Shown in pieces: positions 1 through 64,000 of a stretch of 64,000 nt of DNA; positions within the stretch are counted from its first letter, which is position 1; every line of letters starts with the position of its first letter. The position numbers and the translations under genes were made by a program. Source of the DNA: Owenia fusiformis (taxonomy: Eukaryota; Annelida; Polychaeta; Sabellida; Oweniidae); NCBI GenBank assembly GCA_903813345.2, contig CAIIXF020000009.1:28246740-28310739 (forward strand), read 5' to 3'. The notes under the pieces are model-generated. The model did not search any database. It saw nothing but the letters and a program-made list of their open reading frames with translations, and had not been told where the DNA came from.

Positions 1-289
1 TCCGCGATATGTCATAAATTGCTAGAGTTATGATATATACAAAGTGCAAAATGAGGGGAAATGATTAAATTCTCCCAAATAATAAAAATGGTAACCATAA
101 AAATAGATTCATTGTAAAAATTTTTAGTTTTCTTGGAATAAACATGCACTTTGGGGATTTTTAGAAAATAGACATGAGCCAAAAATATTCTAGAATTAAA
201 ACATTTTTTGTTTAGCTTGCTTGCTGGATCTGATTCTCTGTTTATAAAAAGGAATGCCATGAAATAGAATATTGTAAGCAAGTAATATT

Positions 290-2440
290 GACTGAAGTAC
301 TATGATAAGTTACTCTCAACTCACCTCTAGTCTTTGTTGCCCCTTTAAAGACACTGTATTTTATCATGTATTCCTTTCTGAAAAGGTGACCAAAATAGGT
401 CTATTAATCTCTATGATGCAGTTAGTAAACACTTAAAACACTCCAGCATTTAAGCTTCATCAAGTAGTCAGAGTATCAGCCTGAATCTTATACATATGTA
501 TAGCTGACAATATTGGATGAGCACAATTTGCCATTGTCAAGGTTGGAATACATAAAGTGGCAGCAAAGAACAGAGAGTGAACAATGTTGGGTGTAAAATG
601 TTTTTAAAAGTTACTCTCAACTCATCTCTGTAGTCTTTGTTGCCCCTTTAAAGACACTACAAGCATTTCATTCATTATTTTGAATTTTAGACAAATCAGA
701 TGTTTGAAAATCAAGGATTGTGGTAAGTCTAAAATTCAAATTAATGGTTTTCAACGTGCATAGTTGGACCCACGTGATGTAAAGCGATAGCAAAGAACAG
801 AGAGTGTACAATGTTGGATGTAAAATGTTGACAATATTGAAAAAATAGGAATGCCATGAAATGGGATATTGATCTAGCAAGTCAATATTGTAGTACTATG
901 ATAAGTTACTCTCAACTTATCTCAGTCTGTAGTCTTTATTGCCTCTTTATAAGACACTACATGTATTTTTTCATGAATTCCTTTCTGAAAGGGTGACCAA
1001 AATGGGTCTTTGAATCTATACAATTAGTAAAAGGTCAGAATAAGCTTCATCAAGTGAACAGACCATCTGCCTAAATCTTATATAGCTGACAATAATGCAT
1101 GACACAATTTGCCATTGCACAGGTTGGAATACATAAAGTGGCAGCTAAGAACAGAGAGTGTACAAATCTTAATGTGAAATGTTGGGAGTATTCTTCAAAA
1201 ATAAAATAGTAATGAAATGAAATGGGATATTGCTGTATATGACAAGATATGCCCGAGTAAGTAATGTTTAATAGTAAAGTATTATAAGCTGCTCAGCTCA
1301 TCTCTAAAGTCTTCGTTGCCCCTTTAAAGACACTACATGTATTTCATCATGTATTCCTTTCTGAAAGGTGACCAAAATCATTGCAATGAGTAAAAAGGTT
1401 TAGCATTAGCTTTATCAAGTGATAGAGCATCTGCTTGAGTAGCCTAGGTACAGTAGCTAACAAATCTGCCATTGTCCAGGATGGAATACATAAAGTGGCA
1501 GCAAAGAACAGAGTGTACAAATCTAAATATAAAATGTAGAGAGTAATATTGAAACATAAAATAGGAATGACAGGAATGGGATATTGTGTGCAAAAATATT
1601 GTACTATGACAAGAAGTCTCTTCAGTTTTGTTGCCCCTTTAACCCTTTCACGACGATAGGCTCCATATGGAGCCCTATTATGTAATACCTTTCAGGACGA
1701 TAGGCTCCTTTTGGCACCATTATTTTTATCTATATACATCAATGAAATGACAATATCTCCAGTTCTATTCAGTATTTTACACCAAATTTTGACAAGTTGT
1801 TCTAATGTGATAATCCTTACTAAAAATTGTATTTTAGTGATAAAATTCAGGGTATAGGTCCCGGGGCGTAGGTATTTTGCAGTTTTCCCCTAAAAACTGC
1901 TCTTACTTATCCGTCACCAGGGCCAACATTTTCCTCTTATATTCACGTCGGGAAAGGGTTAAAGACACTGTATTTCATCATGTATTCCTTTCTGAAAAGG
2001 TGACCAAAATAGGTCTATAAATCTATGCAGTTAGTAAACACTTAAAATAGTTCAGCATTAGCTTCATCAAGTAGACAGAGTATCAGCCTGAATCTTTTAA
2101 CTGAGCTGACAATATTGCATGAGCACAATTTGCCATTGCCCAGGTTGGAATACATAAAGTGGCAGCTAAGAACAGAGAGTGTACAAATCTTAACATAAAA
2201 TGTTTGGAGTATTCTTCAAAAATAAAATGGTAATGAAATGAAATGAGGTATTGAGAGCAAAATGACAAGTTATGCCTGAGCCATATTTGGAATGATATGA
2301 GCAAGTAATATTGTAGTACTATAATAATTTACTCTCAACTCATCTCTAGTCTTTGTTGCCCCTTTATAAGACACATTACTTTTATCATGTATTCTTTCCT
2401 GGAAAGGTGACCAAAATGGGTCTTTGAATCTATGTAATTG
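290..2440. repeat. tandem array of 300-400 bp units
   Basis: About six diverged copies begin with (AG)TTACTCTCAACTCATCTC near 309, 610, 905, 1288, 1611 and 2327. Each holds TTGCCCCTTTAAAGACACT, TCATGTATTCCTTTCTGAAA, GAGCACAATTTGCCATTG and GGAATACATAAAGTGGCAGC in the same order. No coding sense was seen. Confidence 0.85.
1643..1958. mobile_element. piggyBac-like MITE with TTAA target duplication
   Basis: The element starts CCCTTTCACGACGATAGG and ends ACGTCGGGAAAGGG, giving imperfect inverted ends of about 13 bp. It is flanked on both sides by TTAA (1639-1642, 1959-1962). Sister units of the array have the uninterrupted site CCCCTTTAAAGACACT, so the empty site is visible in the same window. 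The TTAA duplication and CCCT ends are the piggyBac signature. Without coding capacity, it would have moved using a transposase from elsewhere. Confidence 0.85.
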
Positions 2441-3286
2441 ACCCTTTTCCATATAAATGGAAAAATAGATGGCATCATGGGCATTGGTAGGGCTAGATAA
2501 ATGCCAACTCAATGGCAAGTCACTTAATTTCTTGATTTAACAAGTAATTCCATTTGGATCAACTTTGGAATGTAACTGTATGATATTATTGACATGTGGA
2601 TTGTGATTTCAGATTAAAATTGAGATCCTTATAAGAGTAATTGAACTTTTAAAGGTTTTTCAGCATTGTGTCAATGGGGATTTAGCCCACCCATTTTTTG
2701 AATACTTGAGAATCTCTAGAATTTGAATAAAGGTAAATAATTAAGCAAATCAAAGTTGTTTTGATAGAAAATTACACAAAGAATTCAAATATGCAATCAA
2801 ATATAAATAAAATGTTAGTCTTTAATGGTTAAACATGCAGATCTCCTAAAATCTCATTAAAACGAGACTTTAACAAGATTTCGAAGCTATATGGAAAAGC
2901 CTCAATTAGTAAAAGGTTCAGCATTGACACACTAAATGTCAGAGAATGTGGGTCATGAAGGCCTAAAATTTTAGGGAATCCTAAAATAGTGGATGTGTCA
3001 GTAGTCAGAGACTTTTGCATAAGTGTTGGAGATAATGTGCCAACAAAATACTGTATGTTTACTATTTTAGGGCTATGGCAGAATATCATTCAAATTTGAA
3101 ATCATTTATTTTGTAAAACCACGAATTTATGTACATCTTTTCATGCGGGCTAAGTGAATGTGATTCTGAAGGCTTTCGTGTCCATTGCCTTTCCATAGCC
3201 ATTTAGATAAATTACAGAGTACTGTGATATGCTGTGTTAGTTTCACAGTTCTATGACACTAAGTCATAGCTAACTAAGAGAGACTG
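2441..3286. other. no feature recognised
   Basis: AT-rich sequence downstream of the array. I see no convincing exon, RNA gene or repeat. Short frames here lack splice context. Confidence 0.5.
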
Positions 3287-3287
3287 T

Positions 3288-3480
3288 ATTTAAGATTTTT
3301 ATTCCACCAAATGAAGTTTGGGAGGAATATAGAGAAGCTGTGTGTCCATCCATTTGTTCGTCCATTAATTGTCTGTCCGGCACTAACTCTAATACAGGAT
3401 GACGTTTTTGGTTCAAATTTCGTAGGCTGATGCCCTGTGGATATATGAAATTTTGAAATATTTTGGGCTCATCCATTCAC
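3288..3480 (-). mobile_element. 3' end of a pearl/Helentron-like element (minus orientation)
   Basis: Read on the minus strand, an ATGG-type microsatellite stretch (TGGATGGACAC) is followed by CTCTATATTCCTCCCAAACT and TCATTTGGTGGAATAAAAA. This has a small hairpin (CAAACTTCATTTG) and the same terminal layout as the elements ending at 4184, 28107 and 34672. Confidence 0.55.
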
Positions 3481-3529
3481 AACAAGATGTTAAATATCCA
3501 TCTAAAGAAGGCTGTGTTGTTTCATTTTG

Positions 3530-4184
3530 CATGTAGCTGTTTGTGCTTTTCAATCAATAAATAGCTTTAGACTAGATCTATAATCTAAAAATCAGATTTG
3601 AATTTCTGAGAACTTTTAGATGACTTGGTCAATTTGGTCAATTTGAAGCAAGATGGAAAAATACCTTTTTTGACCTTGAGAAGGTCAAATCTCAAATCTT
3701 AAGTCAGATTTGGACTTATGAGAACTTTTAGATGACTTTGAAAAAATTGAAGTCAGTCTAAACAGTGTTTAAGTTATTAGAAGGTACCACAAACTGCCAA
3801 CCACCAATGGCCATCACAAAAAAATGGAGACCATAACAATATGTCACCACCTTTTGGTTGTGACATAAAAATGATTCAATATTTGTGATCTTCTACTCAA
3901 TACCTTTGATTTTAATATTATAAAAAGTCAGACTTTAAAGATCCTCATAATTAATGGAAATCCTGGCTTTAGGCAGTCGTCTTTGGATTATGAGGCTAAA
4001 ATGACAAAATATCTGCAATCTACTCTATCATTTAAGTGTAAAAACATACAAAATCTGCAATCTATAAAGTATATTTTGAAGAAAACTCAAAATTAATGAA
4101 AATTCCTGTGTTCTCAATAAGTTATGCTGAAATGGACAGACAGACATTCTCTATATCCTCAAAACTTCTTTTGGTGAGATAATA
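3530..4184 (+). mobile_element. pearl/Helentron-like element, 3' part
   Basis: The right end is a GACA microsatellite (GACAGACAGACA), CTCTATATCCTCAAAACTTC and TTTTGGTGAGATAATAA, with an AAAACTTCTTTT hairpin. The body shares a TTTGACCTT..AAGGTCAAATCT and AAGTCAGATTTGGACTT stretch with the larger element at 55882-57335. The left boundary was not found. Confidence 0.55.
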
Positions 4185-4576
4185 AGGTATATAGTGTAGG
4201 TACATGTGTCACATTGGATCAAAGAAACTGACTACATCTACTTTTTCTTTTGTCAGTGAATGTATCTGTGGCACTTTCACGATCGAATTTGCATAGTATT
4301 GTAGCTATGTGAGATTTGAATAAGAAAGGTATACCTTACATGGATACCTGAATAGATAATTTATTATCAAGTATAAATTATTCCTCATTTGAATAGAACA
4401 GCTTGTGCCCTTCTCATTTTGAATATTCATACACATTCGTCTCATGAAATATGGCCACTTTAGAGAGTCAATTTTGAAACTGATTGTGAAAGTGCCATAA
4501 ATAACAAACCAGGACAAACAATATTTGCTATTCATCACAATGTTCAACTTCTTTGACTAACATTGAATTTTAAGTA

Positions 4577-4862
4577 CAGTGAAACCTGTAAAGTGGAACA
4601 CCTTTAGAAGTGGAACAACTGTACAAGTGGAACACTTCAGAGTCACAAGACCAACTGTCTTGATGTTAAATGAAGCTCTATAAGTGGAACACCTCTATTA
4701 GTGAAACACTTTTCAGAGTCACAAGACCAACTGACTTCATTCAATGCTATAAAATAAGGTTGACAAAATTAGAATATCAGTTCTAAGCGATATCACCAAT
4801 TAATCAAGAAAGATCAGATTTGGCCCGTCCGAAATGTTCCTTGTTTGCAGGTTTGACTGTAT
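4577..4862. mobile_element. pogo/Tigger-like MITE
   Basis: It begins at TA|CAGTGAAACCTGTAAAGTGG. It has short internal repeats (AAGTGGAACACCTCTA, AGAGTCACAAGACCAACTG) and ends near GGTTTGACTGTA. CAGT ends and a TA target are the pogo pattern. Relatives lie at 15038, 37360, 45863, 50768 and 58650. Confidence 0.6.
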
Positions 4863-6852
4863 TTGCAATTATGAAATGTAGAGGTCATATATTCCCCATT
4901 ATAGACCAGTGAATAAATTGTTCTATTTATTGTGACATACATGTGACGTATCATATTAGAATTACATGTACTTGTATATATTACTACTGTTTTTGTTATT
5001 ACTTTGTTTGTGTATCATACAATAAAATGAATAAAGCATACATATATAGAAACATAAAACATCCATGTGTATGTCTTCTAAATGGTTTGATGCATTCAAC
5101 TATAAGATTTCATTTTCAACTAAAGTTTGATATTTTATTACATTTTAACTTACATTGATGCTACATTCTTCAAATTACACTCAGATCAATTTGTACATTA
5201 CATTTACAAATAAATATTTTATTTATGCTATATTATTTATAAAGCTGTTAATGCAATACTCAGAAACATCTGCCATACTGAGCCAGTCAGTTTGGGCCTC
5301 TTTGTTGGGTCTGACAGTTACATAAGGAAGGACTGATTGAAAAAGCTCCAAATAAAATTACTCATTGACTTAAATAGACAACATTCAATTTCAATTTATT
5401 GTGTCATATAAGAGTTGGGCAAAAATTATTATAAAATTAAGGTAAGTGAAAAGTAGTAATTTGGTTGATTGGCTGGACATGGCCTTTCAAAACTTACATG
5501 CATACATAATTAGATATTGTCATGGGTACTTGGCTTACAAGACAGGCCATAACCTGATTTCTGAGCAATCAAAATGGCTGCCAATTTGAAATGAGGTAAG
5601 CTTTTGAGATGGAACTTAGGGGCAAATGAAGAATTCAAATAGACACATCTTAAAAGACAGTGTAGACCTTCTTCATCCTAGGTGTAAAAAACTACAGAAT
5701 TCTGGAGATATTTATCATCAGCAGAGAAAAGAAATAAGGATGATCCCACCCAATAGCCATCTCTGGTGCTGGCGTATACTATTGTTCATAAACACCTATT
5801 CTATGCATTGGATCATCTTCATAAATATACTACAATTACAGTATATTGTCTAATATGTACACTTTAAAATGATTAACAATTGCAAATGCTCAACATTGCA
5901 CAACTTTACATCATATTCCTTTCACTATTTTACACGCAATTTCAAACCTGGTTTGTATACAAGATCTCAGTTCTTGGTATAACAGACAAAATCATGGATG
6001 AAAAGCCCTTTACATTTTAGTTTAAAACTTAAGATAAATCATTTCATTTGCTGTGATTAAATATGAATGATATTTTACATGAACTCATCTCAAACCTTGA
6101 ACTTCATTTTTTATCAATTTTTCTTTATATTAATGAGACTTTATTTCTTCAAGAAAATTTAAGCATGTCATAAGTAATGCCCATTTACCTGTTAATGCTA
6201 ACATTATAAACATCACATGTTAATATTTACACTTTCCATAATGTATGTTTCAACAGTCATTACTCCAATACAAATTTTGACAATCTACACTGTCATAGAA
6301 CTTCACTCTGAATTTGTAATATAACACATGTATCATGTTTGAGTCAATAGTTTCTTTGGCAATTTCAGTTTGTTTTCATGTATTAGAGTTGCTATTACTG
6401 GAACAGAATGGAATTACTGTCCAAACTGTTCTTTCTTTACTTCATGTTCTGAAATCTACAAGCAAATTCTGATTTCTGTTCTCTTCCATGCAAGCCAAAA
6501 TCATGGAAATACAGAAAATGAGTCCATCACCAAATACAGGTAAACCAAATGAATTCTTAATTTGATTAAATGACTGTAAACAGGCTTATACATTCTAGGT
6601 GAGTAGCATTGGCTAAAAACTACATGACAAATATGATAGCTTCTTTAGATATAAATCCACATTGTGAAGTTCAGTATATTACCATTGCATACATATTTGT
6701 AGACCTCTTTCCAACTACGAGTGACTTCAGTATGATTAGCAGAATCCTTGAGCCATTTTCAACATGGGGGTCTATTATTTCTGGACTTTCACTCTAAATT
6801 TAATTTGGTTATGACTTGTGTAAGAGGTTGTTGTTTGTGGACTATAATTCAC
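4863..6852. other. probable 3' UTR/downstream region, nothing further recognised
   Basis: AT-rich sequence following the MGRN1-like stop (minus strand). Part of it may be 3' UTR. I see no exon or clear transposon here. Confidence 0.4.
6140..6145 (-). terminator. candidate poly(A) signal for the MGRN1-like gene
   Basis: TTTATT on the plus strand is AATAAA on the minus strand, about 710 bp after the stop. Several other AT-rich matches lie further on (near 5200 and 5390), so the true 3' end is not resolved. Confidence 0.25.
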
Positions 6853-7005
6853 TTAATTTGGTAATGGCTTGTCTGTGGGATCCACTTTCTGTGGACTTTT
6901 ACTCTCCAAAAGACCTCTTGTACTAGAAGTGCTACTGAAGCTTGAACCATCAGTCCCATCTGTTGTACTTAATGGGGTACCAGGGAGAGACACCACCTCA
7001 AGACT
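6853..7005 (-). CDS. MGRN1: MGRN1-like last coding exon with stop
   Basis: Acceptor ATTCTTGCAG starts the exon in phase 0. It encodes SLEVVSLPGTPLSTTDGTDG, a Ser/Thr run and VDPTDKPLPN, then TAA at 6853-6855. The Ser/Thr-rich end fits the disordered C-termini of this family. The open frame runs upstream through the acceptor into the intron, so the start was set from the splice site and phase. Confidence 0.7.
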   Translation of the reverse strand, partial: SLEVVSLPGTPLSTTDGTDGSSFSSTSSTRGLLESKSPQKVDPTDKPLPN

Positions 7006-10000
7006 CTGCAAGAATACATTATGGTACACGGTTACTAAAGCGATATAATATATCACAAGTTGAAGGTTAAGTTTGTTAGAGTGGGACGACTTCCTCACTT
7101 CCAGGCTTTGCAAAGAAAATATAATATACTTTGGAATGTTGAAAGATTTTCTGGAGTGCCATCTCCTATATAGTATGCAATAAATCAAGTTCTATGAATA
7201 AATATGAAGCCTCATTGTAACTATGTCTCCACATGCCTTAAATGTGAAATTTTACAAAAGTAAATTTTCTATTAATTACAATACAAACCTATTCCATGAC
7301 TTATGCTTATACCCCTAATTTGGAAAAATGGACGAGTCTAAAAATATCAAAATACAAGACCTTACACCCCTATATATACCAATATATGTGCATGCCTTCA
7401 TAAATAGTACGCAGTAAAACTTGATAAAACATACCAAATAAAATACTGGGGGGAGGCTGGGTGGGCCTCAGGTCATGGAATAGGTTTGTATTGTAATTAA
7501 TAGAAAATTTACTTTTGTAAAATTTCACAATTACATACAATCCAACCTATTCCATGACTTATGCTGAATAAAAAGCTATGGTGGAGGGAGAAAACCCAAT
7601 AACAAAGTAAGAATAAGATAAACATATTACCATCCTACTGTGTCACACAACAAACCAGTCGTCCTGTGATTGAAACATCCATTTCCTATCCACAGCTGAA
7701 TCCTGAACGGAGACTGCATTATGTCTTAGGTATCATAGTTTTGGTGAAAACCATATCTATAATACACTAAGAAGCAGGCAGGTATGATGAACAAAAGTTA
7801 CAACAGTGACAAGCCCCTATGTAGGTCTTCAAGGGCGTTACTGAAGTCAGACGAACTGAACAACAGAGCACCCCTCTACAATGCAGTAATGTACCTGACA
7901 TCTCATCGGTGTCCTACTAGAATCCAACATCTAAGGAAGGGATAAACTTACTTAGTAGAATGCTGGATGGAGACTGCATGATGTCCAAGAGATCCTAGTT
8001 TTGGTGAAAACCACATCTATAATGTACTAAGAAGCAGGCAAGTTTGATGAACAAAGTTACAACAGTGACATGCCCCTATGTAGGTCTTCAAGAGTGTTCC
8101 TGAAATCAGACAAACTGAACAACATAAAATATGGAGACTGCATGATGTCCTAGGTATCATAGTTTTGGTGAAAACCACATCTAAAATACACTAAGAAGCA
8201 GGCAAGTTTGATGAACAAAGTTTCAACAGTGACATGCCCCTATGTAGGTCTTCAAGAGTGTTCTTGAAATCAGAAGAACTGAACAACAAAAAAAAAAAAT
8301 ATGGAGACTGCATGATGTCCTAGGTATCATAGTTTTGGTGAAAACCACATCTAAAATACACTAAGAAGCAGGCAAGTTTGATGAACAAAGTTTCAACAGT
8401 GACATGCCCCTATGTAGGTCTTCAAGAGTGTTCCTGAAATCAGAAGAACTGAACAACAAAAACATCCCCTAAAATGCAGTAATATCCCTGACATCTAACT
8501 GGTGTCCTTCTAGAGTCAAAAACATCTACACCAAGGAAAAACATAAAAGTTACTTGTTGTAGACAGCTCTCGCTAAAACCAGTTTTTGAAGATTTCCTCT
8601 CTATCACTGTGACATTCCACAAAGAATAGTTTGTGAACTTATTGTGGAAGACCAGGACCATGTCTTCGAAGACAATGTAAGGGATAAACTAGTCATCCTT
8701 CTTCAAAGGACTTCATTTATGCTTAAATTTAGCATTTACAAGTACAGTATTTGTATTTATAAGTATTTTATATACTTGTAAAATACCCTTTCAGCAAGGA
8801 TGAGACTAGTGTGTAAGGCAAAAGAAGATATTGCTCTAATTTATACATGGCCGTATCTTCCCTAAAAGTCTACTTTCTGCTGGAGCATTTGTAATTGTAT
8901 GAGAAAAAAGTAGATTACCCATGATAACAAGATGTAAGGGTAATGTTCTGAAGTGCCCCCATTTCTTGTAAGGTATAAACAGTCTGTGCCTAGTCCCTAT
9001 GTAACCTGTATATAATAAACACCAAGGTCTGATAGGGCATTGATTTTAGGGACCATACTCAGGCCCGTAAGACACTTTTCTCCAAGGGGGGTGCGGTTTT
9101 TAGCTTACTAAAGAGAATATAAAATTGTCAATTTTTTGCCGCGTAAATCAAATCGCGTAAGTCAGATGGGGGGGGGGGGGGGGGGGGGGGCTCAGTTACT
9201 CTCTATATTGGTTTGGAATTAACAAATGCAACTTCCAAACGTTCAAATTGTTTTGTGGGGGTCGTGACGAGTGGTCCACTCCCCCTAGAAAATTTTACAG
9301 TTTTGAGATGCTATTTGGTGCTTTCTGGGCACTTTCAAAGTGTAAGTTTCCAAGTAGTACGCCACCACCACGGGAATAAGAGTTGAGTGAATAAAAACCG
9401 AGCATTCAGGGGGGTCTGGGGTCCTTCCCCAGGAAAATTTTGAAATTTGGTTGTATTTGGAGCGAATTTGCAACCATCTGGTACGCCTGTGCGTTATGAG
9501 TCAATAAGAAAAATGTGAATTTTTTTTCAAATTCTTTTGGGGGTGTCAAAGAGGATGAGAGGGTGAAGTGGGGTGGGGGCCAGTAGGGGAGCAAGGAATA
9601 TTTTCTTTTGTTTTGTGGGGGATCTGAGGTGTGGCTAACTCTCCTAGAAAATTTTACAATTTAAAGATGATATTTGGTGCTTCTGGTAGTCAATAAAAAC
9701 ATTGAAAAACAAGCACATCAAATTTTGGGGTTGTCAATGGGGGGGGGGGGGGTGCCAGAGGGGGAGGTGGGGCTGGGGTGCCAGAGGGGAGCAAGTGTTT
9801 GTCCACCATATCAACATTTACAATATCAAGGTGCTATTCGATGAAGTTTGGGCACTTTAAAAGTGTCTGTGCCTAAAAGTGCCTATTTCCCAAGAAAATT
9901 TTACAATTTTAAGGTGCTATTTGGTGCTTTCTGGGCACTTTCAAAGGGGGTGTTAGGGGGGGGGGCTGCCAGAGGGGGAGGTGGAGTGGGGATGCCAGAG

Positions 10001-13000
10001 GGCGAGTAAGTGTTAGTCTTCCAGAATCATTAACTTTATCAAGGAGCTATTTGATGATGTCTGGGCAATTTAAAAGTGTCAATACATAAAACAAAATCAG
10101 AACTTTTCCATTGTTTTGTTTGGGGTGTGAGGGGTGGCCCACTCCCCCTAGAAGATTTTACAATTTTACGACGCTATTTGGTGCTTTCTGGGCACTTTCA
10201 AAGTGTATGAGTCAATTAAAGAATTTGAGAAAATCACAATTATTTTGGGGGGAGGGGGTCAAGGGGGGGGGGGGGGGCGCCAGAGGGAGGGGGGTTATGC
10301 AAGTGCAAGATGCAAGAGGGGGAGCAAGTCCCCCAGAAACACTTACTATATCAAGGAGCTATTTGATGATGTCTGGGCACTTTGAAAGTGTCTGAGACAA
10401 AACACTAAAATAAATTTAGAACTTTTCCATTGTTTTGTGGGGGTGTGAGGGGTGGCCAATGCCCCTAGAAAATTTTACAATTTTAAGATGCTATTTGGTG
10501 CTCTCTGGGTACTTTCAAAGTGTATGAGTCAATGAAAAAAAATTTTTCAAAAAAAGTTTTTCAAATTTATTTTGGGGGGTGACAAAGGGGGGTGCGGTCG
10601 CACCCATCGCACCCCCCCATCTGACGGCCCTGATACTACTACTAGGAACTGATAAAAACCAGTTGATAGTTGAAGATCCACTGTAAATGTGGACATGGGG
10701 AGACCCTCAAGGCAGTCCAGACAAACATAGAAGTGTCTGACTTAAAGATCTAGATTGTAAAGTTGGGTCAGTTGCCAAACATTTCCAACCAAATGAAACT
10801 AAATCCCTTAAACTCTAGATACAGCTGTGTACAGTGTACTCTGTGTTCCAGAGATACACCAACACCTGTGTAGGCAGTAGACACTAGTATACAAAGCTAA
10901 CATTGCTCCAAACCAAAGATATCTACAAAAGGAGGCTCATCCTACTTCCTAATAGTAGAACTTACCAGAATCCTTCAATGACAAAACAGAGCCATACAAA
11001 TTGTTGGATCTACAACTCCATAAACCTAGACTCATGGAGTGATATCTTAAGGTAAACCAAGTGAAACATGAAGTTGTCCTCAAGAACAGACGAGTGACAA
11101 AAACCTAATCTCCATCTATTCATTGCATAAGGTACTGAACAGATTGCCACAGTTGTGCATCAAAGTACTTCAGTATAATTGTGTACATCTCCTTAAAGAT
11201 AAACAAATCAAGACAACATTCTATTATTCCAATCCAAGTTAGGAATTGACCGAATAAACATCTTGATGGTTAGCCTGTAGAGTATACTGTAGGTTATTGG
11301 ATCCACATAACAAAAAGTTACTGCATATAGCATATAGAATTGCTCCTAAGATCCACATGATTCCTGACATGCAAGACCAACCTATCAGTTGCTCTAACCA
11401 AGTTTGCAGTTGACAGACTAGTGGCCTAGTGGTCTGTTAAACTGATTAGTCCATCTGTTAGATAGAATCAAAAGCACATATCCTAAGTACTATAAATAAT
11501 GTAAAGTAGTACTACAAGTGTGTGCAGTAGCCTGTTGATTTACATGATTCATGAAGTGGACCATGTCTAGCAGTAGCTCTATCAAGATTTGCTGTTTGCA
11601 GGCAAATAGCATCTTAAAAAGCATAGTCTATCCATCTGTCTAAAAGTATAAACAGCATATATCACAAAAAGACTGTTCATACAAGAACTAATGTAAATGT
11701 TTACAATAGGTTGTAGGATACACCTGATTCCTGACCTAGAAACATATCTTTCAGTTGCTCCATTCAGGTTTTAAGTTGACAGACTAAAGGTAACTTTAAC
11801 TTACTAGTTCCTCCATCTGTCTAAAAGTATAAAAAGTACATATATAGCATTAGCATATATTCCTGAAGAATAAAGTGATGCGCAAGTGCACTATGCAACT
11901 ATGTACAGTAGCTTGTTGGGTCAACATAAAGCTTCACCTGGAACACGCCCTTCCGTTGCTCTATTCAGGTTGAAGTAGACATAATAGTGACATCTATTTG
12001 CAAAAAAAGTACAACCCATACCCTAAGAGCCAAACAGTAATCAACAGTAACTTTAAGTAAAGTTGAATTAAAGTTGTAGTTCAATGAACGAATAGTTAAA
12101 TGGACCACACTACTTTGAGTGAAACCATTAAGCAAATCAAGCCAAACTGCTTCATATATGTTGAACAGTTGAACAGATAACCATACTCACCAAAGTAGTA
12201 ACTTTTGGGAGTGATGATGCAAGGAGTACTATATAGATCAATCTCTAATAGTCAATCCTGGTCCTAGCCCCAAAAAGCCACAGTTCAATGCTTAAAGATG
12301 TAATGAAGAATATACAAAAAGCATCTAACCAACCATGCTAATGTAGGTTATATCTCATCTATTGCTGGATGAGCAATATAAAACTAAAATTAAGCCATTT
12401 GAATAATAAACCCATGATACATACCAGTAAGCTTAGAAGTAATGGGTTTCCAAAAAGGACTCTTTTAAGATGTAAAGTAAGAGTGAAGTTACTCTGTCTT
12501 AATCTGATAAAGGATGTCCTGGGCAAAAATAAGTGCTAAATTGATAAAAACTATATCCCTACCAAAGTAAAAGCTCTGTAGATTCTTATGAAATGACATA
12601 ATGTATGACGTTGACAAAAACTGTCATAGTTGTTTGATCTCCAATCTAATAACAGAAAAATAATAATACTTCTGATATATTAATTAGCCTGGAAATGGAG
12701 AACCAAATATAGACTTCAAAAGACTAAAGTTGAAGTAAATCTCAACAATCTCTACTTGCAGAGTGAAAAACTAAGCTAAAATAAGGGAAAAAATATACAG
12801 TCTGAGAACACCTCTTGTGATGGAGGACTGTACAATGCTAGTAAACTAAGAGGAAAATATTTATCATTCCTTAATTTCATGCTGTAGCAGAAAAGTGAAA
12901 TAAACCAGAATGATTGAACAAATAATGTATCCAAAGTAATGTGAAGTTAAACTGAAGACTACTAACCTAGTAAAGCAACATCAGTATGTGTTGCTACATA

Positions 13001-16000
13001 GTCGTAGAATAAGTGTCATACCCAAAGGGTAAAACTCCTTAGGCAAGCAAGAAAACATGGTTAATATAAGAAGCCTTAAAATAACTCTGAACAGAATTGT
13101 CAAAAACTAAACTTCTGCCAAAAACAGAGATTAGTTGACTGCTGATGTAATCTAAACACTAAAAATGTTAGTTACAACGAAAAATATTACAAAAACATGA
13201 AAGCAATAGATGAGGTCTATGCCACAACTACGAATAAATGTAACTCTCCTTATAACATAGGAATAAGACTGGTTACTCAGAAAAACTGAATAAAACCAAA
13301 AAACACAATGTACCACTAACTACAGAAGTGTACAGATGTGGAAGTACTTCATACAAAGAGAGGCTACTCTGGAGTATGAAAACAAAACAAAACAATCAAC
13401 ACACTCTAAAGCAAGCTATCTGGAAATGATATTGTTGTTGAAAAGCTTATCTCAGCTGGAGAAATGCAAGTGAAAAACAAACTGCTTACTCCAAACATTG
13501 GATAGACACAAAAGTATATGAGTGAATAAAAACACTCATGAACTACTAGGTCAAAATTACATAAGAATTACACCAGAAGAGTGTAAATCTAGAGGATTAT
13601 TACACTGTCCTAATACTCTAAACAATAAAAATGTGTAAAGAGTGAAAGGAGTAAAGGTCACTTTTAATAAAGGACAAGAGTGTACCTGCAGTGTTCCTAG
13701 AAAAACCACAACCTACATTAAGAATGCAATGTAGGTCAAAAATAAGTTCAACTAGTCTGAACTCATTATCCTTCAACCAGCATCTATCAGCTTTCTCATA
13801 AGAGAATGCTAGCTAAGATGTGGACATGTAAAATAGTATCCACTGGAGGAAAAAATAAAATAACTGACCTTCATCTTGTATCAAGTGCACCTTAGGCAAC
13901 CACAAATGATCAAGCTAAACAGAGGAGTGACTTATGAAGCTCTGTCTAAGTATCTTCTGTAACTGTAGGAGTCTAGAGACTCCTGGACATCTTCAGTGAC
14001 TCAATAGTTGCCATGCAACATTGTTCACTATCTGTCCTAAAGGTCTGCTACTCTGCTTTCTAGGGATCTGTGACAGTCCATAGAAGAGACTTTTTCCTAT
14101 TCTAGTTCAAAAGATTGAATGATTAGATTCTAATAACCTTCTTGGTAACCAATAATCATGCCTATATCTGCCAGCAATTTGCCTATTAAATAACAAACTT
14201 CTAGCAAACACAGTCACTAAGTTAGACTCATGAAAAAATAACCATCCTTCCAGTTCAGACGAGTACTATTTATGAAGGCATGCACATATATTGGTATATA
14301 TAGGGGTGTAAGGTCTTGTATTTTGATATTTTTAGACTCGTCCATTTTTCCAAATTAGGGGTATAAGCATAAGTCATGGAATAGGTTGGATTGTATGTAA
14401 TTGCTCTTTTTTAATTTATATGTATAGTTCAACAGTCTATTAATTCAGAATTCATGAACACACCTGTCCTGTCGCATTAACAAGGGGGTCACTCTCCCCT
14501 TTCATACCAGTGTCATACATTCTTCCATTTCTTGAGTGTGCTCTGAACTCAGCATCCTCTTTGGCCTCTGAAAAGAACAAATAAACATACATTTCGGCTG
14601 TATTCTCTTGGAATTAACATGGAAAATGGGGAAATATTGAGAAGACCGCACATACAAAATTTGAGAAAAAATATTGCAGATAATACGTAAAAATCAATAC
14701 ATATTATGTTTCAAATTTGTTTTAGTTCACACTAGACTTTGGTCCAGAATTTTTTATGATGGATTTTATTGGCTTGCGCACTTTTTGGGGGATGTGCAGT
14801 CTTTATTAATGCCATAGTTAATATTTCAATCCTTGACATTCAATGTTTATACATTTGTACCATTCAATGTTTTAATTATTCTTTTAGTTACAATCAATTC
14901 AACAATCATTTATCATTCTACAAAATATGAAAGAGATCAGTTCACAAGTATTTGAATTATTACCCAAGCAGACAGGCAGATTAATGGATAGAGGGTGTCC
15001 CTCTACCAAACTTTGTTTATTGGAATAAATATATGAACAGTAAAGCCTGTGTAAGTGCAACACCCAACATCAAAGAGGATTGGCTCCCAAAATGAAACAT
15101 CGATATTCTGTCCCATATATGGTATGGTGACCTTTAACCTCATTCACACATGACAGTTTCCAGAAACATGTCAGATGTACATAAGGTTAAAGGTCACATA
15201 CCATGTATGGGACAGAATATCGATGTTGCATTCTAGGAGCCAATCCTCCTTCACACCTTTGGTACTTCTAAAGCTGGTGTTTAACTTACAGATGTTCATT
15301 TGACATAATAATCAATTGGTCAAGAGACTCTGAAAAGTGTTCCACTAGCGCAGGAGTTCCACTTACAGAGGTGTTCCACTTAACAGGTTTTAGTATATTT
15401 ACTACTGTGTCTATTTTACCTAAGTCCCTATAAGTAGGTATAGGAGATGAGGAACCTTTGGTGAGGGGTTTCCCATTGTCGCCATCTTGTACTATTGCAG
15501 CAGAACCCAGATTTTCAGCACTCTTGCTAATCTGAAAGGAACAAAATACAGATTAGACAGTTTAATGTAAACGATAGCTATATTGTATTGTATTTTGTTT
15601 ACCACCAATGAAGGTGAGCTATATCTCTTGGGTATATCCTGTATATATACGGTCGTTATTAACATAATTAGGCTGGAGGATAGACCAAGAAACCCATCCT
15701 TGAAGGAGTCATGTGTGCCAGGATCGAATCTGGGACCTATTGCATAAGAGGTACCCGCGCTACTTATATAGACTATATGCGAATACAAATAATATTGATT
15801 TTCATCAATAATCAACAATGTCTAGTCAAAGTCAGATTCTATATTTGAAAAGTGCATACAAATTTACTATACATTAAATATGTAGTTCTTAAATTGTTGA
15901 TCAACTTTAAAATTTCAATTTTCTGTGATTTTTAGGTCAGGGAGATTCCATGTTTTAAATTAAGGAAAAGTGTAAATCTTTCCTTTTTTGAAGAGTAGTT

Positions 16001-19000
16001 AATTGGTTGCTAAGCATCCAACATAAATGATAACAAATTATTATTAGAACCCTACATGATTTGCATATAATTGTATTTGGAAACTATTAAAATGCCAGAG
16101 AATGACCTGACCTAAAAAGGTAATCCAGGTTATTAAAAAAATATACAATGAATATTTTTATTTAATGATAGAGGGCACAAAATAACTAAAATAAAATACG
16201 AAAGTGGAAGTTTGATGATATGAATCCTAATATAATATATGAGGTAGAGAATCACTTACGAAATTTATTGACCACCCCTTTATTGACAACCCCTTGTCCT
16301 TTATTTCAATGGTACCTGTTACACTGCTGGGTTGAGTCTAACGAAGCATTTTTGTAACGAAGGTTAGCGAAAAAATTGTGTCCACACTGGCTTTATCCAA
16401 CCCTAATGAAGCAATTATTTGGTGTTACACTGCACTTTAAATGCTTCGTTGCGCGTGCGCATTACTCATTTGCCCCACCCACTTATTATGATTAATATTT
16501 TTATTCTTTTGATATAAACCATTGATCAAACTCAAAAATGTAATTTTTAATCTTTGTTTTAACAAATCAGCACAGAAAAAGACTAGTTCAAAATTCTCGG
16601 GAAAATAAAACAAGATGAATGTGATCATTCCGTACACATGTCCATACATTTTTCCTATCATTTCGATTTTTATATATTTCAGCTGTCAATACGATTACAA
16701 GTATTGTTTTCATTTTCTATCATTTCCTTTGGAAAACATATGGAATAAAAATAGGCCTATGTTAATTACTAGGAGGAATTGGATTTGGGGTTTATACAGA
16801 CGACTAGTATGTAATATCGTATAAAAACGTTCAATTTCAAAATGGACATCTCAGTTATATTTCAAATAGTGTAGCCATTACTAAAATATCTCGGTGTTCG
16901 GCTGGTGGTTTAACTCACGCGGTCTTAACTTCGATCGTTAATTTTCGACCTACCAGATGCTTGAAAATCAAGGATTACGAGTCTCATACTGCACCGTTTT
17001 TCTTCAAACCTATACCATTAAAAGCAAAACAAAATTGCCTTTCTGTCGGTGCATTACTTTATTGTAAAGAGTCCCTCGTTCTAGCAGCGTTTTGGTCCCC
17101 AGCTGTTAGAAGGCCTTCTTACAGCTGGGGACCAAAATGCCGCTGGAAGTAGGGACTCTGTTTAAGAGAATAATGTACCATCAGAAAGGGATTTTTGTTA
17201 TGCTTTGAATGGAACAAGTTTGTAGAAAAAAAAGTTGCAGTATGAGACTCGTAATCCTTGATTTTCAAACATCCTGTAGGTCAAAAATTCAAATTAACGG
17301 TCGAAGTTAGGACCGCGTGTAACTACTATTTCATGACCAATATGAATATTACCCGTCTCGCCAATGCATATTTGAGTGAGTTTGACATAAATTAGTTTGT
17401 TAATCCATCAGCCGTCCGTTGAATTCGAAAATGGCGCAAATAGGAAGAAACTTGAATATCAGTTGTAAGCATCGTATTACGACACATCAATAGTGTTTGG
17501 GGCTGGCCTAAAACATGCAACCTCTCTGTGGCAAATATCTGTCGACATGAAACAATTTTGGCCACCGTTCCTTGTCCGCAGGTTTTATTGTATTTGTATA
17601 CGGTAGTTTGAAACGTAATTAATTCAATATATTCAAACATGAAGTTTAAATTCAATTACAATTTAAAATCGTCGAAGAATAAAATAATGGAACGACTAGT
17701 ACAAGTACATGTATTGCAATGGGGTGATAGCCAGTTGAATACGATTTCTGAAGAGAGACATTTTCGAATCAATCAAATCGGCTATATTCCCTGATGTGAT
17801 TCACCAGGAAGCAATCGTATCAGTATCATGGTATTAACACCTTTAGAATTAAATTCAAGGTATAATTATTCGAGGCGTAAGAAAAAATTAATATTAAACA
17901 TGTATGCCACAACTTTCTATTTAGTAATCATATCTTATGTAATTTCAAAAGTTTACCCTTCGACGCTTGAGACGGAGTTTTCCGAAAGAGGGACATTTAA
18001 ATATTCTAGGTTTATTCTCTAATAGATCAGATAAACGTTTCAAAACTACTGTATATATATACGGTAAAACCTGCGTTTTTTAGATTTAATACTTTTTGCC
18101 ATATCAATTCGAGGAAAGGCAGGGAATCGAATGAAATGCTACGAAAGACGGTAAATCACATTTGTATGTGGCGTTTAGGGCTTGAGTTAGCGTCAATCAG
18201 TGACGCATACAGGTAATTATTTTAATCAAAACGTAGCATTATAATAATACGTACTTAAAAACATGTTCTTTCCTCGCGATTCCTCTCATTTAATACAAAA
18301 TGATGAATGTGCTCTTTATTACGCGCATGCGCAAACCGCCAACTAAGCATTTTCTAACGAAGCTACCTGTTACACAGGCCAAAAAAGCTTCGTTGGGAGC
18401 TAACCTTCGTTGAATTTTCTACTCAATTGCTTCGTTATCAACTAAGCTTTTCCAACGAAGGCGGAGGTGTTACACTGGCTCAAAATTGCTTCGTTACGAA
18501 GCTTTTTGTCAAATTGCTTCGTAACGAAGCATTTCAACTGGCCTGTGTAACAGGGGTCAATGTTGGAAACATGTTTTCACAGGGCCTTTAATAGATAAAC
18601 ATGTACCTGTTTATTTGGAGTTGTCTGGACCTCATTGACCAGCTCCACAGTAGCAGCATCTGATTCCTCTTTACTAGCCTCAGTGTTAGGGTACCTGCAA
18701 CATAAACAACAATATGCATTAATTGTCTGAACTCATAAATAAAGAAGAACATGTGTTAAAATTATATTAACACTAAAACAGAGCCATGCAAGTAAAATAT
18801 TGAAATTTTTCTTCTTTCCAAAATATCACAAAAATCATGTTGACACATGATTAAACACAGTCTAGATATGAATTAACAAGGCATAAGCATGCAAAATGTC
18901 ACCACCTGCCACTTGTTACAGATGCTTAACACCAAACTCTAAATGCCAACTCCCAGACACTGTAACAAAACATTGGAGATTATAATATGTGGTGGTGACA

Positions 19001-22000
19001 TAATATCATGAAGTAGACCAAACCTGACGATATGTCACCACCTTCATTCTGGTTGCAATTACAAACAAACATGACGATATGCCACCACCTGCATTCTGGT
19101 TGCAATTACAAACAAACATGATGATATGTCACCACCTGCATTCTGGTTGCAATTACAAACAAACATGACGATATGTCACCACCTGCATTCTGGTTGCAAT
19201 TACAAACAAACATGACAATATGTCACCACCTGCATTCTGGTTGCAATTACAAACAAACATGACGATATGTCACCACCTGTATTCTGGTTGCAATTACAAA
19301 TGTGTAACAATTGTTACAGATGCTGTCACTAATACCAAACGCTGGTCATAAATTGTAACAATATGTCACTGCATCTTGGTTGGGACAAAAAATACATGGC
19401 CCGAATGCAGGGCTCCAGACAATATATATTAATAAACAATAAATGACAATAATTTCATAATCAACAGTTCAAAAACCTCGAACCAACATCTTGATCACTG
19501 TGTTTTGGAACTATTTGTTTGGAAATAACACCATTTTGAAACTAGAGATTCAAATTTTGAAGAGAACACAATGGCGGCTATTTGAATTCAAATTTTGTAA
19601 TCATGACATCTCCATATATGGCAGAATCTCGAGTTGGAAGCCTGGGATCCAATCCTCCTTGGTGTGGGCATTTTTATTAATAATTTATTTCCACAGAAGA
19701 AACATAGAAATATAACATACACGTGTTAAGGCTTTGCGTATCAGCATTATATGCCACAAATGTGTGGGCAAACAATGTTTCAGGTTTATTTTTATGAGAA
19801 TTCTGAAAAACATTTTCTGACCTTTTAGCACACTATTATGTTATTACTGGCTTAATATTCCATTCTTTGTTTCTCAGATTATTCTATATTACTAGCTAGA
19901 CTTGTATTTTGGGTGAAATATACACAAAATCAATCAAAAGAGTTGCCACGTTTTTAGTCGAAGAACATTATAGAGAAGAGTGCTGAGTGAATGTATGGTC
20001 GAATAGAGTAGAGAATCTATATATTTGATAGCTGTATACATACAGCTACTAAAGGTCAGTATAACTATAAGCGTATAAATAGCAGCCTGGAGAACTTAAC
20101 TGTAGCAGATATTGACGAGTGAAGCAATAATTAGTTTTACCAGAATTCATTGGAATTCAGTTGTGCCATAAATAACGAAAAAGAAACACAATATGAAAAA
20201 ATGAAGTGAAACAAATGCAGCCAGAAGGAGTATATAACTGACACAAGGTAGGACCATGTAATAGATGTTCTTAATTTTTTTGAAATGATATCAACTCAAA
20301 CTTCACAAACTGGTGATGTGGTTGAAATATAATCCTAAGAATACATAATTCTACTCATGTGAATTACGTCTTTTGAAAGTTTCAAGTAACTTACAAAAAC
20401 TCCACTACTTGACTCCTCAACAGGACTTTTAAATTAGATGGAAGAACTTTTATAAGGGATAAAATCTAATAACAAAAAGATTTTTAGTTACTAAGGTAAC
20501 CTATTTTGGAGAACAGAAGCACATTACTTCTCTTGACGAACAAACACATAACATTCCATGGATATATGTAAAAGCATATATCCCATACTTGGATGTGTTA
20601 CAGGTACATAAAGCAGGTTTGTAAAAACTTATATTTTCATCAGCTGGCAGATATAGCTTTATGTCCCGCTCCGTCATAATTGCCATTCGCATATTTGTTC
20701 ATTTTTGTAACGTTTGCATAATTATGATGTAAAAAGAGACTTCCAGTGTCTAATCCTATGGATGTGCGTGTACATGTGTACATATGATTTATTTTATACG
20801 ATCAACATTTATATTATTTATTTTATCTATACACCGAGGATTATATTCAGCAAAAACAACCAGTTATATCTGAAAGTTCAACATTGATCTTAATGACCTT
20901 CCTGTATGTAAAAAGTTATTTTTGAACACTACCTCATATAAAGCAGTTGTTGTAACTCAAATGCCATAAATAATAGTTAAATACCACTTACAACAGAGTT
21001 TGAAGTATGAACCAAAATGTTAATTGTGGATAACGATTTTCTGCTTTAATTTTATGGGTATGACCTTTGAGAGGTATTCATTTGAGACTGCAATTCACAG
21101 CTTTACAAGATATCCTTAATAAGTATGTAATCCATTTCTGGAGCTGAATAATGATTGGTGTATTTCAAAATTAAATACAAGGCATTGACATGCAAAATGT
21201 CACAACCTGCCATTTGTTACAGACACAGATTGCAGTTACAGATGCTGAACACTGTTAAAGATGCCAAACACCTGCCATAAAAAATTGGAGACTATTACAA
21301 TATGATACCACTTTTGTTGGTGACATAATTACCTCCTTTAAATTATCAATTTCCATAAGCAAAACATAATTCTTAATTACACTTGTGGACATAAATAGTG
21401 TATCCCTTAGAGATCATGTTAAAAATTGGTGGAGTGTTTGCACCTTCCCTGTCTCAAAGTCTAAATTATTTTATCATCTCTATGAGTGCCAAAATCCAAC
21501 ATATGACTCTCTGAAATTTGCTGCACTACTATCTTTGGTCCTTTAAGTTAAAAATATTAAAGTATAGTATCAAACTTTGAAGAACTTAAAGAACTTGAAA
21601 TGTTTTGACATTGATTTGACCTTGACCCAGATAAAAACAACAATGGTTACTCAATTGTTCCTTATTAAATGTTTAAATAAAATTGTATAAACTAAAATCT
21701 GTATATCTGAACACCTCTATAATCTGAACTCAGCCCAATATAACACTTATTCCGGGTCCCACTTTTATTTCTCCTATTGACTCCTATTGATAAACCTTGA
21801 AATGAATTATTGCTTATCTGAGACACTTTTGGCTTATTCCAGTGCCTTCAGACTATATAGGATTTGATGTACCATAAATTTTAAACCACCCCTATAAATA
21901 CACAAGACAAACACAATGTTGTTATTTCATTAATGATCTGGCATTGTCATGGTAACTAGAAAAAATATCGCCGTTTATATCTGGAGCTGGGTTGTTAATT

Positions 22001-25000
22001 TAACAGAACATCAATTATCTATATGGCTGTGGAGCGCATTGGGAGTCTCTTCATTGAATTCGTACCAATTGTTAGTGCCACCAATAAGGGAGGCACCCAC
22101 ATTGGTACCGCCCTAGGGAGGTGGCTCCCCTGCCGGATGCCGTACTTTTCCCCTAGGGAGGCGGCACCCTTACCTGATGCCGCCTAACAAATGTGGCAAC
22201 TTAATCTGGTGCCGCTAGATAATCAGTTTAAATTGTTTTATTAAAGGTGGGGCGTTGCCAAAAGCACCATAAACGAAACCTGTGAAGTTGCCCCAGCCAT
22301 TCAGGTAAGTATATACCTAATTGCGTCAATTTCAAACTTGATGCCAGAACTTAAGGACAAAAAATGTTGGAATAAAGTTAACAGTATGAATGCAGCTACT
22401 TAAAAAATATTTTCATGTATTTAATTTTCTAGGCCAGGATTCGTCAATTTTCAGAAAAATGTCAGGCATAATCCATTGACAAAAATCGTTAATGAATGAT
22501 AATGTCAGCTTAGGTTACTTCCTGCAAGTGCAATCAATAGCATTATATTAAAACAATAAGTTTAGATCTAAATTTTTGCAGATGTAATGTTCCCTATTAG
22601 CCTTGATTTGAAGCTATAACTATCCCAAAGTGTGAAGGTTGTAATACACTTTATGCTCTTTAATATGTGCATATAATTACTTCATGGGCATCTTGTTCTA
22701 TAGACTATATAAAGCTGGCATAGAATAGAATTTTAATGTTGGCATGTTTGGAGCTCTCGATGGATGTTGCAGAGAGCATTCAATTGACAATCAACCGTTC
22801 CGACATTTGATGCCAGCTCCAAAGCTATGGTCTCCAATTAGATGAATGATTAGCTGAAACGAAAGATCTCAAAACACTGGATTTAAAGGTTTGCTAGATT
22901 GCTAAATCTAACGGATAGCATCACAGCATTTCAACACTAAGAGGTAAAGAGATGCCTTGGTTTACCATGATATACTCTCGTTCTATTGATTTTTTATGTT
23001 CTAATTTCCAGTTTCAGCCAAATTGCCCTTGAAGTATTTTAGTTTACTGGTGCATGAAGACACTTGCTACTGTGTATGCCAGTAATCAGCAGACCCAATT
23101 AATTAACCTGGTTAACATGGCACATTTTGATGGTCAGGTATAGTTACATGCAAAATGTCACCCCCTGCCATTGTTACAAACTCTGAATGCCAACTGCCAA
23201 ACACTAAACACCAACTGCTGAATGCAAAACATAAACAGTCAAAAACCATCCACAAAAAGTTGGAGACATGATAAGAATACTTGTGGTGGTGGCAGATCTC
23301 TGATGGCATCAAATATAAACTATGCCCAGTAACCCCATACTGGAAAACCAGTGCAATCTTTCAAATATAACATACTGGATCAATATGAGAATTCCTGGAA
23401 AGATATTTCAAGTTTTGCAAGACAATATTATTGCCTAACCCTAATATTGAGCTCTTCAATGTTGTTCATTGATACTATGTTTAACTGAAGGCTTCAACCC
23501 CAATTATAAAGAGATTGATTTTGTGACTTTAAAAGAGAGGTTCATCCATCGTTCATACATTGCGATAAACATCGCCAAAGTTGATTCTTGCGATGCATAG
23601 ATGTTTGAAACAAAACATCGATGTTTTGAAAAACATTTAATTTGCTAAAACTCACCCTTTCTTATCTCATTTTGACGCAAATGTCTTACCTTTCTCATAT
23701 CTTAGTTCAATTTCCAATGTTCTCTGATGATATTTCGCTTTAAAACTGTTTTAGCTAGTCGAATTGAACCATTGATCTAAAAGATTTTACTTTACTTTAA
23801 CTTCACTGTTACCGGAAGTACCCGGATGTACAAGAGTACTTTTTTTGCATTCGGTATTTTAGCGCATTTGCGTTCAGTATTTCAGTGCACTTTTTCTGAC
23901 TTTTTCTTGATGTACATCGCGATGTGCATCGATATTTACTACTGAAAATTGCTGATGCATCGATGTACGATTATGGCACATCGCAGCAACACTAATTCAA
24001 ACTCCAATGAAAGCTCATGACAGTTACTTAGCAGATCAAGAAAGTTAGTCATCTTAGTCAGAGTTACGAATGGCCTCTTGGATGAGGGTATAGCATAGGG
24101 TGACCCAAAAATAGAACCCACAAATCTTTGGATAAAGGATTCTGCATTATTATTGGGCCACCTTGTACCTATAGAAGTCAGCTATGATATTCAAGATGAC
24201 ATTTTTTACGTTTTCATGTAATATGTGGAATGGTCATTCATCAGCAGTGGAAATTGATTATTTTGCTTCTCTTCACAAGCTGCACTGAACGGGTCAATAA
24301 AGAATTGGTAGCTCTGCCATGATATTGTCCTGACATTCTTATCAATTTCGGCAATATGTTTCCATGAAAAGACCCAGGATGATACTTAATGTTAGAGTAA
24401 CATATCCTCGAGGTATATTTAGAGGTTATGTCACTATGACTTGAAGTATGCCTGAGTTCTCCAAATATAGGTCGAACTCTATATTTGGGCAAGAGCAAAG
24501 GTGTAATTCCCGCCATAGTGACATAATAGGTAGTAAGCTAGGACACAAAAATGTTTTTACCAGTGAACAAATTGAAATTACTTGTTTCTTATGTATTTTT
24601 ATGTGATACTTCAGAAATTTTTTGTCTGACGCGCCGTATCCGGGGCGAAAGTTGCCAAAGTGGGGTTTTTGACCCTAATATAGAAAATGACAGGGGGTAC
24701 TTTATTATCCTTGAATAACTTTTTCAGTTGATCCTTAATTATCACAATAATTTTACTGGAAGTTGTTTATATCATTCTTAATTAGTATGCAAAGTTTCAA
24801 TGATCTGTCATTAATGGTTGTCGTGGAAACCATGATCTTTGTTGAAAAAGTCCATAATTTTGGTAAAACCTGTACCTGTACATCATATAGAATGTACATT
24901 ATTTTTCAAATCAACAGATATCAGAACATGTTTGTACTCTAAAATTGATCATGACAGTTCAGACATTTGTTTAAATATCATGGATATTGTTATTCACATG

Positions 25001-28000
25001 ATTGGAAAGTGTCAAAGACCATACAATTACATAGGTGATCAAAAGTGGGCGTCGCCCGTATAATAGTAGATGATTACCATTCCCTATAAATACAGATTTT
25101 AAATTGACTTGAAATACAATTGTAATGTATTTCTATTACCATAATCTATATCAAGCAATTCTGCTAGATACATATAAGTGTTGTAGGTATTACATCAAGC
25201 TAGGGATGGGGGAGGGGGGGGGGGGCGGTGTACATTGGGGGGAGGGGGTAGAGGTAACCAGCCTTATATAAAACTCATATACAAAGTTTTAGTTTCATGC
25301 AGTACATCTTTTGGATCTTGTTCTGATTTATCTCAATATATAGGATATTTCAATTTTACATTATTGGTTAAGTGTCAAAGACCATACAATTACAATAACA
25401 TGTGATCAAAGGTGCGCTTTGCCCTCATAATGATAATTGATGACTAGCTTTTTCTATAAATATGGAGTTTAACTTATGAGATACAATTATACTGTATTTC
25501 TATTGCCATAATCCATATTAAGCATTTCTTGAAAACATATATAAGTCTTGATGTTATTCCACCAGGCTGGGGAGGGGGGGCAAGCTAGTCAGCCTTAGTT
25601 ATAAATCTCATCAACATAATTTTAGATCTTATAGGGTATATCTTCTGGGTCGTCTTCTGATTCTTTCCCTGGTGTTAAGATATCAGCAATCTCTTGTGGG
25701 AGAATATCTGTTGTTACCCATTGAACTTCCAGGTTTTTTAGAATCATTAAGTTTCCACCCATGCTCAACTGGTGCTGGAATATTAGGTTTTTCAATATGG
25801 GCCATACACCAGATAAGTGCCTGATAGTTGGCTCTTGCAAAGTGAAGCATTGGGGAGTCTTGACAAGGGGAAGTAGACTAATGTATGTTCCTTCATAGTC
25901 AGTTATTGTTTTAGTATGGGGCCTAAACTTCTCGTTAAATACCACATATCTGGCTTTGTTAATGTGGGATATTTGAGGTTTCCAATACTCTAGTATATTT
26001 GGTTAACAAACTTTTCTACTTTACTGGTTGTTTCGTTATTTAGGTCTGCTGAGAGTCCTAGTCCTTTGAATGTGTCTATGATTCTCCCCCTTGCCATTGT
26101 TTTGAAAGGTGTTACTTTGCCCCTCCGAACCATGGTACTTACAGTGTTACACCTAGTGAAAGCGTGAAGTGCTTGGAGGGCTTCACATATTTCGGAATGA
26201 AAGGATGAGAAGAGGCTTGGCAGCAACTTAACCAAAGGGAGAAATATAAGAGTCCCAAAATATTGGAATGAGTTCTTGAAGAATGATGCAAACGAGAAGC
26301 AACTATGCCAGTTACTGTTAAATGAATGTAAAAGACCATGATATGCTAAGAAAATGCAAGGCCAAGAAATGTACTGACTATGAGATTTATACCTAAGGCT
26401 GACTTGCATTGCCCCCCCCCCATTCTATCCCCCCACTTCAAGACTTATATGTGTTCTCCAGAAATGCTTGATATGAATTATGATAATAGATTATGCCGTA
26501 TAAATGTATCTTATAAGTTAAACTCCATATTTAGAATTTAGAATAGAAAGGCATCATTTCTCATGATGAGAAATTTCAGGGAAATTGATTTAATTTCTAG
26601 GTGCTGGAAATGTCAGGGAATGTTAAAATTGGGTCAAAAAGAGCCAAAAATGTCCGGGAATTTTGAAACAGTAGATATGTCAGGGAAATGTCAGAGAATT
26701 TTGTATCAATGTTGAAAATATAATGTTCCAGCAATATACATTTTAGGGCTATGACAGGATATCAATGATATCCAAAATCTAACATTCAGTTGTTTCCACT
26801 AATTGGAAATCTTTTCATTAGGGTTGATTGGATGACAATCTATCTGGTATTGTCTATTTGTAAGAACAGTGTGAACATTATACTGAAACCGAACAATAAA
26901 GATGTACATATACATGTACATGTATGTATAGATGGTTCAATACAATTATGCTTTTCCATGTAGTAAGTTAGTCTTAGGCCATTCAAAGTTAATTATTGGT
27001 ATATAGACTAATATGTTTTATGTTTTGTTGAGGGTTTAATCTGAGGAGGGTGGGTGGTGAATTTCACCCCCCTTGACATTTACTGGGTACTCCCTGTACA
27101 TGTATGTTTACCTTTAGCCTTATGCAATGTAAAATATGTAAAATTAAAAATATAATGTATCAGGAATAAATTAGTGAATAAGATGGCCTTTAGAAGTAAA
27201 GTTAAGTTATGAGAAAATGGTACTAAATGAGAACCCCAAAATGTTTCATAATGAGTCTTGTCTTAAACTAGATAACAGCAACGCCAAAGCGTAGCAAATC
27301 CCATCGAACAGCTATGGCTGGCATTTTTACAAACAAAGTATATAGCAAAAATGGCAGCCATTCATCCAAAATGAATGATATTTTAAGCATTCAATGAATT
27401 GAATTGAATTGCTCCACTACTTTTCGAGTTATAGTAAAATAGGTTAAAATGTAGGCCATTTTGAAAAATGGCCGCCTTCTACCAAAAGTGTCATAAGAAA
27501 ATGTGGCATGCTTATAGTATTCACATAGCAAATATGAAGATGATCCCTCCGCTACTTTTCGAGTTATAGTAAAATACGTTAAAATGGCAGCAATTTTTCA
27601 AAATGGCCGCCTTCTACCAAAAGTGTCATTAGACAGTGTGCCATGCTTATAGTATTCACATTCAAAATTTGAACAAAATCGCTCCACTACTTTTCGAGTT
27701 ACAGCAAAAATCGTTAAATAGGGAGTAAAGGCCGCCATTTTTCAAGATGGCTGCCATGTGCTTTTTTAAGATCTACATTTCTAGCTTTATTAATGTCCTA
27801 TATAATGTTTTACATTTAAAACATATTGCTATTACAGTTTTAAATATTGTACCTAAATTACTGTTAAATTGACACTAAAATGGCCGCCATTTTTGAATGA
27901 GCAGCCATTTTGAAAATCGGCTTTTGAGCAGAACTTCTACCCCCATAGGATATATGTTTACAAAATATGAACAAAATCATGCCGACTACTGTATTTGAGT

Positions 28001-31000
28001 TATTGCCTGGATGGACAGACGGACAGACGTACCTACGTATGGACGGACAGACGGATGGATGGAGGTGTTCCCTATATCCCTCCGAACTTTGTTCGATGGG
28101 ATAATAATACAGTTGTTTGAGACTTTTTAGTAGGTTGCGCAAGAATATCCTTTCTTGCCTGGAAATGCCAGGGAATTTCATTTTAAAAAAGGTGTATAAA
28201 CCCTGTTATTATGAAGGCAAACCCCACTTTTAAACACAAAACTTCGTATATGAGTTTTATATGAGGCTGGTTACCTCTACCCCCTCCCCCCACTGTACCC
28301 CCCCCCTCCCTTGCTTGATGTAATACCTACAACACTTATATGTATCTACCAGAATTGCTTGATATAGATTATGGTAATAGAAGTACATTATAATTGTATC
28401 TCAAGTCAACTTAAAATTTGTATTTATAGGGAATGGTAATCATCTACTATTATAAGGGCGACGCCCACTTTTGATCACATATGTAATTGTATGGTCTTTG
28501 ACACTTACCAGTCATGTGAATAACAATATCCATGATATTTAAACAAATGTCTGAACTGCCCTGATAATTTTTAGAGTGCTAACATGTTCTGATATCTGTT
28601 GATTTGAAGAATAATGCACATTCTATATGATGTACAGGTACAGGTACAGGTTTTACCAAACTTATGGACTTTTTCGACAAAGATCATGGTTTCCACGACA
28701 ACCATTAATGACAGATCATTGAAACTTTGCATACTAATTAAGAATGATATTAACAACTTCCAGTAAAATTATTGTGATGATTAAGGATCAACTGAAAAAG
28801 TTATTCAAGGATAATAAAGTACCCCCTGTCATTTTCTATATTAGGGTCAAAAACCCCACTTTGGCGACTTTCGCCCCGGATACGGCGCGTCAGACAAAAA
28901 ATTTCTGAAGTTTCACATAAAAATACATAAGAAACAAGTAATTTCAATTTGTTCACTGGTAAAAACATTTTTGTGTCCTAGCTTACTACCTATAACTGAT
29001 GTGTTACATATCTTTATTCCAATGGCTACTTTGTATCAATGACGTCACACATCTGTGTGCGAGTAGAATTTGATCGAAATCAGACATGAAGTAGTGATTT
29101 TGTCATAGTAATTAAACACAGGTATTAAGCCACGATGATACCATGAGCACATGCTTTGAGGATCCGCGTTGTTTGAACCTACCGCCGAGCTCACTTATAC
29201 ATAAAGCCTATACACAGTCATGATATAGCCGAGCAAGCTCATTGCATCATCGGGTCTGCTTTACCCCGTGTTAAAGAAATCTTATATCAAAACAGGGAAC
29301 AGAAACAGGGGCTATATGGGGTAATCAGGCAATAACGGTGGACATAACCCGCTAACTGTCCCGTTGGCTTCCATACAAATGCTTCCATACAAATGCTAGA
29401 CATGATAAATCTGACTTGTTGAGTTAAACTGTTATTTAGCAAATGTAAAGGTGTTTGAAACAACCAATTGTTATCGTAGCAACTCAAGTTCCTGACGTCA
29501 GAAGTAAGATGTCTAAATCCACATATGATGATTGTTCATGAAAATATATTTGAGAGGTTTCGCACAGCCGCCCAGCTTTTATTTAATTCAAGGGGGACAG
29601 ATTTACAATAAATATGATATGTCACTGAATCAGGACCCAGAAAAAATACCCAAGATAATTATTTACTTTATATATTCATTTATTTGGAAACTGTGGCACT
29701 CGGACACTATTCCAGGTGCATCCCATACTAAATCATATCAAGAGTAATCGCACGCTATAGCGCTGATGTCAGTTAAGAATCAAAAGGCAATTCTAAAATA
29801 AACATGTTAATTTACCTCATAGCATTAAAACATTCTATAATTCTAGACAAAAATCAATTTATCCTTACTCTTGTACTGAGGGGCTAACCAGAAACATGAT
29901 AGCTTGTTTTGATTCCTTCATACAAGATAAATTGATAGATATAAAATTTCATACTAATCATAGGCTAAAACTTGATTTGCATTTGTAACAAGTAACATTA
30001 TCCCAAACTTCTGTATGCTATCACCTTCTAAGTCATTTCCAAATTACAATGGAAGATGAGAATTGGAGAAAATTATGAATAGCGATAGCCAGAAAATGTT
30101 TTTGGAAAAATTTTGGTCAAAATTATCATTTTTGGCAAGAATCAATTTCATTGTGAAAATTGACAAGTTTTCTGCAAATACTTTGGCTAACTAATACAAG
30201 CAATTTGAAGCCTGTTGATTAAAGCTGCATAATAGGACATAAAGCCTGGAATTATATTTACAATATACAATGTCAGCTAGAGATGGTACACTATACAGCT
30301 AAATGTAGTTGATTTCCCCAGACAAATCCTTATGAATAGCAGTTATTCAAGTCAGAGATTGCTTACATCATATATTGCAAACATCATATATTGCAATTAG
30401 AAAACCTAAATATTGTCATGGTGGATGGGCCAAGGGCACAAAATAATTTTTGAAAATCCCGTACAGCTTTTAGTTTAAAATGTCTGTATTTGAAAATGTG
30501 GTCACCTGCATCATCTATTGGACTTATATTTGCTTTGAAACTGTATCTAACCAACACTTTTTTTCATTTCATTACACTGATACCCGTGCACCATATATAT
30601 AGGGTGTCTCAAAAAAATGTACCCAAAAGTATATCAACACCATAGACAAACCAATCAATATTTTCAGACATTTTTTGCATGGTCTTGTAGATAAAAGATG
30701 AAAGTTTTTTCCCCTATACACAGTTTTTAATTCAGTTTTGCCCTTTTGATACTTTAACCTGTTACCTTTTACACCACATATTCAATGTAACCTCATATTT
30801 CGATGACAGTCTGCATCCTTACTACTACATTGTTCATCACATTTGATATATCTGGTGGAATGTTTTGATTTCTGTTCGGATGCTGGTCTTCAGTTGTTCT
30901 AGGTCTCTTAGCTTGGGTTTAGCATAAAAATGGTTCTTCAAATAGCCTCAGAGAAAAAAGTATTGGCCATCAAATATGGTGAATAGGGAGGCCCTCGCGA

Positions 31001-34000
31001 TGTCTTATAGCCCCCTTATACAGAGAGGTCAGAGGTTCAAGAAACTGCATTGCTTGGGATTCTAATGTAGCTTTTGTTTGTGTATCAATTTGAGACCACT
31101 GTGTTTTCATTTGGATATGATTTGGTCTCCAGGCTAGCCTGCCTAACTCTGGAGGGTAACTCCTGAATCATTTGACAATAATTTACCTGATTATCTGTGT
31201 TTGTTCTGCCATCGTCATCCTCAAACATCTTTCTCTTTGGCTATTTGAAGGAGTGTTTTAATGCTCATTCCAAGCAAAAAGACCTAGAACAGCTTAAGGG
31301 CAACATCCAAAGAGAAATCCAAAACATTCCACCAGAATTATTATCAAATGTGAAGAACAATGTAGCAGTAAGGATACAGGCTGTCATCGAAATATGAGGT
31401 TACATCGATTATGTGGTGTAAAAGGTAAAGGGTTAAAGCATCAAAAAGACAAGACTGAAAGAAAAATGGTGTATTGGGGAGAAAACTTTCATGTTTTGGC
31501 TACATGACCATGCAAAAAATGTCTGAAAATATTGATTGGTTTATCTGTGCTCTTGATATACTTTTGGGTACATTATATATATATATTCAAAGATGAAAGA
31601 TGATGAAGTCATGATGATAGCTATTCTTCGTGACTCACCCATATTGATCATGTAGATCGTATTTACTCTACAAATGTTTGGTCCAAAGACAGGTAAATTC
31701 AAGAGGCTTCGGAAATGTCTGTTCAAGGAATCCAACTAACTTCTCCATTAGATCTTCTTACTACCTGGCTACCAGTCATCTTGATCCATCAAAGTATTAC
31801 ATAATAGTCAAAGAATACACTGTTTTAATACTATGGCTACAAGGAATAAAACTAGATGTTCTTATCAATGAAGCCTGCCAATTAAAAAGCAATCAATGCA
31901 AAAGTATGCTCTCTATCGACATAGAATCCAAAAATACAACAAAGACAGTGGCATAGCCTGGAGGAAAAAGCAACGAGGTGAAAAATATTTCAAAACTGTT
32001 AAAAAAACAATGAGGCAAGAGCCTCATGTGCCTCATCCTGGCTTCACTTCAATATTTCATTTAGATTAAAAAATGGTGGTAAATTATGATAGCAAGACAA
32101 GAACACGATGATTGATAACCTTTAATGTGATGAGATTATTCACAATTGAATCAAAATTTGATGACTTCAGATAAGAAATGGATAAAAATCATTTAAACTC
32201 AACATTGATAGAGGAATATTTCTCAAAGGATGCTAAAAAAGCCTCAACTCCATCCAGGTCGCACTTAAGATAGACTGCTAAACAGTAATACACATGATTG
32301 GGCGAGTGAACCATAACGTAAATTCCCATAACAGCTTTTCTTAATTCTATACCTCCCCTCCGGACCTCATCAATTTGAATGGAAATCCTGGGGATTTGTT
32401 TTGCTTATAAGGACTCTTTATGTTCAATTACTGAGAAAGTATGGATCAATTCTGTCACATTAAAAAATTCAATAAAACACAAACAAGTTGGTCATGACAA
32501 CTGAGAAGTTTGGAAATAATCAACATGAAATACAATAATAATGATGATGTGTGTATATGGAGATATCTGTCTCATGGTAATTTCATCGTTAGACTTATGT
32601 CCTTTAGTTGGATCATCAGTAACGGATCTGTGGCAATCCAGATCAAACATTTTCACAACTTTGCAGCTAAAGTCACAAAATAGATTCATTTCATAAATTG
32701 CGTACATGTAGTAAGGGACCATTCACTCATTGTACTCATACATCAATGATAATTAATAGGGAAGCGAACAAATAATCAAGCCGTTAATGTGAGGGATGCA
32801 TGTATACCACGCTTTAACACATACTATTTCCGTATCATTGAAAGCTATAATGTAATGTAAGCATATGTAATTTTAGTCATATAAGCTGTTCTCATGAAAT
32901 AAAAAACAAAAGGGCAGAGGTTAAAAAATGAGACTGAGCTAGAAGTCGATAATCAATATTAAACTATTTTATGCCATATATGAATGTATGATTTTTTAAG
33001 GTAAAGTTACATCCCAGGAGTTACATTATTTGCCTCTCTGTGATTATATGATGCTTGGACAGATCTACCTTTAATTGACTGATAATGCTATGATTATGAG
33101 ATATAATGATCATATTGCAAAACATATAAATATAAATACTGTACAAGTATAAACATGTGACATCTTTTCATATAACACTGTACTTAACATTCATATCATA
33201 TGGATCAAGATATTATATTTATATATATATATATATTATCAACAGATATATTTCTAACACCATTGTTATACCTTTCTGCCTGTTAATTACTACATTAAGG
33301 GAGGAGAAGTAATATGATTTATTTGGCTAAAGGCTGTCTATTGAACTTCAATATATGGGGTTACCTTATCCTGGGGCTACTGCGACAATGAGGTTATTTA
33401 TTTATTGTTCAATTTAATTATCATTATTTAATTCACATTTCCAGAGGTCAGCCATCTTGGATTAAGATCTTTCCTGGCAAGGATTTTGATTTCTTCAAAT
33501 TTTCAAAATAGAACTGGTTGAATTAAAACCAAAACAACGGCAACGCCAAAGCGTAGCGAATCCCATCGAACATTTTTCAAAACTGGCACCTTCTACCAAA
33601 AGTGTCATTAGACAGTGTGCCATGCTTATAATATTCACATACCAAATATGAACAAAATCGCTCCACTACTTTTCGAGTTATAGTAAAAAACGTTAAAATG
33701 GCGGCCATTTTGAAAAATGGCCGCCTTCTACCAAAAGTGTCATTAGACAGTGTGCCATGCTGATACGTATTCACGTACCAAATATGAACAAAATCACTCC
33801 ACTACTTTTCAATTATAGTAAAATAAGTTAAAATGGCAGCCATTTTCCAAAATGTCAGCCATTTTTCAAAATGGCCGCCTTCTACCAAAAGTGTCATTAG
33901 ACAGTGTGCCATGCTTACAGTATTCACATACCGAATATGAACAAAATTGCTCCACTACTTTTCGAGTTATAGTAAAATACGTTAAAATGGCGGCCATTTT

Positions 34001-37000
34001 GAAAAATGACCGCCCTCTACCAAAAGTGTCATTAGACAGTGTGCCATGCTTATACGTATTCACATACCAAATATGAACAAAATCGCTCTACTACTTTTCG
34101 AGTTTTAGTAAAATAAGTTAAAATGGCGGCCATTTTTCAAAATGTCCGCCATTTTTCAAAATGGCCGCCTTCTACCAAAAGTGTCATTAGACAGTGTGCC
34201 ATGCCTATAGTATTCACATACCAAATATGAACAAAATCGCTCCACTACTTTTCGAGTTACAGCAAAAATCGTAAAATAACGAGTAAAGGCCGCCATTTTT
34301 CAAGATGGCTGCCATGTGCTTTTTTAATATCTACATTTCTAGCTTTATTAATGTCCTATATAATGTTTTTACATCTAAAACATATTGCTATTACAGTTTT
34401 ACATATTGCACCTAAATTACTGTAAAATCGGCACTAAAATGGCCGCCATTTTTAAATGAGTGGCCATTTTGAAAATCGGCTTTCGAGCAGAACTTCTACC
34501 CCCATAGGGTATATGTGTACAAAATATGAATAAAATCGGGCCAACGGTATTTGAGTTATTGCCCGGACGGATGGACGGACGTACGTACAGACGTACGGAC
34601 GGACGGACGGACGGACGGACGGACGTAGGCGTTCCCTATATCCCTCTGAACTTCGTTCGATGGGATAATAAATATAAGTCAAGGTCGAAAAAGCACCATG
34701 GTCTAAATCATAGTGCCCGGACCAAACAAAAAAAAAATGTCGAAGTTGACAGACAGTCATTGATTATCTTAAATAAGCTATAAAACATTTATCAGTTCAG
34801 AAGCTACTCAATGTACATGGGTTTAACAGTAGAATAATTCTATTATTCCAGCTGAATAAAGAGGAAGATTACACTACAACACAGGATATTGAGAGGATAC
34901 AAGCATATATAAAGACAACCTGCTCGATTAATACAACCTCAACGAAGCACAAGACAACATAGATCCATTCTATCACATCCCAGAGTCTGTCAATGGATTA
35001 ATACAAAGAGAGGCTTTGGCCTTGGTATCTAACAATAATAAGTCATTTCTATATGGAGAGAAAACAGCGGGATATCCAGTAGATTATACTCTACATTGGG
35101 AGACTAGCATAAACTAGTATAAAGCACTAGTGTTCATCAATTCTGATCATCACATCGATTGATTAAATCTATAGCAATCAACAGTACACAAAGGAAGAAG
35201 GCAGGTGTTAAAATGTTATATACAGCACCAAGGGGGACACAACTCTTAGCAGGTACCAATACTGAAAATGTACCAAGACCCAGAGCAAGTTCAGCTCTTA
35301 ATGTGAACGATGCAATGCGACCGCGGGCAAACACAAGTGAATCAAGGATGAGTCAATCGATGAGTGAGCAGTACCCGCCTGCCCGACCAACTACTCGCCC
35401 TAAGGTGACGATCAGGCCAAATATCCATCCCCTGGATGTTGTGTCCCAGGGAGGATCAGTCACTCCACCCCCATGTTATGAGCAGGCTGCACAAGTGGGA
35501 TGTAAGCTGTCATATATTGACTTTAACCCACAGTTCCATCAAGACGTAGATGGAATATACTTTGACATAGAAATAGATAGATTCAGGTAAGCATAACTCA
35601 TATATTAAGCTAAGCACATTTTGCAAGTTAAGGTAAAGCTAAAGCACATAGCACAATTAAATATTTAAGTTAACACACAATTCACAAATGCAGCTCAAAA
35701 CACCACTCTTGCCTGAATATATAGTAGTCTATAGAGCACTGGTGGATCCAGGGGGGCTCATGCCCCCTCCTCTCCCTTAGGTTGCACCCAGAAAAAGATT
35801 TAAGGGCCAAAAAATTTTGAAAGGCCTCAAAAAATGGGTCTTTTTGGGCATAATTTGGCCTTTTTGGGCCTTCTTTATAAAAAGGCCTTAAATTTCAATA
35901 TTTTTCACACTAACAGGGAATTTTTTTTCCTAACTTGAAATTTGCCCCCTCCCCTTCTTAGCTTCTGGATCCGGCATATGTTGTTATGCTGCAAGATGTA
36001 GTAAATCCTGTCTAATCAGTATAATAATAGTACTGGCCAAAGGTGTATGAATTTGGACTGTATTTGACTTTTTTCAGTGACCTGACCAAATATGCTAATA
36101 GATGGCTTAAGGAGCACCCGCAAGCTGCAGTGGTATCATGTGAAACTGTAGAAACGATGTACCATGGCAGAGTTGAGATCATCACAAGTGATGACTCAAC
36201 CTTCTTTAGAGGAAGAATGGACATGCAAGATAAATATGCGAGGATTCTGAGGTACACTGAAACAAATCATTAAATAATTACAAGTTAAGGCAATGATGAG
36301 GACACGATTTAAGAGTTCAATACATGACTTCAGATTTAATTTTGTATATTGTTATTACTGAATAATCCCATGTGAACACCTCTCTAATCTGAAACACCTC
36401 TCTAATCTGAAAACCACTCTTATGTGAACACATCTCTCTTATTTGAACATCTCTCATATATGAATACCTCTCTTATATGATCACATATCTAATGCAAACA
36501 CCAATTTAATATGAACACATTTCTAATGCGAACACCTCACTAATATGAACACCTCTCTAACGTAAACACCTCTCTAATAAGAACACCTCTCTAATGCGAA
36601 CACCTCTCTCATCTGAAAACCTTTAGTGTACAACTTTCTAATGTTTTATAGCAGAACTAACCACACTAAATTAACACATACATCTATTACCATCCAGTGT
36701 ATTACATGTATAATTTCTATAACATGATGCTAATGCATAATTCACACTCATTACTAGATTTTACAGTATTAGCATAGTGATAATCGAAGATATATTTCAT
36801 CGATGATGCATGTATAAAATAATTTATTCTTCATCCCATAATGTCATGTAAATGTTGGTTTTATCAGTTAATAAATTAAAAAACAATTTCTTTTTTGTAT
36901 GAAAAGTTGAAGTAGAAAAATAATCATATTTGTGACACCATAGATTTTGGTTCTTGCTATAAACATATAGTGCCTCTCCAAAATTCTCCTTTAAGAGATG

Positions 37001-40000
37001 TCTTAAAGATTTTTGAATGGTACATATTTGGGCAATAATAGGGTATTTCATGATTTTCCTCTTGGCATTATGTTTTTAGAGGAAGATGGTTGGGGGTTGA
37101 AATCATTATATTGCCATAGTTATACTATAACAAGTTGAATAAGAGAATCTCGTTTTAAACTAAAATGACTAATTATAATAAGAAAGCTGTTTTTTAAAAC
37201 ACTTCTGTTGAAAGAACACCTCTTTATATAAAACACCTCTCTAAATGGAACAGTCTTCGAAGGAGCAACTCGATGAACACTATCTGTGAGAAACACATGT
37301 CTGCAGGATTCAAATATAGAGCTGATTTCATGTATACAGGCTTTACGACTTCTCAAATACAGTAAAAGCTGTCAAGGTGCAACACCTTTGGTACCTGTAA
37401 AAAAGTGTTCCAGTTCGGAGGCGTTCCACTTATAAAGGGTCATTTAACATTAAGTCAGTAAACTATTTGACCAACTACATGTAGTTTTTGCGTCTATTTA
37501 TCTTGGCGTCTATTTATTTGGCATTATTGGGAACTTAAGGGTCATTTAACATTAAGTCAGTTGGTCTTGGGACTCTGAAAAGTATTCCAATAACAGAGAT
37601 GTTACACTTATAGAGGTGTTCCACTTTACAGGATTCAATGTAAACATTATTGACTGTGTTTCAAGGCTATGGTTCCGACTGAGAGGCAGATTAGACCCAC
37701 CTGGGCCAGACCAAATAGCCCATGTTAACCTGGTTCCAGAAAAACAACAACATCTCATAAGTCAGGACCTGCCACTGAAAGAATGTTACGAGTCTTTCCA
37801 CCAAGTGTTAAGGCGCTTTAATGAGAAGCAGAAAATCAGCCCAATAGGTAAAGTTCAACAACCAATAACACTTTACTATAATAAGTCGTAAACTCCTCTA
37901 TAAACACATTATGATAAGAATTTATTGAGCCTGGGGTCCATTTTTGGTACAATTATAACTTACAACTCTCAGAAAACAATTGTATACTGTAAGAGAAACA
38001 TGATTTGCGACAAAATTGTAGATTACAATTGTTCCAAAATGAATGTGTGCTGTAGGCAGTATGGATACTATCACTGATTGAACGTGTCGTTTGACATCTA
38101 GAAGATCCTGGTCGATGAAACTGACTCAGTTCACTGCACATTATTGAGTTAAGTTGTTCCCTAGCCATTACTTTGCTCATTCTTGTGAAAAATCACGAAC
38201 TCCTGATTTAGTGGCATATTTATGCAATCTGAAGTGCTAGAGCTCTGATATAAGAACCATCCTATTAATAATAAACCCCCATAGGATATAATCTCTGCCA
38301 AATATATTAGTATCCTGGCCTATTGAGGCAGTTTACACCTAGGATATCATTCATCATGATAAACATTTCATCATTCATGTACTCTACCCGGAAAGGCACC
38401 CAGATGTGATCATAAATTTTGGTATTTCCTCAAATTCAAGATGCTAGTTGTAGCCCTTAAATCTGACATCTAAGATATCTGGATAAAACTATACTGTCAA
38501 TGGCAGCGTATTAACATGCAAAATGTCACCATGCTGAATGGTAAACATCAACTGCCGATTGCAAAACACAATTCACAAAATAGTTGAAGACTATAACACT
38601 ATATCAAGTGTCTATTTAACATTCAGATAAATTCTATACTTCTTACAAGTTCCAAATGATAAAGTGGTTTCCATATGTCCCCCCCCCCCCCCACCTGTCT
38701 ACTTCTCTTATGGGCATGTTTGAGAGGATGCCTTAAATGCCTTTGAAAGAGAGAGAGCAAATGTTTTACTGTTTTCGCGATGCCTCACAATACAAATCTA
38801 TACAGCAGAATCTTTCTAACCATTATTCAACAAAAAATTGGAAAAATTGGAATTCTTACTGAAGGCATATATCTCAATTTCTGATTTGGTGTTATTGTAT
38901 AGAACTGTAAATTGAGAGATTTTGAAGTATAGCGAAGAACTATTATTTAATTTAGACTTGAAAAGAATACTGCAGTCATGGCAACCTGGGTAACCGTAGA
39001 ATATAATACACATTAATACACAGGGGTGGATCTGGGAAGCAACCATTCTGATACTCATAGCATCTCTCTCTCTGTTGCATCCAGAAGGATAGAGATGGAG
39101 AGGGCGTGGCTTACCAAGATGGGAATCAACATGGGGGGCCAAATTACAGGTCTGGGAAAAAAATATTGGGCCCCTAAAACCAAAAAGTGGGCCCAAATTT
39201 TGAAAATTTGAGGTTCATTTTCTTCAAAATTTGGCCTAAAATTAAAAAATAAGGCCTTAAAAGACCCAGTAATGACCAAAAAGGCCCACCTTTTGAGCCT
39301 TTAGGCCTTTTTTGGTCCCTGCCCCCCCCCCCAGATCCGCCAGTGATACACAGGGAATCTGTCGTTGCTATAGCCAATACAATTTATCACAAAGAGAAAA
39401 TAATAGGATAAAGCAAGCAAGCATACCTAAGACAGAAAGGAGGAATTGGCCTTAAAGAAATCAGACACTCAAGCGAAATTGCAAATGAGACATCACGAAA
39501 GACAAACTCCCTAGTGACATTTCAATGACGGATAATAACGAAGATTTGTGACTTTGTGAATCGGAAATTTATACTAGCTAAGCTGACACGGCTAATTAAT
39601 CTCAATATCTTTCCAGTACCATTTTCTTATGTAAATACAGAGGTTTAATACTTCAGCGAGGATTCTCAATCGTTTCTGTTGAAAATCACTAGCTGGTATC
39701 GAAATATTTGTCCGCTGTGACGGAGCATGCTATTTTTCGTAAAAACACTAAGAATACTTCACGATTTATTTTTTAACTCATATGTTTCGTTATACCATAC
39801 AAAATTACTTACTCCATGCAATGGATATATCATTTGCGGGTAACTTTCACTTCTGTTTGAAGTCCAATTACGCTGGGAAGAAAAGCTATTGAAAATGGCG
39901 CCGGAGTATCATACTTCAAAATGTACCATTTCTTGTTTAACTTTCTAATGGCACGATATAGTGACACGATAATATTTACACATGGTTTCAGCATAACTAT

Positions 40001-43000
40001 GAATGTATAAATGAGATTTTGATGTATTTGGTCTTTTTAATTCTTTTATAAAAAATAATGTTTAATTCTTTTGTCCGCTGTGACGAAGCAGTTGCAAATG
40101 TGAACTGTGAAAATGCTCCGTCACAGCGGACAAAAAATATTAATATTATTTTTTATTAAAAAAATTAAAAAGACCCAATGCATTAATATCTCATTAATAC
40201 ATTCAGAGTTATGCTTAAAACATATGTTAATATTATCGTGTCACTATATCATGCCATTAAAAAGTTAAAAAAGAAATGGTACATTTTAGAGTTTGATACT
40301 CTGGCGCCGTTTTCAATAGATTTTACTCCTTGCGTTATTGGACTTCAAACAGAAGTGAAGGTTACACGCAAATGATATATCCATTGCATAGAGTAAGTAA
40401 TTATCTTTGATATAACGAAACATATGAGTTAAAAAATAAATCGTGAAGCATTCTTAGTGTTTTTATGAAAAATAGCATGCTCCGTCACAGCGGACAAATC
40501 TTTCGATACCAGCCTGTGAAAATAAACATGAAGAAAATGATTTTCTTGTACTCCATGTACTAGTGTTATTAAAGTTTGAATTTGAGTTTCATCTACTTAA
40601 CTAGCCTCTATATAATCTCAGGGTCTATTAGCTCTTAAAAAATTCCAGAATGGCGAGAATGTTTCTATTTTCACCATTCAAAACTTAATGAACTTGGAAA
40701 AACTAGCTGCCTATAAGACAATAGTGTGGATGCTACTATGATCTCTTCTGGCAGTCAAGTTTTCAACCTATGTCACAAACTCGGCCTGATTACAATGTAT
40801 TGCAATTAATTTGGTTCTGAAATGCAAGAGAACTGATTAGGGAAGAGCGAGATCGTAATACCACATACAGATAATGTTCAAACATTTTAATATGACATAG
40901 AATATTGATAAATTGAGTAAACACAGAAAAATCTATTCTTTCAGATTTGAATAGAAAATCCAGTCGAGTGTAACCAAATCAGTTCCGTTTAACTAAATAC
41001 GATGCAAATGAAAATCACTGTTCAGTTCTATTCTGACACTCATCACATCTTTCCATTCTCAAACAAGCAGTATATGCCTTTTAAAAAGAAACTGAGGGAG
41101 GATGGTATTATACAGGATATCAGTTGACTGTACAAAAAACCAAGTTTGTAGACATAAAATCAGACAAAATTTGACCTCTAAATACATCAGAAAACTGACA
41201 GGAAATTGACAATGGGGGAGGGGCATTTTTGAGATTCCATGGGGGATGCTTCTGTCTCATCCAATGTCAGCAAGTCTAAGTTTAGGGTCTGCAAAATATA
41301 AGAATCCTGGAACCTCCAAAAGAAATCCTAAGGAACAAATACTGAACTCTCTGTAACATTCCACGGAGAGTAGTTTATTGGAAAAAGAAGTATCAAGCAA
41401 GAAGGATAAATCAGTGAAAAGTGCATTAGTATTGTGTTGGTGAAGTAGATAAGGGCAGTCTTGAGGCAAGACCATACTATTGGCTGCATGGGATAAAATC
41501 AGCACTCGGGATTCATGGAGATTTGAGTTTTAAGATCTTTGTGCTACTTAGGGAGCATTCAAGGAATTTCAATCTCACTTTCAACTCATCAATTTGCTCA
41601 AGTGATTTGCGATTTTTCAAAGGAGTAAAATACGTCATGGAGTTCAGTGGTTTGATTTAGGTATAATTATCTCATTTGAGAACAAATGTTAGCTCTGAAG
41701 CACTCCAGTTGAAGCATTCACTCATCCTCCTTCCTATGCTTTCAAATTGTTCCTGGCCTCTCAGCCAATAGCCAATCACAGGATGGCATTTACAACAAAT
41801 TGTGCATATATTTCAAGAGCATGCGGACTGTAAATACCCAGAGCACATTTTTTATTAAGATCATGTCCGTAAAATCACATAAAATGACCCAAGGTTCAGT
41901 CTTCTAATGCCTGTTAATCAAGATTTCTCATCCATTGATTGCAACTTTATATTTTTCAGGCAAAATCATCAATATTCAATCTTTGCCAGTCAAATATTCC
42001 AACTCTAAAATGAACCCTGTTGATCCTGATAAGTCAACATGGACGAGGGTTGCAGACAGATCTCTCTATTTCATGACAGTACAAAGAGTTTACTATCTCG
42101 TCAACAAACCATGTGATCGCTTGATAGGTAAGGAGAAACGAGGTGGCTGAGGTAAATTTTTCAGATTTTTAAAAAAGATTTTTATTATTTTTACAAAAGT
42201 TTTTGATTTATTGATTCAGCTTATTACTTTAAGGTAGAAGTTGACTGTTCATTGCGCAGCCAGTTCGTGCATCTTTAATGCCAAAAACGATAACTTTTTC
42301 CTTTGTATTTTCCCAAATGTTGCCTCTTGCCATTGCTGTTGCTGGTCTGATATAATAAAGATATCATATGCCATTTTAAGTAAAATTATTTATGCACATG
42401 TACCTCAAAACGAAGCAAATTTCATTTTGTTTTGCCCGCCCCTTCTCCATATCTAAAGAATAGCTAATGATGTTGATTTGTCTTTGAGTTGAATGTTAAA
42501 AAATCAACACTCTTGGATAATGAAACCATCATTCCTACCCAAGGACATTAACTCCAACTCCCCCAAGGAAATTAACTCCCCCAAGGAAATTAACTCCCCC
42601 AAGGAAATTAACTCCCCTAAGGAAATTAACTCCCCCAAGGAAACTAACTCCCCCAAGGAAATTAACTCCCCCAAGGAAATTAACTTTGTTATTTAACAAC
42701 TGTTGATAATCAGACACCATCCCTAAGCAGATAGATATTTAGTGATAAAGTTGACATTTATCATCTCACCATATGCAAAAACAATTCATAATCCACATCA
42801 GAGTTAAAAGTGTTGTTACTTCAATATCAATTTACTAATGATCTATAAAATGCATCTGATTAATTTGAAAAATTTGATGCTCCCTAGCCCATTGAAAAGA
42901 AAAATGAAAGGAACACTGGCTGTACTTGTAGCATTTCTCTGTCTCTCTCTCATGCATCACAGAAACACAGAGTTGAAGAAGACTTGGCTTGCCCTAATGG

Positions 43001-46000
43001 GCTTTACAAATGAACCAAGGACAAATTGTTTTTGGACAAATATTCCTATAAATGTGATTTCAGGTTGTAAAGATTTCACACCTGGCCCAGATGGGAACCG
43101 AAACGCATATGGAGAGACATACGAACCATTTAACACTCTGGTGACAAGGGCCAGGGATTGGCTCATGGGACAGAGTGAATTTGCTCTTAGTTTGATCAAC
43201 CTACAGGCTGTCAACTGTAAACTAAAGGTCTACCCAGATGGTCAGTCCCGAGAAGAGTTTCACATTTTCACATCTGTTAACGAGTCTAAAGCCCCAGTCA
43301 TATATGCTCTAAGGCAGCCATACAGCAGCTCTAGCTTCAGATAATCGATATAGATGATCTATATCGTACTGCTTATCCCTATATCTTATGCTGCCTATTT
43401 CTCTCGATTTTGGGAAGCTCGGCCACCATAGGGTTGCTGTAGATCAAATGTGACTGAGGCATTAGTCTGATTTCATCTTGAAAGAATTTCTGAGGAATTC
43501 ACAAGGTCAAATAGTATTTTTCATATTTCTATATGCTTTACAATTTTAGTTTATCACATAATGAAACATACTCATCAGGCCCATAGCCAGAATTTGCCAA
43601 GGAAGGGTTCACTTTTTAAAAACTTCTAAGGGAGTTCACTTTTGACAACTTTGGCCTAAAAATGGCCAAAATCACATAAAAGGTGCTCAGATTGGTGATA
43701 AACTGCATGATTTTGAAAGATTTTTTGACCAAGGGGGTTTCGCTTGAACCCCCCCCCCTCCCTGGCAACGGGCCTGCTCACTAAGGGAGAATGCAATTTG
43801 AGACTACTGTGAATGTGAATCCTGCAAAACAGTCCTCAATGTCAACTTGTTTCATTGCTTTGTTTTAATAGTTGTATGATTTAGATTTATTTGACATAGA
43901 TTTATTTCATTTGAATTATCTTTAGTGCAAGACAAATACAAATCTGAGCTTGATAAATGATACATGAACTACTGCAAGAGAATTTCCATAATATTTTCTG
44001 AAAATCTATCTTTATTTGTTTTAATGACAGCTAATATTTTTTCAGGTTATTATGTTTGCTCAAATACATCCATTAATAAAGAACACTCCAACCGTTCAAC
44101 AGAATACATTCGAATTTTACGACTTTTCTTCACGGTGCCGCATCCGAATGGCATCCAAAATTCTAATTGTACACCATCCCCCAATCTTGGTGCAATCAAC
44201 AATCATGGTCAAACCCCTGGGGTTCTCATTTCTCCTGTCTTACCCCCAGGAGATTCAAACTCTGAAGTGGCGGGACAACATCCTCTAAGCACAACAATAG
44301 CAGGTCCCGCAGAAAGTGAACAGGATATATCACTTGAACTGCACCAGTTTCTCAATAGTGCCTCACAGAGCAATGCAAGACGGGAAGTACTACATTATAA
44401 GACATTCTATCCTGTGGTTGACCCCCTCCTTGGCTGTATGGAGTCACAATCTGATTGCATGGCAAAGATTACACGTTGGCTAAACTTTACCAGTAAGTAT
44501 GGCAATGGCTTAAAAGCTTAAGTCATAAAGTATCTTTATCTCAAGTGTTTAAAGGCATTTTCAAATCAACAAGATGGTTATAAATATGTATAAAGTATAA
44601 GAGTGCTTAATGCTAGAGAGGCAACACTGAGAAAAATCCTAAAAACAGTATGAGCCAATATCATAAAATCAATTTGCAAAAGTCAGAAAATCCATCAATT
44701 GACATGTATATCCATATACAAAAAGGTATAATTAGTTCAAATGCCCATCAATTCCTACATTAAATTAATAAATCCAAAAAGCCTCATAAATTGAGACTTC
44801 AAACTAATTCAATGACTATCTAGTCTATCTTTAATCAAGTATTCTACTCAATAACTAATTGGTTAAGACAATGTGGCCCTAAATTGACCCATATAGCACT
44901 TAACGCCATATCTCCCTGATTGACGTAACAGAATGAAAATAACAGTAGAATAGGTTCTAATATACAAGACATCACCTGGGTATTTGAGATTACAAGTTGC
45001 ATGTTAATTCCATCACCGCTTTCTACTTGGTCTAGGAAGGAAAAACAGAAACCATGTTAATTCACCCATGCCCGTATCCAGGATTTGCCAAGGGGGGGTT
45101 CAGTTTTCAAAAAGTTCCAGGGGGATTCACATTTGACAATTTTGGCCCAAATAAGGCTAAAATCACTTGAGAAGTGCTCAAAATGTTGAAAAACTGCATG
45201 ATTTTGAAAAAAAATTTGGCCAGGGGGGGCCCGAACCCTGCGAACCCCTGTTCTGTCTATCAATTCATTCACAGGGATCTTTGCCTCAATCCTTGTGAAT
45301 CCATGTGAGTAGCATTCGTGTGGATTTACATGGTTCCCAAATGGATCTGTTTGGGGTGTACCAAATATGTAACAAATATGTTCGAGTTTGGGAATATCAC
45401 CCACCAAAACATGATAAAAATATCCTCCCCTTGAATTGAATTGAACTGAAAACTATAACTATATCTGGAGATCATATTGGCATTAGACAGAACGAGAAAA
45501 ATTAATAAAAAGCTCTCAGTAGGCTTTCAGATAAGTACATGTATTTTACACCTACTGAGGTTCCAGGTACATAATGAGCGGGAATATATAGTTATATAGC
45601 TGATGCACCATGCATTATTTGAGCAAATAGTGTATCATAAGGCCATTCACAGTTGTCCAATCAATCAATGACTTTCAGCATATATTGTGATGCATTGAAG
45701 CACTGACAGAAAATGTGAACCTCTACTAGACTGTTATAAATATGTCTAAAAGTACAGCAATTAATTACATCCATGTCATTGGTAGGGTGTTCTAAGAAAT
45801 TACTGATCAATAAATCCGTTCAAGTTACAAGGACTGACAGGCTACAATCTACAACTAATATACAGTAGAACCTGTACGATCAAGTTGGCTAAAAGTGTTC
45901 AAATAGGTCACGTGCTCACATTTGAGGATTTGTAGTCATAGGATTCAGGATATTGAACACATATTGAATTTAAATAGGTTAATTGACCACAAAACTGGCA

Positions 46001-49000
46001 TAACTGAGAGTAATGTATTAATATAATTCTAATGAGTTCACTTGTCATATTAGAAAAAGATTAAATGTGATTATTTATTAGTGAATATATCTAGAAAACA
46101 CTACATTTTATAAACATATATTTTATTCACACTTTGGGTTTTTTTAAGATGGGAATCCAATAAAATGTTCACATTAAGATGTACTATGACTGACCACTGT
46201 TCAAATTGGGAAGTGTTCACATAATATGAAGTTTTTGTTAACTTGGGAGTCAATGTAATGAAATAAGACCTTGTGTGTTTGCATTGGGAAATGTTTAGAT
46301 ATGAGAGGTGTTTGAAAATACAGGTTTTACTGTGCATGCCGGAAATAATTTGAGAAAGTCACTCAATTTTACATATGTGATTAAGCAAGCATTTCATTTG
46401 TATGCTAGATTCTTTCTTCAATAGAGATTTACAGATTACACAAATGAAAGGAAAAACTGGTAATTGTCTATCGTGATTATCTTCCGATTCTAAATTGAAC
46501 GAATTCAGATAAATCTATTCCATCAGTAAGATCCTCGCAAAGCATTACTCCATCTATATATAATAAATTGATCTTCTTTGACAGTTCACAAATCAAATTA
46601 TGGTATATACAGGGTGGGCCAAAAAATGCCACTTTTTTTTCAAGACACTACAACTTTTTTATTTTCCAACCTACATACCCCAAATTTTGCAGTTATATAG
46701 TGCCAGGGGTTTTAAGTAATAATATTATGTAACAAGTCCTTCAACTTGGATTATATTTGATTTAAAAGAGGAGTTCAATTGGTCTGCCACCCTATTCGAT
46801 GATATATTTTAGTTTTAGTTGCCTTGCTGATAAAGCAGTATCAATGAAATGAAAGATAAGTTTTTTTCAACCTGTCTTTATTGCCAGCTTTAGTTGAGTA
46901 ATTTTCTAGATTGGTTGCCTTCATACAATCTCCTGGATACCTCCCCATACCCTATACTCACTGGGGTTTGCATCAGGGCTATAAGCTTGGCGATCATCAG
47001 GCCGTATCAGTTCAGGAACATTTTGCAAATTATGCCTATTTCTCATGGCACACCACATGTTTAAGCGAGACGCTGGTGACATATTTTATTCAAGTAAAAG
47101 TTTTCAATTCATGATCCATGGCTAGATAACAACCTCAAGTTTCATTAAGTATGCTTATTATGATTTTGTTTGAAAAATTAAAAAAGTTATAGCAGTTTGA
47201 AAAAAAAGTGGCATTTTTTGGCCCACCCTGTATATATTGTCACCAGTGCATCCAGAGTTTTAAGTAGCAAAATTCTTCATTCAGAGTCATATATTACAAT
47301 ATTTATATCTATTTACCATGATTAATTATGAGATGTCATGTATCAGAATGATTTATTTTATTTATTTATTGCCTTACTGCAAATTCAATGTACATGGATA
47401 GAATCATTATGTAAAGATAAGGTCATTTATGAATAAGGATGCATTGAAATTTTTTTAGACAGGAAAGTGAGATCTAACGAATCATTAATGGTGAATATCT
47501 AATAAGCTTTAATAAACAAGAAGATTTAAGATCTGGTTGATTTTTTTATAAAAGAATTGAACTAATTATAGCGATTGAGTTTAAAAAAAGTTGTCGAACA
47601 ATCAAAATCTTTAAAAATCTTATAAATCCAAGTTCAATGTCAACAATCTTCATTTTCCTATTATATTCTTGATCAGACAGAGTTTCAAGCGCTCTGATTG
47701 GCCAATAATAGCTTATAATCTACCTTGGCCTTGAATAAATAGTCATTTGTGCATCCTCCGATCACAGTGCTTCAAAATTCAGATTAAATTCTTTCTTTTT
47801 ACCCCCTGCGATAAGCAGTTAGCATTTCCCCGATTAAGAAGTCGCAATCTGATTGGCTGTCGCAACACGCAATACAGAAATCATGTATAAGTCATTGCAC
47901 ATAATTAGATCACATGATTCAGTTTAATCGTGCACTTCCAAATTGTTTATAGCAGGGGGAAGAAGGAGGTACGGATTCTGGACACCTGTTTAGGAGGATG
48001 TCATTTGTGATATTTACATATTTCCCTCAGAATAAACCCTATATCTAAAACCCCAAAGTATATAACCCTTATATGTTACATATTTTCCAGGTGCAAAGCC
48101 ACTATCTGTTGAGACCATTAATATACGACGCTTCAAAGGTGCAGAACGCGGCAACTCTGAGGTGACCTACACATACACGAACCCTAGCAAGAGTTATGAG
48201 TGGATAACAATATTCCGGGTCTACCTAGATTCAGCCTATGAGGAGCCTCCCCCACATTTACTCCAGCGAATCAGGTCACGATCGCGTATTCAGCGACAAC
48301 AACGTGTCCAGTCTGAGAGTGTCAGTGAAGGGGAGGACGAGGAATGGAATAACGACCCTGTAGGATGTAACATATCATAGGCAATTATAAACAAATTGAA
48401 TTTACATGTACAGCTTCACAGGCGTGGTCTTCATTGCATTCAGATTGACAGGAGTCATTGAATGAAGATGGAATATACATTGGGTGATTCAAAAGTAACG
48501 TGACACCAACTGGTTATTCAACATTTCTGAACTTTTTTAATGAAATCATCAGAGAACAGAGATATTGCAGTGGAACGCAATTCTCACAGTTAATATGGCA
48601 TTGCAAGGAATCGACCTATAGGACACCAAATATTGTCTGTATAAAAAGGTTCGAATTAGCGGAATGAATAAAATATACATTTACTCCAGCGAATCGGGTT
48701 AGGCTAAGACAGCTGGAATCAAGACCACCATTAATAATGTTATATCTGACTTTTATGAAATGTCATATTTGATTATCATACAAGTTGCGGAGCAATATCA
48801 TATTTGATTACCATAGGAGTTGCTGAGCGATATCATATCAGATTATCATATGAGTTGCTGAGCAATATCATATTTGATTATCATACAAGTTGCTCGGCAA
48901 AATTATATTTCATTATCAAACCACTTGCTCAGCAATATCGTATTTGATTATCATATGAAATGTTGAGCAATATCTTATTTGATTATCATACAAATTGCTG

Positions 49001-52000
49001 AGCAATGTCATATTTGATTATCATACGAGTGGCTGAGCAATATCATATTTGATTTCATACAAGTTGCTGCACAATATCATATTTGATTATCAAACCAGTT
49101 GCTGAGCAATATCATATTTGATCATCATGCGAGAATCTGTAAAATGTCATATTTGATTATCATAGGAGTTACTGAGCAATATCATATTTGATTATCATAC
49201 AAGTTGCTGTGCAATATCATATTTGATTATCATACAAGTTGCTGCAGAATATCATATTTGATTATCAAACCAGTTGCTGAGCAATATCATATTTGATTAT
49301 CATACAAAGTGCTGAGCAATGTCATATTTGATTATCATACAAGTTGCTGCACAATATCATATTTGATTATCAAACCAGTTGCTGAGCAATATCATATTTG
49401 ATCATCATGCGAAAATCTCTCCAATATCATATTTGATTATCATACGAGTTACTGAGCAATATCATATTTGATTATCATACAAGTTGCTGTGCAATATCAT
49501 ATTTGATTATCATACAAGTTGCTGAGCAATATCATATTTGATTATCATGCGAGAATCTGTGCAATATCATATTTGATTATCATACAAGTTGCTGTGCAAT
49601 ATCATATTTGATTATCATACAAGTTACTGAACAATATCATAATTGATTATCATGTGAGAATTTGTACAATATCATATTTGATTATCATACGAGTTACTCA
49701 GCAATATCATATTTGATTATCATACAAGTTGCTGTGCAATATCATATTTGATTATTATACAAGTTGCTGTGCAATATCATATTTGATTATCATACAAGTT
49801 GCTGAGCAATATCATATTTGGCTGACTATCATTAAAGTGACATCGCAATATCATTTCTGACTATACACAAATAAAATAAAATTTAAGTTATTCCTTGGTC
49901 ACATTTTCTCCGATCCATCGGCCGGCGCCTGGCTATTGAGTGTTCTGTTCAATATCGTATTCGATTTTGAACAAAATACTCAATCGCCCAGGCCCTGTAG
50001 TGAAAAACGGACGGATTTGACCAAGGTATTAGTAGATGAATATGTGCTTTTAAAATATTTATACATTTGCTTGATAAGACAATGTTCATTGTTGTACATT
50101 ATATTGACATTGAAGTGAACAGACTATATAATTGGCATTGAAGTGAACAGACTATATAATTGGCATTGAAGTGAACAGACTATATAAACACTGCAGAGTA
50201 TATCATGCGGAATGGTGTGAATTACAGAATGGACTTATTACAAATTCAATGATCTATGTTTGTGCCTCATACCACATCATCTGGTGACACTTTAATAAAT
50301 CAAATAAAAACCAATCCTTATAGTTGATTTATATATATACATTGAACTGAAAATCAATTGATAAACCAATCATTTCAATAAACCTATTTATAAAGTATTA
50401 ATACAGTATTACTGTGATGGGTGAAATATGTTACGTCACTTTTATTTTGTCATAAGATAATCAAATTAATAAATTTCCCAATAACTGAATGAGGAGGGTC
50501 TAGCCATCCTTCTTCAAAGGACTTCATTTATGCCAAATGAAAAGAAGTGAAATACCCTTAGACCAAGGGTGGGTCTAGTTCAAGGACCTAAATGTGCCCG
50601 TAATAACCTTTTACATGTAAATGTCTAGAGTAGAAATTAGTTATTTCATTCTTCTCCACCCACCTAAACAACGAGTGCTGAATAAATACAATAATCTTTT
50701 TTTCTTGGAAATGGCCATAAATAATGCATTGTGCTAATAGCAGGTTAGGTTCAATGCCCGCAAGTGCAATGTACAGAAAGACCTGTATACCCTAACAACT
50801 ATCTTAGCTTATATGAATACTTCTCAATGTAAACACTTTTTCCGTCCATTTTTTAATCTACCATGACATTGTTCATAAACCTTGAAATGCGCACACCTGC
50901 CACTTTGAACACTATTGATTGGTCTCCGTGCTATTTAGATTAGACAGGTTTTATTTGATACATAGTGATAGCCTCCTGTAATACCATATTAATCATCTAA
51001 AATGTGAGAATGATTTAGGTCTAACAGTGCCATCTAACTGTAAGCTGGCAAACTATATGTGAGTTTGGTCATGACAAGAGACATCTCTGGCCTCAGCACA
51101 TTAGTTTTCATTTTTTAGAGTTGTATTCATTTTAAAAACATTTTTTTAAAGCTCTGAAATGTAATATACCACACTGCTTAACTCAAAAAAATGCATTTAC
51201 ATAACTTTCCCAATTGATCTAAAGTGTAATTCAATGTCTCTTCCGCAAGATATAGTTGAGCTAATAAAATAAAAAGACCAGTCTCTGTTTGGAGAACAAA
51301 GTTCATCACTCTAATGCACATTAGGCCTGCTTTGGACAATTTTGATATATTTAAATGTCCTCTTTTGAATGTTCATAATTTAATTTGGGTGATATTTCTA
51401 TGTTTTCAAAAAGAAATTATTAGCGTAGTACACTGATGAACTTCTTTCACCAAATCGAGACTTGTCTTTTATTGAATCGGTCTACTGCACATTACGCCTG
51501 CTTCAGACAATTTTGATATTTTTACATCTTGTAGATTTAAAGGTCCTCTTTTGGATATTCACAATTTAATTTGGGTGATATTTCTATAATTTTCATTAAA
51601 AAAATTATTAGCCCAGGAGACTGTTCTCCAAACAGAGACTTGTCCTTTGATGTTAACATTATGCTACACAAACAAGGTATACCTAGAATTATTGATAAAC
51701 AGATATTAGCAGATAATATTGTGAATAGCGATAATAAAACTAACGCTAATTGCAATATTATCGCCATTATCAAAACAAGACAGTGTCGCGTGAATAATGC
51801 TTTTCAATTACATTAGACAAGAAATAATATTGCTTATGACTATTGCCTTCCATGCATTGTGGATCAAATAAACCTGTCTTATTATGACAATTTTAAATTT
51901 GCATAGAAACATTCATGATGTTAAAAATCGTTCTTGCACTAAGGCCAGAGAATTGTTCCCAATGGTTATTTGATCTACATGTATTTTCTCTTGAGTTAAG

Positions 52001-55000
52001 ATAAACACTTCTTCAGTTCTCGATGACTGGATATCTTGATTTATCCTATGCCAAGTAGAGTTTTAGGGAGATAAGTTGGTAAGATATATCCCGTATCCGG
52101 ATTTTGAGGTTTCCATATCCAGAACCTCCATATCTCCCGCCATATCTCCCACTTCGGTGCATATCTTCCCGCTTCGGTGCATATCTTCCTGCTTCCCAAT
52201 AAAAGTGGAAATGCAATAAAATGACTTTGCATATGAATGATTTGTTTATTTTTACACCTTGTACTATTGAAATGGCCATATTCCCCTGAAAACTCTACTT
52301 GGTATAGGATAAAGCAGTTATGTACGGTCGGTTTGGATATAGGGTTCATCCCTCGCGAGATATGCAGATCTACCTTCGGTCCCTACGGTCCCTCAATAGA
52401 TATGCATATCTCCCTCTGGATAAACCCCATATCCAAAACCTCCCAGTACATAACCCTTATTTATGAGGGACAAGCAGGTTAAAGTGGCTCTAATATCCAC
52501 AATTTATCCGTGAGACTATTCACTAAAGATAACCTTCACAACATAAAAAGAGAGAGGGGACTAGTGATGGCCCTTGTGTTATACACCTTATCTTAAGACC
52601 TTTGTCTGGTTTTCAACATTATCTCAATATGCCTATTAAGAGTCCTGTAAAGCAAGTGTCATAAATTATATTATGGGCATCGGAGGGGGGGGGGCATGCA
52701 GAAACTGTCCTGAAATCTTTTGATGAAATTCCTGTGAAACTACAAAAATACTGTTTCTTATAAGAAAAGAACTATTTATAATCCTTAAAAAGACTCAGAT
52801 TGCCTCCGAATAATGATTTCCAAACTTTTTTCCTAGAGCTGCTTGCCCCACACCCTCCAGATGTGTGGCCGATCAGTTACCCTGCCACCTACATTTTCTA
52901 GAAAAAATGCAACCCCTTCTTCAAATCTGGTCTAACAACCCCCCCCCCCCCCATCCCATATACCTCATGTCTTGAAGGGTTTTATTCTTTAATTCAAAAG
53001 ATCATTCATCATAATAAAATAGCTAGGCTTGTAGTAAAGCAAAGCATGATGCCTGAGCTTATATGTAAGCAAACAGCACTAAGAATAATAATTAACAGAT
53101 ATGCTGAATGATTCTAATCAACACCTGAAATTACAGAAATGCTATCTATGCATTCAATCCACTTCTAGAATGGCAAAAATGTAAACCAAATATAAACCAA
53201 AATAACCCAATAAGGTGTGTATAAATGATTAACTTTCCTGTTATCCCAAAACTCTGATACAACACAAGTAACATAAGCTCTTTTATCATCACAAAACTTT
53301 AGGGTTTATTCCTTCAACTTTCAAGCAGGGGTTCTTGTTTTCCACTTATAAAAATATGCGGCTTTAATTGCTGAGAAGAAAATCTATCACAGTACAACTA
53401 TACAGACGCCATCTTTATAATGAATAAATTGCTTTAACAGTGAATTCGCAACTCTTAGAGTGCTTACTGAACGAAACAGACCAGAGTCACAAACAAGGTC
53501 TTGTCTGAACTGATTCTGAACTACTCATGGTTCTAAACTGGATAAGACTTGAACTGACCTTTTCACTTATGAAGTAAAAGAGTCTTACCTCATCCTTGGC
53601 AGAGGAACTTTTTGTGGCTCATTTTTGGATTTACTGGCGACCTCTGGTTGGTCTGACATTATCACCTCAGGGGTGCCCCTTCCCTCTAACATCTGGCCCC
53701 GCTCTTCACTTGTTTGTACTTCAGGTTCCTCCAATACAGGCTGATCTTGAAGAGGCGTTTCGCCTAACGATGCTTGTCTGAAAGAAGTCAATCAATCAAA
53801 TAGGAGAGAGATTCTCGGTATATCAAAGTACATGTATGAGAGAAAATGTAAACCAAAAGGGATATTTTTTAATAAAATTATTTTCTACAATTAAAATCTG
53901 TTAAGGTCACAAAATTATATCAAAGTAAAAATGACACAATTAAATTACAAACAAACTCTTACATGAAACTCTATGGCTTTAAAATAAAGTGAATGCAAGT
54001 GCCTTATACCTCTTTGATGATCTGCGCTTTGTGTGAGGGCTTTGGCTCGGGGGTGTCACAGTGCCATATGGAGATCGCAATGGAGGTCCACTGTGAAGTC
54101 CAGGCAAACCTAAAGAAATGTTAAGTTCAAATGACTGCTACAAATATTCAATGGATAAAAGTTATGTAGTAACAGTCTTTCATATGAGTTGCATCATCCA
54201 TTTCTACTTCATTTCACTCTAATCTTTTCAACATTCTGAAAATCATTTTTTACATTATGTAAGGATGGTAACTTGAACCAGAGCTTTATATATGAAAGAT
54301 TACTTAAAATGAATTCAAAATGATTGTATATGTAAACTGTACCATTAGCAATCTGCTGTTGGGGAGTTGGAGCTGTGTTGGATGTTGGGGTTGATGTGGC
54401 CATAGGTCCATTGAGGGCTTCTATTAGACTGATTGCCTCAAACCCTGTAGGAACACCCTCTTGACTGATTGGATTCTCTTCCCCTGTCACTGCCTGCAGA
54501 AAACAGTGGATTGAGTTTGAACAATTTTGAGACTAAAACATAATTGCAATAAGATTTTTTGTGGCACCTGACCACCTGCTTACACACTTTGAAAAACGTG
54601 ATACAAACCAAACATTTAATGACAAAATGTTACAACCTGGCTGCAATTTACAAAAGGGTAACCATTTCTTACAGATTACAAATGGCAGTCTGAAAAATGG
54701 TAGATAGTATAAAATAAAACCTCATCTGCCGATGGCTATCACAGTCTATGTCTATGTCAATAATCTGCAAAAGGCTTATAAGCCCATATAAAGCAGATAT
54801 ATAATTTAACAGTGATACAATTTGAATAGAATATAATTTAAAACCTTAACATTTAAAAATAGATCTATGGTTTACAACTCGTTTTAAAATTGAAAGGAAC
54901 CTTCCTGGTTGGCTAAAGTCCACATTATAAATAAATTCAAATCAACCACACTGACGTTTTTTCAATCAATCAGCGAGCAGAAAGAAACAATTCTGGGTCA

Positions 55001-58000
55001 ACAATGATGTCAGAGGAAATGACCATATATAGTCATTCTTCTTAAGACAACAAGCCCCGATCGGTGAGTTCAAAAGTTTTCTCATAAAGTGAAAAGAGTG
55101 CAGTGTTCTGTAAAAGAATCTTTCTTTTAAGTTAATTTGAAACAAAGGATCAAATCCTTTAGGGATATATATTTTTCATTATATTCCTGAGCATGGTTTA
55201 GCAATATCAAAATTTTCTTTGCAATGATATACCATTTCAACATAAACTGACCTCTTTTTTCATAGAAGTTTTGCGACACCAATCCACTGTAAATGTGAAT
55301 TTTTTTCCTGATCTTGGACAAAAGATATTTCACTGAATCTCCAGGAAATCAAGAGTTCAATCAATTTTTGTTGAGTATGAGATGTAATTTCACAAAGAGC
55401 AAGAGAATCCAAGCACTTACCACTTCTGGATTCCTTGTGATTTTTTTCTTCATTGCTCTAATTTGTAACAGGGCCCTAAATGGTGAACGGCATATAGGGC
55501 AATTGTTGGACTGGTATCGAAGGTTATCGGCACAGTTGTTACACAGACATAGATGGCGACAGGGTAATATAAGTGTATCTCTGATGTCACACATACATAT
55601 AACACACTCTGCGCCTGTATCATCAACTTCTTCATCTTGCAGCTGAAATGAAAAGATATGCAGTCTTTGAGCACAAGAGGTTATTACCCAGAAGGCTGCA
55701 CAAGTACTGGTACATGAAATACTGATTGATATATGAAGATCAAAACCATTTAGTCTCGCTAGAGTCCTAGTGACCTTCCCCCACACACACTTCACCTAAA
55801 GTAGATGGAGGAGAGGGTTTGGAGACTTAATGCAAGACTCAGACAACCATCATAGAATATAACAAGACACACAGTGATAAATATCGCACTTTAAAGAGCA
55901 AACTGGCCACCATGCAATTTACCAAGCATGGCCAAAACCTAATCAGACCTTGGCACTAGTCTGCTCTTGCATCTGTAAACATTTCAAGTTGACAAGGTTA
56001 GCGGTTTTCCTGCAATTTTGATGACAAGAATTTATTTGTAGTCTTGAACTTTGGGAAAATTTAGATAACATTGTTTGTGACCTAATTTGATGACCTTCGA
56101 TCTTGAAAATTTCACTTTTTCAGACCTCAGTAGGTCTTTTGTAATTAGCTGACCTAAATTTAAATCCAAAATATCAATTTAGAAAATCAAATTTTTGACC
56201 TTTTCAAGGCCACTGAAGGTGAATGAAAGGTCAAATCTGAAATCTAAGGTCAGATTTGAACTTCTGAGAACTTGTAGATGTTTTTAAAAAAAAAATTTGG
56301 TCAATTTGGAGCAAGTTGAAAAATTCAAAATGGCCGCCAAATTGAAAAATTCAAAATGGCCACCATGTAATTCAGCCAGCATACCCAAAACCTAATCAGA
56401 TCTTGGCAATAGTCTGCTCTTGCATCTGTAAAAATTTCAAGTTGAACGGATAAGTGGTTTTCCTGGAATTTTGATGACAAGATTTGTTGAAAAATTCAAA
56501 ATGGCCACCACGTAGTTTACCCAGCATGCCCTTAACCTAATCAGATCTTGGCACTAGTCTGCTATTGCATGTGTAAAAATTTCAAGTTGAACAGGTTAGC
56601 GGTTTTCTTGGAATTTTGATGACAAGAATTGATTTGTAGTCTCAAACTTTGAGGAACTTGGATAACATCATTTGTGACCTAGTTTAATGACCTTGACTTT
56701 CGACCTTGAAAATTTCACTTTTTCAGACCTCAGTAGGTGTTTTGTAATTAAGCTGACCTAAATTTAAATCCAAAATATCAATTTAAAAATCAACTTTTTT
56801 GACCTTTTCAAGGTCACTGAAGGTGAATGAAAGGTCAAATCCGAAATCTAAGGTCAGATTTGAACTTCGGAGAACTTGTAGATGTTTTTAAAAAAAAAAT
56901 TGGTCAATTTGGAGCATCTTGAAAAATTCAAAATGGCCGCCAAATTCAAAAATTCAAAATGGCCACCATGTAATTCAGCCAGCATACCCAAAACCTAATC
57001 AGATCTTGGCAATAGTCTGTTCTTGCATCTGTAAAAATTTCAAGTTGAATGGATAAGTGGTTTTCCTGGAATTTTGATGACAAGATTTGTTGAAAAATTC
57101 AAAATGGCCGCCACATAGTTTACCCAGCATGCCCTTAACCTAATAAGATCTTGGTACTAGTCTGCTCTTGCATCTGTAAAAATTTCAAGTTGAACAGGTA
57201 AGCAGTTATCCTGGAAATTTGATGACAAGATTTGGTTTATGTCCCGCCCGCCCGCACGCCCACACACCCAAACGCCCGCACGCCCGCCCAACAGCACAAG
57301 ACGACGACAATATAGCACTTTTTCAAAGTGCGATAAAAATGCATAAAACTATCTATCCAAGTCATATGTACACTACAATGAGAGCGAAAACACTTCAAAC
57401 TCTAAATTAATGGAAATTCAGGTACCCATTCATCATTGTCATTGGTGCCATCGCTGTCATTGTGGATATCATCATCATCATCATTTTCAACCTCTAATAT
57501 TGTCAATCTCAGAATTATGTATTTAAACTGTACATACATGAATTGATTGAATTGACTTCAAAGCCAGCAAATGATATAGATAATAACAAACCTTTGAACG
57601 TTCCATTTTATTCTCAATGCCAAATATCTCCTGTAACAGGTAACACAGTCCGTCAACCATCTGTTTCTGTTTGAAAGGTTTAAGATTGAAGCCTCCATCT
57701 GAAGTTCTCTCAATGTTACACACAGTTGTATGTGAGTGACCGACATGATCAGCTAAAATAACAAAATAAATTGTGATTGCAATATACAAAGAGGCTATTT
57801 AATGAGGTGGATGGAATATTCTGAGGGAAAATATGATATTCGCCAAGGAGAATACCATATTGACCTAGGATGACAGCCTCAGTGTCAATATGATACTTTC
57901 CTTGGCCAATATCATATTTTCTTGAGGAAAAAATCATATTCCACCGCGACCAACAATATATCCTATTATATTTATTCCATAATACTTTTTCTGAAACTTA

Positions 58001-60439
58001 CTCATTTTCAAGTTTGATTTGTCATCAGTCAATGATGGTGAAAGAAAATGATACAATTTGATTATCATATAACATTTTCAATTTTTATTGACAAGTTTTA
58101 AAATTAGCCACAGATTTTTACAAGGGTCTTTGAATAAAAAGCTTACATACCTTCATCTTCTACTATGCAGTGAATCACAACTGGAAAAATGTCCTTCTCA
58201 CCATTGTAAATCCACTGAAAATATTATAATATTATCAAATATTGATTTATTGTTAATCCAGGGGAGGTAGTGCAATTAAAGTATCGGTCATATAAGAAAT
58301 ATCTAGCAATATACTTTTTATTCAGGCTAGGTACAATATATAGAGTACATATAAAGTACATATAAAATAATATCAAAATTCCTAAATTCATTGTTGTAAC
58401 AGAGAGTTCCAAATTCACAGTTGTTTCATTGCCAATGAATTTTGAAAAAAGTGGATTGACTGCTAATTGATCGAATTTAATATCAAGTTTATCATTATTT
58501 TGGTAAAAGTTTGCTTTGGAAAACCCAATTACTCTGAAAGGGATATACCATTTATAACTTGTAGCAATCATAGAAATTGCAAGTTAAACACCAAACTGTT
58601 GTAATTCAATAGTGTTCATTATTAAATTGGTGTAAATGAAGTCCAGCAAAACACGTGTAGTTAGAACACTTTTGGTAATAAAGTGTTGGGAGTTGTTCCA
58701 CGTACAGAGGTTCATTTTGCCACGGGATTCTGAAGTGTTCCACTTATTTAGCTTTTCAACTAATAAAGGTGTTCCACTTTACATGTTTCATATTCAAATT
58801 CAAGCTATGCCAAAGGGTTGCTGCTGAACTGATTTATATGGGAAAAACAAGGTTAGTCAAAAAAGATATTGGAGCATTGTTATCATTGGCATTTTCAGAT
58901 TTATAACCTTTGTATACTTACGTCATCTTCATTGTATTTACTGGGGTTTATAATGTGCGTTGTCTGATTGAAGACTTGATTGGCTCCTCGCTTGAAATGG
59001 AATGTCTCAGAATTCATACTAGCATCTTTTGGATGGTATCTATAACAAAAATTTTGTAAAGTCCAAAGTCGTAGCACTCGCATTATGTATATTCAGGATT
59101 CGTTTCAAAAAAATATATATGGAGTGAAACTAAATAGTATTGAAAACATTGGAATTGAATAATGTGTTATGTAACCATCATGATAAGACCTCTTTCCACC
59201 TAAAATCTTGACATAAGAATAGCAAAGTTTAGAGGGTTTGGTAGATTTGCATGGTATGGACTTACGAGACTTGTCCATTACTCATTTCCTCTGTGGCAAA
59301 GTAATAAACTGTTATGGCACATCGAACATCTGTATCAAATGTAAACTCGATATTATAGGAGATGTTATCATCTACTGGTGGCACCTCAGTTGTTTCCGAA
59401 TCATCATCCTTATCAACTCCCTTTTTCCGTTCCTCCTTTTTCTTATCATCTTTCTCAAGGTTACGATCTTCTGATTTATCTTTAGAGTGCGATCTTTTTG
59501 GCTTTTTTGAGGATGAATTTGGGTTCTTGGGGGATGTCTTTGGCTTGACGACAGGTGCAGGCGCACTAGCATTGTCATCCTCCTCAACCCTGGGAACAAA
59601 CAGAATTTCAATATGATGAATTAGTCACAACAAAAACCATGATTGTATTCTAAATGATTTTGACTTGAATAAAACAAATTGATTTCTAAATGATTTCGAC
59701 TTGAATAAAAAGATTTTGGCAATGTTCTTCACTGTACTTTATAGATTCTCGAATTCAAGAAATGTATGAAAAAACGAGAATGAAAAGATGAAGGGGTAAA
59801 ATCATTCCAGCGGTTCAGCGGTCCATTTGTAATGGACAAACCAAAACTCTGGCAACAATTATGGCCAGTTGACAGGATTTAGCTAAAAGTCCAATGAGTG
59901 CTGCTAGATGAACCATATATACATGCATGATTCATTAAAGCATTGTTAACAGCTTACCTGACAAGTTTGACAGAATCCTTGCGTATGTTGACTAGACTTT
60001 TTAATGTTTTAGTTGGCTCATTAGGCTGAGGGGCTGGGTATGGGAACTGAAACAAAACAGAATAGTATTTCAAACAGCGGGAGAGTATACTGCATTTCAT
60101 AAAATTCCAGATATTACATATTACTGAACCAATAATTTATTTACATGAAATGTACATGTTATCAATTTCAATTTTTTTCAAAGTTTTTATTAATGATATC
60201 CTTACTTTCCTTTATTATTCAGCCTTAAATTTATTTATTTTAGATTTTTTTTTGATAATTATTACATCCATTTAAGGTTAAATAATTAATATAGTTACCA
60301 TAGCAATAGCATAGACTTACAGGTATTGGTCTGTTTCCCAAGAAGTTTAGATCTGAGCTGTCGCCGAACAGGTAAGCCTCAGGCTGAGGAGTGTCAAACC
60401 TCTCTCCTCCCATAATAAAATGACTGCCAAAATAATTGC
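6853..60439 (-). CDS. MGRN1: MGRN1/RNF157-type RING E3 ubiquitin ligase, whole gene (5' exon missing)
   Basis: This entry is the gene model; its 14 exons are listed separately. Joined, they give 663 codons and a stop, with every exon junction in phase. Numbered from the first complete codon in the window, residues 1-69 and about 150-290 match the MGRN1 N-terminal domain, which in vertebrates also carries a 'FDTP.PE.YLFG' stretch and 'KTL.SLVNIRKDS'. A C3HC4 RING follows (C304, C307, C319, H321, C325, C328, C339, C342), then a low-complexity acidic and Ser/Pro tail. Family members transfer ubiquitin, for example to TSG101, and affect endosomal sorting and melanocortin signalling in mammals. 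The 20-40 N-terminal residues, including the usual N-myristoylation signal, must lie upstream of 60439 and were not found. Residues 70 to about 145 form a Lys/Glu/Ser-rich insert not seen in the human proteins. The four 3' exons (18694 and below) are joined across a 35-kb intron on frame and composition only. The choice between MGRN1 and RNF157 is moot if the animal has one ortholog. Confidence 0.85.
7709..8550. repeat. tandem repeats of 165-260 bp
   Basis: GGAGACTGCAT recurs at 7709, 7969, 8133 and 8303. It is followed each time by GGTATCATAGTTTTGGTGAA or a close variant and ACAGTGACATGCCCCTATGT. Units 1 and 4 also share a downstream part (AATGCAGTAAT..CCTGACATCT), so the array grew by internal duplication of a 165-bp core. 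Confidence 0.8.
8690..8814. mobile_element. short MITE (CTAGTCATCCTTC ends)
   Basis: ACTAGTCATCCTTCTTCAAA pairs with AAGGATGAGACTAGT near 8800. A second copy with the same ends and the same ACTTCATTTATGC stretch is at 50494-50582. Confidence 0.6.
9060..10632. mobile_element. hAT5-like element with CAGG ends and internal G-rich repeats
   Basis: The left end CAGGCCCGTAAGACAC and right end (reversed) CAGGGCCGTCAGATGG are bounded by ATACT on both sides (9055-9059 and 10633-10637), a 5-bp target duplication. The inside holds about four or five copies of a 330-bp unit with TTTTGTGGGGGTGTGAGGGG, AAAATTTTACAATTTTAAG and TTTGGTGCTTTCTGGGCACT, plus long G runs (9170-9190 and others). The short frames inside come from this low-complexity DNA. 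Confidence 0.65.
10633..14260. other. interior of the 7.1-kb element, nothing coding seen
   Basis: Loosely repetitive A/C-rich sequence with recurring phrases such as CCATCTGTCTAAAAGTATAA and TTGCTC(C/T)ATTCAGGTT, suggesting old internal duplications. There is no long frame on either strand. Confidence 0.5.
14464..14567 (-). CDS. MGRN1: MGRN1-like tail exon
   Basis: Acceptor TTCTTTTCAG and donor GTGTGT bound 104 bp, in phase with both neighbours. It encodes EAKEDAEFRAHSRNGRMYDT and GMKGESDPLVNATGQ. The 7.4-kb intron that follows is almost entirely one inverted-repeat element. Confidence 0.7.
15038..15394. mobile_element. pogo-like MITE with a long internal hairpin
   Basis: The ends are CAGTAAAGCCTGTGTAAGTG and GGTGTTCCACTTAACAGGTT(TT). 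The inside is an imperfect hairpin (about 15076-15250) whose arms share GGATTGGCTCC, ATCGATATTCTGTCCCAT and TGACCTTTAACC on opposite strands. It lies immediately beside the MGRN1-like exon at 15420. Confidence 0.65.
15420..15531 (-). CDS. MGRN1: MGRN1-like tail exon
   Basis: Acceptor TCCTTTCAG and donor GTAAAA bound 112 bp. It enters in phase 0 and leaves one base. It encodes ISKSAENLGSAAIVQDGDNG and a Ser/Pro run. The exon lies only about 25 bp from the end of a pogo-like MITE on its 3' side (to 15394). Confidence 0.68.
15600..15775 (-). mobile_element. tRNA-derived SINE fragment
   Basis: On the minus strand, TAGCGCGGGTACC (A-box-like, 15750-15762) and AGATTCGATCCTGG (B-box-like, about 15718-15731) are spaced as in a tRNA gene. 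They are followed by GACTCCTTCAAGGATGGGTT, a body unrelated to tRNA. No acceptor stem closes, so it is a SINE head rather than a tRNA gene. Confidence 0.5.
16314..18556. mobile_element. hAT-like element with subterminal GCTTCGTT clusters
   Basis: The ends ACCTGTTACACTG and (reversed) CCCCTGTTACACAGG are flanked by TCAATGGT (16306-16313) and TCAATGTT (18557-18564). This is an 8-bp duplication with one mismatch, as expected of hAT. Both subterminal regions carry many GCTTCGTT/AACGAAGC motifs in both orientations, the usual form of transposase binding sites. There is no intact transposase. A palindromic MITE is nested at 16916-17319. Confidence 0.72.
16916..17319. mobile_element. foldback MITE nested in the hAT-like element
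   Basis: This is a near-complete palindrome. CACGCGGTC at the left pairs with GACCGCGTG at the right, TGAAAATCAAGGATTACGAG pairs with its complement at about 17250, and the centre is the perfect inverted repeat GGTCCCCAGCTGT/ACAGCTGGGGACC at 17093-17136. It could form a hairpin of about 200 bp. Confidence 0.75.
18607..18694 (-). CDS. MGRN1: MGRN1-like tail exon after the 35-kb intron
   Basis: Acceptor ATGTTGCAG and donor GTACAT bound 88 bp. It accepts the AG left by the 53589 exon (AG|G = Arg) and ends in phase 0. It encodes RYPNTEASKEESDAATVELV and NEVQTTPNKQ, acidic and similar in composition to the tail. An undetected intermediate exon, or a separate gene, cannot be ruled out. Confidence 0.65.
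18885..19012. mobile_element. MITE with TGTCACCACC ends
   Basis: AAAATGTCACCACCTGCCAC at the left and GGTGGTGACATA at the right are inverted ends. The middle is TTACAGATGCTTAACACCAA. Relatives lie near 3785-3865, 21190-21330, 23148-23300, 38515-38620 and 54625-54690. Confidence 0.55.
19024..19305. repeat. 47-bp minisatellite, six copies
   Basis: TATGTCACCACCTGCATTCT, GGTTGCAATTACAAACAAAC and ATGACGA recur every 47 bp at 19031, 19078, 19125, 19172, 19219 and 19266. The unit contains the TGTCACCACC end of the MITE just upstream, from which it probably arose. Confidence 0.85.
19320..22055. other. intronic/intergenic, little recognised
   Basis: No exon is supported. A TGTCACCACC-family MITE remnant lies at 21190-21330. 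A pogo-like fragment (CTGAACACCTCTATAATCTG to ATAGGATTTGATGTA) lies at 21695-21875. Confidence 0.45.
22065..22240. repeat. GC-rich stretch with repeated GGAGGCGGCACCC phrases
   Basis: Two related units (CCCTAGGGAGGTGGCTCCCC at about 22111 and CCCTAGGGAGGCGGCACCCT at 22152) and inverted GGTGCCGC/GCGGCACC motifs stand out from the AT-rich surroundings. Origin unknown. Confidence 0.4.
22241..24525. other. no gene recognised
   Basis: It holds a TGTCACCACC-family MITE at about 23148-23300. A stretch at 23540-23995 is full of CATCGATG/CGATGCATCG motifs and may be another MITE whose ends I could not fix. No exon is supported. Confidence 0.4.
25622..26409 (-). pseudogene. decayed transposon-borne protein gene
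   Basis: Two neighbouring minus-strand frames look like one coding region broken by a stop (near 25990) and by two small frame changes (near 25865 and 25735). The upstream part has ALQALHAFTRCNTVSTMVRR and GKVTPFKTM. Downstream come KFRPHTKTITDYEG, then in another frame RANYQALIW and a P..HGW motif, then EVQWVTTDILPQEIADIL to the stop. From memory, proteins with 'LHAFTGCD(S/T)' followed by 'RANYQ..IW..P.P..HGW' are an abundant uncharacterised, transposon-linked family in cnidarians, molluscs and fish. I cannot name its enzyme activity. Its place between long inverted repeats fits that idea. Confidence 0.6.
27274..28107 (+). mobile_element. pearl-type (Helentron-like) element, copy 1
   Basis: The head is AACAGCAACGCCAAAGCGTA. 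Two core repeats of about 135 bp follow (CGCCTTCTACCAAAAGTGTC, CTCCACTACTTTTCGAGTTA), then a unique section, a GGAC-type microsatellite (28010-28055) and the tail CTATATCCCTCCGAACTTTG, TTCGATGGGATAATAA. Core repeats, then a tetranucleotide microsatellite, then a hairpin tail is the layout of bivalve pearl/CvA elements, now seen as non-autonomous Helentrons. Confidence 0.75.
28994..30600. other. no feature recognised
   Basis: Unique-looking sequence without supported exons or repeats. Short frames have no coding signature. Confidence 0.45.
30601..31575. mobile_element. head-to-head mariner remnant
   Basis: Two inverted copies of a mariner 3' part (about 30608-30955 and 31205-31570) face each other. 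Each ends in a mariner-type terminus (GGGTGTCTCAAAAAAATGTA at the left) with TATA-rich flanks. The plus-strand copy encodes NIFLFGYLKE, then NIQREIQNIPPELLSNV, the C-terminus of a mariner transposase. The minus-strand copy (30835-30985) encodes a decayed version, including GPPYSPYLM where the family has 'PPxSPDL' with the last catalytic Asp. No working transposase remains. Confidence 0.78.
31576..33534. other. no gene recognised
   Basis: AT-rich sequence with a short (TA)n run at 33219-33238. No exon or transposon boundary was identified. Confidence 0.45.
33535..34672 (+). mobile_element. pearl-type (Helentron-like) element, copy 2
   Basis: The same head (AACGGCAACGCCAAAGCGTA) as copy 1 is followed by five core repeats of 125-165 bp, with TTCTACC or CTCTACC at 33591, 33726, 33890, 34015 and 34170. 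Each carries AAAATGGC(G)GCCATTTT-type inverted motifs. A GGAC microsatellite (34563-34626) and the tail CTATATCCCTCTGAACTTCG, TTCGATGGGATAATAA follow. Frames across this region, on both strands, are by-products of the repeats. It ends about 540 bp before the nested gene's ATG. Confidence 0.8.
34906..34914 (+). promoter_or_regulatory. possible TATA box of the nested gene
   Basis: TATATAAAG lies about 300 bp before the ATG at 35213 and just downstream of a pearl-like element that ends near 34672. Position and sequence fit a core promoter, but such matches are common in AT-rich DNA. A spliced 5' leader is equally possible, since a 3' splice-like TATTATTCCAG lies at about 34841-34851. Confidence 0.25.
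35213..35586 (+). CDS. nested gene exon 1 (start, disordered leader, start of repeat 1)
   Basis: The ATG at 35213 has A at -3. An in-frame stop lies at 35144, and only a TTG precedes the ATG in frame after that stop, so this ATG is the likely start unless a 5' exon is spliced on. It encodes MLYTAPRGTQLLAG, a Pro/Arg-rich leader and DGIYFDIEIDRF, ending at donor GTAAGC after AG. Confidence 0.78.
35213..48380 (+). CDS. nested gene: four-repeat protein of unknown family, whole gene
   Basis: Seven exons (listed separately) join in frame to 603 codons and TAG. I do not recognise a named family. Residues 1 to about 100 are a Pro/Arg/Ser-rich, probably disordered leader with no signal peptide or membrane segment. 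Then come four divergent copies of one domain at about 111-190, 217-295, 319-390 and 485-556. Each has a predicted helix with W-L or similar (ANRWLKEHP, HQVLRRFNE, ARDWLMGQS, ITRWLNFTS), a strand of the type VVSCETVE, IINIQSLPV or SVETINIRR, and a closing strand (ARILRLWF, MTVQRVYYL, IRILRLFF, ITIFRVYL). A Pro/Ser/Thr-rich linker separates copies 3 and 4, and the tail is acidic (SEGEDEEW). The gene lies inside an intron of the MGRN1-like gene on the opposite strand. Function is unknown; an intracellular protein is my inference. Confidence 0.8.
35737..35976. mobile_element. MITE with GGTGGATCCAG ends
   Basis: The left end CACTGGTGGATCCAGGGGGG and right end CTTCTGGATCCGGCA are inverted. The middle is made of TTTTTGGGCC/GGCCTT phrases. 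It resembles the element at 39021-39345 and lies in intron 1 of the nested gene. Confidence 0.6.
36078..36251 (+). CDS. nested gene exon 2 (repeat 1)
   Basis: Acceptor TTTTTTCAG and donor GTACAC bound 174 bp in phase (AG|T to AG). It encodes SDLTKYANRWLKEHP, VVSCETVETMYHGRVEI and DKYARILR, the core of repeat 1. Confidence 0.8.
36365..36612. repeat. short tandem repeats related to pogo-like MITEs
   Basis: About a dozen units of 17-19 bp follow the pattern GAACACCTCTCTAATCT. This is the phrase found near the ends of the pogo-like MITEs, here amplified in tandem within intron 2 of the nested gene. A related untidy stretch lies at 37195-37350. Confidence 0.7.
37360..37640. mobile_element. pogo-like MITE abutting exon 3 of the nested gene
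   Basis: It is bounded by TA on both sides, with ends CAGTAAAAGCTGTCAAGG and (reversed) CATTGAATCCTGTAAAGTGG. It has an internal direct repeat, GGGTCATTTAACATTAAGTC. It ends 25 bp before the exon at 37666. Confidence 0.7.
37666..37847 (+). CDS. nested gene exon 3 (end of repeat 1, start of repeat 2)
   Basis: Acceptor GTGTTTCAAG and donor GTAAAG bound 182 bp in phase. It encodes LWFRLRGRLDPPGPDQI, then LKECYESFHQVLRRFNEKQK. A pogo-like MITE ends at 37640, only 25 bp before the exon, so the short pyrimidine tract and branch site sit right at the MITE edge. Confidence 0.8.
38181..39015. other. intron 3 sequence, little recognised
   Basis: It contains a TGTCACC-family MITE remnant (38515-38620) and a C run at 38680. 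No exon is supported. Confidence 0.45.
39021..39345. mobile_element. hAT5-like MITE with perfect 5-bp target duplication
   Basis: The ends CAGGGGTGGATCTGGG and (reversed) CACTGGCGGATCTGGG are flanked by ATACA at 39016-39020 and 39346-39350. The interior is rich in GGCCTTAAAA/TTTTGGCCT phrases and a C11 run. Overlapping frames here are not genes. Confidence 0.72.
39692..40513. mobile_element. foldback element, about 820 bp
   Basis: This is a nearly complete inverted repeat. GCTGGTATCGAAA at the left pairs with TTTCGATACCAGC at the right. The motif TTTGTCCGCTGTGACGGAGC occurs at both ends and, as TTTTGTCCGCTGTGACGAAG and its complement, on either side of the central loop (about 40070-40132). 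Arms are about 390 bp with few mismatches. Flanks resemble each other (CTGTTGAAAAT and CTGTGAAAAT), possibly a target duplication. Confidence 0.78.
40514..41959. other. intron 3 sequence, nothing recognised
   Basis: Unique sequence upstream of exon 4 of the nested gene, with no supported exon. Confidence 0.45.
41960..42127 (+). CDS. nested gene exon 4 (rest of repeat 2)
   Basis: Acceptor TATTTTTCAG and donor GTAAGG bound 168 bp. Both ends split a Gly codon after its first base. It encodes GKIINIQSLPVKYSNSK, STWTRVADRSLYFMTVQRVY and YLVNKPCDRLI. Confidence 0.82.
42545..42690. repeat. 18-bp minisatellite, eight copies
   Basis: AATTAACTCCCCCAAGGA is repeated about eight times with few changes in intron 4 of the nested gene. 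Because 18 is a multiple of three, it gives open frames on both strands (NSPKEI and FLGGVN repeats) that are not supported as genes. Confidence 0.85.
43064..43240 (+). CDS. nested gene exon 5 (repeat 3, donor uncertain)
   Basis: Acceptor GTGATTTCAG opens the exon in phase. It encodes GCKDFTPGPDGNRNAYGETY, TLVTRARDWLMGQSEFALSL and INLQAVNCKLKVYPDG. The donor used here (G|GTCAGT at 43241) is weak but is the one that keeps both the frame and the repeat alignment with exon 6. T|GTAAAC at 43216 is a second in-phase choice. The frame stays open past the donor to TAA at 43342-43344 and still looks coding, which may be an alternative end. Confidence 0.65.
43576..43776. mobile_element. hAT5-like MITE with CAGGCCC ends
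   Basis: CAGGCCCATAGCCAGAATTT at the left and (reversed) CAGGCCCGTTGCCAGGGAGG at the right are flanked by CTCAT (43571-43575) and CTCAC (43777-43781). A related copy without a clear right end is at about 45067-45255 (GTATCCAGGATTTGCCAAGG). Confidence 0.68.
44046..44492 (+). CDS. nested gene exon 6 (end of repeat 3, linker, start of repeat 4)
   Basis: Acceptor AATATTTTTTCAG and donor GTAAGT bound 447 bp in phase. It encodes EYIRILRLFFTVPHPNG, a long Pro/Ser/Asn-rich linker, and HYKTFYPVVDPLLGCMES and DCMAKITRWLNFT of repeat 4. Confidence 0.78.
44600..45860. other. intron 6 sequence with one degraded MITE
   Basis: It holds the degraded CAGGCCC-type copy at 45067-45255. No exon is supported. 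Confidence 0.45.
45863..46332. mobile_element. pogo-like MITE
   Basis: TA|CAGTAGAACCTGTACGATC at the left and ACAGGTTTTACTG at the right form inverted ends of about 13 bp, giving a 470-bp element without coding capacity in intron 6 of the nested gene. Confidence 0.68.
46610..47230 (-). mobile_element. mariner-like element with transposase fossil
   Basis: Inverted ends of about 35 bp (CAGGGTGGGCCAAAAAATGC, then CACTTTTTTTTCAA) are flanked by TATA on both sides. On the minus strand, an open stretch (about 46920-47060) encodes NMWCAMRNRHN, then SPDANPSEYRVWGG, the signature around the third catalytic Asp of mariner/Tc1 transposases. At 621 bp it is an internal-deletion derivative. Confidence 0.85.
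47985..48085. repeat. dispersed repeat fragment next to exon 7 of the nested gene
   Basis: GAATAAACCCTATATCTAAA and ACCCCAAAGTATATAACCCT align with GGATAAACCCCATATCCAAA and ACCTCCCAGTACATAACCCT at 52420-52465. The copy here runs to within a few bases of the exon 7 pyrimidine tract. Confidence 0.6.
48091..48380 (+). CDS. nested gene exon 7 (end of repeat 4, acidic tail, stop)
   Basis: Acceptor ATTTTCCAG starts 290 bp in phase (A|GT = Ser). It encodes AKPLSVETINIRRFKGAERG, SKSYEWITIFRVYLDSAYEE, an Arg-rich stretch, and SVSEGEDEEWNNDPVG to TAG. The sequence just before the acceptor (48025-48085) resembles a repeat that also occurs at 52395-52470. Confidence 0.82.
48667..48672 (+). terminator. 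candidate poly(A) signal of the nested gene
   Basis: AATAAA lies 287 bp after the stop and before the 35-bp satellite begins. It is the first canonical signal downstream. Confidence 0.45.
48740..49830. repeat. 35-bp satellite, about 31 copies
   Basis: The unit GAGCAATATCATATTTGATT + ATCATACAAGTTGCT repeats with point changes and a few one- or two-base indels just downstream of the nested gene's likely poly(A) site. It has no spacers and is therefore not a CRISPR array. 35 is not a multiple of three and no long frame results. Confidence 0.92.
49893..50026. mobile_element. hairpin MITE next to the satellite
   Basis: CCTTGGTCA at the left pairs with TGACCAAGG at the right. Inner arms share GCGCCTGGCTATTGAGT / ACTCAATCGCCCAGGC. 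The loop region TTCAATATCGTATTCGATTT closely resembles the 35-bp satellite unit. Confidence 0.65.
50098..50187. repeat. short tandem repeat, three copies
   Basis: GGCATTGAAGTGAACAGACT + ATATAATT is repeated about three times (unit 28 bp). Confidence 0.8.
50494..50582. mobile_element. short MITE, second copy of the 8690 element
   Basis: TCTAGCCATCCTTCTTCAAA and the reversed end ACTAGACCCACCCTTGG bracket 89 bp sharing GGACTTCATTTATGC with the copy at 8690-8814. Confidence 0.55.
50768..50958. mobile_element. pogo-like MITE remnant
   Basis: TACAGAAAGACCTGTATACC at the left and ACAGGTTTTATTTG at the right, with internal phrases such as CTTTGAACACTATTGATTGG, resemble the other pogo-like copies. 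Confidence 0.45.
50960..53588. other. MGRN1 intron sequence, mostly unrecognised
   Basis: It includes two related stretches (51290-51480 and 51500-51660, sharing TTTGGACAATTTTGATAT-like and ATTTAATTTGGGTGATATTT phrases), a region rich in CATATCT(C/T)CC and TTCGGTCCCTACGGTCCCTC (52070-52470), and a C run at 52937. No exon is supported. Confidence 0.45.
53589..53777 (-). CDS. MGRN1: MGRN1-like exon, acidic tail
   Basis: Acceptor TTCTTTCAG and donor GTAAGA bound 189 bp, encoding residues 449-511, rich in Glu, Pro and Gln (EEPEVQTSEERGQ). Reading past the donor soon meets a stop, so a further exon is needed. The next compatible one that I find is at 18694, 34.9 kb away. Confidence 0.75.
54010..54109 (-). 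CDS. MGRN1: MGRN1-like exon, Pro/Ser-rich basic stretch
   Basis: Acceptor TTCTTTAG and donor GTATAA (weak) bound 100 bp, in phase on both sides. It encodes residues 416-448, ending SPHTKRRSSK. The spliced codons continue the post-RING tail. Sequence conservation here is low, so the call rests on frame and splice signals. Confidence 0.75.
54343..54493 (-). CDS. MGRN1: MGRN1-like exon after the RING (GFEAISLIEALNG)
   Basis: Acceptor TTCTGCAG and donor GTACAG bound 151 bp, encoding residues 366-415. VPTGFEAISLIEALNGPMA matches the conserved post-RING 'PPGYEPISLLEALNG' of vertebrate MGRN1. The rest is Thr/Pro/Gln-rich. It contains N-T-A-P-T-P but not a clean P-[ST]-A-P late-domain motif for TSG101. 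Confidence 0.85.
55421..55642 (-). CDS. MGRN1: MGRN1-like exon carrying the C3HC4 RING finger
   Basis: Acceptor TTTCAG and donor GTAAGT bound 222 bp, exactly 74 codons (residues 292-365). All eight zinc ligands are present: CVIC, C-x-H, C-x2-C and CPIC. The spacing is that of MGRN1/RNF157 (LPCRHLCLC, then NNCPICRSPFRALLQIRA). This exon alone identifies the family. It should bind the E2 enzyme. Confidence 0.95.
55882..57335 (+). mobile_element. pearl/Helentron-like element with compound repeats
   Basis: It starts TATCGCACTTTAAAG and ends TATAGCACTTTTTCAAAGTG + CGATA, which is itself a hairpin. Inside, a compound unit of about 600 bp occurs twice plus a partial third copy (starts near 55911, 56502 and 57107). 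It carries AAAATGGCC(G/A)CCA and ACCTAATCAGATCTTGG phrases. A CCCG/GCCC microsatellite (57243-57292) precedes the tail. It lies in the intron between the RING exon and the exon at 57592. Confidence 0.7.
57592..57752 (-). CDS. MGRN1: MGRN1-like exon (FNLKPFKQKQMVDGLCYLLQ segment)
   Basis: Acceptor TATTTTAG and donor GTTTGT bound 161 bp, encoding residues 238-291. It carries GHSHTTVCNIERTSDGG, then KPFKQKQMVDGLCYLLQEIF and GIENK, almost the vertebrate sequence just before the RING. The intron upstream holds a short hairpin MITE at about 57815-57945. Confidence 0.9.
57815..57945. mobile_element. hairpin MITE
   Basis: GTGGATGGAATATTCTGAGG at the left is matched by AAAAAATCATATTCCACC at the right. 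The inner arms AAAATATGATATTCGCCAAG and CTTGGCCAATATCATATTTT are inverted copies. It could fold almost completely. Confidence 0.7.
58151..58214 (-). CDS. MGRN1: MGRN1-like exon (FPVVIHCIVEDE segment)
   Basis: Acceptor TTTTCAG and donor GTATGT bound 64 bp, leaving one base (G). It encodes WIYNGEKDIFPVVIHCIVEDE (residues 217-237), equivalent to the vertebrate 'GVFPVVIQAVVDEGD'. Confidence 0.88.
58650..58795. mobile_element. pogo-like MITE remnant
   Basis: GTTAGAACACTTTTGGTAAT at the left and AGGTGTTCCACTTTACATGT at the right, with CACGGGATTCTGAAGTGTTC inside, match the same family as 15038 and 37360. Confidence 0.5.
58922..59039 (-). CDS. MGRN1: MGRN1-like exon (ETFHFKRGANQVF segment)
   Basis: Acceptor TTATAG and donor GTAAGT bound 118 bp. 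One base enters a split Ser codon and the exon ends in phase 0. It encodes residues 177-216, with SETFHFKRGANQVFNQ matching the vertebrate 'SETVHYKRGVSQQF'. Confidence 0.9.
59266..59589 (-). CDS. MGRN1: MGRN1-like exon with charged insert
   Basis: Acceptor TTCCCAG and donor GTAAGT bound 324 bp, encoding residues 69-176. The last third (NIEFTFDTDVRCAITVYYFA, then EEMSNG) matches the 'EFTFDAD..' part of vertebrate MGRN1. The first two thirds are a Lys/Asp/Glu/Ser/Pro-rich, probably disordered stretch (KPKTSPKNP, KSEDRNLEKDDKKKEERKK). In vertebrates this spot holds only a short acidic linker. The run stays in frame with no stops and is therefore probably coding rather than a retained intron. Confidence 0.85.
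59958..60046 (-). CDS. MGRN1: MGRN1-like exon (KTLKSLVNIRKDS segment)
   Basis: Acceptor GTTTCAG and donor GTAAGC bound 89 bp. Phase is 0 at entry, with two bases carried over (AG). It encodes residues 40-68, including TKTLKSLVNIRKDSVKLV, one of the best conserved stretches of the MGRN1 family. Confidence 0.9.
60321..60439 (-). CDS. MGRN1: MGRN1-like exon (first visible; N-terminal domain)
   Basis: Acceptor TTTGCAG and donor GTAAGT bound 119 bp. It starts two bases into a codon (G|GC expected) and encodes residues 1-39, starting NYFGSHFIMGGERFDTP and ending LGNRPIP. This matches the second coding exon of vertebrate MGRN1 closely, with a near-identical 'YLFG' core. The preceding exon should carry the initiator Met and is not in 60440-64000 as far as I can see. 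Confidence 0.9.
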
Positions 60440-61500
60440 CTGCAAATATTTATACACAAAGATTGAAACCGTCATCATCCAATGCCAAGATCATTGTGAC
60501 ATCATTATGAGTATGTTCTTGAGTGACCCCAAAAATACAGCCTACTTGCTTACAGTGCTTTATGTAAATTCCCTTAAGTGTCCATCTGTGTACTAAGGTT
60601 TCAATTGACTAACTGGCAATACCTAGAAACCTTGACTATATGCATGTGCAAGTTAGCTAAACACTAAGAGTTCCAAGATTACTCGATAAATCATCTTGTT
60701 TGGGTTTGGTGAAGATACAAGCATACATCAGTACCAAGTATCAAATACTGATTCTTCAAAATATTGTTAACATACCTCAAAGTCCTCATATATTGTTGAA
60801 ATTATTTGAATATTTGACTTTCAGAAATAATTTCTATTTAATTTGGTTGTTCACTAGTGACATGCCCTTAATTTTCTGTCAGCCAAAGTACGAACAAATT
60901 AGTTGTTACTTCTTTGTCTTCATAATTCAACGTACTAGCTCTTATTTAAAATACTTTTGTGATCAGACACCTACAGGCCCCAACTTTATAGAAAACAAAG
61001 AGTAAGCAGTTTTTCAACATGTAAATGTTCTTATTGGATTCTAGTTCAACAAGTTAAACTCAATGTTTAAGATTTTCTTTATTATTCTGATTTTTCTTAG
61101 CTGTATATTGAGTTTAACTTCCAAGCTATTCAGCCATGCAATGCAAACGATTCCACATAACACATAACATTTTGCGTTTAATATTCATTTATAATAGTTA
61201 AATGTGGCTGTTGTAATCAATTTCTGAAATGTATATTTTGATTCAATGGCGTTTTTTAGTGTTTCAATGCTTTATTGAAACAATTCTTAATTTGCCATTT
61301 AGTATTACTGAAACCTGAACAGACCTTTTCAAAGCAATCTCTAATTAATCTTGAAAATGTACAATATCGAGGACACAGGGAGATATGGGATCATGTATTC
61401 ATAAGGTATGTGTGCTTGCTTGGATCTCATAATATTTAAAGAGTAACAACACAAATACATAACTTAATTACAAGCGCTGACCGTTATTATGCTAGCATAT
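60440..61500. other. upstream intron of the MGRN1-like gene, nothing recognised
   Basis: I searched this stretch on the minus strand for the expected first exon (a start followed by a Tyr/Pro-rich end such as YRYPPKS) and did not find it. Confidence 0.5.
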
Positions 61501-61506
61501 CAGTGT

Positions 61507-61694
61507 CAGGGCTGTCAACTTGGGACCACCTAATATGAGTGACTTCAAAATGTTGGACACCTAAGTCCAAATCTGAACACTTTTGTCCAAATTTTGAACA
61601 CCTTTAGCCAACTTTTAAACACCTTTGGCCAAAGTTTGAGCACCTTGGCCAAACTTTGAACACCTCAAATTTTTCGCGCTCGCGATGTCGTCAA

Positions 61695-61736
<42 letters not shown>

Positions 61737-62012
61737 GGTACGAAAAATTTCCAATGAACATGCGTGACACATACGGGATTCGCGTGACAAATCCGAACAA
61801 ATTGCGTTCGGTTTTTTCCGGCGTTCGTATTTTTACCGTATCGTAAACATATTTCGAAAAAATTTCTACAGAAATATTTTTGCGTGACAATTACCAGGTA
61901 AAATGCGTATTTTGCGTGACATTTTCTGTCACGCAAAAAAAACTGGCGTGACTTCAAATTCTTCAGCAAATGCGTGACAAATACGCAAATTGCGGGACAG
62001 TTGACAGGCCTG
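61507..62012. mobile_element. hAT5-like MITE with poly-G tract
   Basis: CAGGGCTGTCAACTTGGGAC at the left and (reversed) CAGGCCTGTCAACTGTCCCG at the right are flanked by CAGTGT on both sides (61501-61506, 62013-62018). Inside are TTTGAACACCTTTGGCC repeats, a G run of about 50 (61695-61736) and GCGTGACAAAT repeats. The poly-Pro frames across the G run are not genes. Confidence 0.7.
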
Positions 62013-62387
62013 CAGTGTCAATGGGTCAAATATATATCAGATAAGAAACAAGGCCCAGAGACTATGTTTAATTTAGTTGAACCATAGATGTATGTTTATA
62101 TACGTCCATGGTTGAACTAATCAGATTCTCAATTTGTAAGTGAACATGTATAGTAGGCCAACATGGTGGCATAAAGCACCACAATTGGATATAAACAAAC
62201 AAACAGACAAACATGTTTGATCGCATTCATCATCATCATTTGGATACACGATTGATCAATTTTACTGATCATTATATCGCGGGTTAGTACGAGAAAGTTA
62301 AAACATGAACATCAACACAAGTTCATGAGCTAAAAACAGTGTTAGGTAGTAAAAAGCTAAAACAATAGGTTAAAAGACAGTATAAGA

Positions 62388-63842
62388 TTAAGGCATGGGT
62401 GTAAGGTAGTGAGCCCTTAGACTAGTCTTGAACTGGTCTAAGCTCTCTGCCAATACAATGCTGTCAGGTAGTATATTCCACTCAGGTATGGTGCGTGGGA
62501 AAAAGGAATGGAGCATTGCATCCTTCCTGCAACTGTACCTCTGGAAGCTCTCACTATTTGAAGTCCTTGATCTGCGCTGGAGAGGCATGAGGTATGTGTC
62601 TGGTTGGATTGCAACAAGTTGTTGTTTGATCTTATACATCATCGTCAACCGTTGTTGCTGTCTCCTCGTTTCAAGTGGTGTCCATTGTAGTGTATTCAGC
62701 ATTGTTGTCACTGAGCTGTAACGGCTGTAGTCATTCATCACATAGCGTGCAGCTCTTCGTTGGACCATTTCTAGTGCAGCTATGTGGGTTTGGGTGTGTG
62801 GATCCCATACAGCAGCAGCATACTCCAGTCTTGGTCTTACTAGAGTAAAGTAAGCCATCTGCTTTGTGTGGCGAGGGGCCTTCCACAGGTGTCTTCTCAG
62901 CATGCCAAGAAGTTGGTTGCTCTTGGATATAGACTTGTCTATGTGCTGGTTCCATTTGAGGTTGTCTTGTAAGGTAACACCAAGGTAGCTAGCAGATGGT
63001 ATATGCTCCAAGGTGTGTCCACTCATTTCATACTTGTAGATTTTGGGATTCAACTTGGCAGACAATGCAGTACATTTGTCAGGATGAAACTTCATCAGCC
63101 AAGTTTTCTCCCATTCTACAGCTGCATTCAGATCTTCTTGCAGAAGAGTGGCATCTTGTGGTGTCTTAACTTCTCTGTAGATGATGCTGTCATCAGCGAA
63201 TAATCGGAGGGTTGTATGTTGTAGAGTATCTGGGAGGTCGTTAATATACAGCAGGAATAATATCGGTCCCAATACTGTTCCCTGTGGCACGCCAGATGTT
63301 ACCTGTCCGATTTCAGATGAAGCACCATCCACAATGACTTTCTGGGTTCTATCAGACAGAAAGTCAGAGATCCAGGCATTGGTTTGTCCTCTGATGCCAT
63401 AGTAGTCAAGCTTATAAGCAAGATGACGGTGAGAGACCTTATTAAAGGCTTTAGCAAAGTCCATTATGATAACGTCTATCTGCTTGTTGGCATCATTGGC
63501 TGAAACAAGATCATGATAGAACTCAATAAGCTGCGTCTCACATGACCTTTTCGACCTAAAACCGTGTTGTAGAGGATATAGTATTCCTTTGGTTTCAAGG
63601 AATGACATCATGTTGCTAGTGATGATGTGTTCTGTCAACTTGCAACAGATACAGGTCAGAGACACAGGTCGGTAGTTGGATGCCTTGTATCGCTCTCCCT
63701 TTTTGAAGACTGGCACGATGTTCGCAGCCTTCCAATCCTTTGGTACTTTGCCATGGTTTAAGGAGCGCTGAATGATGGTTGTTAAGGATGGAGATATCTC
63801 GTTAGCCAGGGTCTTCAGTACTCTACTCATTGAGATGCATCG
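62388..63842 (-). mobile_element. 5'-truncated LINE with open reverse transcriptase frame
   Basis: A 480-residue frame (62388-63830) encodes a non-LTR reverse transcriptase of the jockey/CR1 group. It shows SNYRPVSLT (residues 51-59), MDFAKAFN with the first catalytic Asp at 124, TSGVPQGTVLGP (178-189) and FADDS (211-215). The normal RT thumb and C-terminal region follow. The apurinic endonuclease and the start of the ORF are missing. The frame is open leftwards only to an in-frame stop at 63867, where similarity seems lost, so this is a typical 5' truncation. The RT part has no stops, suggesting a fairly recent insertion. The 3' region (62190-62387) ends in GATGATGATGAATG and (TTTG)n-like runs. 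It probably lies in the first intron of the MGRN1-like gene, on the same strand. Confidence 0.88.
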
Positions 63843-64000
63843 TATCGTATTTCTATACCACTTAGACTATCTAGTCATAGATGCACTTCATTGTTGTCTT
63901 AAGACGACAAGGAATTTACTATTTGCCTTGCTACTTTTGGTGATTTGACTTTGACTTGACTCTTGAGTGTTTTGAAAAATTTAGCCCAAAAATCATCAAA

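Follow-up and report, generated by a model that had tools for sequence, protein, structure and literature searches.

Four diverged copies of an uncatalogued domain in a family of at least four Owenia fusiformis genes with predicted prenylation sites

What kind of protein is encoded between positions 35213 and 48380 of a 64,000-nucleotide stretch of Owenia fusiformis DNA, and what might such a protein do? This stretch, hereafter called the window, occupies positions 28246740-28310739 of contig C9 and belongs to a 498-Mb genome in which we also sought sister genes. An initial annotation had described the product as an unrecognized protein built from four divergent copies of one domain. The erythrocruorin-linker family PF16915, an annelid family, matches this genome above its cut-off at three places and matches none of 14 control genomes. 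Comparison with the sisters shows that the predicted product of the window gene (P1) is made up of one uncatalogued domain present in four old and diverged copies (D1 to D4), and that P1 belongs to a family with no fewer than four genes. The earlier observation is thus confirmed, but it had missed the family itself, as well as a C-terminal CaaX box found in all four proteins and a PPxY motif found in three of them.

When spliced by sequence, seven plus-strand exons of P1 form a single open frame of 603 amino acids running from an ATG at 35213 to a stop codon at 48378-48380, which is exactly the extent that had been noted for the gene. Every intron is of the GT...AG type. Exon 1 (35213..35586; donor gtaagc, phase 2) encodes a disordered-looking leader and the first strand of D1, which starts at about 35498; the translated leader contains the PPxY motif PPCY (35468..35479, amino acids 86-89) within the peptide TPPPCYEQ. 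Exon 2 (36078..36251, phase 2 at both ends) continues D1 through its helix and central strand and into most of its closing part, and exon 3 (37666..37847) contributes the end of D1 (LWFRLRG, to about 37687) together with D2 from its start, at about 37718, through its helix. Exon 4 (41960..42127) takes D2 from its central strand to its closing strand, at about 42111, and is a part of P1 that matches P2 with an E value of 2.1e-7 and P3 with an E value of 0.0087 in the genome search. Exon 5 (43064..43240) covers D3 from its first to its central strand. Its donor, GTCAGT, is not of the most frequent form but agrees with the phase-1 intron that each of the three sisters has here, which is why it was picked; the P1 model as a whole is a prediction from sequence. 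Exon 6 (44046..44492) encodes the end of D3 (to about 44143), a low-complexity linker (about amino acids 392-472) that is far longer in P1 than in the aligned sisters, and the beginning of D4, from about 44387, with its first strand and its helix. Finally, exon 7 (48091..48380) encodes D4 from its central to its closing strand (to about 48236), the tail, the stop codon and, as the last four codons that precede it, the translated CaaX box CNIS (48366..48377).

Genome searches with D1-D3 of P1 (307 amino acids), with 391 amino acids of P2, with 472 amino acids of P3 and with the whole of P4 (448 amino acids) recovered three further loci, each with a spliced frame open to its stop codon. These are P2 on contig C9 at about 6.749-6.785 Mb (476 amino acids, 8 exons), P3 on contig C6 at about 6.238-6.245 Mb (557 amino acids, 11 exons) and P4 on the minus strand of contig C9 at about 13.578-13.582 Mb (448 amino acids, 7 exons). 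The family is given as at least four genes since the genome search scores the best candidates only; a few further matches were weak, for example one on contig C2 at an E value of 2.6 with the P2 query. A 628-amino-acid frame on contig C12 (E value of 7) was rejected as a relative, as by eye it reads as a LINE reverse transcriptase and is a chance match. The four proteins are 24-33% identical in pairwise comparison, all have D1 to D4 in the same order, and their genes have six introns in common at identical positions and phases (2,2,1,1,1,1). Additional introns are found in P3, which has three more, and at the end of D4 in P2 and P3, which have one more each.

The first two exons of P2 lie about 29 kb from its remaining exons, and the two parts were taken as a single gene because the missing halves fit together in phase. 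Between these exon groups, on the minus strand, are two pairs of closely similar frames (locus L013, 8036-9153, and locus L014, 986-1654), which may represent a duplicated gene nested in the long intron; Pfam gives no credible match for any of these four. By eye, two frames near P2 had been labelled oxygenases, but this label was withdrawn since Pfam matches neither. The donor region of P2 D4 (L014, 7501-7680) is a tandem repeat of 4.6 copies of 39 bases that offers several possible donors.

Detection of the repeat depends strongly on the sister sequences. Within P1 alone the repeat is weak, with only copies 1 and 3 standing out (score of 45 against 24.1 +/- 4.0, 1 in 1000 shuffles), while copies 2 and 3 give 0.052 and three other pairs 0.15-0.23 in the same shuffle test; the P1-alone score of copies 1 and 2 was discounted as an artefact, as the compared segments overlapped by ten residues. 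Homology that is barely detectable in P1 becomes evident when rows from the sisters are added, with all six pairs of copies then rising above their controls. Using four complete rows per copy, profile-profile comparison gives probabilities (%) of 98.3 for D1-D3, which is by far the closest pair, 96.4 for D2-D3, 95.6 for D1-D2, 95.3 for D1-D4, 94.3 for D2-D4 and 57.7 for D3-D4, and in each of the six pairs none of 60 column-shuffled controls reaches the real score. These values are nearly unchanged if two D4 rows lack the closing strand (62.1 for D3-D4). With three rows per copy, D3-D4 falls to just 1.4 and D2-D4 to 24.8. The greatest divergence is seen in copy 4, whose pairing with D3 would be unconvincing by itself; it is linked to the others via D1 and D2.

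An alignment of all 16 copies, which are 10-33% identical to its first row, has a proline as its only near-invariant column. Its consensus reads roughly F-x-P, F-E-x-F, A-N-x-W-L, I-x-x-E-T-x-E-x-K; a variable loop follows, and the closing strand has L-R. The central and closing strands originally listed for the four copies do occupy the same columns. The layout proposed at that time, a helix followed by a central strand, a variable loop and a closing strand, fits both this alignment and a rough Chou-Fasman estimate, which predicts, in order, a strand, helix and strand patchily mixed over F-E-x-F...W-L, another strand, a short strand and the closing strand; the alpha/beta nature of the domain is itself something that we infer. 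On these grounds the P1 domains quite probably have an alpha/beta fold, in which each domain would comprise about 85-95 residues arranged as strand-helix-strand-strand. Every copy is interrupted by an intron. Models of two single-exon pieces, one with three strands between two helices (mean pLDDT of 48) and the other one long helix where a strand was expected, unlike the expected layout (mean pLDDT of 64), are both untrustworthy.

Intron positions and the domain tree bear on the order in which the copies arose. The introns of D2 and D4 are both phase 1 and lie directly ahead of the central strand, and those that end D1 (all genes) and D4 (P2 and P3) are both phase 2 and split the codon of the closing-strand arginine. 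Such places would fit a doubling of a D1D2 unit that gave rise to D3D4. The domain tree, in which two D4 rows are incomplete, groups D4 strongly (98/98), D1 at 66/75 and D2 at 79/83, with D3 needing two changes; it leaves D1-D3 unresolved, and with them the D1D2 doubling, and places D4 apart from D2. The four-copy plan probably predates the split of the four genes, as all of them have the same intron plan and their D4 rows form one group (98/98).

Clues to function are found at the two ends of the proteins. All four have a C-terminal CaaX box, a motif that marks proteins for attachment of a prenyl lipid, with the sequences CNIS (P1), CNIL (P2), CTII (P3) and CSIS (P4) fitting C-x-[AVILM]-x. 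A serine as the last residue favours farnesyl and a leucine or isoleucine favours geranylgeranyl. From composition, the chance of a CaaX end is 0.0056 per protein; the joint value, about 1e-9, should not be read as a p-value, given that the four genes share descent and are not four independent events. More telling than this chance figure, as judged from the translated ends, is that the tail ahead of the box has diverged among the four genes in both length and letters while the box has been kept. A search with the P2 end found the terminal exon of P3 at an E value of 0.0096 as its sole match besides P2 itself. Going by the motif, we consider it likely that the C-terminal cysteine is prenylated. 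In the four complete proteins no 19-residue stretch exceeds 1.05 on the Kyte-Doolittle scale, so that there is no obvious membrane segment, and no hydrophobic start was found. The family probably acts at membranes.

At the opposite end, the leaders are 12-22% proline and by composition would be disordered. Three of the four contain PPxY, a ligand motif of WW domains, namely P1 (PPCY, amino acid 86), P2 (amino acid 55) and P3 (amino acids 40 and 55), with the motif in P2 and P3 reading PPPSY; the known coding sequence of P4 has none. The mean composition leads one to expect 0.023 PPxY motifs per 100 residues. Judging from the sequence, binding of the leader motif to a WW domain is about as likely as not. 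The peptide PPPSYEQ had no match in the literature that we searched.

Our main reading, to which we give a probability of roughly 45%, is that P1 may be a cytosolic, prenyl-anchored adaptor with four tandem domains and a PPxY motif. Prenylation of the C-terminal cysteine would tether the protein to a membrane at its inner face. The PPxY of the leader would serve to recruit a partner with a WW domain, in all likelihood a HECT ubiquitin ligase of the NEDD4 type, and each of the four diverged domains could offer a binding surface for cargo. Anchor, PPxY and domains would then together constitute a membrane-tethered adaptor. CaaX and PPxY are short motifs to which their usual meaning is given here, and all steps beyond the motifs we infer; the adaptor role in particular is tentative. 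The way of working proposed here is the same as that of alpha-arrestins (the ARRDC family), which are PPxY adaptors of NEDD4-type ligases and are likewise cytosolic proteins with tandem folded domains and PPxY in a disordered region. However, none of the four family proteins has an arrestin domain by Pfam, and they differ from alpha-arrestins in having an N-terminal PPxY, four domains rather than two, and a C-terminal CaaX box. A CaaX box at the end of a cytosolic protein is also seen in BROX, PEX19 and UBL3, which are prenylated proteins of mixed architecture. The P2 and P3 ends, CCNIL and CCTII, additionally have the double-cysteine form of UBL3. In contrast to these proteins, the four family members were not found by Pfam to have Bro1, Pex19 or ubiquitin-like domains.

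A related but less favoured explanation is that P1 is a prenyl-anchored scaffold or receptor whose tandem domains bind a lipid, a nucleotide or a peptide, with no link to ubiquitin and with PPxY being incidental in a proline-rich leader. The CaaX box is present in all four genes as opposed to three for PPxY, and leaders with 12-22% proline would acquire the motif more easily than the expectation from mean composition implies. Against this, PPPxY sits shortly ahead of D1 and aligns among the three genes that have it, and we regard this reading as rather unlikely, the adaptor being preferred. A bolder proposal is that the domain represents a new fold and an animal family not yet described, that it always occurs in fours, and that the proteins, which combine a prenyl anchor in the membrane with PPxY, form a membrane array from which WW-domain ligases and ESCRT are recruited for the budding or sorting of vesicles; PPxY would then resemble a 'late domain' and the protein would be a cellular counterpart of ARRDC1 assembled from unrelated parts. 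We think this very improbable.

Two further explanations concern the protein itself. That P1 is an artefact of chance frames, or of exons from unrelated genes that have been joined, might be suspected since its exons are separated by introns of up to 4.1 kb that contain repeats, yet the same exons, in the same order and with the same intron phases, occur at three other loci where each spliced frame is also open to the stop, and this makes an artefact exceedingly improbable. The other explanation, that the fold or superfamily of the copies is a known one but their sequences have diverged too far for HMMER to detect it, is compatible with either functional reading, and we hold the odds for and against it to be equal. 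At 10-33% identity to the first row of the alignment, distant members of a catalogued family could escape sequence-profile searches, whereas such searches returned nothing credible, in agreement with the original remark that no named family was known to have this layout. For example, Pfam-A 2025 finds no family in the complete P1, P2, P3 and P4 proteins. A Pfam scan of the 16 copies gives chance matches only (four families, each in one copy, best E value of 0.11), and an NCBIfam 20 scan gives five families, again each in one copy, that are taken as chance (best E value of 0.025), with no match above the curated cut-off in either scan. Nor was anything credible found among PDB sequences with profiles of 12 copies, of 16 copies or of D1-D3 from the four genes. 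The best PDB match, 2dlx, went from an E value of 0.02 to 0.31 once rows were added and was rejected as chance, as were matches to tRNA dehydratase, RF1, Cry5Ba, ULK1 and others, which had E values of 0.02 or worse and were unstable between queries. Six peptide patterns from D1-D3 of P2 (281 amino acids), a search able to detect close relatives only, matched 1 and 31 stretches in viral and prokaryotic contigs, respectively, and tblastn identified no relatives among them. DUF4177 and DUF1737 are types of small bacterial strand-helix-strand-strand domains with a similar order of elements to that proposed here, which makes them a lead only; they are absent from the Pfam matches of the 16 copies up to an E value of 10 with HMMER filters on.

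The titles and abstract beginnings available to us describe no such protein, though a description may be in print, and the family may well be common in animals and merely unnamed. A gene that was anonymous can now be assigned to a defined family, which numbers at least four genes and whose localization (prenylated, at a membrane) and class of partners (WW-domain proteins) are both testable. Additionally, the 16-copy alignment of this uncatalogued domain can serve as a starting point for predicting the fold and for searching other animals.

Several other features were observed in the window. Intron 3 of P1 contains an inverted repeat (39677-40528) with 396-base arms that are 87% complementary and separated by a 60-base spacer, which is perhaps a foldback or MITE-like element. 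An array at 33571-34277 has a unit length of about 136-155 bases, or 289 when the unit is doubled, and contains AAAATGGC[CA]GCCATTTT-like palindromes; it is similar to an array at 27412-27718, and by eye similar letters are present near 1100-1660 of L013 at the P2 locus. Just downstream of P1, at 48759-49820, a 35-base unit is repeated in tandem about 30 times. Farther along, a minus-strand RING finger exon is located at 55364-55795 (PF13920, E value of 4.2e-15), and together with a minus-strand stretch at 59265-59624 that has no Pfam match it resembles MGRN1/RNF157, making an E3 ligase gene downstream of P1 probable. The minus strand at 62391-63866 contains a 492-amino-acid frame with a reverse transcriptase domain (PF00078, E value of 3.3e-29) and is probably a LINE-type element.
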